Of a stretch of 64,000 nucleotides of DNA, positions 1-64,000 are shown piece after piece; position 1 is the first letter of the stretch, and each line of letters begins with the position of its first letter. This DNA comes from Capsaspora owczarzaki ATCC 30864. Its lineage: Eukaryota; Opisthokonta; Filasterea. A model generated the notes under the pieces. The model was not told the DNA's origin. It saw only the letters and a list, made by a program, of their open reading frames with translations, and did not search any database. Made by a program: the position numbers and the translations under genes. The stretch is from contig NW_011887302.1 in the NCBI RefSeq assembly GCF_000151315.2, positions 1,040,913 through 1,104,912 of the forward strand, written 5' to 3'.

Positions 1-1747
1 CCATGACGCAGCGACAGCAGGTCACTGCGGGAACCGAAAGACGCTCGAGTTAGTTCAACGCGACTTTGTCTGGCCTGGAATGAGAAAGTACCGTGGAGCA
101 GTACGTGCACACTTGCCCAGTTTGCCAGATGGTGAAGCATGCGAGGCACGCACCATACGGTCTCTTGACTCCGATTGAGGCCGCAGACAAGCCTTTCGGC
201 GACTGGTCCATCGACTTTGTGACCGGATTACCAGATTCTCAAGGGTTTAACGCAGTCATGGTCTGCATCGATCGACTGACTCGAGTTGCACATTTCATTC
301 CGACGACAAAGTCTGTCACGGCGGAGGAATCGGCTCAGTTGTTCCTGGAAAATGTCGTGAAGCTGCACGGCGTTCCGGTTCGTGTCTTGTCTGATCACGG
401 ACCTCAGTTCATTGCAAAGTTCTGGAAGAAGCTATGGAAGGCGATGGACATCGACCTCTCCTACTCTAGCGCGTATCATCCACAAGGAAACGGTCTTGTG
501 GAACGGGTGAATCAAGCGCTGGAGTCATACCTGCGAGCGTACGTCAGTGAAGCCGAGGACTGGGCAAGACTCCTTTGGTTGTGCGAGTTCACGTACAACA
601 ACACGGTGCACGCGGCGATCCAGTGCAGTCCGTTCATGGCCATGTACGGGTTTCAGCCGGAAATGGATGAGATTAACTTCAAGTCGCCGAAGGCACCTCA
701 AACGGCAGCTGATCGCGTGGAGGAACTCAAGGCACTGCGTTTCTCGTTGAGAGCGAATATTCACCGAGCAAACATGTCCGCAGCCAAGTTCTATGATCGA
801 CACCACAAGGCAGCACCTCCGATCACGGTGGGCAGCCTAGTCACAGTTCTGCGTCGCAGTCAGACGGCCGAACAACCGTATGCCAAGTTGGCGTACGTAC
901 GCGATGGTCCCTTCAAGGTCGTGAAGCAGATCAATGAGCGTGCCTTTGAGCTGGATCTAGGTGAAGCATCCAGCAAGTCCCGCACCTTCCATGTATCTGT
1001 CTTGGAATTGTTTGTCGCTGATGACGTTGAAGGTCGGATTCGGCGAGTCCTGCCTCCTGTCAAGGACTGGGACGGCACAGTTCGACATCGAGTCGAGGCG
1101 GTGATTGATTCGACTCGTCACAGCGAGATTATGTACTATCGCATCCGAAGGGTGGGCACCACTGCTCGTGAAGACACCTGGGAGCCGGCCAAAGACGTGT
1201 GGGCTCGCTTCCCCAGGGCCGTTCGTTTATTCCATCTGGCCGAACCTTCTCTGCCACAGCCTACGCGAGAGGAATTCGATATCCGTTTCACGAGTGGATC
1301 GTCGTCGGTCCAGCCGAATCCTGTTCAACCCACGGCTAGTCGCACGCCCGCTGCTCCAGCTGGCCAAGCTCCACCTCAAGCTAGTGCGTCACCCGTTGCT
1401 ACGCGCTCAGTGGCAACCCCATCCGCAGTTGCTGCACGTTCCGTAGCAACCCCGCCCACAGCTGCTGCAAGTCCCGCAGCAAGTCCACTTGTCAAGTCGG
1501 CATCGGCGTTGCCGACGTCGCGTCCTGGGTCCACACCGGTGGGCCCTTCACACTCTTCTCCGCGGGGAGGACCGGGAGGGGGTAGAGTGTCAGGACCCGC
1601 AGGCTCTGCGGTCCCGACTGGGTCGTTCTTTGCTAAGAAGACTCGGCGTTGATGTCTTTGTATTGTTTGTTTGCATGCATTTGGAATTGCAGTTCAGTCT
1701 GCAAAGTGAAATAAAACACTTTACAACAACATTGCCTGGCTAACCCT
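1..1747 (+). mobile_element. Ty3/gypsy chromovirus, 3' part (integrase + chromodomain + probable LTR)
   Basis: The left edge cuts into an LTR retrotransposon. Visible parts, in order, are the His/Cys zinc-binding end of the integrase, the integrase core with its DDE-type acidic residues (about 200-520), a chromodomain-like segment (about 1085-1240) typical of chromoviruses, and an Ala/Pro/Ser-rich tail. A purine-rich stretch (about 1565-1587) looks like a polypurine tract and is followed by a probable 3' LTR. Gag, protease, reverse transcriptase and the 5' LTR lie outside the window. The visible coding part is mostly open over about 520 codons with about one apparent break, so the copy looks fairly young. 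The family assignment is secure. Whether the whole element is intact cannot be judged from here. Confidence 0.9.
1588..1747 (+). repeat. Probable 3' LTR of the chromovirus
   Basis: A purine-rich tract is followed directly by TGTCAGGACC at 1588, a usual LTR start. An AATAAA polyadenylation signal lies near 1710. The right end, near 1747, is only a guess. The LTR would overlap the end of the element's reading frame, which chromoviruses tolerate. Its 5' partner is outside the window, so the boundaries cannot be confirmed by comparison. Confidence 0.45.
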
Positions 1748-4700
1748 ACCAAGGTCTTACAAAATCGCACTGTGTGATATGTGTGCATTCTGTTTTGTAT
1801 TTTGCTTGCAGTGGAGGGTGTGGGCGGTATTTTGTGCTGATTGTGGCATTTCTGCGATTTTTTGGTGCTGGTTTTGCATTTTCTGTTCATCACCGAGTGG
1901 TACCACATGCACACCACAAAATTGCTCCATTCAACAACAAACCTTTACAACACATGATTAGACAGTACAAAACCAAAAACCGGAGTCGTGCGGGCCGCGA
2001 CCCTCGGAAGCAAACCGACCAACGTGTGTTCGCCGGACACTCAGTTTCGTTAGCTTGACAGCCGTAGTGCAAATATCCAATCTAACATAATCGTGGTATA
2101 TGCAAATTATTACACAAGTCTGAGCAGGAGGAATGGTCAATGCGTTCACCTGTTTTCTTGGGCGTGCGGGCAAAGTTGGTACTTTGATCCGACAATTCGA
2201 TCATTGCCTCCCCGCGATTGCAATCGAGATGTCCCCGCTGGCCTCGAGCGTTTGACTTGAAAGAAAGCGACTCATTCGATCCACACACTTGCCGGGTCTT
2301 CCATTGGTAGTAGCAAAGTTGGCACTCCAGGAGTCGTTGGAACAAGTTAAGCACAATATCACAATGTATTGTATTTTCTACAAAAGCCAAAACACAATGA
2401 ATGCATCAAATCATCACAAACTTGAGCAACAGATTGACACGCAGGTTCGAGGCGAGATCGTTTGCGCCGATGACTCTCCGCTTGAGGTTTCGTTTGAGGA
2501 TATCAGTCGTCAGTCGTCTAACTTTTTTTTTTTTTTCTTTGTCGTTTCGCTTCACGTTTCTGATCTTTCTCCGTTTTCTTCCTTGAGTGATCTCTTCCCC
2601 CGCGACTTCCATGTACTGAGCTTCTTGACCAGATCTTGCATGAGTTTGTTTCCCCCCCCCCTACCCTTTCAACCGTTTCCCCTTTCTTATTTTCTGAGCC
2701 ATTGCTATTCTCGGTCTTCAGTTTTCATTTTTTTTTTTTTTTTTTTTGTTGGTACGTTTGTCAAATTTGCCGCTTCACTCCCATTTTGGTCTCTTCCTCT
2801 CTCTCCCTCTGTCCCTCTCTCCCTCCCTCTGCCACCGCGCTGCTCTCTCTTCACTCCATCCACACCCACCCTCGTCCCCCACCCCCTTCATCCCCTCTCC
2901 TCGTCTGCCCATTGCCAGCAGCCACTTCTCTCCACAGTTTTGGTCCCATGCCACCCCCTTTCTGCCGCTTCCTCCTCCTCCTCCCTTCTCCTCCTTCCTT
3001 CCTCTCCTCCCTCCCTCTTGCCCTCATTCTCATCCTCCTTGTCCCTTCCTGCTTCTCCCTCCCTCATCTCCAAACTCCTTCCTTTTCCCCCACTTTTTCC
3101 CTCTTCCAACTCGGGCGTTCTTTCTTTTCTTGTTGCAACGTGATGCTTTTTTTTAAACAGCCGGTTTTTTTATTATTTCTTTTTTCTTTTTCTTTTCTTC
3201 GACTTTGAGTCTTTTTTCGTCTCGCAGCAAACGCCACGACTCGCTCGAGTTCATCACCATTACAATGACGACAGACAGTGTGCGGTTGCTCAAGCGTGAT
3301 GAGAGAGAGCGAGTCGCACCTTTTTTCCTTTTTTTTTTTTTTTTTCATCCGTCGGCGGTTTCAATGTGCAAGCCACATGCCCCCTTGCTTCCCCTTCGTC
3401 CCTTTTTCCCTGCTTCTGTGCGAATGGGATGCGCACACACTCATTCACATTGAACAAGCACCCCCTGAGTCATGTTGCATTCACCATGTAAAGGTGAGTG
3501 CAAAAAAACAATCCAAAAACAACAAAGATTGCTGAAGTTGATAATTTGCCGCTCCGTTTGATTTGATCTAAAAAGCCGCGCTTTTGTGCTCGACTGCTTC
3601 GTCATTCAGAGTCACGACCATCCATCCCTACATTCATCACTACAATCGTCATCAGCAGTGTCGTAATTATCATCAGCATTGTCAGTGATTCAGCCGCCGG
3701 TCTGCGTTTTGTGACAGAACCACAAAGTCCCGTTATTCTGCCACCCACACCCACTCACTCACACACACAAACATTCACCATGCCCCGCACCCCATCTGGT
3801 CTGATTGCTCCTTTTCATATCGCTCTTCATATCTCCACGTTCTCGTTCTCGTTTGTGCTCTATTTGTTTTGCTGGGGATTCAACAACAAACGCAGCTCAT
3901 CTTTGTTGCATTTGTTTGTTTTCGGTTGTTAATTTGGAGAAGCACGTAATTTATTGTCTTTTGGAGGATGAACACTTGAAGAGCACCAAACCAACGTCCA
4001 TTGGGAGGCAGAGATCAGTCGAGTGTGGATGGACGACGAAGCGAAAGGGATGGAGAACAAGCGAGGGGCAGCGGGAACAAGAGCTTGGTTCGTCTTGATT
4101 TTAAAAAGTGACCTAGGCAACACCACTCCTTTCTCTCACCCACGCGTCCAATTCATCATCATCATCATCATCATTCATTGCTTTTTACTGTAGAGGGAAA
4201 CAACAAAAGTGGCGACTGATAAATTTCAGTCCTTTTCGTTCTATCATTTTGCAATTGTGAGTGTTGGCTGAAACGGTGTGCGCATCAACGACGAGCGCTC
4301 TCGCCGTCTTCGCACTCTCGCACTCGACCATTCCAACTCTCTTCAATTGAAGCCATAAGCGAATCAGCAATCTTGCGACGACCCAAAACGTGACTTAGTG
4401 GAGCGAGTGGCTGGCGTGGCGATTTCTGGCTGTCGGCGAAAGCGTTTCGTGCGCATTTTGTGCCTCCTTCTTCCATCGTTCAGTCTCTCCACTCCCGTCG
4501 CTCGCAAGAGCGAGAGAGCAATGCATCCGAGTTGACAGCGAAATGGGGACGAAGCGCAACGACCGACAGGCAAAGGGAGAGCGAACGGAAGGAAGGCAGG
4601 AAAAAAAAAAGTTCGCCATTTTTCAAATAAAAATAAAAAAACTCACCCCACATTGTGGCCCTTTTTGTTTGGAGCGGCTGCAAAAACACGACACTCTCAA

Positions 4701-5755
4701 ACTCACACGAGGCATTGCCAGTGCCAGACGAGTGCGTATGACTGAGTTTGAGCGTCAGAGCTGGACAAAGCGGAGAAAGAGCACTTTGAGCGTTGTCTGG
4801 CACCAAAAAAAAAAAAAAAAAGAAAAAAAAAGAAAAAAAAAAAAAAAGAAAAAGGGAAGAACGTGTTGGGCAAAGTCCGACTTTGGAACAGCAACGACAA
4901 CGACGACGACAAACGCAGTTGGAATGGAAGAACATTAGCAATGTGTCACTCGAGCATCCAAACATGAACAACAAGAAAAAGTGGAGAACAGGAAGAAAAA
5001 AAAGGAAATAAAAGTGAAAGAAGGAAAGGAAAATCAGACGCAGCTCGTTTTGGTTTGAAAGGCTTGGTTACAAGCGATTGACAAAGTGAAAGTTTTGTGC
5101 ACAGGTGGATATGATTGCAGTCAAAACAATAAGAACACAACAAGCACCAAGAGAGAGAGAGAGAGAGAGAGCGATTTCACAGCTGAGCGAGCTCAGAGCT
5201 CACCCAATGTTAGCAGCAGTAGTCTGTGCTCGTGTTTTTAAGTGGTGTGTGCGTTGGAAGACATGTTTGCATTGCATCCACCACCATCAACAAAAAAAAA
5301 CCAGTGTGCACGCTTCATACACACACATGCACACTCCCTCTCTGAATCAGAAGGAGAAGGAAGCAGAGTGACAGCTTGAGAATGACAAAAAGCCGGCAAC
5401 TTGGTTTGCTCTTGTCGACAAATATGTCGTGCGGCTACCTTTCCACCTCGGCTTCTACCTCCACTCTCTCTCTCTCTTTCGGTTCTATTGTTGCAATTTT
5501 GATTCTGAAACCTTTGTACAACTCTTGCCTCCCGAGTTCTCATCCCCTCATTGTTCATATCGCTCTCATTGTCTTGATTACTCACTCTCTTTGTCATCAT
5601 CATCCTCCTTTTGTGGTTTGTGTCTGACAGGCAACGTAGAGACAAAGACAAAGATCATCCAACCATCGTTTCGTGCTCCTCCTCGCCGTCGAGTTTTTGT
5701 GATTAGTCCCCCCAGCCAAAAAAACAACCCCCTCCCTCCCCGTGTTCTTCCAACC
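1748..5755. other. 4.0 kb without a recognised gene, upstream of the MLX-like gene
   Basis: I see no gene here. From about 2520 to 3400 the + strand is T- and CT-rich, with several T runs of 13-20. From about 4540 to 5040 it is A- and AG-rich, including a long A run interrupted by G at 4804-4850. From about 5440 to 5750 it is CT-rich again. A short GA repeat lies at about 5152-5170. All open frames are low-complexity products of these tracts. The part next to 5756 is probably the leader and promoter of the MLX-like gene. A possible 5' UTR splice acceptor (TGTCTGACAG) ends at about 5631. Confidence 0.7.
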
Positions 5756-7549
5756 ATGATGGACAACTCGGAAGCCGCGCTCCTCCACGCCGATCTGCAG
5801 TCGGTGATGGGTGGATTGACGTTTGACGTCCCGTCGTCTTCTATGCCCTCCAACACATCCGCAGCTGCCTTCCCAATGTTTCCCGGCGGCATGGCTGCAC
5901 CCGGTCTGCCGATGGCTGGGTTTGGCGGAATGCCGCCGTCCGTGGGCTTTGGCCGCTTTGGCGCCATGCCCTTCGCTGGCCAACCAAACAACGACGCAAT
6001 GTTCTCCATGATGATGATGTCCATGATGGAAGACGGCACTGGTGGCATTGCGCCGTCCACCTCGGCCACAAGCCATCTCGCCCAGCACCCGCTGCTCGGT
6101 GCGCCGTCACAGCCTCAGGCCGTCCATTCCGCGCACGCACTTGCAGCGGCTCGTGCTGCGGCCGCAGCAGCAGCAGGGCTGACATCGATCGACCAATTCG
6201 AGCCCAGTGCTTTCAACTTTATGAACCTTGGCACGACCACCACTCTGCCAACGGCCAACGAGTACTCTGGGCACGACAACGCTGGCGGCAACACCACCAC
6301 CAGCAAGACCGCTGCCGCTGCAGCAGCCAAGAGCAAGAGCACGAGCACACGCACCACAGACGACTTGACAGCAAAGTACAACTTTGCCTTTGACCCGTTC
6401 TCCAAGATGGACGGCGCTGTCGGGCTGTACGCCGCTCAGGCGTCGCCCGTTGGCAGCTACAATAGCAGCGTGGCAAGTAGCAGCGGCATGCACCACCGCC
6501 CAAACAGCATCAAGATGGAGGACGTGTGTGCCGCCTCTCCGCCGGTCGGCCAGTCCCTCGATGAGATCATGTCCACCATCCAGAGCTTGAACGACGACCC
6601 CATTACCAACATGAGCACCGCAGGCAGCAGTATTCGCGGGGAACACAGCGGCATGCTCGACGACTGTCTGAGCGAGCCCCTGTCGCCGACTGGCGACTTC
6701 CCAGACGATGATCTTGCTGCGACCCGCCGTAACGCACACATCCAGGCAGAGCAAAAGCGAAGGAACAACATCAAAGCCGGCTTTGACGAGCTGCAAGTCA
6801 TGATTCCTGCTTGCCAAAAGTCGCCCGCAAGTCGGCAGTCCAAGGCGACTGTGCTGCACAAGGCCGTCGACTACATTCATCATCTTGTTAAGGAAAAGGT
6901 GGCGTTCGTGGACGAAATCAACCGCCTGCGCAAGGAGGTTGCGGCGCTCAAGCTCATCATCAAAAAGTACCAGCAACTCGGCTTTATCAGCGAGACGGAC
7001 ATGAAGGCGTTGATGGGTTCTGGCAGCTCTGCGGTTGCCTCCGCTGGCACTGTCGCTGTGGGCTCGTCTTCCGGTGCAGTTGCCCCGTCAGCAGCCGGCG
7101 TTGCTGCGGCATCAAGCTCGGCAGGCGTGGGCTCGTCGTACGCCGACCAGGTCAAGTTCTTTATCTTTTGCAACGTGGTGGACTTGTTGTGGGAGTCGTT
7201 TAGCGCCAAGGTCTCGCTCGACTCGCCCGAGGAGTTTGCCTCGTCCATCATGGCCTGGTTTGACGAGTTCGCCCGGCCCGACAGCTTGCGGGAAAGCTTC
7301 CTCTCGTCGCTGCGCAACATGGGCACGCGATTCTTGACGGAGGAGTCGATGCAAAAAGTGCGGCGCTGGTCTGGCGGCCTGTCTGCATGCACCGAGCGCA
7401 TTACCTGCGGTCTCGAGCATTCGAACTTGCCGATGGCCCAAAAGCTCGGCGAAACCATTAGTGGGATTGCGTCGCTATTTAGCTACGGTGGTACCAAGGC
7501 TGTTACTTCTGCCCCAGTTGTGACTGACTCACCAAGATCCCAATCTTAA
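5756..7549 (+). CDS. MLX/Mondo-type bHLH-leucine zipper transcription factor
   Basis: This is a single exon of 597 aa. The first in-frame ATG, at 5756, follows a CT-rich leader. The N-terminal 300 residues are Ala/Ser/Met-rich and low in complexity. A bHLH-zipper lies at about residues 324-410 (basic region RRNAHIQAEQKRRNN, then a leucine-rich zipper), close to animal MLX. Residues about 461-525 (VDLLWESF, MAWFDEF, SLRES) match the dimerisation and cytoplasmic-localisation domain that follows the zipper in MLX and Mondo proteins. In animals MLX pairs with MondoA/ChREBP or MXD proteins on E-boxes to control glucose-responsive genes. I did not recognise the N-terminal Mondo nutrient-sensing region, so this is more likely the MLX-side partner. 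A Mondo-like ancestor is the alternative. Confidence 0.85.
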   Translation: MMDNSEAALLHADLQSVMGGLTFDVPSSSMPSNTSAAAFPMFPGGMAAPGLPMAGFGGMPPSVGFGRFGAMPFAGQPNNDAMFSMMMMSMMEDGTGGIAPSTSATSHLAQHPLLGAPSQPQAVHSAHALAAARAAAAAAAGLTSIDQFEPSAFNFMNLGTTTTLPTANEYSGHDNAGGNTTTSKTAAAAAAKSKSTSTRTTDDLTAKYNFAFDPFSKMDGAVGLYAAQASPVGSYNSSVASSSGMHHRPNSIKMEDVCAASPPVGQSLDEIMSTIQSLNDDPITNMSTAGSSIRGEHSGMLDDCLSEPLSPTGDFPDDDLAATRRNAHIQAEQKRRNNIKAGFDELQVMIPACQKSPASRQSKATVLHKAVDYIHHLVKEKVAFVDEINRLRKEVAALKLIIKKYQQLGFISETDMKALMGSGSSAVASAGTVAVGSSSGAVAPSAAGVAAASSSAGVGSSYADQVKFFIFCNVVDLLWESFSAKVSLDSPEEFASSIMAWFDEFARPDSLRESFLSSLRNMGTRFLTEESMQKVRRWSGGLSACTERITCGLEHSNLPMAQKLGETISGIASLFSYGGTKAVTSAPVVTDSPRSQS

Positions 7550-7900
7550 GGTTTCCCTGCTTTGTGTTTTGCTTTTTGGTTTGTTTCTTTTGGGCGTTGC
7601 TTTCTGTTTCTAGCTCTCTCTCTGTTTCTCTCCCCTCTCTCCCTCTCCCAGTTGTTCTCTGCCCTGGTCATTGTCCTTGTGGCAAGGAAGTGGTTTCCCC
7701 CTCCTTCCACTCCTCCCCTCATTTATGTGCGACATGCAAGCGTGTTTTTCTGCATTTTGTGTGATGATTGATGCTGCACTTTTTTTTTTCCATTTGTTGA
7801 TAAACTCTTTTAATATTGCAAATTCATTGTAGCATGTACATCATCATTATGACGAAGCAGTCCTTATTCTTTGCAACACTACTCAGACAGACAAGGAAAA
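7550..7900 (+). other. Spacer between MLX-like gene and CCDC137
   Basis: This 351-nt spacer holds the probable MLX-like 3' UTR, which is CT-rich and then AT-rich near 7795-7840, and the short promoter of the next gene. No gene was seen. Confidence 0.6.
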
Positions 7901-9331
7901 ATGGGTGCTGGAGCGCGTCGCAGGAAGCTCAAGTCGGTTGATCCGTTCAACACGAAATCCAACCGCGCACTGACACAAGACGAGATTGAAGCGTAAGCAG
8001 AGTTTTGCCAGCATTATTTCCCCACCTTGTGGATACCATTGAGAGTGCCTGAAGACCAACTTGAATCCACCTTATTGCAGAAAGACCAAAGTCAACCTGT
8101 CGAGGAAGGCCGAGACTGCCATTCCGCGGTCGGTCAAGCGCATCATGGCAATGAACGACGAGATCAAGCGAACCGGAACATACAATGGTCAGTCGCGACG
8201 GTTGGAAGTGAGAGGCGGGGGTCTGGATTGGTTCCATGTGGTTTGCGCATGGGAGACGCTGATGTCGGTTCACCGCCACTCACCTCGTCATGATTACCCA
8301 CTGTCATGCGTGCTTGTAACTGCCAACGACTGCGTTGCATCGGGTTAGGCCGGCACGTTATGGACGAAGGCGACTTGCCATCGCGAAGCAAGAGCGACTC
8401 GCCAAATCGGTCGCACAAGCCGCCAGCGGCGACAGCCACACGAACGCCCTCCTCCAACAGGACAGAGCCGCAAGTAGCCAAGCAAAATGCATCCCTGCGC
8501 AACATGAAGCGAATGGTGGGTACTTGATCACGAGGATTGCGCGCGCGCGTGCAAACATGTTTGGTAAAGTGATTGGCGCTGAACTGTTGTTCCCATTCTA
8601 CTTGTCTAATCCAGGATGGAGAGTCGATGAGTGACTTTTCAAGGCGAGTAGACGCGGCTGCCCAACCGCAACTGAGCAGGTCTATGCTGTCATCGCACAA
8701 GACGCGCGAAAAGAGGAAAGAGTATGTTCACTATATTCCAGTTTGGTTTTTTTGTTTTTTTGTTTTCCTGTTTGTTTTGACCACGCCGACTCTTTGGACA
8801 CAGACATCTTGAAAAGCGCCGAGCAAAGGCAATGGGGCACGACATGGAGATGGACCACCAAGGTCGCCCAATCCGCGAATTCTCGTCCATGAAGGACAAT
8901 GTCAAATTCGGCGAGGTTGTCATGCAACCACCACGCTTGACGGCCAAGCCCAAAACGAAAGTAGAGGTACGGCTACCGTTATTTTTGGCTGGAGTACACA
9001 TTTCTTTGCCAACTTGGACAACGGGGGGGGGGTCGAAGGTTTGTCGCTCGATTCGCTCATTTTCCAATTCTGGGTCTCCTGTTGTTGCCCCCTCATTGCC
9101 GTTCAGGTCAAGAAGCAGCCCCTCCTGCTGGAGCAAATTTTGTCACGAAAGGCTCACGCTGGTGACGATGCAACGGTGACTGCACAGCCGACCAAGCGCA
9201 AGGACATGACTCCTGCGGCGAAAGCCCGTCTCGATGCTGAACGCGAGCGAGCAATTGCACTTTATCGCCAAATGCGGAAAGGAGGGAACACGTACGTTGC
9301 CCCGTCGCTTCCTAGTTTATCGATGGGATGA
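7901..9331 (+). CDS. CCDC137: CCDC137-family nucleolar/chromosome-periphery protein
   Basis: Six exons close in phase: 7901-7992, 8081-8187, 8349-8515, 8615-8721, 8804-8966 and 9107-9331, giving 286 aa (human CCDC137 is 289 aa). Diagnostic matches to the human protein are DNVKFGEVVMQPPRLTAKP (human DTVKFGEVVLQPPELTARP), DGESMSDFSRRV (human GESDGAYIHRM) and the C-terminal AERERAIALYRQM (human EERERAVQAYRAL). The start ATG at 7901 opens with a basic MGAGARRRKLK stretch. The protein is very basic and has no enzymatic motif. The vertebrate protein is nucleolar and coats mitotic chromosomes; a similar role here is inferred. The gene converges on the next one, with 134 bp between stop codons. Confidence 0.88.
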
Positions 9332-9465
9332 GAGTGGGGTACTCAACCAACCCTAAATAAAACCAAATGAAGTGAATTGTAATGATACATTGTGAATTGA
9401 ACGAAACACTACATGTACAAACATCGACAACAAAATTATGATCAAATTGATTCGCTTCCTTTTCT

Positions 9466-10127
9466 TCAAGACGGACGGGAGTGGTACACTTGACGGACGA
9501 GGCGGGGCAGCGCTTGATCGAGCCAATCGGCAATCGCCGGATTGGTCAATCTCTCGGCCCACGAATGCAAGTCGCAACGACGCTGCGCTCCATCCGCAAC
9601 CACAAGCAAAATCACCACCAGGAACGCAAGAAGCAAGCCCAGGCGCAGCACCGAGCCCAACAGCCCGATGAAGCGCGAACAAGCAGAGGCAGGCGCGGAC
9701 GGCGAGGCATGCGCTGGGTGTGGCTGCGCTTGAACGGCATCGCGAAGCTCCTGTTGCTTGGCATGCAGGGAAAGGGCCGCTTGTGTGAGGGATTTGGTGG
9801 TATGCTCATGCGACTGCAGCAACATCTCCACATCGGCCTTCAAGTGCGCCACGCGTTGCAAATTGTCGTCCATCTGCTGGTGCTGGCCTCGCTGCTCCTC
9901 TTCCAAGGTGAGCTTCAGCTGACGGTTGTTGTCTCGCGCAAAAAGCAAGTCTTGGGCCAGACCCTCTGCTTTTTGGCTGGCGTCTTCCGCTTGAAGCTTG
10001 ACCAGGACCAGTTCGCCTGCTCGTTGTTCGGCAAGAGCAAGCGCGGCGTTGAGCTCGGCACGCAACTGATGCGTCTCGGCTTCATGCTGGTGATGAGCAC
10101 CGGATGGAAGGGGGTTGCTGGAAGGGA

Positions 10128-10158
<31 letters not shown>

Positions 10159-12948
10159 ACGTGCCTGTAAGCTGTCGCGTTCGATCTGCAGCTCGTCCCG
10201 CTGATGTTGGGTCTGACCCAGTTGGGTTTGAAGCTGCGCAATCTCGGCCGTCCACTGATTGGACTGCTGCTGATGCTGCAGTGCCTCAGATTCCAAGCGG
10301 TGCAGCTCGGTCGACACGCGTTGCAGCTCGACTTCGCGCGCGTCCGCCGCCGATTTGCCCGCCTGAAGTTCGTCGATGGTCGTCTGCGCGCGATGCAGGC
10401 GCTCAACAAGGCCAGTTTGATCCTCTGCGCGTGATTGGTGCTGCTGGACGAGGGCATCGCGCGCTTGCAGCTCGGCAGTGAGGCGATGCAGCTCACTTTG
10501 GCGTTGGTCCGACAGGAGCTTGGCCGATTCGAGCTCGCGAATGGTTGCTCGGGCGGCCTGGAGGTCTTGGTCCAGATCGACCGTTTCGGCCTGGGCAGTC
10601 GCGAGCTGCCCTTCAATGCGGCGGACCAAGGCAGCGTGCTGAGTGCGCTCGTCCAGTTGCTTTGCCTCGTGCTCGCGGATGCCGTCTTGAGCCGAGCGCA
10701 GCTGCTGCTCGAGGGCGAGGATGCGCTGCTCCGTCTCGATGGAGGGCAGTCCACTTTGCGACACTTCCTGATCGAGCGACGGAGGGGGTGCCATTTCGCG
10801 AAGTTGCTGCAGCAGGTCGTCCTTTTCCTGCTCCAGCTTTCGGAAACTCGCCGCGTATTCGTCGAGATCAGTCTTGGCCTGGCTGAGCGAGTCCTGGAGC
10901 TCAGCCGTCTTCGCTTGCAGGTCCTTCACTTCCCGCGCATGCGCCTGCAAAAGGCGCTCGCGCTCCTGCAAGTCCGAGGCGTGCGCAGTCTGCGACTTTT
11001 CGACCGCTTCATGAGCCTGCGCGAGCTGGTCTTTCAAGACTTGCACCTCTTCGCTCAAGTCGTTCACCTTGTTCTGGTGTTTCATGGCCGCAGTTCGCTC
11101 CTGATCCAGCGTGTGCCGAAGCTGCTTTTCAGAGTCCTTCAAGGCACTGTTCCGCTGCAAAAGCTGCACCCGTTCGTGCTCGGCCGTGTGGAACTCTTGC
11201 TTCACTTTCAAGCACTCCTCAATGACGTTGCGTGCTGCGACCAGTTCCTTGCCGAGCTTTTCCACTTCCTGGGTGAGCTTTTGCTTGTCCGCCTGCAGCT
11301 GATCGACGTGCGCATCGCGCCGGTCGTTTTCTTGCTCCTCAAGCTGTTGCTTCCGGAGCTGGCTGTGGCTGACGTTTGGCTGCCAGTGCTGCGAAAGTGC
11401 CTCCCGTGTTGGCGACATGGGATTGGCCATAACGGTGGGCGACAGGTAGTGCGTGGGCTCGTCCGCGCGTGCCAGCAGGTTGACGCGAGCAGGGGTTGCC
11501 ATTGCGCTGCTGCTGCCCCATGGATGGGCGTGAGGAGTGTTGTTGTTCGAGACCCCTCCATGCGCGCCTTGTGCTGCTCCTTGCGGGGTTGCGTGAACGC
11601 GTGAGCTCGCGGGAGTCATCTGGATGAGTTGGGTGCGGCCCGTGGCTGGGGTGGCGGGTGGTGGAAGCGCCGCCGCTTCAATCGCCGCATCCGGGTTGGT
11701 GGTGTCGTCGTGATGATCATCATCATGCAGCGGTTCGTACAGGGGCGACGAGACCGCTGCCATATTTTCTTGATCGTACAGATGCAGATCTTCGGCTTCC
11801 TTCTGGTCTTCACGCGTCAAAAGCTCCATAAACTCGTTGACGCCCGTCAGGAAGGAATGCTCCGAGACGCGTCCAGTGTGTGTTGGGTCGAGGCAAGAAA
11901 TCAGAGAACTGACGGCTTCGGACGGAAGCTTGGCGGTCGATGTAAATTCATGAATGATCATTGCCGTCGGCACAGACTGAAGACGATCCGTCGGATGCAT
12001 TTCTCGGTGCTGGGCGAGCAGCTGGTGGAAGACATCGTCGACGGATGGGCTCGGGAGGACGCTTTCTGCGAGCTCGACGCTTGCCGTCGAATCGTCCAGC
12101 GACCTGGCATCCGTCCGATGAGCGTTTGGACTTGCGAGAATCAAACGCGAGTTGCGACGCGTGGCGCGCTCCTCGTCCCACTCGACGGCTTCGCCGGGTT
12201 CGGTGATGCTTTGGTCGAGCAAGGATCGGGCAATGATAGGATGTCGAGCGGTGCCACTTTGCTGCTTCAGGCCCCAGTTCTGATCATCATCATCGTCATC
12301 ATGACCGTGATCATCAACAACCTCGTCTTGGTCTGCGCCGACAGCAGCTGCAGTGGCGGCAGACGTCATCGGCTGTCCTCCGAGCTCGGCGTCCTGGAGC
12401 AGGAGGTCCGTCTCGCTCGTATCCTTGTGCATCGTTACATTGCCATCATCATCAGCGCCATCAGCATCGTCGGCTGCAGCAGTCGTAGCACTCGTCGTTG
12501 TGCGATGGCTTGAGACGCTCCAGCTGGATCGATTGAGATTCTCGTCTTCTTCCTCTTCCTCGTCCTCTTGGTCGCCGCGTTCGAGATCGTCGTCCTCGCG
12601 CAGAGGGGCGTCGGCAGACTCTTCCAGCGGCCACAAGTTGGCGCTGTTCCCAAAGCCAGCCTCGACCGCGCTCAGCATGATGGTTGAGTGCGACGTGGTC
12701 AGTGTGTCTGGCCGTTGTTGTTGGTGACTGACCGGATCAGCGGCCTCGTCGTCGTTGTTGCGTGCGGGCGTCGATGGGAAGAGTTCAAACTGCTGATTAC
12801 TGCTGTGATGAGGATTGTGCACAGAGTGCAGCAGCAGCAGCGATGTGGAGCGGAGCTGTTCTGGCGTCGCAGGCAGCGAAAAATTCAACGTCGCACTGTC
12901 CGAGCTCGTCAGCTCGAGATCGACATCGCTCCAGCCCTCACTCGCCAT
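9466..12948 (-). CDS. Tail-anchored coiled-coil protein with EF-hand-like segment (KASH5/LRMP-like layout)
   Basis: One uninterrupted 1160-aa frame starts at an ATG at 12948. The N-terminal ~330 residues are acidic and Ser/Thr/Asp-rich. Around residues 340-375 there is an EF-hand-like helix-loop-helix (CLDPTHTGRVSEHSF). From about residue 520 to 1070 the chain is almost continuous coiled coil (Gln/Glu/Leu heptads). One strong hydrophobic segment (about 1093-1113, LGLLLAFLVVILLVV) is followed by a 46-residue tail. This order of EF-like region, long coiled coil and C-terminal anchor is that of KASH5 and resembles LRMP/Jaw1. However, the tail ends HSRPS and lacks the usual KASH Pro-Pro-Pro-X end. 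A golgin-type or other ER tail-anchored tether is an equal possibility. The gene is real; its function is open. Confidence 0.6.
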
Positions 12949-13559
12949 CTCGTGTGACTGTTATTGAAGCAGGAAGATCGATGCGAATGCTGCGGAGTGT
13001 GAACGCGAGTGCGAGACCAAAAGTCAACGAAGAAGCAACGAAGACAGAAAAAAAAAAAAAAAAAAAAAGAAAAAAAAAACTGTTCTGATTTGAAACAAGT
13101 TGCACGAAACAAAGAAAAAAAGAAAAGTGAAACAAAAAGTGAAACAAACAGAAAACGATGGAACAAAGCAGAGGAAAATGATAACGCTGTTGACGAATTC
13201 AATTCAAAGTTCGTTCGATTGTGTGATGATCGAGTGAAAGGGGGAAGGGAGATGGTGGCAGTTGTGTTTCCCAACCGTTTCAGGATTGGAACAACCATCC
13301 ACGACATTGAGGCAATGTTATGAAGGGCTTTGGTTGAAAAGCTTGCGTTGTGCAATGCACACCATTGACAGTCGCTTTGGCGTGAGATTGGAGCCAATGC
13401 CATTGGGCTTTCAATCGGTCGCGTATTCCATAGCGCAACGGAAACCCTCGTTCAACGTCGGCTTGAGCAACAGCCTCAAAATAATAAATACCGTGTAATC
13501 GTACTAAAGAAACAATGACAAAGACAAGCTCGATCCACATCCGTCCAATAACTTTACAC
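12949..13559. other. Spacer between two minus-strand genes
   Basis: Nothing coding was seen. A long A run interrupted by G (about 13050-13078) on the + strand is a T tract in the sense direction of the 9466-12948 gene and probably lies in its leader or promoter. The rest holds the 3' UTR of the PDZD8-like gene. Confidence 0.6.
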
Positions 13560-16500
13560 TCACTGTCCGCTGAGCGTGCAGTTGGCGGGAGCTGCAGAGA
13601 TGCATCGTTTGTGGCAGTCAAACCCACATTCTAATCGCCAAAAACAATTCATTGGAATCTCGTGAGTGAGAGAGCACGAACACGAAAACAACGAGTAAAA
13701 AACACAACAAAAACAGCACCATGATGCTTCCACGACTTACGACTGCACTTTTGACCTTGCCAGACAAGACCTGCCAAAAATCCACCACAAACGTTGCAAA
13801 AGGTTGGCTTTGTGTATCGATTCGGCTGGAACTGATGATGAACACCAGTCAGTGGCGCGCGAGGCGACAGATTGAGTGCTGTGCCACCATTCACAGCAGA
13901 AGGCAAGCTAGCGTCGAGGTTTAGCTCGATGTCATCCACTGGAAAAAAAATCAACGAGTGAGACGCCAAATCATTCAGAAGAACGCATCGAGCGAAAAAA
14001 CACCGACAACGAACAAAAGCCCAAGCCTTACCCGAAGCACACGAGATCTCACTGTCATCAACCAGAAGGCGGCTTTCTTTCTGCTTGAGTTGAGCAATCT
14101 GGGCTCGCAGCTCTTCGGCTTGCTGTTGCATGGGAAAACAACCAAACACCACGACACAATGAGTTTGTTTTTTGTTGAAGCCCAGCCAATGTGTTCAAAA
14201 ACTACACCAACGCTTCAAAACAACAAAAAACAACAGCCAGTTACCTGATCTACTCGCTTGGAGGCAGGAGTCGGCTTGCTCTGGGCGAACGACATGCGTT
14301 CTTCTTCAACCACAACAAGCGCTTCGACGGCGCGTTCCAGCTCTGACCGTACCTCCTCGACACTGCGCTTGCTTGGAAAGGCCATGGCGTGGTCCTTGTC
14401 CTTGTCCAAGTCCATGAGAATGGGTGTCGCAGGGACGGAGCGCACAGACTTTTGGCCGTCCGTGTTCTGGCGCTCCAAACGCAGTTTTTGGGCGAGCATT
14501 GCATCCTCGTTGTCAACGTCATCCAGGTCTTCGAAATCGTCATGGTTTGCCAACGACAGACCACCTGCAGCGGCGGTCGCGCCTGAACCCATGGCAGACC
14601 TGACGGCACCGGCGGCTGTTGCGGGACTGAGTCCTGTTGGGGTAGTGGCAGCGTTGGACTGCTTGTCCTGCAGTGGCTGAAAGAACATTTCCAATGTTAA
14701 CGTGCCAGACACATGGTCGGATGGATGGCGCCCCCGGAGTGGCAGCGTTCGTTCGTGGATGACCTCTGGTTCCATCATGCTGCGCGGGTAAATGACCTGG
14801 CCGAGGAAGTCGTCCTTGCCGTAAGTGTCATGGTCGTACAAGATGATATGAACAAACAAGTCTTCCGAGGTGATGCGAATGGTGATGGTCTCATTCCACT
14901 GCGGATTTCGCGTTTGGTTGACAATAGCTGAGCGGTGCTCGGTCGCGCCGACCGTCAATACATAGTACGGGTCGGAAGAGCCGTTGATGTCTTGCGCGTA
15001 CACATTTGTGGCACCTTTGACGGTGATGGTCAGCGTGCCAATCACAGCGGCTGGCGGCCCGAGGTTGATGAGCTTGAACTTGGGCGCAACGATGGTGTCT
15101 TTGATGATCATTTCCAGCCGCTTTTTGATCATACGCGTGACTGCACTGGGCGGAGCCAGCACTGAGAACCGCAGCTTGACATCAAAGTCGACGATGGGCT
15201 GCTGGACGAAGGAGATGCGAATCACAGCATTGTTCCGAATCTCGAGCCGCAAGCAACCCTCAAACTGGACAACCGCCACTGAAAGGATGACGTTGACAAT
15301 GTAGTCGGAATGAATGACCAGTTTAGCACCGCCAGCGTACTTGAGCTGAAAGTCGACAATGAGATGTTCAGGCAGCACGGTTGCCGATGCTTCCGGCAGC
15401 GGGACGCCCAGAAGCGATGCCGAAGCCGCTTCGGCCGCGGCAGCCACCGTCCCAGAGCCTGAGACGAGCCGAGCGGATGCGATTTGTGGCAGAGCCGAGC
15501 CAAAGAGAAAGTCTCGAACTTGGAGGTTGGCAGCGATCGGGTGCCGTTTCGCCATCTCCTCGAACGCGTTGCTCAGCCCACTCACCACCTTGGACTGGAT
15601 GCTCTCCACACCAACATGCACAAAGACAAGCTGGTGCAGGAAGGTATTGAGCCACGAGCACGACTCGCTCACAGAGTGGAGGCTTGGTCGCGCGCTGCCG
15701 CCGTTCGAGTAGTCGACAAACAGGTAATCGTCGTCGCTGGTTGAGCGCGCTGCCGGAGTTTCGAGTGGGTCCGCGCCAGGCATTGGCTTGGCAGGATTTG
15801 GGTTTGCACCACTACCGGCAGTTGCTGCAGCAAACGTCGCTTGCGTTGAACCAATCGTGGTGCTGGTGCTTGTGATTGTCGATGTCGTTGCCGTGGATGC
15901 TGCGCTCACAATCGTTGCCATGCTCGGTGGAATTCCGCCATCTTGGACCAGCTGGTGCAGTGTCTGAGCCTGCACTTGCTCTTGCAGCAGCTGCGACTTG
16001 GCGCCTGGCAGCTTGAGCTTGCCCCGTAGCCACGACGCCGGGCCGGTCGAAGTGGTCGAGTTCGAATTTGGCGCGAGTGCTGCTGGAAGACCCGCGAGCA
16101 CCCCTGCGCTGCTTTGGACACTGGCAATGGACCCTTTGCGCGGCTGCGGCTGCTCTGTGATGGCAGAGAGCGATGCCCGTCGCCGCCTGTTCGGAGTTGG
16201 CTCTTGCGACTGAGACTGAGACTGTGACTGGGACTGAGACTGAGAGCCGGGCGGAGTGCTCGTCCCGCTCTTGGACACCTGCGTGTCGGACGAGGCTCCG
16301 GGCACGCTCAGCAGACCAGAGCCGAACACACTGCCAGCAGAAACGGCAGAAGCGACAGACACAGCGCCAGGGCTGGTTGTCGGCGGAGTGGACGTTGCCG
16401 AGAACGACAACGAGCTTGAAGTCGGCTCAGTCATCATCGCTTTGGGCAGCAGAGTCTGAGGAGGGCTCTCTGATAGTAGTGACAATGCTGGTGGTTGTGC

Positions 16501-16656
16501 GGGTGGCAGAGTCGGAGGGGCAGTCGACATGAGCCGCCACTGCTCGTTCAGATTGGCTGGCGGGAGGCGTCGCACCCGGTAGACGAGCGCGACAAGCAAG
16601 GCCTCGGCGACAAAGACCAAGGCAATGCCGAGCGCAAGGCCGTACTCGAACGTCAT
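13560..16656 (-). CDS. PDZD8-like SMP-C2-C1 lipid-transfer protein of membrane contact sites
   Basis: Four exons read leftward: 16656-14245, 14122-14032, 13938-13741 and 13630-13560, giving 923 aa with phases 0/1/1. Residues 1-30 hold an N-terminal membrane anchor. A long Ser/Thr/Ala-rich linker follows. An SMP lipid-transfer domain lies at about 330-527. A C2 domain (about 530-660) has apparent calcium ligands in DINGSSDPYY and DHDTYGKDD. Coiled coils follow. A complete C1 domain sits at the C-terminus with H-x12-C-x2-C-x13-C-x2-C-x4-H-x2-C-x7-C spacing, closed only when exons 3 and 4 are joined. SMP plus C2 plus C1 is the combination found in PDZD8, an ER protein at ER-late endosome/mitochondria contacts. 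No PDZ domain was seen. The C1 keeps Pro, Gly and Gln positions common in diacylglycerol-binding members, so lipid-regulated tethering is plausible. Confidence 0.85.
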
Positions 16657-16993
16657 TTGAGCGAGTGAGAGAGCGCTTGGAGGCTCGGGAGCTCAGGAGG
16701 GATGTGGGAAACGGAAATGGGTGTGGAACAATTCTCAGACAAGAACAAAATACTTGGTAGAAAAAGAAAAAAATATACAGACTGAGTTGATGATGGAACA
16801 AGAGTAATCTGAGCAACACAGACAGGAGGAACACACAACAGGAACACACAACAGGAACTCACAACAGAAACACGAACAACTAACAACAGTAACTCCAGAA
16901 CAGCAACATCATCATCATGCTCTCAAATGTTCGAGCAGCGCAAAGTAGTCACTACCAGCAAAATGCAAAGCACCATTGACGCGGGGAAGGCGT
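16657..16993. other. Spacer between SHFL-like and PDZD8-like genes
   Basis: This is 337 nt with short repeats of the form GGAACACACAACA near 16830-16870. No gene was seen. It should contain the 3' end of the SHFL-like transcript and the promoter of the PDZD8-like gene. Confidence 0.5.
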
Positions 16994-18172
16994 CTAGTCG
17001 TCACCATCGAAATCTTCGTAGTCGTGCGCGTTCATCAGATGGCGATACTTGTTGTAGTTCTCGTCGCTCAGCCAGTTACGTTCAGAACCAGGCGACGACG
17101 AGCAGCCAATCGAGCCAGGGGCGCTGACATGAGCTTTGGAGAATACATCACCACGACGTCTCAGTGGGCATTGGCCCTCGCCCCCACAAGCTGCACAAGA
17201 ATGCTTGTTATCCGACTTTCTTTGAGTCTCGTCGGTGTGACTGCGCATGCTCTGTCGAGGAAGCACCTTGTAGGGGTACTCATGATGGAGCATAACGCAC
17301 TTCCCACCAAAGCAAGGCTGAGAGACATTGCGAGCTGCTGGGCAGGACGTCCACTGGTGCTTGCACTTTGAGCAACGGAAAAAGCCCAGACCAACGGGTT
17401 CGGATCCAATGGGAATCGGGTCATATCGCGTGTTGCAACCTCTGCAGGGCGAGACCGGATTGATCGGGGCGCACTTTTTGTACCATAGCATGCTGCAGCC
17501 CTCGCAGCCAAACATGTAGAGTTGGTAGTGGGAGCGATCCTTGATGGCAACGTTTCTCTCCGTTAGCGGCTTTCGGCTTGCCTTTGACGACGCCACCGAT
17601 GAAACCGAGCTCGGAGCGGAGGGGCCATTGGGAGGCAGGCCGTTGCGCATTGCGCCAAAGTCGACCAGCGCTCCCTGCGGCGCGTCGCCCAGATCGAAAT
17701 CACCGGCAGCAGCCACTGGAGCATTGGCAGCAGCAAGAGCAGCCACTGGAGCACCGCCGCGGCGGCGTCGAGGCAAGCCTCTGCGCGGTTGAGCGGCTCC
17801 AGCCGAATCAGCCGGTCGGTTGTTGTTCTTCCTCCGGTTGGGGCCACCACCAGGCGGAGCAGCTGCAGCCACAAGAGCAACAACAGCTGGAGCAGCAGCA
17901 ACCGGAGCAGCAGCTTGAGCAGCCGCAGGGGCAGCTCGAGGGCGGCGTGAGGACTGAGATTGTTGGAGTACTCCAATGGGACCAGCAAGTCGATGAGCCG
18001 GAGCAGGGTTTGCCGGCTGAGGCTGAACGGCAGGGGCAGCAGCAGGGACAGCAGCAGCAGCAGCAGCACGAGGAGCACGAGGAGCACGAGGAGCAGGAGC
18101 AACAGCAACAGCAGGAGCAGCAGGAGCAGCAGCAGCGGGGCGAGGGTTGCGGGGCTTGGGAGCAGACAGCAT
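16994..18172 (-). CDS. Shiftless-family (SHFL / C19orf66, UPF0515) zinc-ribbon protein
   Basis: A single exon of 392 aa starts at the ATG at 18172. The first ~215 residues are Ala/Pro/Arg-rich and disordered. Residues about 220-340 match the core of vertebrate Shiftless: paired cysteines (GCEGC), a Trp, VSPCRGC followed by RYDPIP (human VSRCRKC and RYEPVP), GLGFFRCSKCKHQW (human GLAEFHCPKCRHNF), a PCFGG motif (human PCYGC), a VLP motif and a late HSC. The C-terminus is acidic, as in the human protein. Vertebrate SHFL is an interferon-induced RNA-binding protein that stops ribosomes during programmed -1 frameshifting. The same biochemical role here is only inferred. The N-terminal Ala/Pro extension differs from animal members. 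A more distant zinc-ribbon relative is possible but less likely, given the ordered match. Confidence 0.82.
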   Translation of the reverse strand: MLSAPKPRNPRPAAAAPAAPAVAVAPAPRAPRAPRAAAAAAVPAAAPAVQPQPANPAPAHRLAGPIGVLQQSQSSRRPRAAPAAAQAAAPVAAAPAVVALVAAAAPPGGGPNRRKNNNRPADSAGAAQPRRGLPRRRRGGAPVAALAAANAPVAAAGDFDLGDAPQGALVDFGAMRNGLPPNGPSAPSSVSSVASSKASRKPLTERNVAIKDRSHYQLYMFGCEGCSMLWYKKCAPINPVSPCRGCNTRYDPIPIGSEPVGLGFFRCSKCKHQWTSCPAARNVSQPCFGGKCVMLHHEYPYKVLPRQSMRSHTDETQRKSDNKHSCAACGGEGQCPLRRRGDVFSKAHVSAPGSIGCSSSPGSERNWLSDENYNKYRHLMNAHDYEDFDGDD

Positions 18173-19004
18173 GTTTGGAGGATTTCAAAACAAAAAGACT
18201 GAGACGCTTTCCCAAAACGAGCACTGTGAGCGATCTGACTGTTGCCAAGCATTGGATTGGGAAGACGACGCAGAGGTAGTGGGGACGGGGAGTGTTACAG
18301 AGCATTTGAGAGAGGAAGTGGAGGTGGAGGGGGGGGGGGAAGCATGGAAGAAGGAAGGGAGAGCAAGAGAGGACGAAGCGAATTGGAAACACTGAGCGAT
18401 GATGACGTGCTGATCAATCAACCGTACAGCTAATGGGCGGTCCCACGGTGACGCATGAAAATGCAGCTGAGCGTGACGTGTTCGTGGTGTGGGAAGCGAG
18501 TCATCCCAAATCTCATGCAGAGTGAGGGAAGCAGTGCCGACTCTCAACTGTGGTGGATTCGCTCAACTGTGGTTGTGCCTCGTGCGTGAGAACGGCAAAT
18601 CCTGAGCCGCGCGACCAAAATGGAGAATCAACCCCCCGCTTCATAGATGAGCGTTGCTGGCTGTTGCCAGTGGACCTGATGTGAAAGAGCTCAGCAGCGG
18701 CGGGTCATGGGAGTACAGTGCATTTGGCGTACAATTTTCGCATTGGAGTAGAGTATGACCAAGTCACCAAACAACTCTCAACCGCAGGTAAACACGACAA
18801 AAAGCCAAAAAGAAGAAACACCCTCCATCGCCACTCCGTCCTCCTGACCTTCTCAGACCACGTCAACCAACCACACCTTCCAACCAGTCCTCAACTTTTG
18901 AGCTCCTCACACACACACACACACAATTGACACCCCGCTCCCTCATACTAGCAAAACCACTCCTCCCGTTTTTGCCCTAATTCCCCCCCCCCTCCTCCAC
19001 CGCC
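18173..19004. other. Divergent intergenic region, SHFL-like / WDR20
   Basis: This is 832 nt between two divergently transcribed genes and holds no gene that I can see. A short CA repeat lies at about 18909-18925 and a C run at about 18985-18992, just before the WDR20 start. It probably contains both promoters. Confidence 0.6.
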
Positions 19005-22000
19005 ATGAATTGGATTACGGGTGGATTGTCGCCGTTCGTCGCTGCGACGGGTGCGAATGCGTCGGCGTCGGGGCTCTCGAGCTCGTTCCCAAGCGCCCAC
19101 CAGGCTCCGTTCGTCCGAGCACCCGGCAGTGCGAATAGTAGTGGTGGTAGTAGTGGTAGTAATGGTGCTGGCGACGCGCGAACGCAGGCCCAGCAGCAGC
19201 AGCACGACGAACTCCGACCGGGCCAGCCAGCCAACAACGACAGCTACCACTTTGACCAGCCGCTGCTGTCATCGACGGCCACGCGGACTGCCGCTGCCCA
19301 CTCGGCTGGCCATGGGCGCGTTCTAGCATCGTCGCAGAATGGCAGTGATACCGGAGGCGGAGGGTCGGCTCGATTCGCGGGCGGCTCGTCATCGCACGTC
19401 ATCCACTCCGTCCAGGAGCCGCCGCCGCCTGCGCCGTCGTGCTTGGTTCCAGGCACAAACATTCATGCAAGCGCATTCCCAGAGCTGAAAGCACACTTCC
19501 GAACGCCCGAAGGCAAGTACGTCTACCACGAACCAGCCGTGTACATGCTGCACTCGGGCAGATTGGTGCACCTGGCAAAGTGGTGCCCAGTTCGCACGTC
19601 CATCCTCGAGGCACGACCAAGCAGCGGCGGCAACAGTGCCAAATCCAAGAAATTTGCCTCCCCTCACATTCTCCCGCCGCTGGAACGGGCCGAGTCGCGC
19701 GATCTTGTCGATGGCAGCGGTCAAGACGAGGATGTCGCGCTGGTCGACGATCGGCCCAAATTTAAGGCCACAAGCGAGGCTACACACTCGAGCACAGCGT
19801 CGGATGATGGCCGACCAGCAGCAGATGGTGCAACCAGCCACGGCAACGACAACGGCAAAGGCAATGTCGAGCGCAGGGTCAGTGCCGGCGACGACGACTA
19901 CTCTGCTGGTCCAAAATTTGGCTCGAACAGTCCGCAGCGGCAGCGGCACTCTGCCGAATCTGCAGCCAAGGGCTTCCAGCAGTCGCCACCCGCACGCACG
20001 GCAAGCGTTCCGACGCTCGGGTCGAATGCCGAGGGCGATTCAGCAACGATGCCTCCAAAGAAAAAGCAATGGTCCCTCACCAACCTTGTCAAGGGAACCG
20101 TCAAAGCGCTGACGCCGCGTTCGTCCAAGCCCGAAAAGCCCCCAGAGGGGTTCAAGTCTAGCGTGCGCCCATACCCGCTTTCTGAGGGTTGCATTGTTTA
20201 CAATATTGGTCGTCACCTGTACTACCACGAGTTCCACGGCCCTCAAACCGTAACGTTGCGCTTCCCATTTTTGCTTTTCGTGTTGCCAAGCATGGAAGTG
20301 AGCGGACGAGTAGGTGCGTTATTCATTTTGGTTGCTGACTATCGAGATGCTGGGGGTTTGCCATCTCCGTTTTGCTTTTGCCCTTTGTCAGGTTGCAACA
20401 TTTAGCGCACCGGTTGAGCACGATGACTTTATGGACTGCTTTCCGACCGGGCACGACTTTAATCGATTGAGTGAATCCATTCAGCTGGCAGTCTGCCTTT
20501 CCTCCGGCTCTGTTCTTGTCAAAGGTCAAGCGCCGTCAAAACCATTGTACATGAACAAGGAGGTAACACGGCTTATTCGCTTCCTTTTTTGTTGTTTGGG
20601 TTGTTGGAACTGACACCATTTTGTCATTCATTCCTACATCTTTTAGGGCATCATCACGACGACCAAAGCCACGTTTGTAAAATGGGTGCCTGGGTGCGAC
20701 ACCTTGATGGTCACTGCGTACGCGGACGGTCGCCTGCTCGTGTACGACATGCGGTACCCGGATCCATCCCCGGTGCCATCGGCCGGACAAGCTCCGCCGA
20801 AAGACGCTCCGGCAGTGTGAGTCCTTCAAGCAAGCCATGCACAACGACTTAACTCTTGTCGTGGCTGACTGACATTTGTTGGTTTTTGTCTGCAGAGTCG
20901 TGCCTATTTACAGGGACGACGTGTATCCCGAATATGTTGTCTCCACCAATTCTGCAGCCGTCAATCCTCGGTCGATCTGGACTGTATCCAAGAAGCCCAT
21001 CACAGGTTTGTGACCTGAGAGAAACTCGCCGTGCTGCTTTTGTCCGATTGTTTTGCAAACTGATTGCGATTTGTTTGGTTTTTGTCAGAGTTTGCTTTTT
21101 CTCCCAATTTCAGGAACTTGGCAGTGGTTTCCGGGGACGGAAAACTACGCGTGTTTGATTTTCAAACCCACGAGTGCGTCTGCGGAATATTGCTCTGTTG
21201 CTTTGTTTCTTGGCCCCTCTCTCCGGTCTCACCAAGCGGGTTTCGTTTGCTTGTAGACTCCTCATGACTGGCTCGTCGTACTTTGGAGGTTTGCTCACCG
21301 TTAGCTGGAGCGACGACGGAAAGCTGCTGCTTGTAGGCCATTTGGGATTTTGCGTGTCATCGATGCATGCTTCCAAGCACGACACAACGCTCACTTGCAA
21401 ACCCATTCATTTGCTTGATTTTCGTCTCCTTGCAGACTGGAGGAGAGGACGATCAAGTCTCGCTATGGTCGTTTGATCACCGCCAATTGCTCGCACGAGG
21501 CGAAGCCCACAAATCTTGGGTAAACGGTCACATGCATGGTTTCCTGTGTTGCCGTTTCAATAGGGGTTGGGGGTCGCAGTTTGTGTTCACCGTCGCGCCA
21601 TTCTCATTTCTGTTTTTGCAATCCAACAATCCAGGTTTCGTGCGTCGCATTCGATGCCTTCACCAGCGACAAACAGACCTACCGCTTTGGCTCTGTCGGC
21701 CAAGACACGCGTCTGCTTCTATGGGAATTTACCATGCCAATAAATCTTCGCCAGCAGGGCACGACGGCTGGTCACAGCAAGAACGCCGAGACAAGTGTTG
21801 ATGCCGCGGCCACCAAACCTACTTCGGTCGCCGTTCTCACGCCCATCGTGTCCCAAAAGATTCACTACGAGCCATTGTGCAGCCTTGTCTTCCTACGGGA
21901 CCTTGTCGTCACTTCTTGTCAGGGCGGCATGACCAAGTTGTGGCTTCGTCCGCATGTTGTGGTAAGATTGGAGTCCCTTTGTTTTGGTCTTGTTTGCCCG

Positions 22001-22166
22001 TGGTTCTCGGATGTATCATGCGTGTTGAAGTGTACTGGAAATGTCTCATGGTGATATCTGGTATTTGCTGCAGGCCGCGTTGTCAAGACAAGCCGAAGAG
22101 GAGGACATGGTTGAGCATCCGGCCGAAACCGTCAACGGCGGCGACAAGGGCCCAATATCTGGCTGA
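19005..22166 (+). CDS. WDR20: WDR20/CreC-type WD40 protein, activator of USP12/USP46 deubiquitinases
   Basis: Nine exons close in phase: 19005-20249, 20392-20562, 20647-20816, 20896-21005, 21089-21173, 21257-21332, 21436-21519, 21635-21961 and 22074-22166, giving 786 aa. After a disordered Ser/Gly-rich N-terminus the order follows WDR20: NIGRHLYYHEF, TFVKWVPGCDTLM, EFAFSPNFRNLAVVSGDGK, SSYFGGLLTVSWS, TGGEDDQVSLWSF, the HKSWVSCVAFD junction, then YRFGSVGQDTRLLLWE, and a late strand with VTSCQGGMTKLW. WDR20 is a seven-bladed propeller that binds and activates USP12 and USP46; the fungal CreC-CreB pair is the analogue. The first intron was placed by protein alignment (GPQT joined to VATFSAPVE), because the reading frame also stays open into it. 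Confidence 0.93.
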
Positions 22167-22415
22167 TGCATCAAGTGCAATGGATTTGAGTATCTGATGT
22201 CTGAGGGTGTCACCGAATACACGCTGCGCATTACGGCGTCCAAATGCACCAGTCATTTCATTCATTTTTTTTTTTTTCGTTCATTCGAAACGGCGAGCGT
22301 GCAGTTTGGCTATTCCGCATTTCACTTCAATCATCTACACTTTGGCTTGAGCCGTCAACAAACCAACCAACAAACAAACAAACAAACAACAAGAGCTCTG
22401 CAGCGTCGACAAGCC

Positions 22416-25193
22416 ATGAGCGCGCTGGTGGAGACTGTTGCCTTCTCGAGCGATTCGCGAACACAGAGCGACGGCGACTCCTTCGTCACTTCCGCCGCCA
22501 TTGCCCTCGAATTCCCAGCAGCTGAAACCGCCATCACTGTTGCCAACCAGAGCGGAGAACGCAGCGAGGATGTCGCATTCGCGCAATCGACCGAAGAAGG
22601 GTCGGATTTGAATTTCCCGCGCCAGTTTGAAAATCCGCCAACGGCACTTCCAGCCAACCCCGCCAGTCCCTTCCACGCCAAGACGGCCGCATTCGACACA
22701 AAGCAAGGCGTAAGTCAACATCAACCTAATATTGCTGTGTGCTTGCTTCAAAATTTCTGCTCTCGCTTCATCGCAGCGGCGACAATTGAGATTGAGCGCC
22801 AACCACAAAAAAAAAAAAACAAAAAAAAAAAAAAAAAAAAAAGCGAAACCGTTTGGCTTTGAAACACTTTTTTTTTTTTTTTTTTTTTTTTGGTTTTTTG
22901 GTGAATGTTACAGTTACTCAAGAGCTTCTCCTGACCTCAATTATGTGGCATCATTGTTCAATTTTCTCAATACAGAGTCCACTCCTGGTGTCGTCGCCAC
23001 AGCGATCAGCACTGTCGGCGCTGCGTGAGCGATCGTCCAATCTGCCATTCGGAAGCGACACGATGACAGCGCATCCAATGTCGCCACCAGCATCCCCAAG
23101 AAGTCCTCTCGCAAAGACGTCTCCCACGCTGAAGGGAAAGCGGGGCAAGCAGGATCCGGCCGTGTCCGTTCTGGTGACGCGGAATTCGGTGCTTTCGCCG
23201 AGATCGGCCAACGCTGAAGCATCGACTACCATGCCCACACGTTTGGACATTTACAAGCTGTCGTCTGCTAGTGATACAGAGCCTGTTGCGCAGGACATGT
23301 GCAGGCCGAGCTCAGACTCTTCATCACCCTGCGCCGAGTGCGCAGCCATGCAAAGTCGCCTGGCAGCGGCCGAAAAGACGCGTCGCGATCAGCACAAGTT
23401 GCTTGTGACTGTGCAAGAGGATTTGATCAATGCCACCGAGGATTGCAAGGCGTTTGCTGTCGAGTACACCAAGCTGCAGACCGAAGCCACCGAGCTTTGG
23501 GAGAAGAACAGCCGGATGACTGTCGCAATCAAAGAGACGACCCAGGAGATGATTGTGCTTGCAACCGACAACCAAGACAAGGTAAGGGTCAACAAAACAT
23601 GATGCATTTTGGGCTGGTGATTGGATGGTTTGAACACACTAAACGCAAGTCGTGTCCGGGTTGCAGGATGTCGCCATTTTGGAGCTCGAGACAGAGCTGC
23701 GCCACCAAGAGGCGATGGCCGAGCATTGGCGAACACAATTTGAAAAGTTTGAGGCCAGCGTCGATGCTGGATCTTCTGCAAAGCTGGCCGCGCTGCTTCA
23801 GGAAAAGTCGGAACTGGAGCGGGCCGCACAGGCTTTTATGGCCGAAAAGTTTGAGCAAGACTCGGCGCTGTTGCAGGCGACTCTTGAAACCAAGACCCTT
23901 CAGCAGCAACTGGACAAGAAGGCGCAAGAGACACTCAACCTTCTTGCCACCCTCGAAACGGAGCGTGAGCGGTTTGCAGAGCTCCTCGGCCAAGCGCAGC
24001 AGGAAGCGCGTGCAGCCAATGCCGCCGCCGAGCAGGCATTAGCATCCGCCGCCGAAGCGCGAAACATGATGGAAGAGTCCCAAAAACAGCAACTCGCACT
24101 GGAAATGGATACCACAGAGCGGGATCAGTGGCAACAGCTGATTGAAACTGCGCAACAAGAGAGTGCCAAGCATTACCAAGCCGAGGAGGCTCTCGTTGCC
24201 GCATTGAGCGACGCTCATCAACAGCTGTATGCTGCGCAGCAGTCGCACAACGAAGCGCAAGCCAAAACGGCTGCGTGGGCGCAGTGCGAGGTTGACGCGG
24301 CTCAGGCTGTGCAAGCAACGTTGCGCACTCGCATTACAGCGCTGGAAGCGGAGGTCGACGCTCTGACCAGCCGCAATGTCTCGTTGCGCGAGTTTGCAGA
24401 CAGCGAGCAAGAGGCCGCAGCTGAAATGGTTGCAGAACTGGAGCAGACCATGCAAGCCGCGACCGAGGAGACCTTGGAAGCAACGCGCACGGCGGATCGA
24501 CTCACCACCCAGCTTCGGACTGAGCAAAAGCAGACACAAGAGCTTTCTTCTCAGCTGTCTTCCGCGGTCTCACAACTGGAGACGGTGCAGCAGGCCATTC
24601 AAACACATGCAGCGCACGAAGCCGAACTCGTAAACTCCCTCAACGCCATGAAACAAGAGCAACACGAGCTCGAGCAAACGTACCAGAGCACCTTTGAATT
24701 GTCGCAAACTCAAGCCACTCAAATCTCAGGACTGCAAAAGGAGGTCAGTGAATCAGGATTGTTTTATTTGGAAGCAAAGCTTTTGAGACTGACGCGACAT
24801 TTTGTTCGTTCCAAAATTGCAGCTCGCGACAATCCAAGCGGCGCTGGCTTCTGCTCAATCTCAAGAATCGACGCTTTCAACGCAACTGGCAGGGTTGACT
24901 GCTCATTTGACAAAGTACAAGGAGGCAGCGTCCGCAAAGGCAAGTTGTCATTCAACCACCAAAGTGAATCACACAATGTGCTAACTATCGATCGATGGTG
25001 CTCTGCTCGACAGATGCAAGTGCAGCAGGAAAACCTCAAACGAGCCGAGGAAGAGGTGGACTCGCTGGACTTGATGCTCAGCAGTGTTCGCAGTACGCTC
25101 GCCCAAAACCGGCAGCACATCCAGCATGTGCCAAAGCTGGCATCGTTGTTGGCAACACTGAATGTGGAGCCTTTGGCGGAAGCCTCGATTTAG
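22416..25193 (+). CDS. Unrecognised coiled-coil protein
   Basis: Five exons, all joined in phase 0: 22416-22709, 22976-23581, 23667-24743, 24823-24939 and 25014-25193, giving 757 aa. I do not recognise the family. Residues 1-200 are Ser/Pro-rich and probably disordered. A Cys pair (CAEC) precedes a helical region at about 210-300, and from there to about 730 the chain is nearly continuous coiled coil rich in Ala, Gln and Glu. No membrane segment or catalytic motif is visible, so a structural or adaptor role is the most that can be said. The first intron holds long A and T tracts (about 22808-22890). The fourth intron has a GC donor (GCAAGT at 24940). The gene lies 249 bp after WDR20, on the same strand. 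Confidence 0.85.
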
Positions 25194-25338
25194 AGACAAG
25201 AAAAGGACTTGATGATTTTGAATTTTTCGCGTTTGATTGTCGATTGCTTTTGTGCCGGGCAGCTCTTGCTTTGTAATTAGAATGATTTTTTTTGTTTGCA
25301 TTGGCTTCGCAAGTTTCCAAACCCATGGCCTAATGGAT

Positions 25339-26426
25339 TCAGGTTGACGACGGCGTTTCGCCTTCTGCTGCGTTGGGACTTTGCTTGGCGGAATTCGCAG
25401 CACCACTAGCTTGCGCACTCACCGGATGCTGCTTTGCAACGGAAGATGAATTCTTTTCGAGAGCCTTGAGAGCACGGTTGTGACGTGCTTTCAGCTCACG
25501 CTTGGCTCGTCGCATGCGATCTTGCTCGCTTTTGAGTTGCTCCTTGGTTGGGGTGCCGTGCAGGGCCAGATTGACCAACTCGCACAGTTGTTTTCGCGCT
25601 TGCTTTTGATTTTGCGCAAGCGAGCGATGCATGTGGCACTGTTTGTGATTGTGGAGCATGCGAATCGCGCCGGAATGAGTTAGAACAGGGAATGAGGTCA
25701 AACAACGTCGTATGGCTCACCACCACCACCTCCTCCTCTTTCCAAAATGCTGCATTGAACCATACTCACCCGCACAGCAATGCCGGTGGGCAGGTGCCGC
25801 AGAAACACACCGTTGGTGCTCTTGTTCACCTTTTGACCACCTTTGCCGCCACCTTTGATGAACTTCTCCTCCAAATCGGACTCGAGCAACGGCGAGCTCG
25901 TCCCAGCAAACGCACGAAGCGCTGCGTCCTGTAGAGATTCCCGCTGCACCACAGGCTCGGCGTCGGTGTGGCCGACCGATGTTCGCGTTTTGTTCATCAC
26001 GTCGCCGCCGCTCCCAGGCTTCTTGCGCGCGTGCTCGAGCGCAGTGCTCGGATCCCATTCCACGTCGCCACTATCCGTGCTTGCATCTCTGTGCTCGGCC
26101 GCCGGCTCGACTGTCAGCGCCGAGCGAGGACTGCTTTGCTCGCGATTGGGCTGCGATGGCAACAGTTCGCTCGGGATGGCCAGCCCGCCCTTCTTTCTGA
26201 GTTTGTGCGCCTGCTTCTTGACAGACAGTACTGCTTGAATCAGTGCTCGCGACGGCTGCGGTCGTGCGTGCGGACCAAGCGCTTCCGGCATGACTGCAGC
26301 CGTCCCACTCTGCTGCTTGCTCGCTTTGGACGACATCATCATGGTCCGAGCGCGCATTTCCACAATGCTGGAGCGCATGGATATCCGAGCAGACAGTCGC
26401 ATAACTCCTGCAACGTTCAGCGCCAT
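25339..26426 (-). CDS. MTRFR: Mitochondrial GGQ release-factor-like ribosome rescue protein (MTRFR/C12orf65 type)
   Basis: Two exons read leftward: 26426-25770 and 25638-25339, in phase 0, giving 318 aa. The class I release-factor core is DLEEKFIKGGGKGGQKVNK followed by HLPTGIAVR in exon 1. Exon 2 continues directly with CHMHRSLAQNQKQARKQL, matching the CHQTRS...NRKRARQIL of C12orf65. The universal GGQ that triggers peptidyl-tRNA hydrolysis is present and no codon-recognition domain is present, as in rescue factors. I chose the ATG at 26426 because it opens an Arg/Ser/Met-rich, acid-poor stretch that looks like a mitochondrial targeting peptide; upstream sequence is low complexity. About 150 residues between this and the core are disordered and longer than in animals. 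The tail is basic. ICT1/MRPL58 is the alternative family. Confidence 0.83.
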
Positions 26427-26611
26427 CTCTCGATCGCACAGAGCTGTCAAAACTTGAGAACCTATGCAAAGCAAAACAAAAGAGTGACTGGAGCTGTCAC
26501 AACGGCGGTCGTGGTATCCATTAGCGCTGGCTGACCCCCCCCCCCTTTTTTTTGTTGGCCTTGTCATTGGGATTGATTTTGTGCTTGACAGTTGACTTCT
26601 GAGAAGCTCAG

Positions 26612-26650
<39 letters not shown>

Positions 26651-26894
26651 TTTCTTTGTTTTTCATTGTTTGTCGTCCTCGCTTTTTGTTCCCCCGACAT
26701 TTTTCACGCAGACAAGTTTTCATAGTCCGATGAGGTAACCCTTCGCTTTGCGTGTGCTGGCTGATCGTGTTGCTGGCTTGGATTTTTCCCGCCAAAAATC
26801 ACTAATTTTTTTTTTTTTTTTTTTTTTTTTTGTGCGATGCTTCTCGTCCAGTTCGAGTAAGTCGGCGTCATCGCCCTCTCCCCCCTCCACACGC
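26427..26894. other. Divergent intergenic region, MTRFR / SMCHD1-like
   Basis: This is 468 nt with a T run of 34 at 26614-26647 and another of about 24 at 26807-26831. No gene was seen. It probably holds both promoters. Confidence 0.6.
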
Positions 26895-29800
26895 ATGCAC
26901 ATCACTCTCAATCATCACGTTGCTGGGTCTCGTCACACGCAGCCCTCGCTGAAGCAATGCAGATCCAGCTTTGCACTTTGATCGTGTTTTTTTGTTGTTT
27001 TTTTTCCCGCGCTTTTTTCCCAGTCGTCGTCGTTGTGCAATCGATCTCACTTCATCTGCTGGTCGCTTCCAACATCCCCCAGCCACAACGCCGTCCAAGG
27101 CGAACAGGTCATCCTCCGCCGCAACCGTGGCGTCGTCGCCGGCAGTCGCGCTGGCGTCGGGCTCGCCTGACGAGCGCGTTCATCGCGTTGTGCGCGTCTG
27201 GCACAACGGACCGAACAACCCGCTCACGATCGACTATGACGCGAGCATGCAGCTGCAGGCTGTCTTTGACCAAGCATGTGTTCACGCTGGGTTTGCCAAG
27301 ACGGCGAAGGCGGTTCTGCGGCCCCTCGACTCGATTGTCGATGCGAGTGAGCTGTCTGGCTTCTTGCGCAAGAGGCTCCGCGAGCTGCCTGGCAATGATG
27401 AGTTTGCGCTGCTTCGTCCCGGAGAAGGCAAGAGCGCAACAATCAGGGGGGGGGATTTGCCGTGTTATGAGGGAACCGATTTGATCTCATTCTCTTCCCG
27501 TTGTCACCGTTTTACAGCGCTGGAGCAGGTCACCAAGCAACGTCGCGTCGAGCCAAAGCTCACCCAGGAGCTGCTGCGCACGATGGCATCCAACTACCGT
27601 GCAGCAACCGCGTTGGCTGATATGATGGACAACTCGATTGAGGCCACGCTGGACAATCCTGGCGAGCGTGTTATTACAATCACGCTCGACCGCGCCAATC
27701 GAGTAAGCAAAGCCTCTGAATGTTGATTTAGCTGTCGCTTGTTTGTGTTTCCAACCTTGCTCAAAACGATTTCTTGTTTTTTTTTTTTTTTTTTTTTTTT
27801 TTTTTGTGTGTGTTTTTCCTCGGACGTGCCCACGCAGACCCTGGTTCTCGAGGACAATGGCCGTGGCATGAATGCCAACAATGTATCCTCCATGATCACG
27901 CCGGGTATCTCGGACAATGTCGACCGAGCTGGAGGAGGCAGCAAGGGCGTCACGGACGAAGTCGTTCAGGTCAAGGGAGCGACTTCCCACATGTCCCACT
28001 ACGGCGTCGGCCTCAAGGCGTCCGTGACCCATCTGGTCAAGCCGGATGTTGGCTACGTCGAAGTGGTCACCAAGACCATCGACAGCACCGTGTCGTCGAT
28101 TGTCCTCAAACGACCGTCGACAAGCAGCTCTGCAGACCCGGCCGCAATGGATACCAGCGATGACTCAGACCCAACCGCTCGCGAGAAAGCGCGTGAGGCA
28201 GCGCTCAAACTGCGCGCCACCACGACATCCGTTGTCAACGTCGACCACTCGTTCCGCGACCCCAGCAAGGACGAGATCGGCAAGTCGTTCACTCGCATTT
28301 GCGTCAACAACCTCACCGACGCAGCGCTGGCCTCGGATTTTGGCCAAGAGGACGACCTCGCTGCGTTCATTCGCAGCGTCTACCACCTCTATCTGTTTGG
28401 ACCCGATGGAGCAGAGTTCAATGTTGCGTCCGGCAAGCCGGTCATCTTGACAGATGTCGAACCCTCGACACAAAACAGCAAGGCTGCCGCGCACCGAATT
28501 CCACTCTGGCGCAGCCTAGTCACCCCCGCCGCTGGTTCCTCCAAGCGACAGGGCTTGGGAGAGCAGAGCTTTAGTGTGATGCTTCCATTCATGTCTGGCC
28601 GAACGGTCGCGATGGATCCGCGTGCTGCGTATTCTTACGCCGACACTGTCGATACCGTCATCTCCGTTGGCCGTGATTTGCAGGAGATCAAAACTGTCGA
28701 GCTTGATTTGCTCTCCAACTGCGCTGTTCGGACGGTTCAGATCAACTTCACCATCGAGAACTGGAATGATGACGGGCCAGTGCAAATGTCCCAAAAGGAG
28801 ATTGACGACATACTCGTATCATTCCAGACTGCAATCCACTCACAAAGCATGTGTTGGACCTCCGAGTCCAACGGCGACGGGGATCTGTCGTCGGTGGAGC
28901 AGATGCCTCCCGCCAGTCGCATTCTTTCGCTTTCCGACAAGGTCGTGCGCGTGTCCCAGGAGACAGGAGACGCTCGAATTTTCACCATGCGAGTCTCCCT
29001 TGCCGACAGTGACGACACGGACTTTGTCAGTCGATATCTGCAGTTTGGAGGCATTTTGCCAGCCATCCGCATCCGCAGTATTCAAGTCACTGGGCGATAC
29101 AGTGAGTGCGATCAGCGAAAAAAGTTGTCGATGTTACGATTTCTCGTTTGTGCTTGATACTAATTGCTATGTGTGCAGTGGGATTCTCGAGACAGATCGC
29201 CAACCCCAAGCCAGTGCGAATTATCTTCAACGGACGCGATCTGCAGACCGATAGCTCGTTGCAAAGCTCAGACATCGTGTTGCAGATGATGAAGTCTGCT
29301 TGCGTCATGCCCAAGTGCCCGACCCCGCTCCGTCTCGGTCTCCGGATTGCACACGGTGGTCGCACGGGCTATGCAGATGTAAGACGGTTCTTCGTTGGAA
29401 GCGTTCATTGTGTTCGTGTGGTTTACCTATAGCTCATTCCTCCCGTGTTGACAATTCGCTCTCTGCAGATGTACTTTTTGTACTTTCCATTCCGCGACAA
29501 CACCGAGCAAGTGCCTGCAATCCAAGACGAGCCCTGGTCGTCGCCCGTGGTTCGAGCGGGCATGCGCTACTTTTGGCGCGGTCGTTGGCTGTTTAAAGAG
29601 GCCGCCTGCCCGCAGTGGTTGCAAGAAGCGACTTTGCGCAAGGTGCTGGTTGGCAAACGACGTGTACCGCAGCAAGCTCTTGGCCGGTGGGTCTGTCTGG
29701 TCTTCCTGTCTGGGGACTTTACGCCCGACTACACCAAGAGCACTCTGCGTCAGCAAGTCCCTTTGAACGACATCTTGCTGCAACTCGGCGCTGCCAATGC

Positions 29801-32800
29801 AGGAAAGGGCTCCCAGTATGGCCTCGACGCTCGCCTTGGACCCGTGAGCGTCAAGCAGGTGACGTACTTGTCGCAAGATAATACCAAGCACACCGAGGAG
29901 CCTCTGGACCTTTCCACCATGCAAAAGAAGGTTGCGACCTGGTTGATCGACATGAACTCGAGCGTCGACGACGAGGTTTTCTTTGAGCGAGAGCACTACA
30001 CTGGCAGCGATTTGAAGCGTAATTTGCATGTTTACCACACGGTGACGATCTGTGCCAGCAAGTTCTCGGCCAAGGATTTCGTGAACATTGGCAAACCGAA
30101 AAAGCCAGAATTTGTGCAAGTCGTCTCGTTTTCCCACAGCGGCGCGGACGAAGCAGACATTAGCCAACCTCGGCTTCATTACAACAAGGTGCTCAACTCG
30201 AGCGGAGACACGGACGCCAACCCCGAGGTCCATCCACACGAGAAGCTGTTGACCGACATCCTCACCAACATCAAGGTGGTCACCTTGGCGGACCTGAAGC
30301 GCCTGGACGACAGCATTGCAAACGCCCTGTTTGTTCGCTCGATGGGAGACAGTGCTGATGCGTGGGAGCACATCTCAAAAGCCAAAGCGCCCGTCATGGC
30401 CACCTCGTTCGATGGGTATTTGAATGTTGGCGCGATGAGCGTGACGAACAAGGAGCTGGGTCAGACCGAGGCCATTCCTCAAGGCGTGTCGCTTAACATT
30501 TTCTTCCAGTGTGGGAATTGCGGCGCCTCCAAAGAGGGATGCAGTGTTTGCGACAGCATCCGGCTGAGCTCCACAATGCAAGAGCAGCATGTGTCTGACG
30601 CGCTCAAAGCAGCCTCCGCTAAATTCAAACAGCTGCCCAAGGATAGGATTCGAAGCATCTTTTCTGCCGAGTCCAAGAAAAAGTTCAAGATTGACAACTT
30701 GGCCATGCACAGTTTCAACACGAAGAATCTTTTCAAGCTGCCTGGGCACTACTACGTCGTGGCGATGCCGTACCAAAACAGCGAGATCCTGTCGACTGTT
30801 CAGCCGTCTTTCACAAAGATTGAGGTCGAAGGTGGGATGCCGGCGAAGGCAGAGATTGAGTTTGACAAGTTCGACCTGAAGAAGGGATTGCCGATTGGCT
30901 GCCCGCTCGAGCTGTCCGTCACACTGTTTGACGAGTATGGCAATCACACCACTCGTGGGGTGAATACGCAAGCTCGCGCAACCCTCTCGCTTGCCGTTGT
31001 TCGCAAGGACTCGGCAACTGCCCCGCTCTTTGACTTGACTTTGTCTCAGCAGCCGCTCAAGTGCGTGGATGGGAAACTTTCCGGCACCATGACCATCCAA
31101 CCTTCGAGCGAGTGGCGCTCACGCAAGACCTTCCCCAAGCTGACAATCCAGGGAACACTGGCTTTCGTGTCTCCAGACCAATCGCAGCTGGTGATTGAGC
31201 CCTTCACCGTGACGCCAGCTCCGGGCCTTCCTGCATCTCTCCAAGCAACATCAAAGACTATCAGGCTGCTTGAGGAGGTGTACGACGTGAATCAACCGTT
31301 CCCGTCTCGCTTGGAGTTCACTGTGTGTGACGCGTACGGCAACGAGGTGCGCCCCAGCGAAGGCGGGCACTTTCGTGCGAGAGCGACTGGCGACGACGTT
31401 GGTCTGTCAAAGCCGTTGATCCTAAAGTCGGATTCGGACGGTGTGTTGAGCATTGACGAAGGCCAGCTCACGCTCAAGCAGGCGGACTCTGTTCTGTACA
31501 TCGAGCTGGCAGATGTTGCGAACGCCGTCCCTTTGGAAGTGGTATGACGCCAGAGAGATTCGGATGTTTCTAGCTGGAGCTCAGTGATTGTGTGAGTTGC
31601 TAACTGCTTTTTTCGGCGGGTCGGATGTCTCCACTTTTCGATATATTTGACAGACGCTTCATGGATCCACTTTTCACATTGCGCTGCTCAATGACGGCGT
31701 TCCTGTGCAGATGATCAACGGAGCGGGATTTATCACCGCTCCTGTTGGCACAATCCTGTCTGACCTGCAATGCGTCCTGACCCGCAACGACGTTGCAGCC
31801 GATTCGAAGCACGTTTACCCAAGTTGGGTTCGTAACTCTGGGTATGTCACTAATGCCGATGGCATTGCCTCGCTTCCGGCAATCGAGTGTAGCAAAATAC
31901 TCCAAGAGCTACAGTTTGGACTGCAGCTGGCGCTGAAAGGCGAGTCGGTCTTCAGCTTTACGGTCAAGACGACTCCTGGTCCGGTATCAAAACTCAGCGT
32001 CGGCGTCGTGAAGGGGTCTCCGCCAGTCTCGAGGGTGTCCAGCGCGCCATGCAATGTGTGCCGCAAAAAGCCAAACGAAAAGAATCGTCTTGTGGCTTGC
32101 TCGGGAGAGTGCCCGATTCACACCGCCAACTACCATCCCAAATGCGCTGGAATCGATGAGGCGAATCAGAATCTCGACAATTTGTCATGGCTGTGTCAGT
32201 CCTGCACTCAAATTGCCAACAAGAGCGAGATCTCAGTGTACCTGTCCGCGACAGATGAGTTTGGTAATGTAGTGACAGCTCCGCAATGCAGCGAGCTGCA
32301 CATCCTCCCGGAGGCGCTTTCATCGGAGGACTTTGACCCGAACTTGCCCGCCCAAACGATTGCGCAAAGCGAAGCCGACGTCGCGCCAATGTCTGTTGTC
32401 ACTGCTGGTCCGAGTCGAGCCAAGAGCTCGTCCAAGCCGAGCCACGGTGTCGCGGATGTTCCCGGCAACTCGGGCGCCATTGCTGCCCATGGCTTGACCG
32501 CCACGTATGCCTTTTCGCAAGCAACAGCAAGCGGAACGGCGTGCCAACTGCTCAAGCTGCGAGTCTCTGCCGAGGGTGCCGAGCAATCGTTCCGATTGCG
32601 CGTGCGCGACCCCAAGCATGGAATTTTGACATTCATTCCATTCCGACTTGTGGCGGGGGCTCCTGCAGGCTTCCGACTCGCAGACCATGACAGCAATCAA
32701 CCGCTCGTCCTCGAGAACGGATCGAGCCCCGCTTTGACGGTTCATGTCGTGGACAGCAACGGCATGGTTGTCTCGAGCGTTAGCGGCGGAGTTCGCGTTG

Positions 32801-35086
32801 CGTTTGTGAAATGCCCGCCCATCCTGAAGCGCAGCGTGGAAGTCGATATTGCTCACGGCGTGGGGCTGTTTGCAATGCAGCAGTTGCCAGTCTTGGCCGC
32901 CATTCCGGAGCAACAGTTTATTCTCGAACTCGTCGGAGCGAAGGGCTTGGCCAATCTGCCGAAAACGACGATTCCGTGCCAGCTCGTCGGCCGTCTGCAG
33001 ATGCCCACGAAAGTGACGATTCACAATGTTGAAACTACCCCTCTCCAGCACTCTGGAACCGGCCCGTTCTTTGACATTCGGCCGTTCTCTTGCGCCGTCG
33101 AGACCGAGCGCCAAGACGATCTGTCGGACGATTGGGTCGTCACAGTGACTGTCCACAAGTTCCAAGGCGCGTCTCAGCCAGTGGTCATGACCGGGACCAA
33201 GGGCCAATCCCAGCGCAACACTTTCGAATTCCCATCGACAAGAATCTCGACAACAGAGGCCGGCGGCTACATTCTCCAAGCCAAGCTCGTCAATCAAAGC
33301 ACAGGCCATGAGGCGGTCTTGAGCGGCAAACCGGCGGGTGTGCAAGTCGCCGCTGGCGCTCCCCATTCTCTCCGTCTGCTCTCCTCTCCGTCAGAGTCCG
33401 TTCATGGTGGCTCGACCCTCGACGTGGTTCGCGTGTCCGTTCTGGACAAGTCTGGCAATGTGTGTGGTGCCAAACCAACCTCCGACTTTTTGAGCTCGGT
33501 CGAGCTCAAGAGCGACCAAAGCAGCCAGTCTCGGTTGACTGCTGCGATTGCCATCTCGCCGGTCGCCAGCGGTCGAGTCGACCTTGCTCCCGGATCCATT
33601 CTTCAAGCGCAAGTGGTCGGTGGCGTGGCACAATTCCAGAAAATTGATGTGATCGACGGCCCGGACGGCTCTCTGTCCGTCGCTGTTCGGCTGTTGGATT
33701 CTCGCGTCGATCCCGTGACGTTTGTTGTTCCCTTTATGAGTGGTAAGTGGCTTGGGAGCACTGCTTGGTTTTGTGATGGGGTGCTGGGTGTTTAGCTGAC
33801 GATTCTGTCCTTTGACTACAGCCGCGTCTTGGAGTCAAATGTCGAGCGAGCAACAGCGCGTGTCGATGGAAGCAGCCCAGTTGAGTGAGCAACAAAATCA
33901 AATCAAGATGAGGCTTCAAGCGTTGAATGAAGAGTACGGACTGAAGCGGCAGCGCGCTGAGAGAGCCGAGAAAGAGTTTATCGCGGCGCAGCAGACCGTG
34001 GTTCGGCTCACCTCACGTCTTGCAGCACCCGGCGCCGACGGAGATCATGGCGCCCAGCTTCAAGCGTTGTTGAAGCGTGGTAGCACCGACCGCTCGTTCG
34101 CTCCGGGCCCAAAACCACGCGACTACCCGTCGGCCATGCGTCGTGTCATCGACTGTGGCCGAATTGAAGACAGTCAGATTGCAGCAGTCATCGAGACTCT
34201 GCTGGGATCTAGCATGCGCATGGGAGTGATCGATGTTCCCATGGGCTCGCCCGAGTTTGTACGCTTGACCAACGCCAATGCTGGTGACCGCGTTCTCAAC
34301 CTCCAGAACCCTCGAACGGCCAATTCATTCTTCCGTCAGGGTGTCAACAATGACAGCCAACGCACCTTGAAGCTTCCTCGACCCGCTCACGCTGCTGGAT
34401 TCATCGACTTTGCAGTCAACATGATTTTCTTGGAGAGGGAGACTGTCTCCGAGCGAGCCACGGTTTGGTACTTTTTGCTCCGTGACGCGATGATTTTTGA
34501 AACGCAAAAGCATCTGCGAGACTTTGCAGAGCAAATCCGGTCGACCGACAAAATGCCGAACTTGATCGCGCTTGACGGTTACCTCATGCGTGGCGATGGC
34601 ACAACTCAGAAGATGAAAGTTCCCAAACGATCTCAATTTGCAGCCGTCGAAGACGCCAAGCGGTTGGCCGTCGATGCACAGGGGTCACACACGCTCGATC
34701 CACTGCTCCGTACTCTCTTGCAAGGACACATCCAGTCTCAGTACGATAACAAGAAAGTGGCTGAGGCTCAAGAGGTGCTGATTGTCAAGTCCAATGAGCG
34801 GAACGAAGCGACGATGGCTGCCAAAGCGTTGATTGAGCAGCACCAACGTACGTCGATGCAAATGCACGCCGAAAGCTGTTTTTTGTGTACTTTGTTGAAA
34901 TTATCGCTCACGATGGTGTTGTCTACAGAGCTGAAGGGAGAACTCGAGGGAATTGAAGCTCGGCTGCAGCAGCTGAGTGTGCACCGCAGTCAGCTGCTTG
35001 GAACGCACGCTCCACCCGCCAAGCGTACTCACGAGGACGAGGATGACTCTGCCACCACTCGTCGAGTCAAGTCGCGCAGCGCATGA
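26895..35086 (+). CDS. SMCHD1-like GHKL ATPase with SMC hinge and inserted PHD finger
   Basis: Proposed exons: 26895-26926 (weak donor, start uncertain), 27024-27702, 27838-29101, 29179-29378, 29469-31541, 31654-33742, 33822-34847 and 34929-35086. From 27838 on, phases close exactly. The total is about 2,500 aa (human SMCHD1 is 2,005). A GHKL ATPase near the N-terminus shows TALADMMDNSIEAT, DNGRGM and YGVGLKAS. Repeated Ig-like beta domains make up the middle. At about 32040-32220 there is a C4HC3 PHD finger (CNVC, YHPKC, WLCQSC), and near 30508 a small CxxC pair. An SMC hinge follows at about 34120-34640, flanked by coiled coils, with the VVPFMS-to-coil junction matching human LPFMF. SMCHD1 silences chromatin in mammals; plant GMI1 shares the layout. 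The catalytic Glu position is Asp here. Confidence 0.85.
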
Positions 35087-35271
35087 GTGTGTATTCGTGT
35101 ATGTGTGTCTTTGTCTTTGCTTGTGTTTGTGTTTGTGTTTGTGTGCATGTGTGTGTGTGGGTGTGGTGCGTCTACCAATAGTGCCATTCGACTTCAACTT
35201 GCACAATAGCTCTGCATCACCTGTTCGACGTATCCGCTGTTTCCATAACATGTTTGAAAGCATGAGCTGTT

Positions 35272-36563
35272 TTATTGAATAAGTTCGTCACCTTCCTCAA
35301 TGTGTTTCAGCGAGAGCACTTCCAGGACGCCTTGGCCTTTGGTTTCGCTTCGAATCACATCATCCAAGGGCCGGAACGCGCCAGGATCGATCAAGCAGGT
35401 CTAGCGCAAAAAAAAGAAGGAAAAAAAAAAGCAAAAAACCCACACCAAAACAAATCAGCAACAACCATCACCACCATCTTTGCTCCAATTGGCGCAAACA
35501 GAAACCTACCAGCTCCAAATCGCCCGTCCATTCTTCGCTTTCAACCGTGGACACAAGGCTGACAACGCGATCTTTGATTTTCTTCGCATCCTTGACAGGG
35601 AGCACAATCCGCACTCGCATTTGGGCGCGCTTGATCGAGATTGTTTCCTGTAGTTGCTTGATGACCTCAAGTGCCTACATTCAAACACCAATGCGCCACA
35701 GTTTGCAGCGCGTACCGATTCGATTCGATGCGCAACGAAAGGATTGTCAGCACCTCTGCATCGTATCAACGGTTTGGACAAGAGGATTGTCTCAATCCAC
35801 GCACCTGTTGCTTGGTTGACTTTGTCACATTGACAGAAAAGTGCGCATCTTTCATGGCGCGCTCGATCAGCGTCACCGTAAACGGGCGCTGCGTCTCCGA
35901 ATTGACACACATCTCGGTCACAATTGTGGCAATTTCTCGATACATGGCGTCCAGCTGCACCTGCCGCTCCTTTTCCGAGACTTGGAGTTCACCTTTGGTC
36001 AGAATCTGAGTCGCACAGGAGACCATACAGACCAGATGACGTGAGTGAGTGTCAAGCGCACGGGTTTTGGAGTGCTTCTTCATCCTTGTGATGACGATGA
36101 TGCCAATGATAGTAACCGGACATCGAGCTCATCAGCATCATCATCATCATAGTGACGGCTTGATGGAGACGGCTCGACGGAGGGAAGGGGTTGCAGTTAC
36201 CTCGTGGATGACCTTCTCCTGGTCGGCGGTTCCGAACGCGGCCTCAATCTCCTCGCGCTTGGCAGCCTGGCCCTTGGAGACGTTGAGGAAGATGGTGTGT
36301 GTTTGCAAGACCTCGTCAATGTCCTTCTCCCTGTGTGCAAGCGGTCATAGAGGTTTTTTGGATTACGTCAAAATTGACCAAGTTCGTTGCGCAACCAACC
36401 ACACACACAAACACACACAGACAACGGCTGCTTACACGCCAGAACGCCAGCTCATGACCTTGTTCTTGTAGCACGCGAGCTCGTAGCGCGTGCCGCCCTT
36501 GCGCAGGCGAACAATCGCAACGTTCGTCAGGCGGATTTGGTTTGTCGGCGTGAAAATCGACAT
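35272..36563 (-). CDS. SBDS: SBDS, 60S ribosome maturation factor
   Basis: Five exons read leftward: 36563-36436, 36330-36201, 36005-35805, 35674-35510 and 35400-35272, giving 250 aa, the same length as human SBDS. The start [16 protein letters not shown] is nearly identical to human. Other matches are [46 protein letters not shown] and the C-terminal [13 protein letters not shown]. The N-terminal FYSH domain, central helical domain and C-terminal ferredoxin-like domain are all complete. SBDS works with the GTPase EFL1 to remove eIF6 from late pre-60S subunits. The gene converges on the SMCHD1-like gene (185 bp apart) and is divergent from the carboxypeptidase gene. Confidence 0.98.
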
Positions 36564-36956
36564 TGTCTTAGAAACTGAGCAAGTACAAAGTGCAAAAAAA
36601 TACAAGAAAAAAAAAAGAACTGAGACAACGATGCAAGGAAAGTTCAGAGACTGCAAATGGCTGGAAACCAACTCAGACAAGGATGTTTTTGCAATGCCTC
36701 GCATTGATATTCGATCGTACCCCCGGCGTAGCAGTCATCAGACAGCTCCAATTCAGAGATGTTTTATTCTAGCATGTAACAGTGGAATATCGGGTGGCGA
36801 ATAGACCTCGCGGGGATCGATGGAGCGAACAACTGCGGCCTGCCTGTCTGTCTGTCTGAGCTCTTGCCTTCTCAGATTCTAACGGCCAGTCCAGCCAGTT
36901 CCGTTTCGTCGTTTCTCAGTCTTCTTCTTTCTTTCTTTCTTTTATTTTTATTTTCA
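36564..36956. other. Divergent intergenic region, SBDS / carboxypeptidase
   Basis: This is 393 nt between two divergent starts. It has a short CTGT repeat at about 36845-36860 and a T/TTTC-rich stretch just before 36957. No gene was seen. Confidence 0.6.
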
Positions 36957-39585
36957 ATGATGCGTTTCCAGTCATCGGTGCTTTGCATTGCACTTGTTGC
37001 ACTTGCCATTGCTGCTGCCAATGCAGACGACCGCATTGTGAATCTGCCTGGCCTGCCCGCCAGCCTCGCCAACCTCGAGATGTACTCTGGCGCGGTCGTC
37101 GTCAACGCGACCCACCAGCGATCCCTCTTCTACATGCTCGCCATGTCCCAAGGCGACAAGAACAGCGATCCCCTGTAAAAACCATAGCCCTACAGTTTGG
37201 CTGGAAATGCATTGCAACTCGTGTCTGTCTTTTTGGTCGTGACCTTTCATTGCGCTCCTTCTGCTGCTCCTGCTGCTTGGGCTTCGCGCGTTCGTCGTGC
37301 TCTCCTCTCATTCCTCAAATCAAATCTGGGGACGTTGCTCAGCCCGAAGCGTGCAGTCTAGCGCTGGCTTTGGATTACAGGAGCACACAATCAAAAACCG
37401 CGACGGATGAGGTTTTTTTTTTTTTTTTTTTTTGGTTTTTGTTGATTTCTCAGTTTTTCAGATTTTTGTTTTTGAAAAAGCAAAAATAACAACAAAAAAC
37501 GTCAGCGAACAAAAGAAAACAAAAAATATCAACGAGTTCGCGATGGCGATTGAACACATGCAATGTGCCCCAGCATGATGAAAGGCTCAGAGTTGGTGGA
37601 CGGGTTGGTGAAAATTCAAGGTCGTAACGTTTTGTTTGTTTGCTCACTTTTGTTCTGAATCACTTTGCAATGTTCGATGATTTTGTTTCACGACAGCGTC
37701 GCTTTCCTCAACGGCGGGTAAGTTTGGTTTGTGGACATTTGTTGGCTCGAGTTGCTTTTTGCCATGCCACTCGCTCACTGTTTGACTTTTGCTCTTGTTC
37801 CGGTGTTCAGTCCCGGCTGCTCGTCCCTCGGTGGCGGCATGATGTCCGAATGCGTAAGAACACTTGTCGTTCTTTGCATGTATGCGTGTTTGCTTCAAAA
37901 CTTTTGCATTGTACAAACAGGGCCCCTGTCAGTCCTTCCATTTCCTTGCATTCAGCGCTCATCCCACAGAAAACTCCGGCTCTCTCACCTTGCTTGTTTG
38001 TTTGTTTGTTTGTTTGTTTGTTTTGTTTGTTTGTTCTTTTTTTTCACCTTCAAAACTCAAAAACAGTCTTCCCCGATGCCAACGGAAACCTCCTGGAAAA
38101 CCCCAACAGCTGGAACAAGATTGCCAACCTGCTTGTCGTCGAGAGCCCCTCTGGCGTCGGCTTTAGCACCTCGCAGAACACAGCCGACTACAACACTGGC
38201 GACGTCCAGACCGCCCAGGACTGGCTCGCCTTCCTGCTCATCTTCCTCGCCAAGTACCCCCAGTTTGCCAACCGCCCCTTCCACATTGCCGGTGAATCGT
38301 ACGGCGGACACTACATCCCCCAGCTTGCCAAGGCCATTCTCGACTCGAACGCTGCCGGCATCAACCCCAAGATCAACCTCGTCTCTTACATGGCTGGCAA
38401 CCCCTGGACTGACACCACCATTGACAACATGTACACTGCCCAGAGCTGGTGGGCCCGTGCCATCAACTCGTACGAGACCTGGAACGGCATGGCCACCTAC
38501 TGCGATTTCGGCAAGATTGGTGAGTGTTTGTTTTTGTTTCTCGGTCGATTTTTGCTGCTGCACGCAAGTTTGTTCGCATTGCATCTCGTTCATTTATTTT
38601 CTCACGCTTTGTGATTTTGATGCAGGCCCGCTCGCCGCTCTGGAAGTCGCCCAGTACAACGCCCCCGACCCGCTCAAGTGCCAAAAGTTCGTCACCGCCA
38701 GCACCAACGAGATGGGCAACATTGACATTTACGAAATCTACCAAGACGTCTGCCTGGCTGGCCCCGACGGCCGTGTCGGCGCTCGCAACAACCACGGTGC
38801 TCACCTGCTCAAGGCTCTTGCCAAGGGTCCCGACGCCCACCTCACCATCCTCGGCCACCTTGGCCGCCGCATTCTCGAAGCCGAGAAGAGCCGTCCCCAG
38901 AAGCTCCGTCGCGATCCCCCGGTCGAGCCCTGCATTGACGACTTTGTGCAGACCTACCTCAACCGAGCGGACGTCCAGGCTGCCATCCACGCTCCCACTC
39001 TCTCCTACGGCTGGATGGACTGCTCCAACATTGTCAACTACTCGTACAACGATCTGCTTGCGTCCGTGCTCCCCCTGATCCAGACGCTCACCAAGTCTGG
39101 CATCCGCATGCTCATGTAGTAAGTAGTCGAGTGTTTTGGCCATTTGGGGTTGGGCACCGTCGTCTGATTTTTTTTTCTTTGGTTTGTTTTCAACTCATTT
39201 TTTTGTTGTTGTTGTTGTTGTGCAGCACCGGTGACCATGACGGTATCATTGCCTCGCTCGCCACAACCACCAACGTCCGCGCGCTCAACCTGACCGTTGT
39301 CCAGAACTGGCGCCCGTGGATTGGCAGCGACCAGCAAGTCGCTGGCTTTGTCGAGACCTACAACGGCATGACCTTGGCGACTGTTCGCGGTGCTGGGTAA
39401 GATCGCGAGAGAGGGAGAGAGATGGAAGCAGGTCTCTTTGTGCTTTTTGGCTTGCTGTGATGTGGCCTCTCACTCCTGAACCTTGCCCGTCTTTTTTGCT
39501 GCCGTACAGTCACATGGTTCCTTACATTCAGCCCGCTCGCGCCTTCGATCTCTTCAGCCGCTGGGTGAACAACAAGCCGCTGTAA
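36957..39585 (+). CDS. Secreted or vacuolar serine carboxypeptidase (peptidase family S10)
   Basis: Eight exons close in phase: 36957-37174, 37697-37717, 37811-37853, 37921-37927, 38067-38519, 38626-39118, 39226-39396 and 39510-39585, giving 493 aa. The start MMRFQSSVLCIALVALAIAA is a clear signal peptide. The substrate-carboxylate loop NGGPGCSSLGGG is assembled from exons 2 and 3. The 7-nt exon 4 supplies Gly-Pro and the first base of Phe, and exon 5 continues FPDANGNLLENPNSWNK. Catalytic residues are visible: Ser174 in GESYGGHYIP, the Asp of the GDHDG motif near residue 415, and His470 in GHMVP. Family members cut single C-terminal residues in lysosome-like or secreted compartments. No ER-retention or membrane signal was seen at the C-terminus. 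Intron 1 is long (522 nt) with a T run of about 24. Confidence 0.95.
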
Positions 39586-39804
39586 ATCGAGCCAAGCCCT
39601 GATGAGCATTGCGATTTTGCTCTTCCCAGCACACCAGTGTGTTTTCGTTTGTTTTTCGCATTCCAAAATAAACAAGTGCTGCGTCAGTCCGTTTTGTTGG
39701 TGCACAGTTTTGCTCTAGTCTCAGTCATATTTTTTCGCACTCCTCTCTCATCCGCTCAGACAATCAGACTTTTGACAATTCTTCATCAATTTCGCTCATA
39801 ATTC

Positions 39805-39806
<2 letters not shown>

Positions 39807-39842
<36 letters not shown>
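39807..39842. repeat. CT dinucleotide microsatellite before ALG6
   Basis: A nearly pure run of about 18 CT units ends 30 nt before the ALG6 start codon, so it lies in the leader or promoter. Length variation between strains is likely. Confidence 0.95.
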
Positions 39843-39843
<1 letters not shown>

Positions 39844-39871
39844 GCTGTCTCACTCGTCTTCTTCTAATCCA

Positions 39872-42016
39872 ATGAATTCGATGGAGCTGCAGTCTGCGCT
39901 CGCGTCGTCGTCGTTCGTGGCGATCGTCGAGCAGGAGCGACTCCAATCCCAGGCTGCCATTCTCGTTGCCACCCTGGCGCTGCTCGTCCGCGCGGCCGTC
40001 GGACTCTATCCGCATTCTGGCCAGGCAACCCCGCCAATGTACGGCGACTACGAGGCCCAGCGCCACTGGATGGAAATCACGCTCCATCTGCCTCCCGCCG
40101 AGTGGTACCACAACTCAACCTCCAACGATCTGCTCTACTGGGGCCTGGACTACCCGCCGCTCACTGCCTACGGCTCGTGGCTCTGTGGCGCAATGCAAGT
40201 TCTCACATTCGCGTTTTCCTTGCTCTGCGCGGAGAACTTGACGTTTTCGTCCAACTTTGCAAATTTTCTGAGAAATTTCAGAGTTTGGAAAGTCACTCAA
40301 TTGTGTTATTTCCGTTCTTGTTATCCAAAAATTGCTGTCTTTGTACGACAGAGCGCACTTCTTCGACCCGGAATGGGTGGCGCTGGACACTTCGCGAGGG
40401 TTTGAATCGAAAAGCAGCAAGGCGTTCATGCGAGCCACTGTGCTCGTGAGCGATTTGCTCATCTTCTTTCCAGCAGTGTTCCTGTTCTGCCGGCAGATTC
40501 TCGCCGATTTCACAAGGTCAAAGCAGGTATATTTTTTTTTTGTGGCGGTTGCTCAAGTCTCTACCTGGTGAATATTTGAGTGCGCTAACCGCAACCACGT
40601 CGTCGCTCTTCTCGGGGGTCAGATTGCAATCGCCTTCATGATCCTGCTGCAACCAGGGCTCATTCTGATCGATCACGGCCACTTTCAGTACAATTGCATC
40701 AGTCTTGGACTCGCACTTCTGGCAATCGTGGCAGTCATGCGAGACTGGGATATTCTTGGCAGCGTTCTGTTCTGCCTGTCTCTCAACTACAAGCAGATGT
40801 CGCTCTACTATGCACCCGCTTTCTTTAGCTTTCTTCTTGGCAAGAGTCTTCAGTCGGCACATCCGTAAGTGATTTTTGCTTTGTTGGGTTGTTTGATGTG
40901 ACGAAACGTACGATGGAGTTTGGCTCATCGCACCTTTTTCTCGAAGAGTGTTGCGCATAGCAGCGCTCGGCGTTACAGTGATTGCGACATTTGCTCTCTG
41001 CTGGCTGCCCTTTTTGACCTCCATCGATTCGGTGGCCCAAGTCTTGCATCGCATCTTCCCAATTGGACGCGGGCTCTTTGAGGATAAGGTCGCAAATGTA
41101 TGGTGCGCTGTTTCCGTTCTCATCAAGTTGCGAGCCATCTTTGAGCAAGCGCTTCTTGTGCGAATCAGGTATGGTCGCATGGTCGCATGGCTACTCCGTT
41201 GTCGAAGCGAGACTCGCGAAATTTTTGTGCTCACCTTGTCACCACCACTCCAGTGCGATTTGTACTCTCCTCGCAATTCTCCCAAGCTCTGTCAATCTAG
41301 CTCTGCGGCCAAGCCAGACTGGATTTCTATACGCTCTGGTCAACTCTTCGCTTGGATTTTTCCTGTTTTCGTATCAAGTTCACGAAAAGTCCATCCTGCT
41401 CGTCGCGCTCCCAGCTTCCTTGCTATTAGCCTCAGATCCTCTCAACGCGGTCTTCTTTTTGCTGCTTTCCACGGCAAGGTATGTTTAACGGGATGCAGAT
41501 GAAAGGTTGAACGGAATTCGATGATTTTTGTGTTTCCAACTTTTACCTCTTCTGTTTTTTTGTTTGCCAGCATGTTCCCGTTGTTGCACAAAGACGGCCT
41601 GGCAATTCCATATGCAATTTGCATCGTCTTCTTTGTGATTGTTGTGCTGCACATGCTGAATGTTTCCCTGCAAGCTTGTCAACACCTCACCACCATCGGC
41701 AAGCTTCAGGTAAATCGCCAACACACGCACACATACCCGGAAAAAAGTGATTGGTTGGTTGGTTGTAGTTTGGCTCACAGCGAGTGACTCGGTTTCTTGT
41801 GTGAATTTGCAGCTTGCAGCAGTAATTGTGTGCTTTTCAGGGCTGCACTTGGCGTGGTACTTTTACATTCCTCCAGCACATCTCCCTCACGCAAACTTGC
41901 TCCTTTTCGCCGTCGTCTCGTGTGCAAGCTTTGTTCTATTTGCCGTGTATTTCAACTGGCGGCAGTGGCAACTCAACGGCGTGCCTACCTCCACACACAA
42001 GCTGAAACACTCCTGA
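39872..42016 (+). CDS. ALG6: ALG6, dolichyl-P-Glc:Man9GlcNAc2-PP-dolichol alpha-1,3-glucosyltransferase
   Basis: Seven exons: 39872-40194, 40352-40526, 40623-40864, 40947-41168, 41254-41478, 41571-41709 and 41813-42016, giving 509 aa (human is 507). The first luminal loop carries [13 protein letters not shown] with the predicted catalytic Asp59, then [15 protein letters not shown]. Later signatures include [27 protein letters not shown] and [11 protein letters not shown], with many hydrophobic segments as expected for an ER GT-C enzyme. It adds the first glucose to the lipid-linked N-glycan precursor. ALG8 is the sister family, but the loop motifs favour ALG6. Intron 1 needs a GC donor (GCAAGT at 40195); a GT donor three bases later would put exon 2 in the wrong frame. 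The joined protein aligns without gaps at this point ([12 protein letters not shown] against human CAYVAKFINPDW). Confidence 0.95.
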
Positions 42017-42332
42017 TTGCTGCGTTCTTGCACCAACAAATTTATGAATAAAATCAAAAATAGCACAATTTGATTGCTCGTTGATGATGATATTTACGCA
42101 GGGATGTATTTTTTCGTGTATCAAACACGCAGGCATTCGCACGGGGTGGAAAACAAAAAGATGATGGCTGGGGAGAACATACAATGCAATCCGGAGTCAG
42201 ACATAGAGATGAACACAGATGGAGGAAGGATTAAAAACAACAAGATTTGAATCAAATGAAGAGATGAGGAAAGAAGGGGCAATTGGAAATCAAGAAATGA
42301 GAACGTGAGCGCATCACGCAGAAAGAACTGGC
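42017..42332. other. Convergent 3' region, ALG6 / GLI-like gene
   Basis: This is 316 nt between two stop codons. An ATAAA-rich segment at about 42044-42060 probably contains the ALG6 polyadenylation signal. No gene was seen. Confidence 0.6.
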
Positions 42333-42968
42333 TCACTGGGAGGAAGCACTCGTTAAAGCCTCGGCGGGATACGTAGGGGACTGGTCGTGCCAGAAGAGAT
42401 TGTTAGGGGACGTGCTCAACGACAGCAGGGCCATGGTTGCATCGCTGGCTTCTTGCACAACAGGCTTGCCGATGGGCACAGCTTGCGTCTGGCCACTACT
42501 GGACGAGTCACTGGAGGACACGCGGACGCGCTTTGGCGAGGAGTGCGTCTCTTGAGCCTCGCGGTACTGAGCAATGTGCTCCTGTTGCGCGTTGGCGACA
42601 GAGTTTTGCTGGAGCTGTTGGGCTTGGGATGGCTGCTGCTGCATGACAAACTGCTGCTGCGGGATCACTTGCGTTTGGTACACGGGCATGGGTGCGTATG
42701 CAAACTGCGGCTGCAGCGGGTGCGGAGCAGCAGCCATGGGCACCAGATGCGGGCGGGTTTGCTGCTGGGCTTGCTGTTGGAAGGGTTGCACCTGCATCAC
42801 TTGGACTGGGTGGTAGACAACATCCTGGCTCGGACGAGGTGACTTGGTGTACAAGTCGCGAGGGCTGGTCGCGGGCATCGACAACGGGGATGGGAAGGCA
42901 GAATGACTAAAGGTGCCGACTGCCTCCGTCGTTGGGAAGCTGTGCATTTTCATCACAGGGCGCGGAGC

Positions 42969-42999
<31 letters not shown>

Positions 43000-43355
43000 A
43001 TTTGCATCTGCAGCTGTGGCTGCTGTTGCATTTGAGATGCAACCATGGGCTTTTGATGCTGCACGAGGCTGGGGTAGCTCATGTCAATCATGTCTGCAAA
43101 CGAGGTCGTCGTTTTACTGCCAGAGGAGGGAGTTTGCGCCATGGAAGGGGCCGGCGCCGTGGTGACAAAGCCCAAGTTCGAGCTGCTTCCTGACGAGTTC
43201 AGAAAGCCAAGGCTGGAGGCGCTGTTGCTCGAAGGCGTGAGCAGCGTCACGTTGGACGGAAACATGCCGACTGCTTGGCCTTGGTGTGCGATAAAATGCG
43301 TCTGGCTTGGCACTTGCACCACTTGTTGGAAAGGCATCACACCCTGGATGAATCG

Positions 43356-43393
<38 letters not shown>

Positions 43394-44520
43394 GCTGCTG
43401 CTGCAGCTGCTGTGGCTGCTGCATCTGCATTGGAAGAGAAATCATATGTGGTTGAGATTGCGACTGGTGAGGACGGAACTGTTGTTGTTGCTGCTGTTGT
43501 TGTTGCAGGAACACTTGCGATTGTTGGGTGGCGAGCTGCGGGAATTGCTGCATGCTGTTGTTGTTGTTGCGGCTGATGCTGATGCTGATGACGATGTGGC
43601 TGCTGCTGTTGCTGCTGCTGCTGCTGGTCAGACTTGACATCCGGAGATCGTCCCATGGCAGCCGCCGCAGTGCTGATGTGCGCTTCGCTGTGGCGATAGA
43701 GGCTGGCCACGTCAGAGTAGCGGCGGCCACACCCCGGGTACACACAGACAAAGGGCTTGTCTGCCGCAGTGTGCGACGTCGAGTGGTGTTCGAGGGACTT
43801 GGCCTCGGAGAAGCGCTTGCCGCAGCCTTGGACGGGGCACGCAAACGGCTTTGCGCCGGAATGCGAGCGCATGTGCTTTGTGAGAATGTCGAGGCGGGAA
43901 AAGTGCTTGCCGCAGTTGTTGATGGTGCATTCGTATGGCTTCTCGCCAGTGTGCGTTCGCAGGTGCGTCACCAGCTTCTGGCGCGTGGTGAATGCACGAC
44001 CGTTGCGGACGCAGCCAGTCCAGCCGCAAAAGCCGTCCCAGTTGTCGTGGTTGTTGCGTCGCGACTTGACATGCTCAATCATGAGGTGCTCGACCATCAT
44101 GTCGAGTGTGGCAAAGTCCAAACCACAGCCAATCCACTGGCAAATCGATTTGGCGTGGCTGACCAAGCCGGCAGCGACCGTCGACGCAGCCGCAGCCGCA
44201 GCCTGCAAAAAGGACGACGAGGTGAGGATTGGCGTCGACAGCGATTGCATGCCACCGACAGCAATGCTGGGTGGTGATGAAGTGGAGACACCACCGCGCG
44301 AAGCGAACTGCGCGGCGGACGCAAACTGTCCGTGGTTGTTCTTGGAGCCAGCCGCGCCGAGGCCACCATTCACAAGCATTCCGTTGGCACTGTGCATCAC
44401 GTCGCCAAACATGGCATTTGCAGAGGTCGCAAATGTTTCGCCAAATCCCACCGTGTCGGCTTCCTCGTCACTGCTGACGCTGCTGCCGGCATCACCCCGG
44501 TTTTGCTGGCTGCTCGACAT
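42333..44520 (-). CDS. GLI/GLIS/ZIC-type five-finger C2H2 transcription factor with Gln-rich tail
   Basis: The start ATG is at 44520 (MSSSQQNRGDAG). Residues about 125-277 hold five C2H2 fingers in the GLI/GLIS/ZIC pattern: an atypical first finger (CQWIGCG, long spacing to EH), a second with CGWTGC, then HTGEKPYECTINNCGKHFS, HSGAKPFACPVQGCGKRFS and KPFVCVYPGCGRRYS. The tail, about 480 residues, is rich in Gln, Pro, Ser and Met, like activation domains. The N-terminal frame stays open to 43114, but its sequence after about 43640 becomes Thr/Ala repeats. A second frame, open to the stop at 42333, carries the natural-looking tail. A 103-nt intron (43638-43536, GTCAAG donor, CCGCAG acceptor, phase 0) would join them. 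An indel in the CAG run would too. Total is about 690 aa with that intron. Confidence 0.8.
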
Positions 44521-45287
44521 GCTTGGTTTTTTGTTTTGCAGAGCTTTCAACTGGCGCCTTGACACGTGAAGCAGGTCCAAAAAGCACAGTCGAGGAGATC
44601 TAGATCGTTGAAACGGGGTTGGGTTGTTGACAAAAGGTGTGTTTGGAAGATCTGAGATCTGTTTTCACACACAAGGACAAGATGTGAGTCAAAGACCGAG
44701 GACAGCATCATGATGGCATAAAGCAGGGGTCGCGGATGGACGATAGAGAGAGACAGAAAGAGAAAAGGAGAAGAGGAAATCAACAATAGACTCGCTGCTT
44801 CTGAGATTCGCATCAGATCGCGCCAAATTTCGCGTGGTGGCTTGCACATGCGCACAATCCCATGCGTCTCGAAGAGTGTGTAGCTGTATGTTGTTGTATG
44901 TTGTTGTTGTTGTTGTGTGTGTGTGCAACCTTCGACCGCAGTGTAAGCAGCGTAAAATGGAAAAAAAAGACAGGAAATCAAAGAAGAAGAAGAAGAAAGA
45001 AAAAAAAAAAAACCGCAATATTAAAGGCAGCGTGCAAAAAGTGACACGCAAAAAAAGGGGGAAAAAAAAAAAAAAAAAAAAAAAAGGAAAAAACGAGTTT
45101 GAGAGTCAAAACAAGACCACAAGAACAGAAAAAAAAAACCATGAATGCTGCTGACGTTGGATTTGGATGGAGGCGTCAAACAAGATGAGCAACGAGGAAG
45201 TGGGAAAGGGGGAAGGGGGAAGGGGTTGAGGGGCTCAGGAACATGACATTGGACGGATTTAGCAAAAAGATGGAAACATCAAAAATC

Positions 45288-45318
<31 letters not shown>

Positions 45319-45539
45319 TAAAGGGAGAAAAGCCAGCTGCCATCCGCGTGTTGAATGGCCGAGTCAACCACTTTGTCCAAAAAAACCACAGAGCAGATCA
45401 GCAGAAAGCAACGCGTAGAGAGAGTTGAACGAGAAGAAGGAGAGGGGTGCAGAGAAGGACGACCGACTACATGCAGGAAACGGGGGAGGTGTTGCATCAA
45501 AAGCGATGAAGAGGGGCGAAGGCAGTTGGGACAACGATG

Positions 45540-45570
<31 letters not shown>

Positions 45571-48500
45571 TACCGCTGGCTGCGAAACAAAAAAAAAAAT
45601 AAAAAAAAGGATGGATAACCGCCGGTTGCAAAACCCTGGCAGATGCGATCGCACACGACAAAACAGCCAGAGAACAGGGAAGGACGCCAACGTGCGATGC
45701 TAAAAACCGAAGAAAGACAACAAAGCGATCGTGTCAGCCAAAAAAGACCACCCGGACACGTTGAACGCTTTGAATGGAGAGTTGGGAAAACTCTGCAAAG
45801 GGCGGCGGGTTTTCATGTTACCTCAAAAAAAAAAAAAAAATGAAATAAAGGGGGGAGGGTCACACACACAAATGGAGCGAAATGACACGAGAATGGAGGA
45901 CTGGCCAGTTGAGTTGAGAGCGAGAGAGCGAGAGAAGAGTAGTCAAGGTGGAGTTGTGCAAACATTGAGAGAGCGATAGAGAGAGAGAGAGAGAGAGAGA
46001 GAGCAAGTCGCGATAACACACACACTTTGGGGGGAAAAGCGGCAACAACGCGCGTGTGAGGAGCAAAATATAGCGGGTTAATTTAAGGCGAGCTGGGGGG
46101 CCAAGGACTGGACCCATAGACAAAGGAGAAAACAGTCAACGATGATGAGATATGAAGGAGATGTTCGCTCGGGGTGACAGCCCCGTGAGCAGCGCGCGAA
46201 AACAAAAAAGAAAAAAAAACTTGAAAAAGCACAAAATGTTGAATTCGCCGAACAAAAAAGGCAAACACCTTACACGAAAACCAAGACCTTCGGCAAATCC
46301 GAGTCAGGAGCCGATGGCTTCCAATTCGCCAGCCAAGAAGCAAGGAAAAATAAAGGAAACAAAATAAAGTCGGCGAGCGTCATACTCGCACTAAAATGAT
46401 CAACTGTTGAAGTTGAGACGCGTATCCGATGTTGCGTGCCTGTGTGTGCGCGAGTGCGTGTTGCATAGAGTGTGTGTGCGCGTCCGCAGGCTCCCTCATA
46501 CACACAAGAGAGTGCCCCAGGTTGTTTTTGCGGTTCCACGGTGCGAAAATTTTGCGCGTCACAACAAAAGACAAAAAAGAACAATGCGCCGCGAGAGAGC
46601 TGCAACCGCCCACAACCGCTGCACCAAGCAGAAAAAAGACTCAAAGCTTGGCACCAGACTCTGCACCAGATCCCATGGAAAGAGCACGAAAACGAGAGTG
46701 GAAATTTTGCACTGTCGAGGGTCTGTTCACCTGATCTGTTTTTGTTCTTCTTTTTCATTTTCCATAGACTCGAGCGACCGCCGGTTCAAAACCAAACAGA
46801 CAAGGTCTCCAAGCACGGGTTGCTACATTGACAACGCTAACATGACTTTGTGATGAAGGCGAGCGGGCTGTGGGTCGTTGAGCGAAACACACAGGTGCTT
46901 TTTTTGTTTTGTCTTTCTTTTGTTGTTGGATCGAATCAAAGAGTTTCCCCGCTTTTGCCAGCTGTGTCACACTGGAAAATGTCAACCCGACCTCACAAAA
47001 ACCGCACATGCCCCTCCGTGCCACCTTTTTTAAACTTTGCCAACAGACAAAAAGCCAAGCGACAGAGCCAAAGGTGGTGCTAGAGAGCGCGGAGAATCCA
47101 AAGGATGTTTGTTTTGTTTTGCAAGTTGGGTTCAAGGCGATTTTCCAGGCTATGCAGTGGTGTGAGGAACAATGCACAAGACGCAAAAAACAGACCACTT
47201 TACGGCTGATTCATAGCTGCGCTCTTATTATTTACCCATCAGCCAAAGCGCAGCTGTCAGATTCGCCACCAAAAACAACCCCCTATTCGCACGTGAGCAA
47301 CCTGTCCCCCTGACCTCGTCCGCGAACGTGGCGGCGGTTGAACAAAGTAGAGCGGAAGAAGAGAGCTGGTATAGGAGAGGAAGCGAGAGAGACAGAGAAG
47401 GGAGACAGAGAAAGAGACCTTGATCTCAGATTGTCGCACTTTTCACAAACGAGAAAAAGCAAAAGAGAACAAAAAGCCCAACTCCGAGCAAACCATAGCG
47501 GTTTTTACACCCCAACCCACATCCGCGAATTCAGCCTCGCAGTAAAGCTTGCTGTTCTCGACTTCCGGGTTGAAACACACGAGCACTCAGACCGAAGAAG
47601 GCAGAGCAAGAACAAAGACGTCCAACCGAATTTTCAACATCCGAGTTCTTGTTGTTGTTTTCGCACATGTCATTGTTCTCAGGCGGAAGCGAATATTGCA
47701 GCAAATCGAGATGCATGGAGATGCAGATGCAATGGAGAAAAGCGTGAGGTGTTTGAGGTTGGGTTTTGCGTTGTACGAGTCTGGGAACTCGCGGCTGCGG
47801 GACGGGTGGAAATGCAAAGTGGATCGGAGAGACGCGAAAGGAGCGAGATTGAGACGCGCCGCCGGGTTTTGAAATGAACAAAAGTTACAGTGGATGTGGC
47901 AGGTTGGAGCAGCAACAAACAGCAAATGTGGCACGAGCTGCTGCTGCTGCTGCATCGACTCGCCCTTACCTTTGACACGGCGCGCCCAACCAGACTTGGG
48001 GTGCAAAGGTTGGCAGCAAGGAGAAAGAAGGACTGCAAAGATGTTGCGGACGAGGCCACACTAATGCAAGAGTGAGAACAGAAAAGACTGGTGTCAACTG
48101 ACCCATCAACGAGAGCGTTTCCAACTCGCAAAACAAAAATCGAATGCATTCCAGACAAAGCCAAAACACTCGCTTCCAAAGGGTGCAGGTCGGAGGGTAT
48201 CGAGTGTTGCGGCGCATCTGCACTCCAGGCGGGACAACAAGGGGCGAGAGGAGAGAACAACGAGACGGGGTGGAGTGGCAACGAATTAGCAGCGTCGTTT
48301 TGTGGCAGCGTGAGCATAACGTGCCTTCGCCCAAGAATCCTGGTCTGTGCTCATTGGTCAACCACACACGAACAATTTGCATGCGGCAAAAAACGAGGTT
48401 GAAATCCAAATTGGCAAGTGGGTCAGCCGCCCTTTTAAACCGCAGCAAACCTCTTTTGATCGAGCGTCGGTAGTCCGGTCAGTTTAGAGGACGTTTTTGG

Positions 48501-49097
48501 AAGCCTGGGGCTCACCAGGGGAGAGGGACACGATACAAAACCAAGTGAGGCGTGGACAAAAGAAAATTTGGATGCAACCGTGCGCAAAGTTGGTCTCGGT
48601 CGGTCTGAATGAGCGACACACGCACACGGCACACTTAGTGACACACATCACACCCATCCACTTCCATTGCAGGCAAGGAATGTTGTCTGGGGTTGCTGCA
48701 TCACTGCCGCTCATTTTTGTGGTGGGAAACCAGTGAACTGTGAGAAAATGTTGGTCGAGCGTCGCAATCAAGTTTCAGCAGCACCAAGGCTGTTGTTGCA
48801 CTTCTCAACTCTGCCGACGGGATGACTTCTCTGCTTTGCTGCTCAAAGTCCAGCTCCCAAACTTGCTGCCGAACTGGACGACACTCTGGAAGAATTCACT
48901 CGAGCCAATGCAGTGACAAAACAACAGCGCTTCCAATTAGGAACAAGTAAACACACACACGTTTTTTTCGCAACAAAACACAAACACTTGAATTGATTGT
49001 TGGAATGGGACCGCCTGTCCCCCCTCCCCTGGTTTGTTGTGGCCGCTTTTGTACAGTTGAGGGGACTTTGATCAGAATGCCAACGGACAAGACTCCC
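44521..49097. other. 4.6 kb without a recognised gene, upstream of the GLI-like gene
   Basis: I see no gene on either strand. From 44940 to 45845 the + strand has many A runs (for example about 45062-45085, 45288-45316 and 45546-45570), which are T tracts in the sense direction of the GLI-like gene. A GA microsatellite lies at about 45977-46003. From about 46400 to 49000 the base composition is mixed and has no long credible frame. The stretch nearest 44520 is probably the GLI-like leader and promoter. The far end holds the 3' side of POP5. An unannotated non-coding RNA cannot be excluded. Confidence 0.65.
45977..46003. repeat. GA dinucleotide microsatellite
   Basis: A pure run of about 13 GA units lies inside the gene-free region upstream of the GLI-like gene. 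Confidence 0.95.
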
Positions 49098-49862
49098 TCA
49101 TCGTGGCTTTCTAGCAGTTAACTGAACACCTTTAGGTGCCGGCTCGGTTGAAACTGGCTCGGATGCAGCTATTGGGCTGGCGGTATCTGCCTTTGGTTGG
49201 CTATCAGCAATGAGAGGAACTTGAGCGCCGAACGCAGCCCAATCGTTCGGGTTGATTCTTGCTGCTTTTCGTCGTGCCGTTGCAATTCGTGCTAGCTGTC
49301 GACGGTGATACTCGACTGCCGCAACTCTACTTTTTCTTAGTGTACCTGCGGAGACCAAAAAGCGGAGAGATGCATGTCAAAATGAATGGCTGGATATTGA
49401 CCCAAACGCCCGTTAGCAAGCACTTACCGCTAACGTGGACTGTCTTCCATGCACATTGTGCTTTTCCAATCGTCCCAAGCAGCGTTAGTGACGAGAGCAA
49501 GATCTCGACGTAGTCGCGTGGCGCGCGAATCATGGTGAGGCCGGTTTCCGTGTTGTAATGCTTGACTGTTTCAAAACGCCATGGCCATAGATGACAGTAA
49601 CACCAGAGCATTCGTGAGCAATCTTTGTGAACTTGATGTAAGACAGCGACAGGGATAGAGCGAGGAGAGCAGGACGCTCACCGTTGAACGAGCCGAGGAC
49701 GCACGCGAGGCCGTAGTCGCCGTGTGCCTCCTGCACGGCGTCCTTGAGCGCATTGACCAGTGGGCCGATGCTGACACCAGCTGCACCGGGGCCCGACGGC
49801 GGGGCGTCCGAGCCGGCGATCGTCAGCTCGCCCAGCACGTAGCGGTTCTTAAAGCGGACCAT
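49098..49862 (-). CDS. POP5: POP5, subunit of RNase P / RNase MRP
   Basis: Three exons read leftward: 49862-49682, 49565-49428 and 49345-49098, phases 1 and 1, giving 188 aa (human is 163). The start MVRFKNRYVLGEL matches human MVRFKHRYLLCEL. Then HGDYGLACVLGSFN, YNTETGLTMIRAPRDY (human YNAYTGIVLLRCRKEF), TVHVSGTLRKSR (human TLHVGGTIRTCQ) and EYHRRQLARI (human QYNRRQLLIL). The C-terminal ~50 residues are disordered and longer than in animals. POP5 pairs with RPP14-like proteins on the catalytic RNA for tRNA 5' and rRNA processing. It is divergent from MOCS3, with 168 bp between start codons. Confidence 0.92.
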
Positions 49863-50030
49863 TGTGGCTGAGCAATGCAGAATGTAAGAAGGACTGAATA
49901 CAGACGAACAATAATCTTGATATATAGTGCAGGATAGTATTGTATAGTGCTTGCCATTATGATTCAATTCGGGTTGAACAACCAGTCATCCATTTGTCTG
50001 AGAAAACCTTGCGAAATTTGACAGCGGAGG
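49863..50030. promoter_or_regulatory. Short bidirectional promoter region, POP5 / MOCS3
   Basis: Only 168 bp separate the two divergent start codons, so leaders and both promoters must share this AT-richer stretch. No known motif was recognised in it. A shared promoter is inferred from geometry alone. Confidence 0.6.
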
Positions 50031-52381
50031 ATGACAGCGAGTGCAACGCGAGCCGCGCGCATCCACGCACTTCAGGATGAGATTGGCAGTCTCAAAGCGC
50101 TGCTGGCTGCGAAAGAAGCGGCGCTGGCACGCGAGGTCGCACTGGTCGAGCAGGACCACGAGGACAACCAGGACGAGGTTGACGCGACTGCAGCAGCCAC
50201 CGAGCGATTGAACAAGAATGATGTAGCACGCTTCAGCAGGCACCTGCTGATGGAAGAGATTGGCGTCACAGGTCGGTTGTTGCGCACCAGCGTCCATGCA
50301 CAGCGGCCAATTTCGCATTGCGTCACTGACTCGCCTCTCACAATCTCCCCATGGTTCAAATCATGCGAACATACTGCAGGACAGCTCAAGCTCAAGCATT
50401 GCCGAATTCTGGTGGTCGGTGCTGGCGGACTTGGATCCCCTGCGTTGTTGTATTTGGCGGCAGCCGGAGTTGGTAAGCAAAAAACAAAAAACCGAAAATC
50501 TCAGAGAAGCTGAGACATGAGTTGCTGTATGGCATCTGGACGAGTGCTAAATCACTGCAACAACATTGGGAACTTGTGTTGAAGGAACGCTTGGCGTCGT
50601 GGACTACGACGTTGTCGATTTGAACAATCTGCAGCGCCAAGTGCTCCATTCTGAAACCCGCATTGGGATTCCGAAAGTGACATCCGCTGCGATAGGGATT
50701 GCCCAGTACGTTTGTTGATTCTTGAACCAGTTGTGGAAGGTTGCGAGTTGTCTTTACTTGTTTTGACTTCGTCCGACGACTGACGATCGGGCATTGCCAG
50801 AATCAACTCTGCCTGCCAAGTTCGCACATTTAACTGTGCGCTGACTCGCGAAAACGCTCTGGACATTGTTCAAAAGTATGCTCACCATTGATTTGATCGA
50901 GATCGCTTGATTTGTCATGTGAAGTGCTCACTCATGAGGTTCTTGGTTGTTTTGCAGCTTTGACATTGTACTGGATGCGTCAGACAACCCAGCAACACGC
51001 TATCTCATCAACGACGCATGTGTCCTGCTTGACAGGCCTCTTGTCTCTGGCAGTGCCCTTCGCATGGAAGGACAGGTCGGTTTTCGTGTTTTTTTTTTTT
51101 TTGTTTGTTTGTTTGTTTTTTTGTGGTCGCACCGCTTTTCCTCGACTCTTGCTCATCTCGATGATCTGGCTCTCTTCTTGACGCTCCAGCTAACAACATA
51201 TCATATCAATGGAGGCCCGTGCTACCGGTGCATTTTCCCAGCTCCACCAGTTGCCACGACCGTGACAAACTGCTCGGACGGCGGGGTGCTTGGAGCAGGT
51301 ACATCTTTGCAACTCCATGCTGAGATTGCCGCTTTTTGCCGATATTGGTGCTCATAGGTGACGTTTGTAGTGACTGGCATTATTGGCGTTCTTCAGGCGC
51401 TCGAGGCTGTCAAGATTGCCGTTGGACTGCCAGGTGCGAAACCAATCCCTGCTCGTTCGTATTTTATACTTTCTGTGTCATTCACTTGTGTTGTTGTATG
51501 ATAATTGCAGCGGCTTTTGCGCAGCAGTTGCTCTTGTTTGACGGGACGCTTGGAAAATTCCGCTCCTTCAAGCTCCGCAATCGGCGGCCTGACTGTGCTG
51601 TGTGCGGTGATCAGCCGACCATCACGCGTGATCTGATCGACTATGAGGCCTTTTGTGGAAGTGCTGCTTGCGACAAGGTGGGTGGTTGCGAATGGCAGCG
51701 AATCTGGTGTGTTTGTCAGCTGACTTTTTCATCCCCCTTTTGTTACTTTTCTTGCAGACGCCGAGTTTGAAGTTGTTATCGCCTGACGAAAGAATATCCT
51801 GCAAGGTTGGTCGTGCTGTTTGCGTGCTCAGTGCTGCCATTTCGGATTGATTCTCACGCTTGCTCGGGGATGCCTTAGGATGCCGAGAAGTTGCTACGTG
51901 CAGCAACCTCCACAAATCCCCTGCTCATTGACGTCCGACCGCGGTTGCAGTTCAACATTTGCTCGCTGCCGCAGTTTATCAGTACGTGTTGAACGGGATG
52001 AGGGTTTTTGTTCGCATGAACGTAGCTCATCGAGAACTGCTCCATCTCTCATAGACATCCCCTACGCACCACCAAACACGCAGGATGCAGATTTCATTGC
52101 ATCAGTGCAGGAACTATTGACTAGGCGAGAGAGCGCGGGCCTTCCCACGCGCCCAGAAGGTCAGTTCTTATTGCCAAGGAGCAACAAGCAACGGAATGAG
52201 CGCTTCTCACGTCTCTTCTGCACGAAATCTAGCAGTGGTCCTCGTTTGCCGGCGAGGAAACGACTCTCAACTCGCAGCGCGCTTGCTCAAGTCAACGCTC
52301 GGACTCGATCAAGTTGTTGATATCGCCGGAGGACTCGAAGAGTGGAGCCGGTGTGTCGATCCGGATCTTCCAATGTACTAG
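50031..52381 (+). CDS. MOCS3: MOCS3/UBA4, E1-like adenylyltransferase-rhodanese for URM1/MOCS2A
   Basis: Twelve exons close in phase: 50031-50271, 50380-50472, 50585-50705, 50801-50875, 50958-51075, 51190-51298, 51371-51433, 51511-51677, 51758-51805, 51879-51981, 52055-52159 and 52233-52381, giving 463 aa (human is 460). An N-terminal coiled coil is followed by an E1-like domain with [10 protein letters not shown] (ATP binding), [15 protein letters not shown], the zinc Cys pairs GPCYRC and DCAVCG, and the catalytic Cys in TNCSDGG. The C-terminal rhodanese domain carries the persulfide Cys in VCRRGNDS. The enzyme activates and thiocarboxylates URM1 (tRNA wobble-uridine thiolation) and the molybdopterin synthase small subunit. 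Introns are only 72-115 nt. Acceptor choice for exon 7 (TTTGTAG at 51370) was fixed by reading frame. Confidence 0.97.
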
Positions 52382-52683
52382 AAGCTCCCCCCCCCTCAGG
52401 CTCACAGCTGTGCGTTACAGCACGCTCTATTCATCCCAATCGTCACATGTGTTTTTGGTTTGACTCTTAAACTTTTGTTTTTTGTGGCTGAAACAGTAGA
52501 AAACACGCATTTGGTCAGATGACCTTGTGTGGTACTGCTGGGAAGGGGTTTTGTTGAGGTTTCAAGACCCATTGCAATACAAAAATTCATAAACCAAACA
52601 CAAGAAATCAAAACAATAAAACCCAATCCATCTCAGTTTTCTCAGTTTTTTTTTTTCTTGATTTTCATTGGTTTTCCATTGTT

Positions 52684-52719
<36 letters not shown>

Positions 52720-52831
52720 CCATTCAAACAAACCAGCAAAACTTCACTCTTTCACTCCTTCACTCACTCTTTTCTCTTTCAAGGGCGGGGGCGTCTGTTC
52801 TTTATTCGCAAGTTTTCCTGTCAGCTTCGAA
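52382..52831. other. Spacer between MOCS3 and the neurobeachin-like gene
   Basis: This 450-nt spacer has an AATAAAA near 52614 and a T run of about 31 at 52689-52719, followed by a CT-rich leader before the next ATG. No gene was seen. Confidence 0.6.
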
Positions 52832-52922
52832 ATGGACTGGTTCCGCAGCCGGTTTGCGTCGGGCAGCTCGACGGGTGGCTTCACGACGAGTCTCGCGTCG
52901 AGTGGCGGGCAGTCGCTGAGCG

Positions 52923-52953
<31 letters not shown>

Positions 52954-53406
52954 ACTCCAGTCGTCATCAGCAGCATCAAACTCAGCCTCAGGAACGACGA
53001 CTGTTGCAGGCGGGTCGCTGCTGGCCTCGGCTGAAGCAGTGGCTGCCGCGCAGGGACTCCACGGCGGGCTCCAGCTGCCCGGCACAGCCCTCGCAGCGCT
53101 CCCCTCCGTCCACACAGCCACTGCAACTGGGACCTCTGGGACAACGACCACTTCTGCTGGCAGCAGTGGCTCGGCGGCCGCCGCGTCCGTCTCGATGATG
53201 ATGATGAATGGGCTCTTGTGCAAAAAGTGTTACACGGACATGTCCCTCTTCCAGCACCGCGTCGCCGTCAGCGCGTCGTCGAGTGGTGCAAAGGCATCTG
53301 CAGTCGCATTGCCGGCCGTCGGGAACGCGGCGTGGACGGCGTTCTGCTGCTCTCAGCCAGCAGCCACCAATGCAAACCCCAATCCGACGTCGCCGTTGTC
53401 GTCGCC

Positions 53407-53476
<70 letters not shown>

Positions 53477-53784
53477 ACAGCCACCGCGTCGCAGCCAGTC
53501 ATCAGCGCGTCTGCGACACTGGCAATGCTGTGGCAACGCTACGTCGAAGCGCTGCGAACGGCGGATCTGGTCGCCGTCGACCCGCTGCTCGACGACTTTC
53601 TGGTCGTCCTGCTCGAGCAGAACGCGAACGTCCGTGCATTGCGCGAGCCTGTCAACCTCTCCGATGCGGCAACACTGTCGTCTGCGCCAATGCTGGCTTC
53701 GCTCGTGTCCAACCCGGCGTCGGCGGCCACTCGTGCCCCGATTCGGCGCGCTTCCAGCACAATTTCCACAAGTCGCTCCAGTGG

Positions 53785-53823
<39 letters not shown>

Positions 53824-56800
53824 GACACGACAAGACTCGTATGCACCAGACGAGCCATTGTCACCGGCACCGCTGTCTGCCACAGAAGCCACCGCATTAG
53901 CCACATCGACCATCTCGACCGGCACGATCGTGCCTCCAATGTCGGTTGGCGCCTTCCCTTTTTCGTCTGTCGGTTCCAGCAGCGGCACCAACGGCGGCGG
54001 CAGCAGCAGCAACAACAGCACTGAGACGATGCGACCAGACCCGATGGGCTCTGGCAGCATGGGCCGAATGTCGGGCCACCCGTACGAAGTTGTCGTGTGT
54101 GTCGCCATCGCCCTCAACGAAACGGCGCGAAACCTACCAACAGCCTTTGAGGGTTTGCAATACTCGGCCACCGGCGAGCTCGCCAGCCAACCCCCATTCC
54201 GCTACTGCATTAATCTCGTCAAATCCGTCATTGTCTTGGCCCGTTATCCGCGCAACCGTCCCATGCTCATCCACCACGATGTGCTCGGCTCGCTGATCAA
54301 CTTGATGCGCTTTATTCTTGCGCGACAAACCGGCCTGGCCAGCTTGCTGTCCTCCTCTTCAAACGCCTCGTCGGCGGTCGGGACACCGACAGGGAGCATG
54401 CGCAGCAACTCGAGCATATCGGTCCATCATCGCAGCCGTCAGAACAGCGTCAACGGTGCCACCAGCTACTTTGCCGGCATGAGCGTGCCCAGTTCCAGCT
54501 CCTCATCGAATGGCCTTTTGGGCGTGGGTTTGGAGACGCAGACCGCCAGCGAGCGGATTGCAGACTTTCTGGCCGTGCTCTTCTCGCTGTGCTTGTCGGC
54601 TGTGGAGCATTTGGTCGACTCTGAGTTTGCTTGGCGCCGCTACATGCTGACCTGGGACTCGGCTTTTGAACACGAGGTGGCTGGTACTGGCAACAGCGGC
54701 AGCAGCAGCAGCAACAGCGACTCGTCGTCAACGTCGCTTTTGACGCCAACCCTGTTCACCCCGGTCTCTCTTGCAAGCTCAAATATGGTGGCAAATGCAG
54801 CCGCCACAGCTCAGTCCTTTGAGCAATGGGGCGAGGGCTTGCTGCCGGCGCTCCTCGAAGTCGTCATTGACGGCCTTAAAATGCTGCAGATCGTCCTCGC
54901 GCGGAGCAAATCCCTGTCCGATCGCGACTATGCACTGCAAGAGCGATTGCTCCATACTCTGGCATGCGTCTCGCTGGGCAATCCAACTGCCCAGAATTCG
55001 CTCCGTGAGATTGGCGGCCTCGAAGCGCTCGTGTCCTTCCTCGGGTGGAAGGCCGGGTTCCAGGCCCTCAATTCCAACACTTCGAACGTCAACTCGGCAG
55101 CCGATGACGCGCTTGACATGACTGCTGAAGATGATGCGCTCGAGTCTGTCGTACCACTTGGCCTGACAATTCCACAACCTTCTGCTGCAGTAGCGTACGG
55201 GATGTCCGGCGACTCGTCGCTGTCGACGTCTCCCTCTGTAGCCATCTATCCAACCTTGAGCAGTACTTCTTCTAAATCGAATGCCGGTGATTCGCTCGAA
55301 AACGGCCCCGCCATGCGCATTCCGCTCACACAGGACGTGCTCTTGTCGCAGTTCGAGCAACCTGCCGCGTCGCAGCCGCCAGCAACACCCCGTCTTTCGT
55401 TGCCATCCCCCGGCATCGTTGTGCCGCCCTCCATGCTCCACTGGCGTGCCAATGTTTCCCAGACATTTCTGCGGAATGAGTTCCGGACACAACTTCTCGC
55501 CTGGCACATTCTACGCATTGTCACGATGGCCAATGAAGTGAACGCCAACAGGCTCGAAAAGATGGGCGGTCTTCAGAAGGTGGTGGATTTCTTCCTGTGG
55601 GTGATTGTTCACTCGTCGCGCCTCGACACCTTGGATGAGGACGCCTTCTTTGGACTGAACACGTTTCCGCTCGCGCGCAGTTTCCGGACATCGGTGCTGC
55701 CCACCAAGCCTGCCTCGTCGTCCAGCAAAGACTCGAGCACTGCGACCAGCACCAACTCCAACTCGTCGACCCTGCTCGCTGCGGAGCGGTTTAACGCTCT
55801 GTTCAAGCTGGACGTTGGGCAGCAGCTGGCGAACGCATCGCGCGATACACCACACCATCGCGTGTATGCTCCAACGGTGCCGCTCACCTTGTCTCTCGAT
55901 TCGCAGCACGCTCCGACGCGCAGCCGTGCGATGGATTTGCTTTTGCAAATGCTCTTTTCGTCATGCGTACAACGCTACGATGCGTCCTCCTCGGATTGGC
56001 TCTCTGGGGGCCACCTGTTCCCACAGTACAGCGAGGGCAATGCTGGCAAAGCAGGCTCGCACCACTCTGAATCGGGTGCTGACTCCACGGCCTACGGGCT
56101 CAACTGGGGCGCGTCGCCATCGACTTCCTCTGTCGAATCAACGCCAGCCAGTCCCTCGAATACCAACAAGTTCTATCGGCCCACGCCTTGCTCGTCCGAA
56201 AGCTGCCTGGAACTCTTGTTTTGGGTGTTTGATCCAAACGTCCGACCAACCCAAGAAAATGAGCTGGCGCGCTCCTACTTGTTTGATGTCAACCGCTCCA
56301 AAGACTTTCAGTTCCTCGTTATTGAGTTTATCGCTCGCATTTTCGCGCAAAACAATGAACGTCTCATCGAGATTTGCGCCAACCATCGCTGGCTGGACAT
56401 CCTCTTGTCAGAGTACTTTTCCGGGCTCACCTTCCCGCTCCTGTTGAGCACAGACCCGTCGCAACGGGTCCTTCGCGTGCTAGCGCAAAATGTGGTTGAG
56501 CTAATACTCTACACGGGCACCCTGCCAACGACGATGGGCAACGACCTTCAGTGTGACCGCATCCTGCAGCTTTTGAGCTTCCTGTCGGACTATCCCCTTT
56601 CGCTCGCGGAAGCCTGCACCGCTCTCATCAAGCTCCTGACGAACGCACGAGCAGCGACGCATGCTGCGCTCGAGCAGCTCGATTTTCTCTCCACCGTGAC
56701 GACGCTTGTCTTCAAGTTTAACGAAACGCTCAGCGTCCTATCCCGCCCGCAACACGAGGTTTCGGCAACGAGCGCGGAGGCAGTGTTGGCCATGGACGCT

Positions 56801-59800
56801 GAGAATTCAATGCTCCAGCAAGGTGGCTCGCTCTTGTCGGTTGCAGAGCTGCCAGAAGACGATGACACGATCAGCATCAACACGACCGCAACGGCAATCA
56901 CGTTGCAACCTACCACCACCACCCAGTCAACCCGCGCTCCTTCGCCCACGCCATCCTCCGTGTCTGGTATCTCGACCACCTCCGCAGCTCATCCGCAAAC
57001 AGTTGTGCGAATTCACTTTTCCATGAACGAGCTGAGTCGTGCTCGGCAAGCGCTTGTCGCAGTCATCAACGAGTTTATCTTTGTCGACAATCCGAGCGCC
57101 CTGCACTACGTGTTTGCGCACAAGCCCACGCTGCATTTGCTACACTCGTTCCTGTCCGACGTGGACATTCCGTTCGCCTTGTGGAAGTGGTCGCTGCGTC
57201 GATCCAGCGATCTTGTCCGCGTTATCGTGCCCGGCGACTCTGTTCGTGCTGAAACGGTCGAATTCCTGCGATCGTACTTGGAGGTGCTGAGCCTGTCGAT
57301 GAACTTTGTCCAAAAGCCAGACGCTGCAACAACAGCGGGCGCAAAAGTCGCCGTCGCGAACGAGTCCCCCTCTGCGACAAGCGCATTCCACGCAGCTCTG
57401 GCCGGAAGCACTACCAGCTCGTTACCTGCGACCCCACACATTGGTGCAACGTCGGGCGGCTCCCGCAACAGCAGCCGTCATCGTCATGTGAGCACGGCCG
57501 AGACGATGGCGCAACCTGTGCATGCAATGGGCATGTCTTCCCTTCGGATGCACTTGTTGCAAGGCATTCGACGCATGCTTCAAGGCGAGAACAACCGGAC
57601 GTTCATCCAGAATGCCTTTGTCGAAGCAACGTGCTTTGTCAAGATTGTCAGCGTGCTGAGCGTTCCCATCGTTCCTCCAGAAGCCTCTGCCGCCGCTGCA
57701 GCCGAGCAGCAAAGCATTGCGATTGGCCTTGGACGAGGCAACCCCCCGAGCGCGCCAACGAGCAGTGGCGGGTCGCCGCAGACACCCGCGCCAGCCGCGA
57801 TCGCAGCAGCACTCAGTGCCGTTCTGAGCGATCCCACTGGACCGTCGTCGCAGGCATCCACAGCCGCCACCTTGCGGGCTTTGGCCGAGAACAGCACTGC
57901 TCTCTGCGCCGAAATCCTCCGGACGTTGACTGCGCTTGTCGCTGGTTCCAGCACAAGCAAAGAGGTCTTCCGCGAGCAGGTGGGCTTTTCAAACCTGCGC
58001 GAGCTGTTGCTGCTCACGCTGAACGGCACCATGCCTCGCGAAGTCCTGTCTGTTCTGTTTGACATGCTCGTCGACGGCAACTTCAACCTGCAACACCGCT
58101 TTGCCATCCAGCACCAGCACGTCATCTTTCTGCTCTTTGATCTCCTCCCATTCATGTCTCACCGCGACCGCCTCTGGACGATTGACACACTGACCGAGCT
58201 GGTGAACAAGTCCTTTAGCAACAAGACGCGCTGCTGCGATGCTGGTTTGATTGGCGTCGTGCTGACCACCATCGCCCCGTCCGCATTCACTGCCAGGGCA
58301 TATGGACGCCGTCCCGAACGACCACCAGCCGAACCGGCGGTGGATGATGCTGCCGTCGCTACAGCAGCCGCTGGGCAGTCGCCGGAAGCATCCAGCACCG
58401 AGATTTTGCCTGCCATGACTGCCGACGAACACAAAAAGCAAATGTCCTTCATTGAGCGTCTCGTTCACTTGATTGAAGTGCTGGGTGCGCACTCCATCTC
58501 TGCCGGCGAGCTCAAGCAACTGGTGGGACTGCTGCGGCCATCCGAGTCCTTGCTGCGTCCGCTCTTCTGGGTTCGGCTCCAACGCGCGTTGCAAATCATG
58601 ACCGCCAAAGACGGACCGCTGCTGTTCTTTGACTTTCCACAAAGCCGCAAGTCCGGCCTGAATGTCCCGGCCATTGAACGATGGGGTAACAGCAACGGCT
58701 ACACCTTCCACACATGGATCCGCCTGGAGTGGTACGATGCCGCGATGCAGGACGGTACCATCTCATCGGCCTCTTCATCGGGCTCTTCCTCGCGGTATGC
58801 ATCGCTGTCGTCCTCCACAGTCACCTCTGGACCTGCTGGCGTTTCTGCGCCTCCTTCTTCTTCTTCTTCTTCTGCTTCCTTTGGATCGGCCCTCGGGAAG
58901 CAAAAGGACTATGAGCCCCGTCTGTTTAGCTTTTTCACAGCCAGCGGGCTGGATGGGTTTGAGGCGTATCTGAATGACGCACACCATTTGGTGTTATCAA
59001 CCTGGCACCATGGCGATCGAAAGTCCATCGAGTTTACCAAGCACTACTTCCTCGAGCATCGGTGGTATTGCATTGCCATTTCTCACCGTCACTCGCGCAA
59101 GCCCTGGGGATCCAGCGACGCAATTCTTTACGTGGATGGTCAAATGGTCCAGCGAGAGCAGTTCCGCTACATTTCTGTGAGTGAGCCGCTGACCAATTGC
59201 CACATTGGTGCCGGCCGCAAGGTGGCCCCTGGAACCGCTTTCACTGCCGAGGCATCGTCATCAAGTGCTTCAACACCTCAGCAGCAGCAGCAGCAACAGC
59301 AACAGCACCAACAGCAACAGACGGGAGGCAATCGCATCACCAGCTTGTTCGGACAGATGGGCGCCTTGTACCTCTTCATGGACGTCCTCACACCCGCCCA
59401 GCTGGCCTCCATCTTCACCTTGGGTCCCAATTACATGTCGACCTTCCAGCCAACGGATGCCCCCAACCACCCCGAGCGATTCTCTGCCCTGTTTGATGGA
59501 TCGCTGGCAAGCCGAATTCTCTTCAACTACAATGCCAAGGCATGTCGCGGCAAGCTGTGCTTGGATCTCGCCGCGTATCGACGAATGGATGCCCGGTTGC
59601 TGGGTTACCAGTGTGTCACGCATTCGATTCGAGATGTGACCAACTGTCTGGGTGGCGTGCAGCTCTTCTTTTTGCTCATCCCGCAAATGGATTTGCCGCT
59701 CTTTGTGCCGAATTGTGCGCCTGGCGTCCTGTCCGAGTCGTCTCGCACCTCCACCGCCAACTCGTCCACGCACTCCCTTCTCAATCTCACTGCATCCGTC

Positions 59801-62800
59801 CCAGCAACTGGCTCCGGCGAAGCTGGGAATGGGCCGTTCGAGGAGCACATTGACGCCCAGGCCTGCCCGCACTTTATCGATCTTTTGGCGGACCTGATTT
59901 TGGGCAACACTCTCAACCAGGAAGCCATGCTGCAGTGCGCCGGCTTTGCAACCATCTCGATGTTGCTTCAGCAAGTCAACCCCAAGCACCTGTCGCATTC
60001 AACGTTGCGCTCCATTCTTCGTGTGCAGCAAATGCTGGTTGCGTCTGGCAGCTGGGACCTGCTGCATGACCTCAACATGTCGCTGACGTTTGACTTTCGT
60101 CTTTGGATGTACGCCGATGTCAGTGTGCAAATTCAACTGATGCAGCTCTTGCTGTCGACCATTGTCGAAGAACCCGTCTGGGCGCGTCGCTTTTTGGGTG
60201 TTCAGTTTCTGCTGGATACGCTCAGCACGTGCTACTGGTACGCGCCGACCGACCATCGTCACATCATTGGCGCCTCGTCCACAATGTCCATCCATCCTTG
60301 GTTTATGCCCAATGTCGGCCGTTCCACCACCGGACCAGCAAGCGGCGGAACAGCAGCAGGCGGTTTGACCTTCTCGTTGGCCGGCTCGAGCGCGTCGTCT
60401 TCCTCCTCCTCCTCCTCGTCGTCGTCGTCCCTGCCCAATGTGTTTTCATCGAGCGGGCCCCAAGTTGTGCGACGGGAGCGCCTTCCTCCGGATCAGATCA
60501 AGCGTGTGCGCCAGCAGCTGTTCGTTGCGCTCCGCCAGTATCTCACCAAATCGCCCACCCGAGATGAGGTTGCTGCGTTGGTCGGATTCCTCGCCAACTG
60601 CCCAGACCACGCCCAGGTCTCAGAGATGCTCGAGTTTATTGTGCGAATCGCCTCCGGGCCCGACCAAAACAACTTGCTCGAATTGTTTGCCACGACGGGT
60701 GGCTTTGAAACCTTGCATGGCATTCTTTCCAGCCGCTTGGAAAGCACTCGTATTTATGCACTCCGACTGATTGCAATCTTCCGAAGCAACGAGTACGTGT
60801 CGGAAAAGACGCGCCGCCGTTTCCGCATGGACGATGTCGGGCCACACGGCCTGGCCGCAGCGCTTGCCGTGCACGAACTCACAGAACCCATTTGCAACCA
60901 GCTGCTGGAGATGAGTGTGACAAAGATCACCACGCATTCCACCGTGCCGAGCGCCGCTCCGACTCCCGCCTCAATGTCGCCGCCGTCGTCGCCGCCTCCC
61001 GTTGGTGGGCCCTCGGACTCAGCTTACCCGAGCCGAGCCGACGATGATGCTGCTGACCGCGAAAGCATGTTGGGCTCGACCGAGTCGCTCGCTGTCACGA
61101 CGACCGTCACGTACGAGCTCAAGAACGTTCCGATGCTCTGCTGCGTCCTGCGCCTGTTGCGACAAGCCGAGCCGGGCCTCGCGTTCAAAATTGTGCAAAC
61201 AGTCATTCTTCCGCTCTTTTCTCATCCCTCCTCGTGCGCCACCTTTGTCAAGCAGGCGCAAGGCTGGTCGGAGCCCTTGTTCAGTTTGCTTGCTGCTCGA
61301 AACGCCGATGCCGTCTCGTCAGATGAGCCTCGATCGCCCCCGTTCGGTCGCACGAGCTTCTCAGGCGCAGGCGGTCTAACATCCACGACCTCGTCTGCCG
61401 TTAGCATGAGCAGCGTCGCTGCACCGGCCTCGCCGGCCCCGCAACGCCCAGGAGGTGCCGCTCCTTTCGAGCGCGAGGCACTTCCACCCCAGTCGCCCTC
61501 CCCGGTACCTGGTGCTCCCTCCGGTCCTTCTTCTTCCGTGGGCTCGGCGTTGCGGCGGAGCATGTCCTCGCTCGGCAGCTTCAAGCGCCATCGCAGCGGC
61601 ACTTTCCAGGTTGGATCCGCTCACAGCACTGCGGCCATCACTCTGCGCGATGCAGTACTCGACACAACGCACAATCTCGTGTGGGCTTCGTTCGAGTCGG
61701 ACAAGAAGGCGTGGAAGCAGCTCGAAGAAGCCCTGCTCATGATTGAGGTCGTCTTCCCCTTCGACACGGAGCTGGCAGTCGTGTTGAAGCGCAGCCTGCT
61801 CATGCGCATCCTTCAAGCTTGCACGTCGGCGGTCGCGGCCGCCAGCGCGCCTTCTGCATCGTCAACCGCAACCACTACTGCTTCCAGCATTGCCGACCCC
61901 AACGCGCTCGGACGCGTGAGCAGCACCCTTCTGAACAACTGTGTTCACGTCTTGCATGTGTGTGAAGAGTTTTTGTTCTTTATTCCCCCGCCACCGACGC
62001 ACCACATCATGGGGCGCCAGTCTTCCGTCACTTTGACGCAGACTGAGCACGACCAGCACTCTCGCGCTGACGCGCAACAGCAAGTGCAGCAGCAGCTTGC
62101 AGAGGCCACCTCTGGCATTGCTGGGGGCCAAGCTCTGCAGTCCAACAATGCTCGTGCATCCCAAGTCGGTCTTGGGAACATGAGTGGACTTTACGCAGCT
62201 GCAGGTGCCACGTTCATTCCTCCTGCGACGACGACCTCCGCCATCGCCTCTTCCTCTTCCTCCTCCTCCTCCTCCGCTTCCACGACCGGCACTGGCCAAC
62301 CAGGATCTGCGACCACAATGACCATCGCGCCCAGCACCGATGGAAAGACAGTCACGCTGGACATTCGCTTGGATGCGAACGGCGAGTGGGAGGACACGAA
62401 CGTTGCGCAGGGCACGCTGTTGTTGCTCGAACGAACCGGACTGTTTGGCCTGTCGACGTTCAACTCGTTCGACCTCGCAAGCGGCGGTAAAACGCACGTG
62501 CGTGCTGGCGGTGCAATCCGCCTTGGTCTGCGCATGTTGCTGTTTGCTTTGAAGAACAGCTCGCGCGTGGTGTGCGAGCGCGCGTGTGACCGAGTGCGCT
62601 ATCTACTCGACCGGCATTTGAACGAGCCTTCGTCCATCGATCGTGTCTTGTACATTATGTGGCACTTGTGCGATGCCCTCGGCCTGTCTCTCCGCCGCGA
62701 TCGCTGCTCCAACTACAAGCCCATCATTGCGGTGCTTCGCTCGCTCTTGCGCAAGTGGCGTCCGGCTCTCAACGCCATCCTTCGCATGGATTTGCCTGCC

Positions 62801-64000
62801 ACCTCGTCATCGACCTTCCCGCAGCAGCAGCAGCAGCAGCAGCAGCAAAGTGCCGTTGCAAACAACATGGCGGCTGGCCTAGTGTTTGACGTGGGCATGG
62901 GCGTGCCCTCCCCGTTCGTCCCAGTCACTGGCGAACCACTGCTCTCGAACGAAGCGCTTCTGGAGGATGATACTCCGACGGATGTCTTCCTGTCGTTCAT
63001 CCTATCTCCTCCGTGGATTCAAGCTCTGACTTGTTGCGTGCTGCCGCGTGCTCAAACTGTGGACACGACCGACTACTTGTCCTACGCGCCCTACCTGAGC
63101 AAGCGTCGGCCGCGTCGAATTGATGCCGTGACCAACAAGCTGGATAAGCAGCGCATTGCCGAAGCAGTGAGCGAAAACAAGTACAAGGAGATGATTGTTC
63201 AGCCGCACAAGGAGCGGCGGCTCGAAGAGGAAGATCGTCGCGACGTGCTTGTGCAGCAACGTGAAAGCGACCGCCGCGCCATTGTCCGCCAGTGGAAGAC
63301 AACCCTCCAATTCTTCACCAGCGAGCGCGGTGTGCTGGCGTCGCGTGTGGCCGCGCCCGTGTACTGGAAGCTGGATCGCACCGAAAACGTCAGTCGCATG
63401 CGCCGCAAGCTTGTGCGCAACTACAACTTTGACAATCACGCCGCTGCCAGTCTCGCGCGCGATGCCGGCACGCGGAGCGAGTCGGTTTCGGCTCAACGGC
63501 GCGCCGCAGCGTTTGCCAGCCTCCAAGCCCAAGAGGTGGAGGTGATGCCTGGCATCACCAACATGGAGGTCAAGGTGCGCGTTTTGGACGAAGACGCCAT
63601 CGCCGACGACGAATGGAGTATGCTCACTCAGAGTGGAACTGCCGCGTCGTCTTCGTCGGCTTCGTCATCGGGCGGATCCGGGGCTGGCAGCAGCAGTCTG
63701 CGAACGGCTGGCGAGACTGGCAGCGGATCCAGCACGAGCGCGTCCGCCGGCGGCAGCAGCGCATCGGGCACAGCCTCTACTCTTGCCAGCTCGTCTGGAC
63801 AAGGTGCCGGAGGTGCAAGCTCAAACAACAGCGCCATTTTGCTCTCCGTCCCTTGCGAGTTGGTCTCTCTGATGGTGTCTACTCCTGGTCGCCTCGATAT
63901 CACGGCGACACATGCGCTGTTCTATGCATCCAAGCACTCGGAAAGCATGAATGCGATCAGCGTCGAGTTGCTTGAGCTGGTCGACACGGCGCCTCGTGAT
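52832..64000 (+). CDS. Neurobeachin/LRBA-class BEACH protein, N-terminal part (runs off window)
   Basis: One frame is open from the ATG at 52832 (MDWFRSRFASGSS) to the last base: 3,723 codons with no stop and no intron needed. The first ~550 residues are Ser/Ala/Gly-rich with pure Ala runs. Armadillo-like helical sequence follows. A concanavalin-like domain lies at about 1953-2270: NGYTFHTWIRLEW, FSFFTASGLDGFEAY, QMGALYLFMDVLTPAQL, LGPNYMSTF and FNYNAKACRGKLCLD, closely following neurobeachin and LRBA (human QLGAVYVFSEALNPAQI, LGPGYKSTF, FTYNAKA). The last ~50 residues (SVPCELVSLMVSTPGRLDIT) begin the PH-like domain that precedes BEACH. BEACH and WD40 domains should lie beyond 64000. Family members organise vesicle traffic and receptor recycling. 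ALFY-type and LYST-type proteins are less similar. Confidence 0.88.
53408..53476 (+). repeat. Pure (GCT)23 run coding for polyalanine
   Basis: Twenty-three uninterrupted GCT codons give a 23-residue Ala tract in the disordered N-terminus of the neurobeachin-like protein. A second, shorter GCT run lies at about 53788-53822. Use of a single codon suggests recent slippage rather than selection for each residue. Confidence 0.95.

What the first reader, a model, noticed from the sequence alone, without database searches (positions are those of the whole stretch)
16994..18172. Shiftless (SHFL) relative in an apparent unicellular holozoan
The cysteine pattern and connecting residues (VSPCRGC, RYDPIP, GLGFFRCSKCKHQW, PCFGG, VLP, HSC) follow vertebrate SHFL in order and spacing. 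SHFL is known as an interferon-induced inhibitor of -1 frameshifting, so a relative outside animals would mean the core predates interferon. The window also contains a chromovirus, a class that can use frameshifting, but any link between the two is speculation.
Basis: partly seen in the sequence, partly recalled or inferred. Interest (0 to 1): 0.75.

Follow-up and report, generated by a model that had tools for sequence, protein, structure and literature searches.

The report
Core-only Shiftless relative in Capsaspora
A single-celled relative of animals carries a stripped-down version of Shiftless, a human antiviral protein that blocks ribosome slippage, which suggests that the protein's zinc-binding core existed before interferon and that its antiviral controls were added later.

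Summary
The minus-strand frame 16994-18172 codes for 392 residues with every quoted motif. It is a true relative of Shiftless (SHFL, Pfam UPF0515): Pfam 221 bits, human SHFL E 9.8e-13, and a profile built without this protein 51 bits against at most 26 in 6000 shuffled controls. Its predicted core finds crystalline human SHFL first. One locus was found in a 27.5-Mb genome with integrin-beta, T-box and Runt genes, very probably Capsaspora owczarzaki (inferred).

New here: homology covers only the zinc-ribbon core (human about 86-207). The N-terminal domain, the CK1 sites T250/T253 needed for human -1 frameshift inhibition, and the C-terminal helix were not found; residue 131 is Pro, not Arg/Lys. 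Human-type activity cannot be assumed. I favour a pre-interferon RNA- and ribosome-associated translation factor; that function is inferred.

Pfam probably already includes this protein (inference). The paper listings that I saw did not show it discussed, but they were capped. Whether invertebrates or other unicellular holozoans have it remains open.

The parts
16994..18172 (-). SHFL-family gene (UPF0515), 392 aa, single exon
17183..17578 (-). Conserved SHFL zinc core, residues 199-330 (human about 86-207); the only part with detectable homology to vertebrate SHFL
   Evidence: HMM made without this protein matches residues 199-328, 49.7 bits; models match 9kbo
17435..17506 (-). Zinc ribbon 1, C223-x2-C226-x16-C243-x2-C246 (human C112/C115/C132/C135)
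   Evidence: 4 of 4 Cys in register with 33 of 33 other SHFL rows of A5; block pLDDT 89-91; metal binding not measured
17297..17374 (-). Zinc ribbon 2, C267-x2-C270 ... C287 ... C292; fourth ligand displaced two residues (PCFGGKC for PCxxC)
   Evidence: 3 of 4 Cys in register, the fourth shifted; metal binding not measured
17102..17203 (-). Possible third zinc site, H324/C326/C329/C335/C357, only partly alignable to vertebrate HSC..C....C-x-H
   Evidence: low-confidence stretch in both models; assignment as a site is inference
17606..18172 (-). Low-complexity Ala/Pro/Arg-rich N-terminal region (residues 1-189), net positive, with RRG and RRRRGG runs; no vertebrate N-terminal domain; codon usage differs from the core
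16997..17101 (-). C-terminal residues 358-392 ending in the acidic run DYEDFDGDD; no T250/T253 motif, export signal or Glu-rich helix of vertebrate type

Best explanation
The gene encodes a divergent member of the Shiftless (SHFL/UPF0515) family, found once in a genome that is very probably Capsaspora owczarzaki. Shown: it shares the zinc-ribbon core that in human SHFL carries the PABPC-binding region, the zinc ribbon and the region required for antiviral activity. Shown: it has no detectable counterpart of the vertebrate N-terminal helical domain, the CK1 sites T250/T253, the NES or the Glu-rich C-terminal helix. Inferred: the core works as a constitutive RNA- and ribosome-associated factor that recognises abnormal (stalled or frameshifted) ribosomes. 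The basic, Arg-rich, low-complexity N-terminal region may add general RNA affinity. Inferred: the interferon-driven, phosphorylation-gated block of -1 frameshifting is a later vertebrate addition to this older core.
For: Pfam UPF0515 221.4 bits, core alone 178.7. Human SHFL (9kbo_A) E 9.8e-13. HMM made without this protein 51.0 bits against at most 26.0 for the harshest of three shuffles. One vertebrate query genome-wide: this locus 2.8e-8, next 0.25. Model of residues 196-345: the four human SHFL chains rank first; best E 6.2e-06, TMq 0.45, rmsd 4.4 over 109 columns, 31% identity; the next unrelated entry is 0.063. Homology confined to residues 199-328; vertebrate N- and C-terminal HMMs give -2.4 and -1.9 bits. 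T250/T253 motif in 111 of 125 other SHFL clusters and absent here. For function: human mutants with the zinc Cys replaced lose ribosome and RNA binding, and C-terminal deletions keep partial activity (PMC11055011, Introduction and passages); a constitutive ribosome-surveillance role is proposed for human SHFL (PMC10747187, abstract and Discussion).
Confidence: 0.6

Rival explanations
1. Same family, different job: the Capsaspora protein is an RNA-binding zinc-ribbon protein (for example in mRNA storage, decay or the nucleus) with no action on frameshifted ribosomes.
For: Elements tied to human polysome association and -1PRF inhibition are missing: T250/T253 (PMC12724340 passages), two of the three arginines R131/R133/R136 (PMC8310280 passages), and the N-terminal domain.
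Against: The retained zinc ribbon is what human mutants need for ribosome and RNA binding (PMC11055011). T250A did not affect binding to RNA, uL5 or eS31 (PMC12724340). Bacterially made human SHFL binds 80S ribosomes in vitro (PMC8310280).
Confidence: 0.3
2. It is a functional antiviral or anti-retroelement restriction factor in Capsaspora that blocks -1 frameshifting of retroelements such as the one at the window's left edge.
For: Family membership; a retroelement integrase lies at 84-1652.
Against: About 15 kb separates the two and nothing links them. No frameshift site was shown. The residues needed for -1PRF inhibition in humans are absent.
Confidence: 0.05
3. It belongs to another zinc-ribbon family (RTP/ZAR1-type 3CxxC) and resembles SHFL only through its cysteines.
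Against: Those scores lie below Pfam's cut-off of 27, ribosomal zinc-ribbon chains score about as well, and other SHFLs match assorted generic ribbons instead. Keeping all C, H, W, P and G in place and shuffling the rest never passed 26.0 bits against 51.0 observed. Foldseek puts human SHFL four orders of magnitude ahead.
Confidence: 0.02
4. Contaminant or recent transfer from an animal (Capsaspora lives in snails; recalled).
For: Every named relative among the hits shown is a vertebrate. The N-terminal half has unlike codon usage (RSCU correlation 0.63, GC3 0.40), though it is low-complexity.
Against: Identity to the other SHFLs is only about 26-33%. The gene lies on a 1.29-Mb contig between other genes. 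Core codon usage follows the neighbours (RSCU correlation 0.89, GC3 0.63 against 0.66-0.68).
Confidence: 0.03

Closest known systems
Human Shiftless (SHFL, C19orf66, RyDEN, IRAV), PDB 9kbo
   Same: Zinc-ribbon core: PLTE.N helix, C-x2-C-x16-C-x2-C ribbon with the following Trp, VS.CR.C..RY.P.P, GL..F.C.KC.H, PC[YF]G, YP...LP, HSC; human SHFL is the top fold match of the core.
   Different: No N-terminal helical domain, T250/T253 CK1 switch, NES or Glu-rich helix found; R131 to Pro, R136 to Asn; fourth ligand of ribbon 2 displaced; long Ala/Pro/Arg-rich N-terminus.
The other SHFLs found (125 clusters; vertebrate where named, 11 without an organism name)
   Same: All Cys of ribbon 1 and three of four of ribbon 2 invariant in the 33 aligned.
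   Different: About 26-33% identity; the motif [SD]T[VI]xTC, in 111 of 125, is absent.
ZAR1 / RTP 3CxxC zinc proteins
   Different: Below family cut-offs; the overlay covers only the second ribbon; ribosomal zinc ribbons score as well.

Membership tests
SHFL / UPF0515 (PF15135) | Score above the curated Pfam cut-off | tested here: met
   221.4 bits, cut-off 29.8, profile 1-271. Probably not independent: the N-terminal half alone scores 19.0 on profile 1-80 where a vertebrate N-terminal HMM gives -2.4, so the Pfam seed probably contains this protein (inference)
SHFL / UPF0515 (PF15135) | Sequence homology shown without using this protein in the model | tested here: met
   62-sequence HMM 51.0 bits; 6000 shuffled controls at most 26.0; human SHFL phmmer E 9.8e-13
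SHFL / UPF0515 (PF15135) | Two CxxC-CxxC zinc ribbons in the central core | tested here: met
   Ribbon 1 4 of 4 Cys; ribbon 2 3 of 4 in register with the fourth moved by two residues; zinc itself not measured
SHFL / UPF0515 (PF15135) | SHFL core fold | tested here: met
   [not shown]
Vertebrate-type SHFL | N-terminal alpha-helical domain (human 1-103) | tested here: not met
   HMM of 61 N-termini: -2.4 bits on the protein, best 6.6 bits (E 0.88) in the window's six frames
Vertebrate-type SHFL | CK1 sites T250/T253 needed for -1PRF inhibition | tested here: not met
   [SD]T[VI]xTC in 111 of 125 other clusters, absent in the protein; two TVxTC matches elsewhere in the window are remote, on the other strand (25474, 38794)
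Vertebrate-type SHFL | Basic residues R131, R133, R136 of the ribbon | tested here: not met
   P, R, N here; position 131 is R (110) or K (7) in the 117 of 125 clusters in which the motif was read; 133 and 136 vary among them too
Vertebrate-type SHFL | NES, coiled coil and Glu-rich C-terminal helix | tested here: not met
   HMM of 62 C-termini gives -1.9 bits; a short acidic run remains
Vertebrate-type SHFL | Inhibits -1 programmed frameshifting; binds ribosomes and RNA | not testable with these tools
   needs recombinant protein
Vertebrate-type SHFL | Induced by interferon | not testable with these tools
   IRF search of the genome was empty, but the control genomes were empty too
RTP / ZAR1 3CxxC zinc proteins | Score above the 3CxxC family cut-off | tested here: not met
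   PF17180 18.2-20.2 bits, cut-off 27; PF13695 not listed for the protein at E up to 10

The most novel reading that the evidence does not exclude
The zinc core of Shiftless is a pre-animal ribosome-surveillance module. In the unicellular ancestor of animals it detected abnormal (frameshifted, hyper-rotated or stalled) ribosomes without interferon or CK1 gating. Vertebrates turned it into an inducible antiviral by adding an N-terminal domain, the T250/T253 phospho-switch and an acidic tail. Capsaspora, which can be transfected and genome-edited, would then show the original job of the protein.
Probability: 0.35. Interest if true: 0.75.

Novelty: new variant of a known kind. Interest (0 to 1): 0.5.

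Why it matters
SHFL is described as an interferon-stimulated antiviral, and its proposed housekeeping role in removing frameshifted ribosomes is stated for higher eukaryotes (PMC10747187, abstract). A unicellular holozoan homologue that keeps only the zinc core separates what is old (zinc ribbons) from what was found only in the other, vertebrate, forms (N-terminal domain, CK1 switch, tail). That makes the question of what SHFL did before interferon directly testable in an organism with transfection and genome editing (PMC6001378, PMC9170242; titles and abstract starts seen in listings).

Tried and rejected
Other relatives. Residues 190-392 of this protein gave only itself, 1 of 164 candidates. 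A consensus query limited by length to proteins of about 353 aa or more gave 13 of 27 candidates, all vertebrate. So shorter or more divergent invertebrate, choanoflagellate or ichthyosporean relatives are neither shown nor excluded. Viral contigs, bacterial and archaeal contigs and phages: none confirmed; these scans use a few peptide patterns or tblastn and could miss distant ones. The A3 profile against PDB sequences: human SHFL only, next E 0.62. Viral predicted structures: none at E <= 0.001, best 0.045.

Interferon system: the IRF search found nothing, but no control rang either. The Rel domain also rang nowhere, although NF-kB is reported in Filasterea (PMC13042239, abstract start in listing), so empty six-frame searches here do not show absence. 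3CxxC (PF13695) in the genome: same caveat.

Retroelement link: the integrase frame sits at the window edge. I looked at frame lengths just upstream; part of that stretch appears to be masked, so its gag-pol arrangement could not be judged and I left it.

Literature: ten searches. No row listed discusses SHFL in Capsaspora or another non-vertebrate, judged by title, abstract start and term counts. Searches listed every paper found (8, 1, 10); the other listings were cut to 8-20 rows of up to 16,497, and one search was too broad to be useful. The library lacks most subscription journals.

Full report
Observation. The minus-strand frame 16994-18172 codes for 392 residues without an intron. All six quoted motifs are there, in the order found in human Shiftless. 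Cysteine spacing agrees to within one residue as far as the Cys of PCFGG, then changes.

Identity. Pfam places it in UPF0515/PF15135, the SHFL family, at 221.4 bits (cut-off 29.8) over the whole profile; the core alone scores 178.7 and the N-terminal half 19.0, below cut-off. This is probably partly circular: a profile that I built from 62 of the 125 other SHFL clusters gives only 51.0 bits, and an N-terminal profile from the same set gives -2.4 bits, yet the Pfam profile finds something in the low-complexity N-terminus. The likeliest reason is that this protein, or a close relative, is in the Pfam seed (inference). The profile made without it is the independent test, and it passes: of 2000 shuffles each, the best were 12.7 (free), 11.0 (Cys and His fixed) and 26.0 (Cys, His, Trp, Pro, Gly fixed). 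Human SHFL is the only PDB sequence matched at E up to 10, E 9.8e-13. One sturgeon SHFL searched against the whole genome finds this locus (E 2.8e-8) and nothing else below 0.25; the Pfam search finds one locus.

What is missing. The independent profile aligns only to residues 199-328 (human about 86-207). HMMs of the N-terminal domain (61 sequences) and C-terminal region (62 sequences) find nothing significant in the protein or in 1644 six-frame segments of the window. The CK1 sites T250 and T253 of human SHFL, each needed for -1PRF inhibition, and T250 tied to polysome association (PMC12724340, abstract and passages), lie in a motif present in 111 of 125 other clusters. The 14 without it are 175-343 aa long, which I take to be isoforms or partial models without checking each. 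The motif is absent here. Of R131, R133 and R136 only R133 remains; position 131 is Arg or Lys in all 117 clusters in which the motif was read and Pro here, while 133 and 136 vary among the others too. The role of these residues is contested: alanines there reduced RNA binding and -1PRF inhibition in vitro (PMC8310280, passages), whereas alanine exchange of the ribbon's basic residues in cells abolished Gag-Pol suppression but not RNA or ribosome binding (PMC11055011, passages). Ribbon 1 keeps all four cysteines; ribbon 2 keeps three in register and shifts the fourth (PCFGGKC); a third site is only partly alignable. The protein instead has an Ala/Pro-rich, basic N-terminus with RRG and RRRRGG runs (net charge +17 over residues 1-199) and a short acidic tail.

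Host. The genome holds 27,456,641 bases in 29 contigs, with six integrin-beta matches that I count as four loci, six T-box matches and two Runt loci. Together these point to Capsaspora owczarzaki, a filasterean (lineage). The core's codon usage follows its neighbours (RSCU correlation 0.89), the low-complexity N-terminus less so (0.63, GC3 0.40); contamination is unlikely.

Mechanism. In human SHFL the core carries the PABPC-binding stretch (102-150), the zinc ribbon (112-135) and the region required for antiviral activity (164-199). Replacing the ribbon's cysteines abolishes ribosome and RNA binding, whereas C-terminal deletions are partly tolerated (PMC11055011, Introduction and passages). 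SHFL is also proposed to recognise spontaneously frameshifted ribosomes at constitutive low levels, recruiting eRF1/3 and feeding into ribosome quality control (PMC10747187, abstract and Discussion). The part shared with Capsaspora is tied to ribosome and RNA contact; the missing parts include those tied to regulation and to human-type -1PRF inhibition. Against reading across: frog SHFL did not restrict HCV in human cells (PMC10433982, passages). I favour an old RNA/ribosome-associated factor, later recruited by interferon. Homology is shown; the function is inferred, at roughly even odds.

Distribution and novelty. No relative was found in viral, bacterial, archaeal or phage collections. Protein searches showed vertebrates, eleven records without an organism name and this protein, but they depend on shared 5-residue words, and 157 of 277 hits were not displayed. 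I cannot say whether invertebrates have it. The protein database already tags this protein PF15135, so it is catalogued automatically. No row that I saw in ten paper searches discusses it; most listings were capped (listed under Tried and rejected).

Noticed in passing
window 84-1652 (+): Retroelement integrase core (rve, 45.3 bits) with a Tf2-1-like SH3 domain (39.5 bits), at the window's left edge, about 15 kb from the SHFL gene.
   Followed up: partly
window 52523-64000 (+): One uninterrupted frame of at least 3826 aa with neurobeachin-family solenoid domains (DUF4704, DUF4800, Neurobeachin), running off the window: an example of the very long proteins that SHFL-like surveillance is proposed to protect.
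   Followed up: no
window 14215-16656 (-): C2-domain protein with a sub-threshold SMP/MMM1-like match (14.2 bits, cut-off 21.9), like extended synaptotagmins; next long frame downstream of SHFL on the same strand.
   Followed up: no
[not shown]
   Followed up: partly
PF15135 profile: The Pfam profile scores this protein 221 bits where a profile made without it gives 51, so the curated profile probably already includes a unicellular holozoan sequence although the family is described only as 'Uncharacterised protein UPF0515'.
   Followed up: partly
window 5372-7549 (+), 31651-33795 (+), 37722-39119 (+), 39776-40405 (+), 43114-44664 (-): Other coding frames: bHLH factor, PHD finger, serine carboxypeptidase, ALG6/ALG8 glucosyltransferase, C2H2 zinc-finger protein.
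   Followed up: no
L002 4068-4393: Tandem array of an 8-bp unit (27 overlapping registers found) upstream of the window.
   Followed up: no
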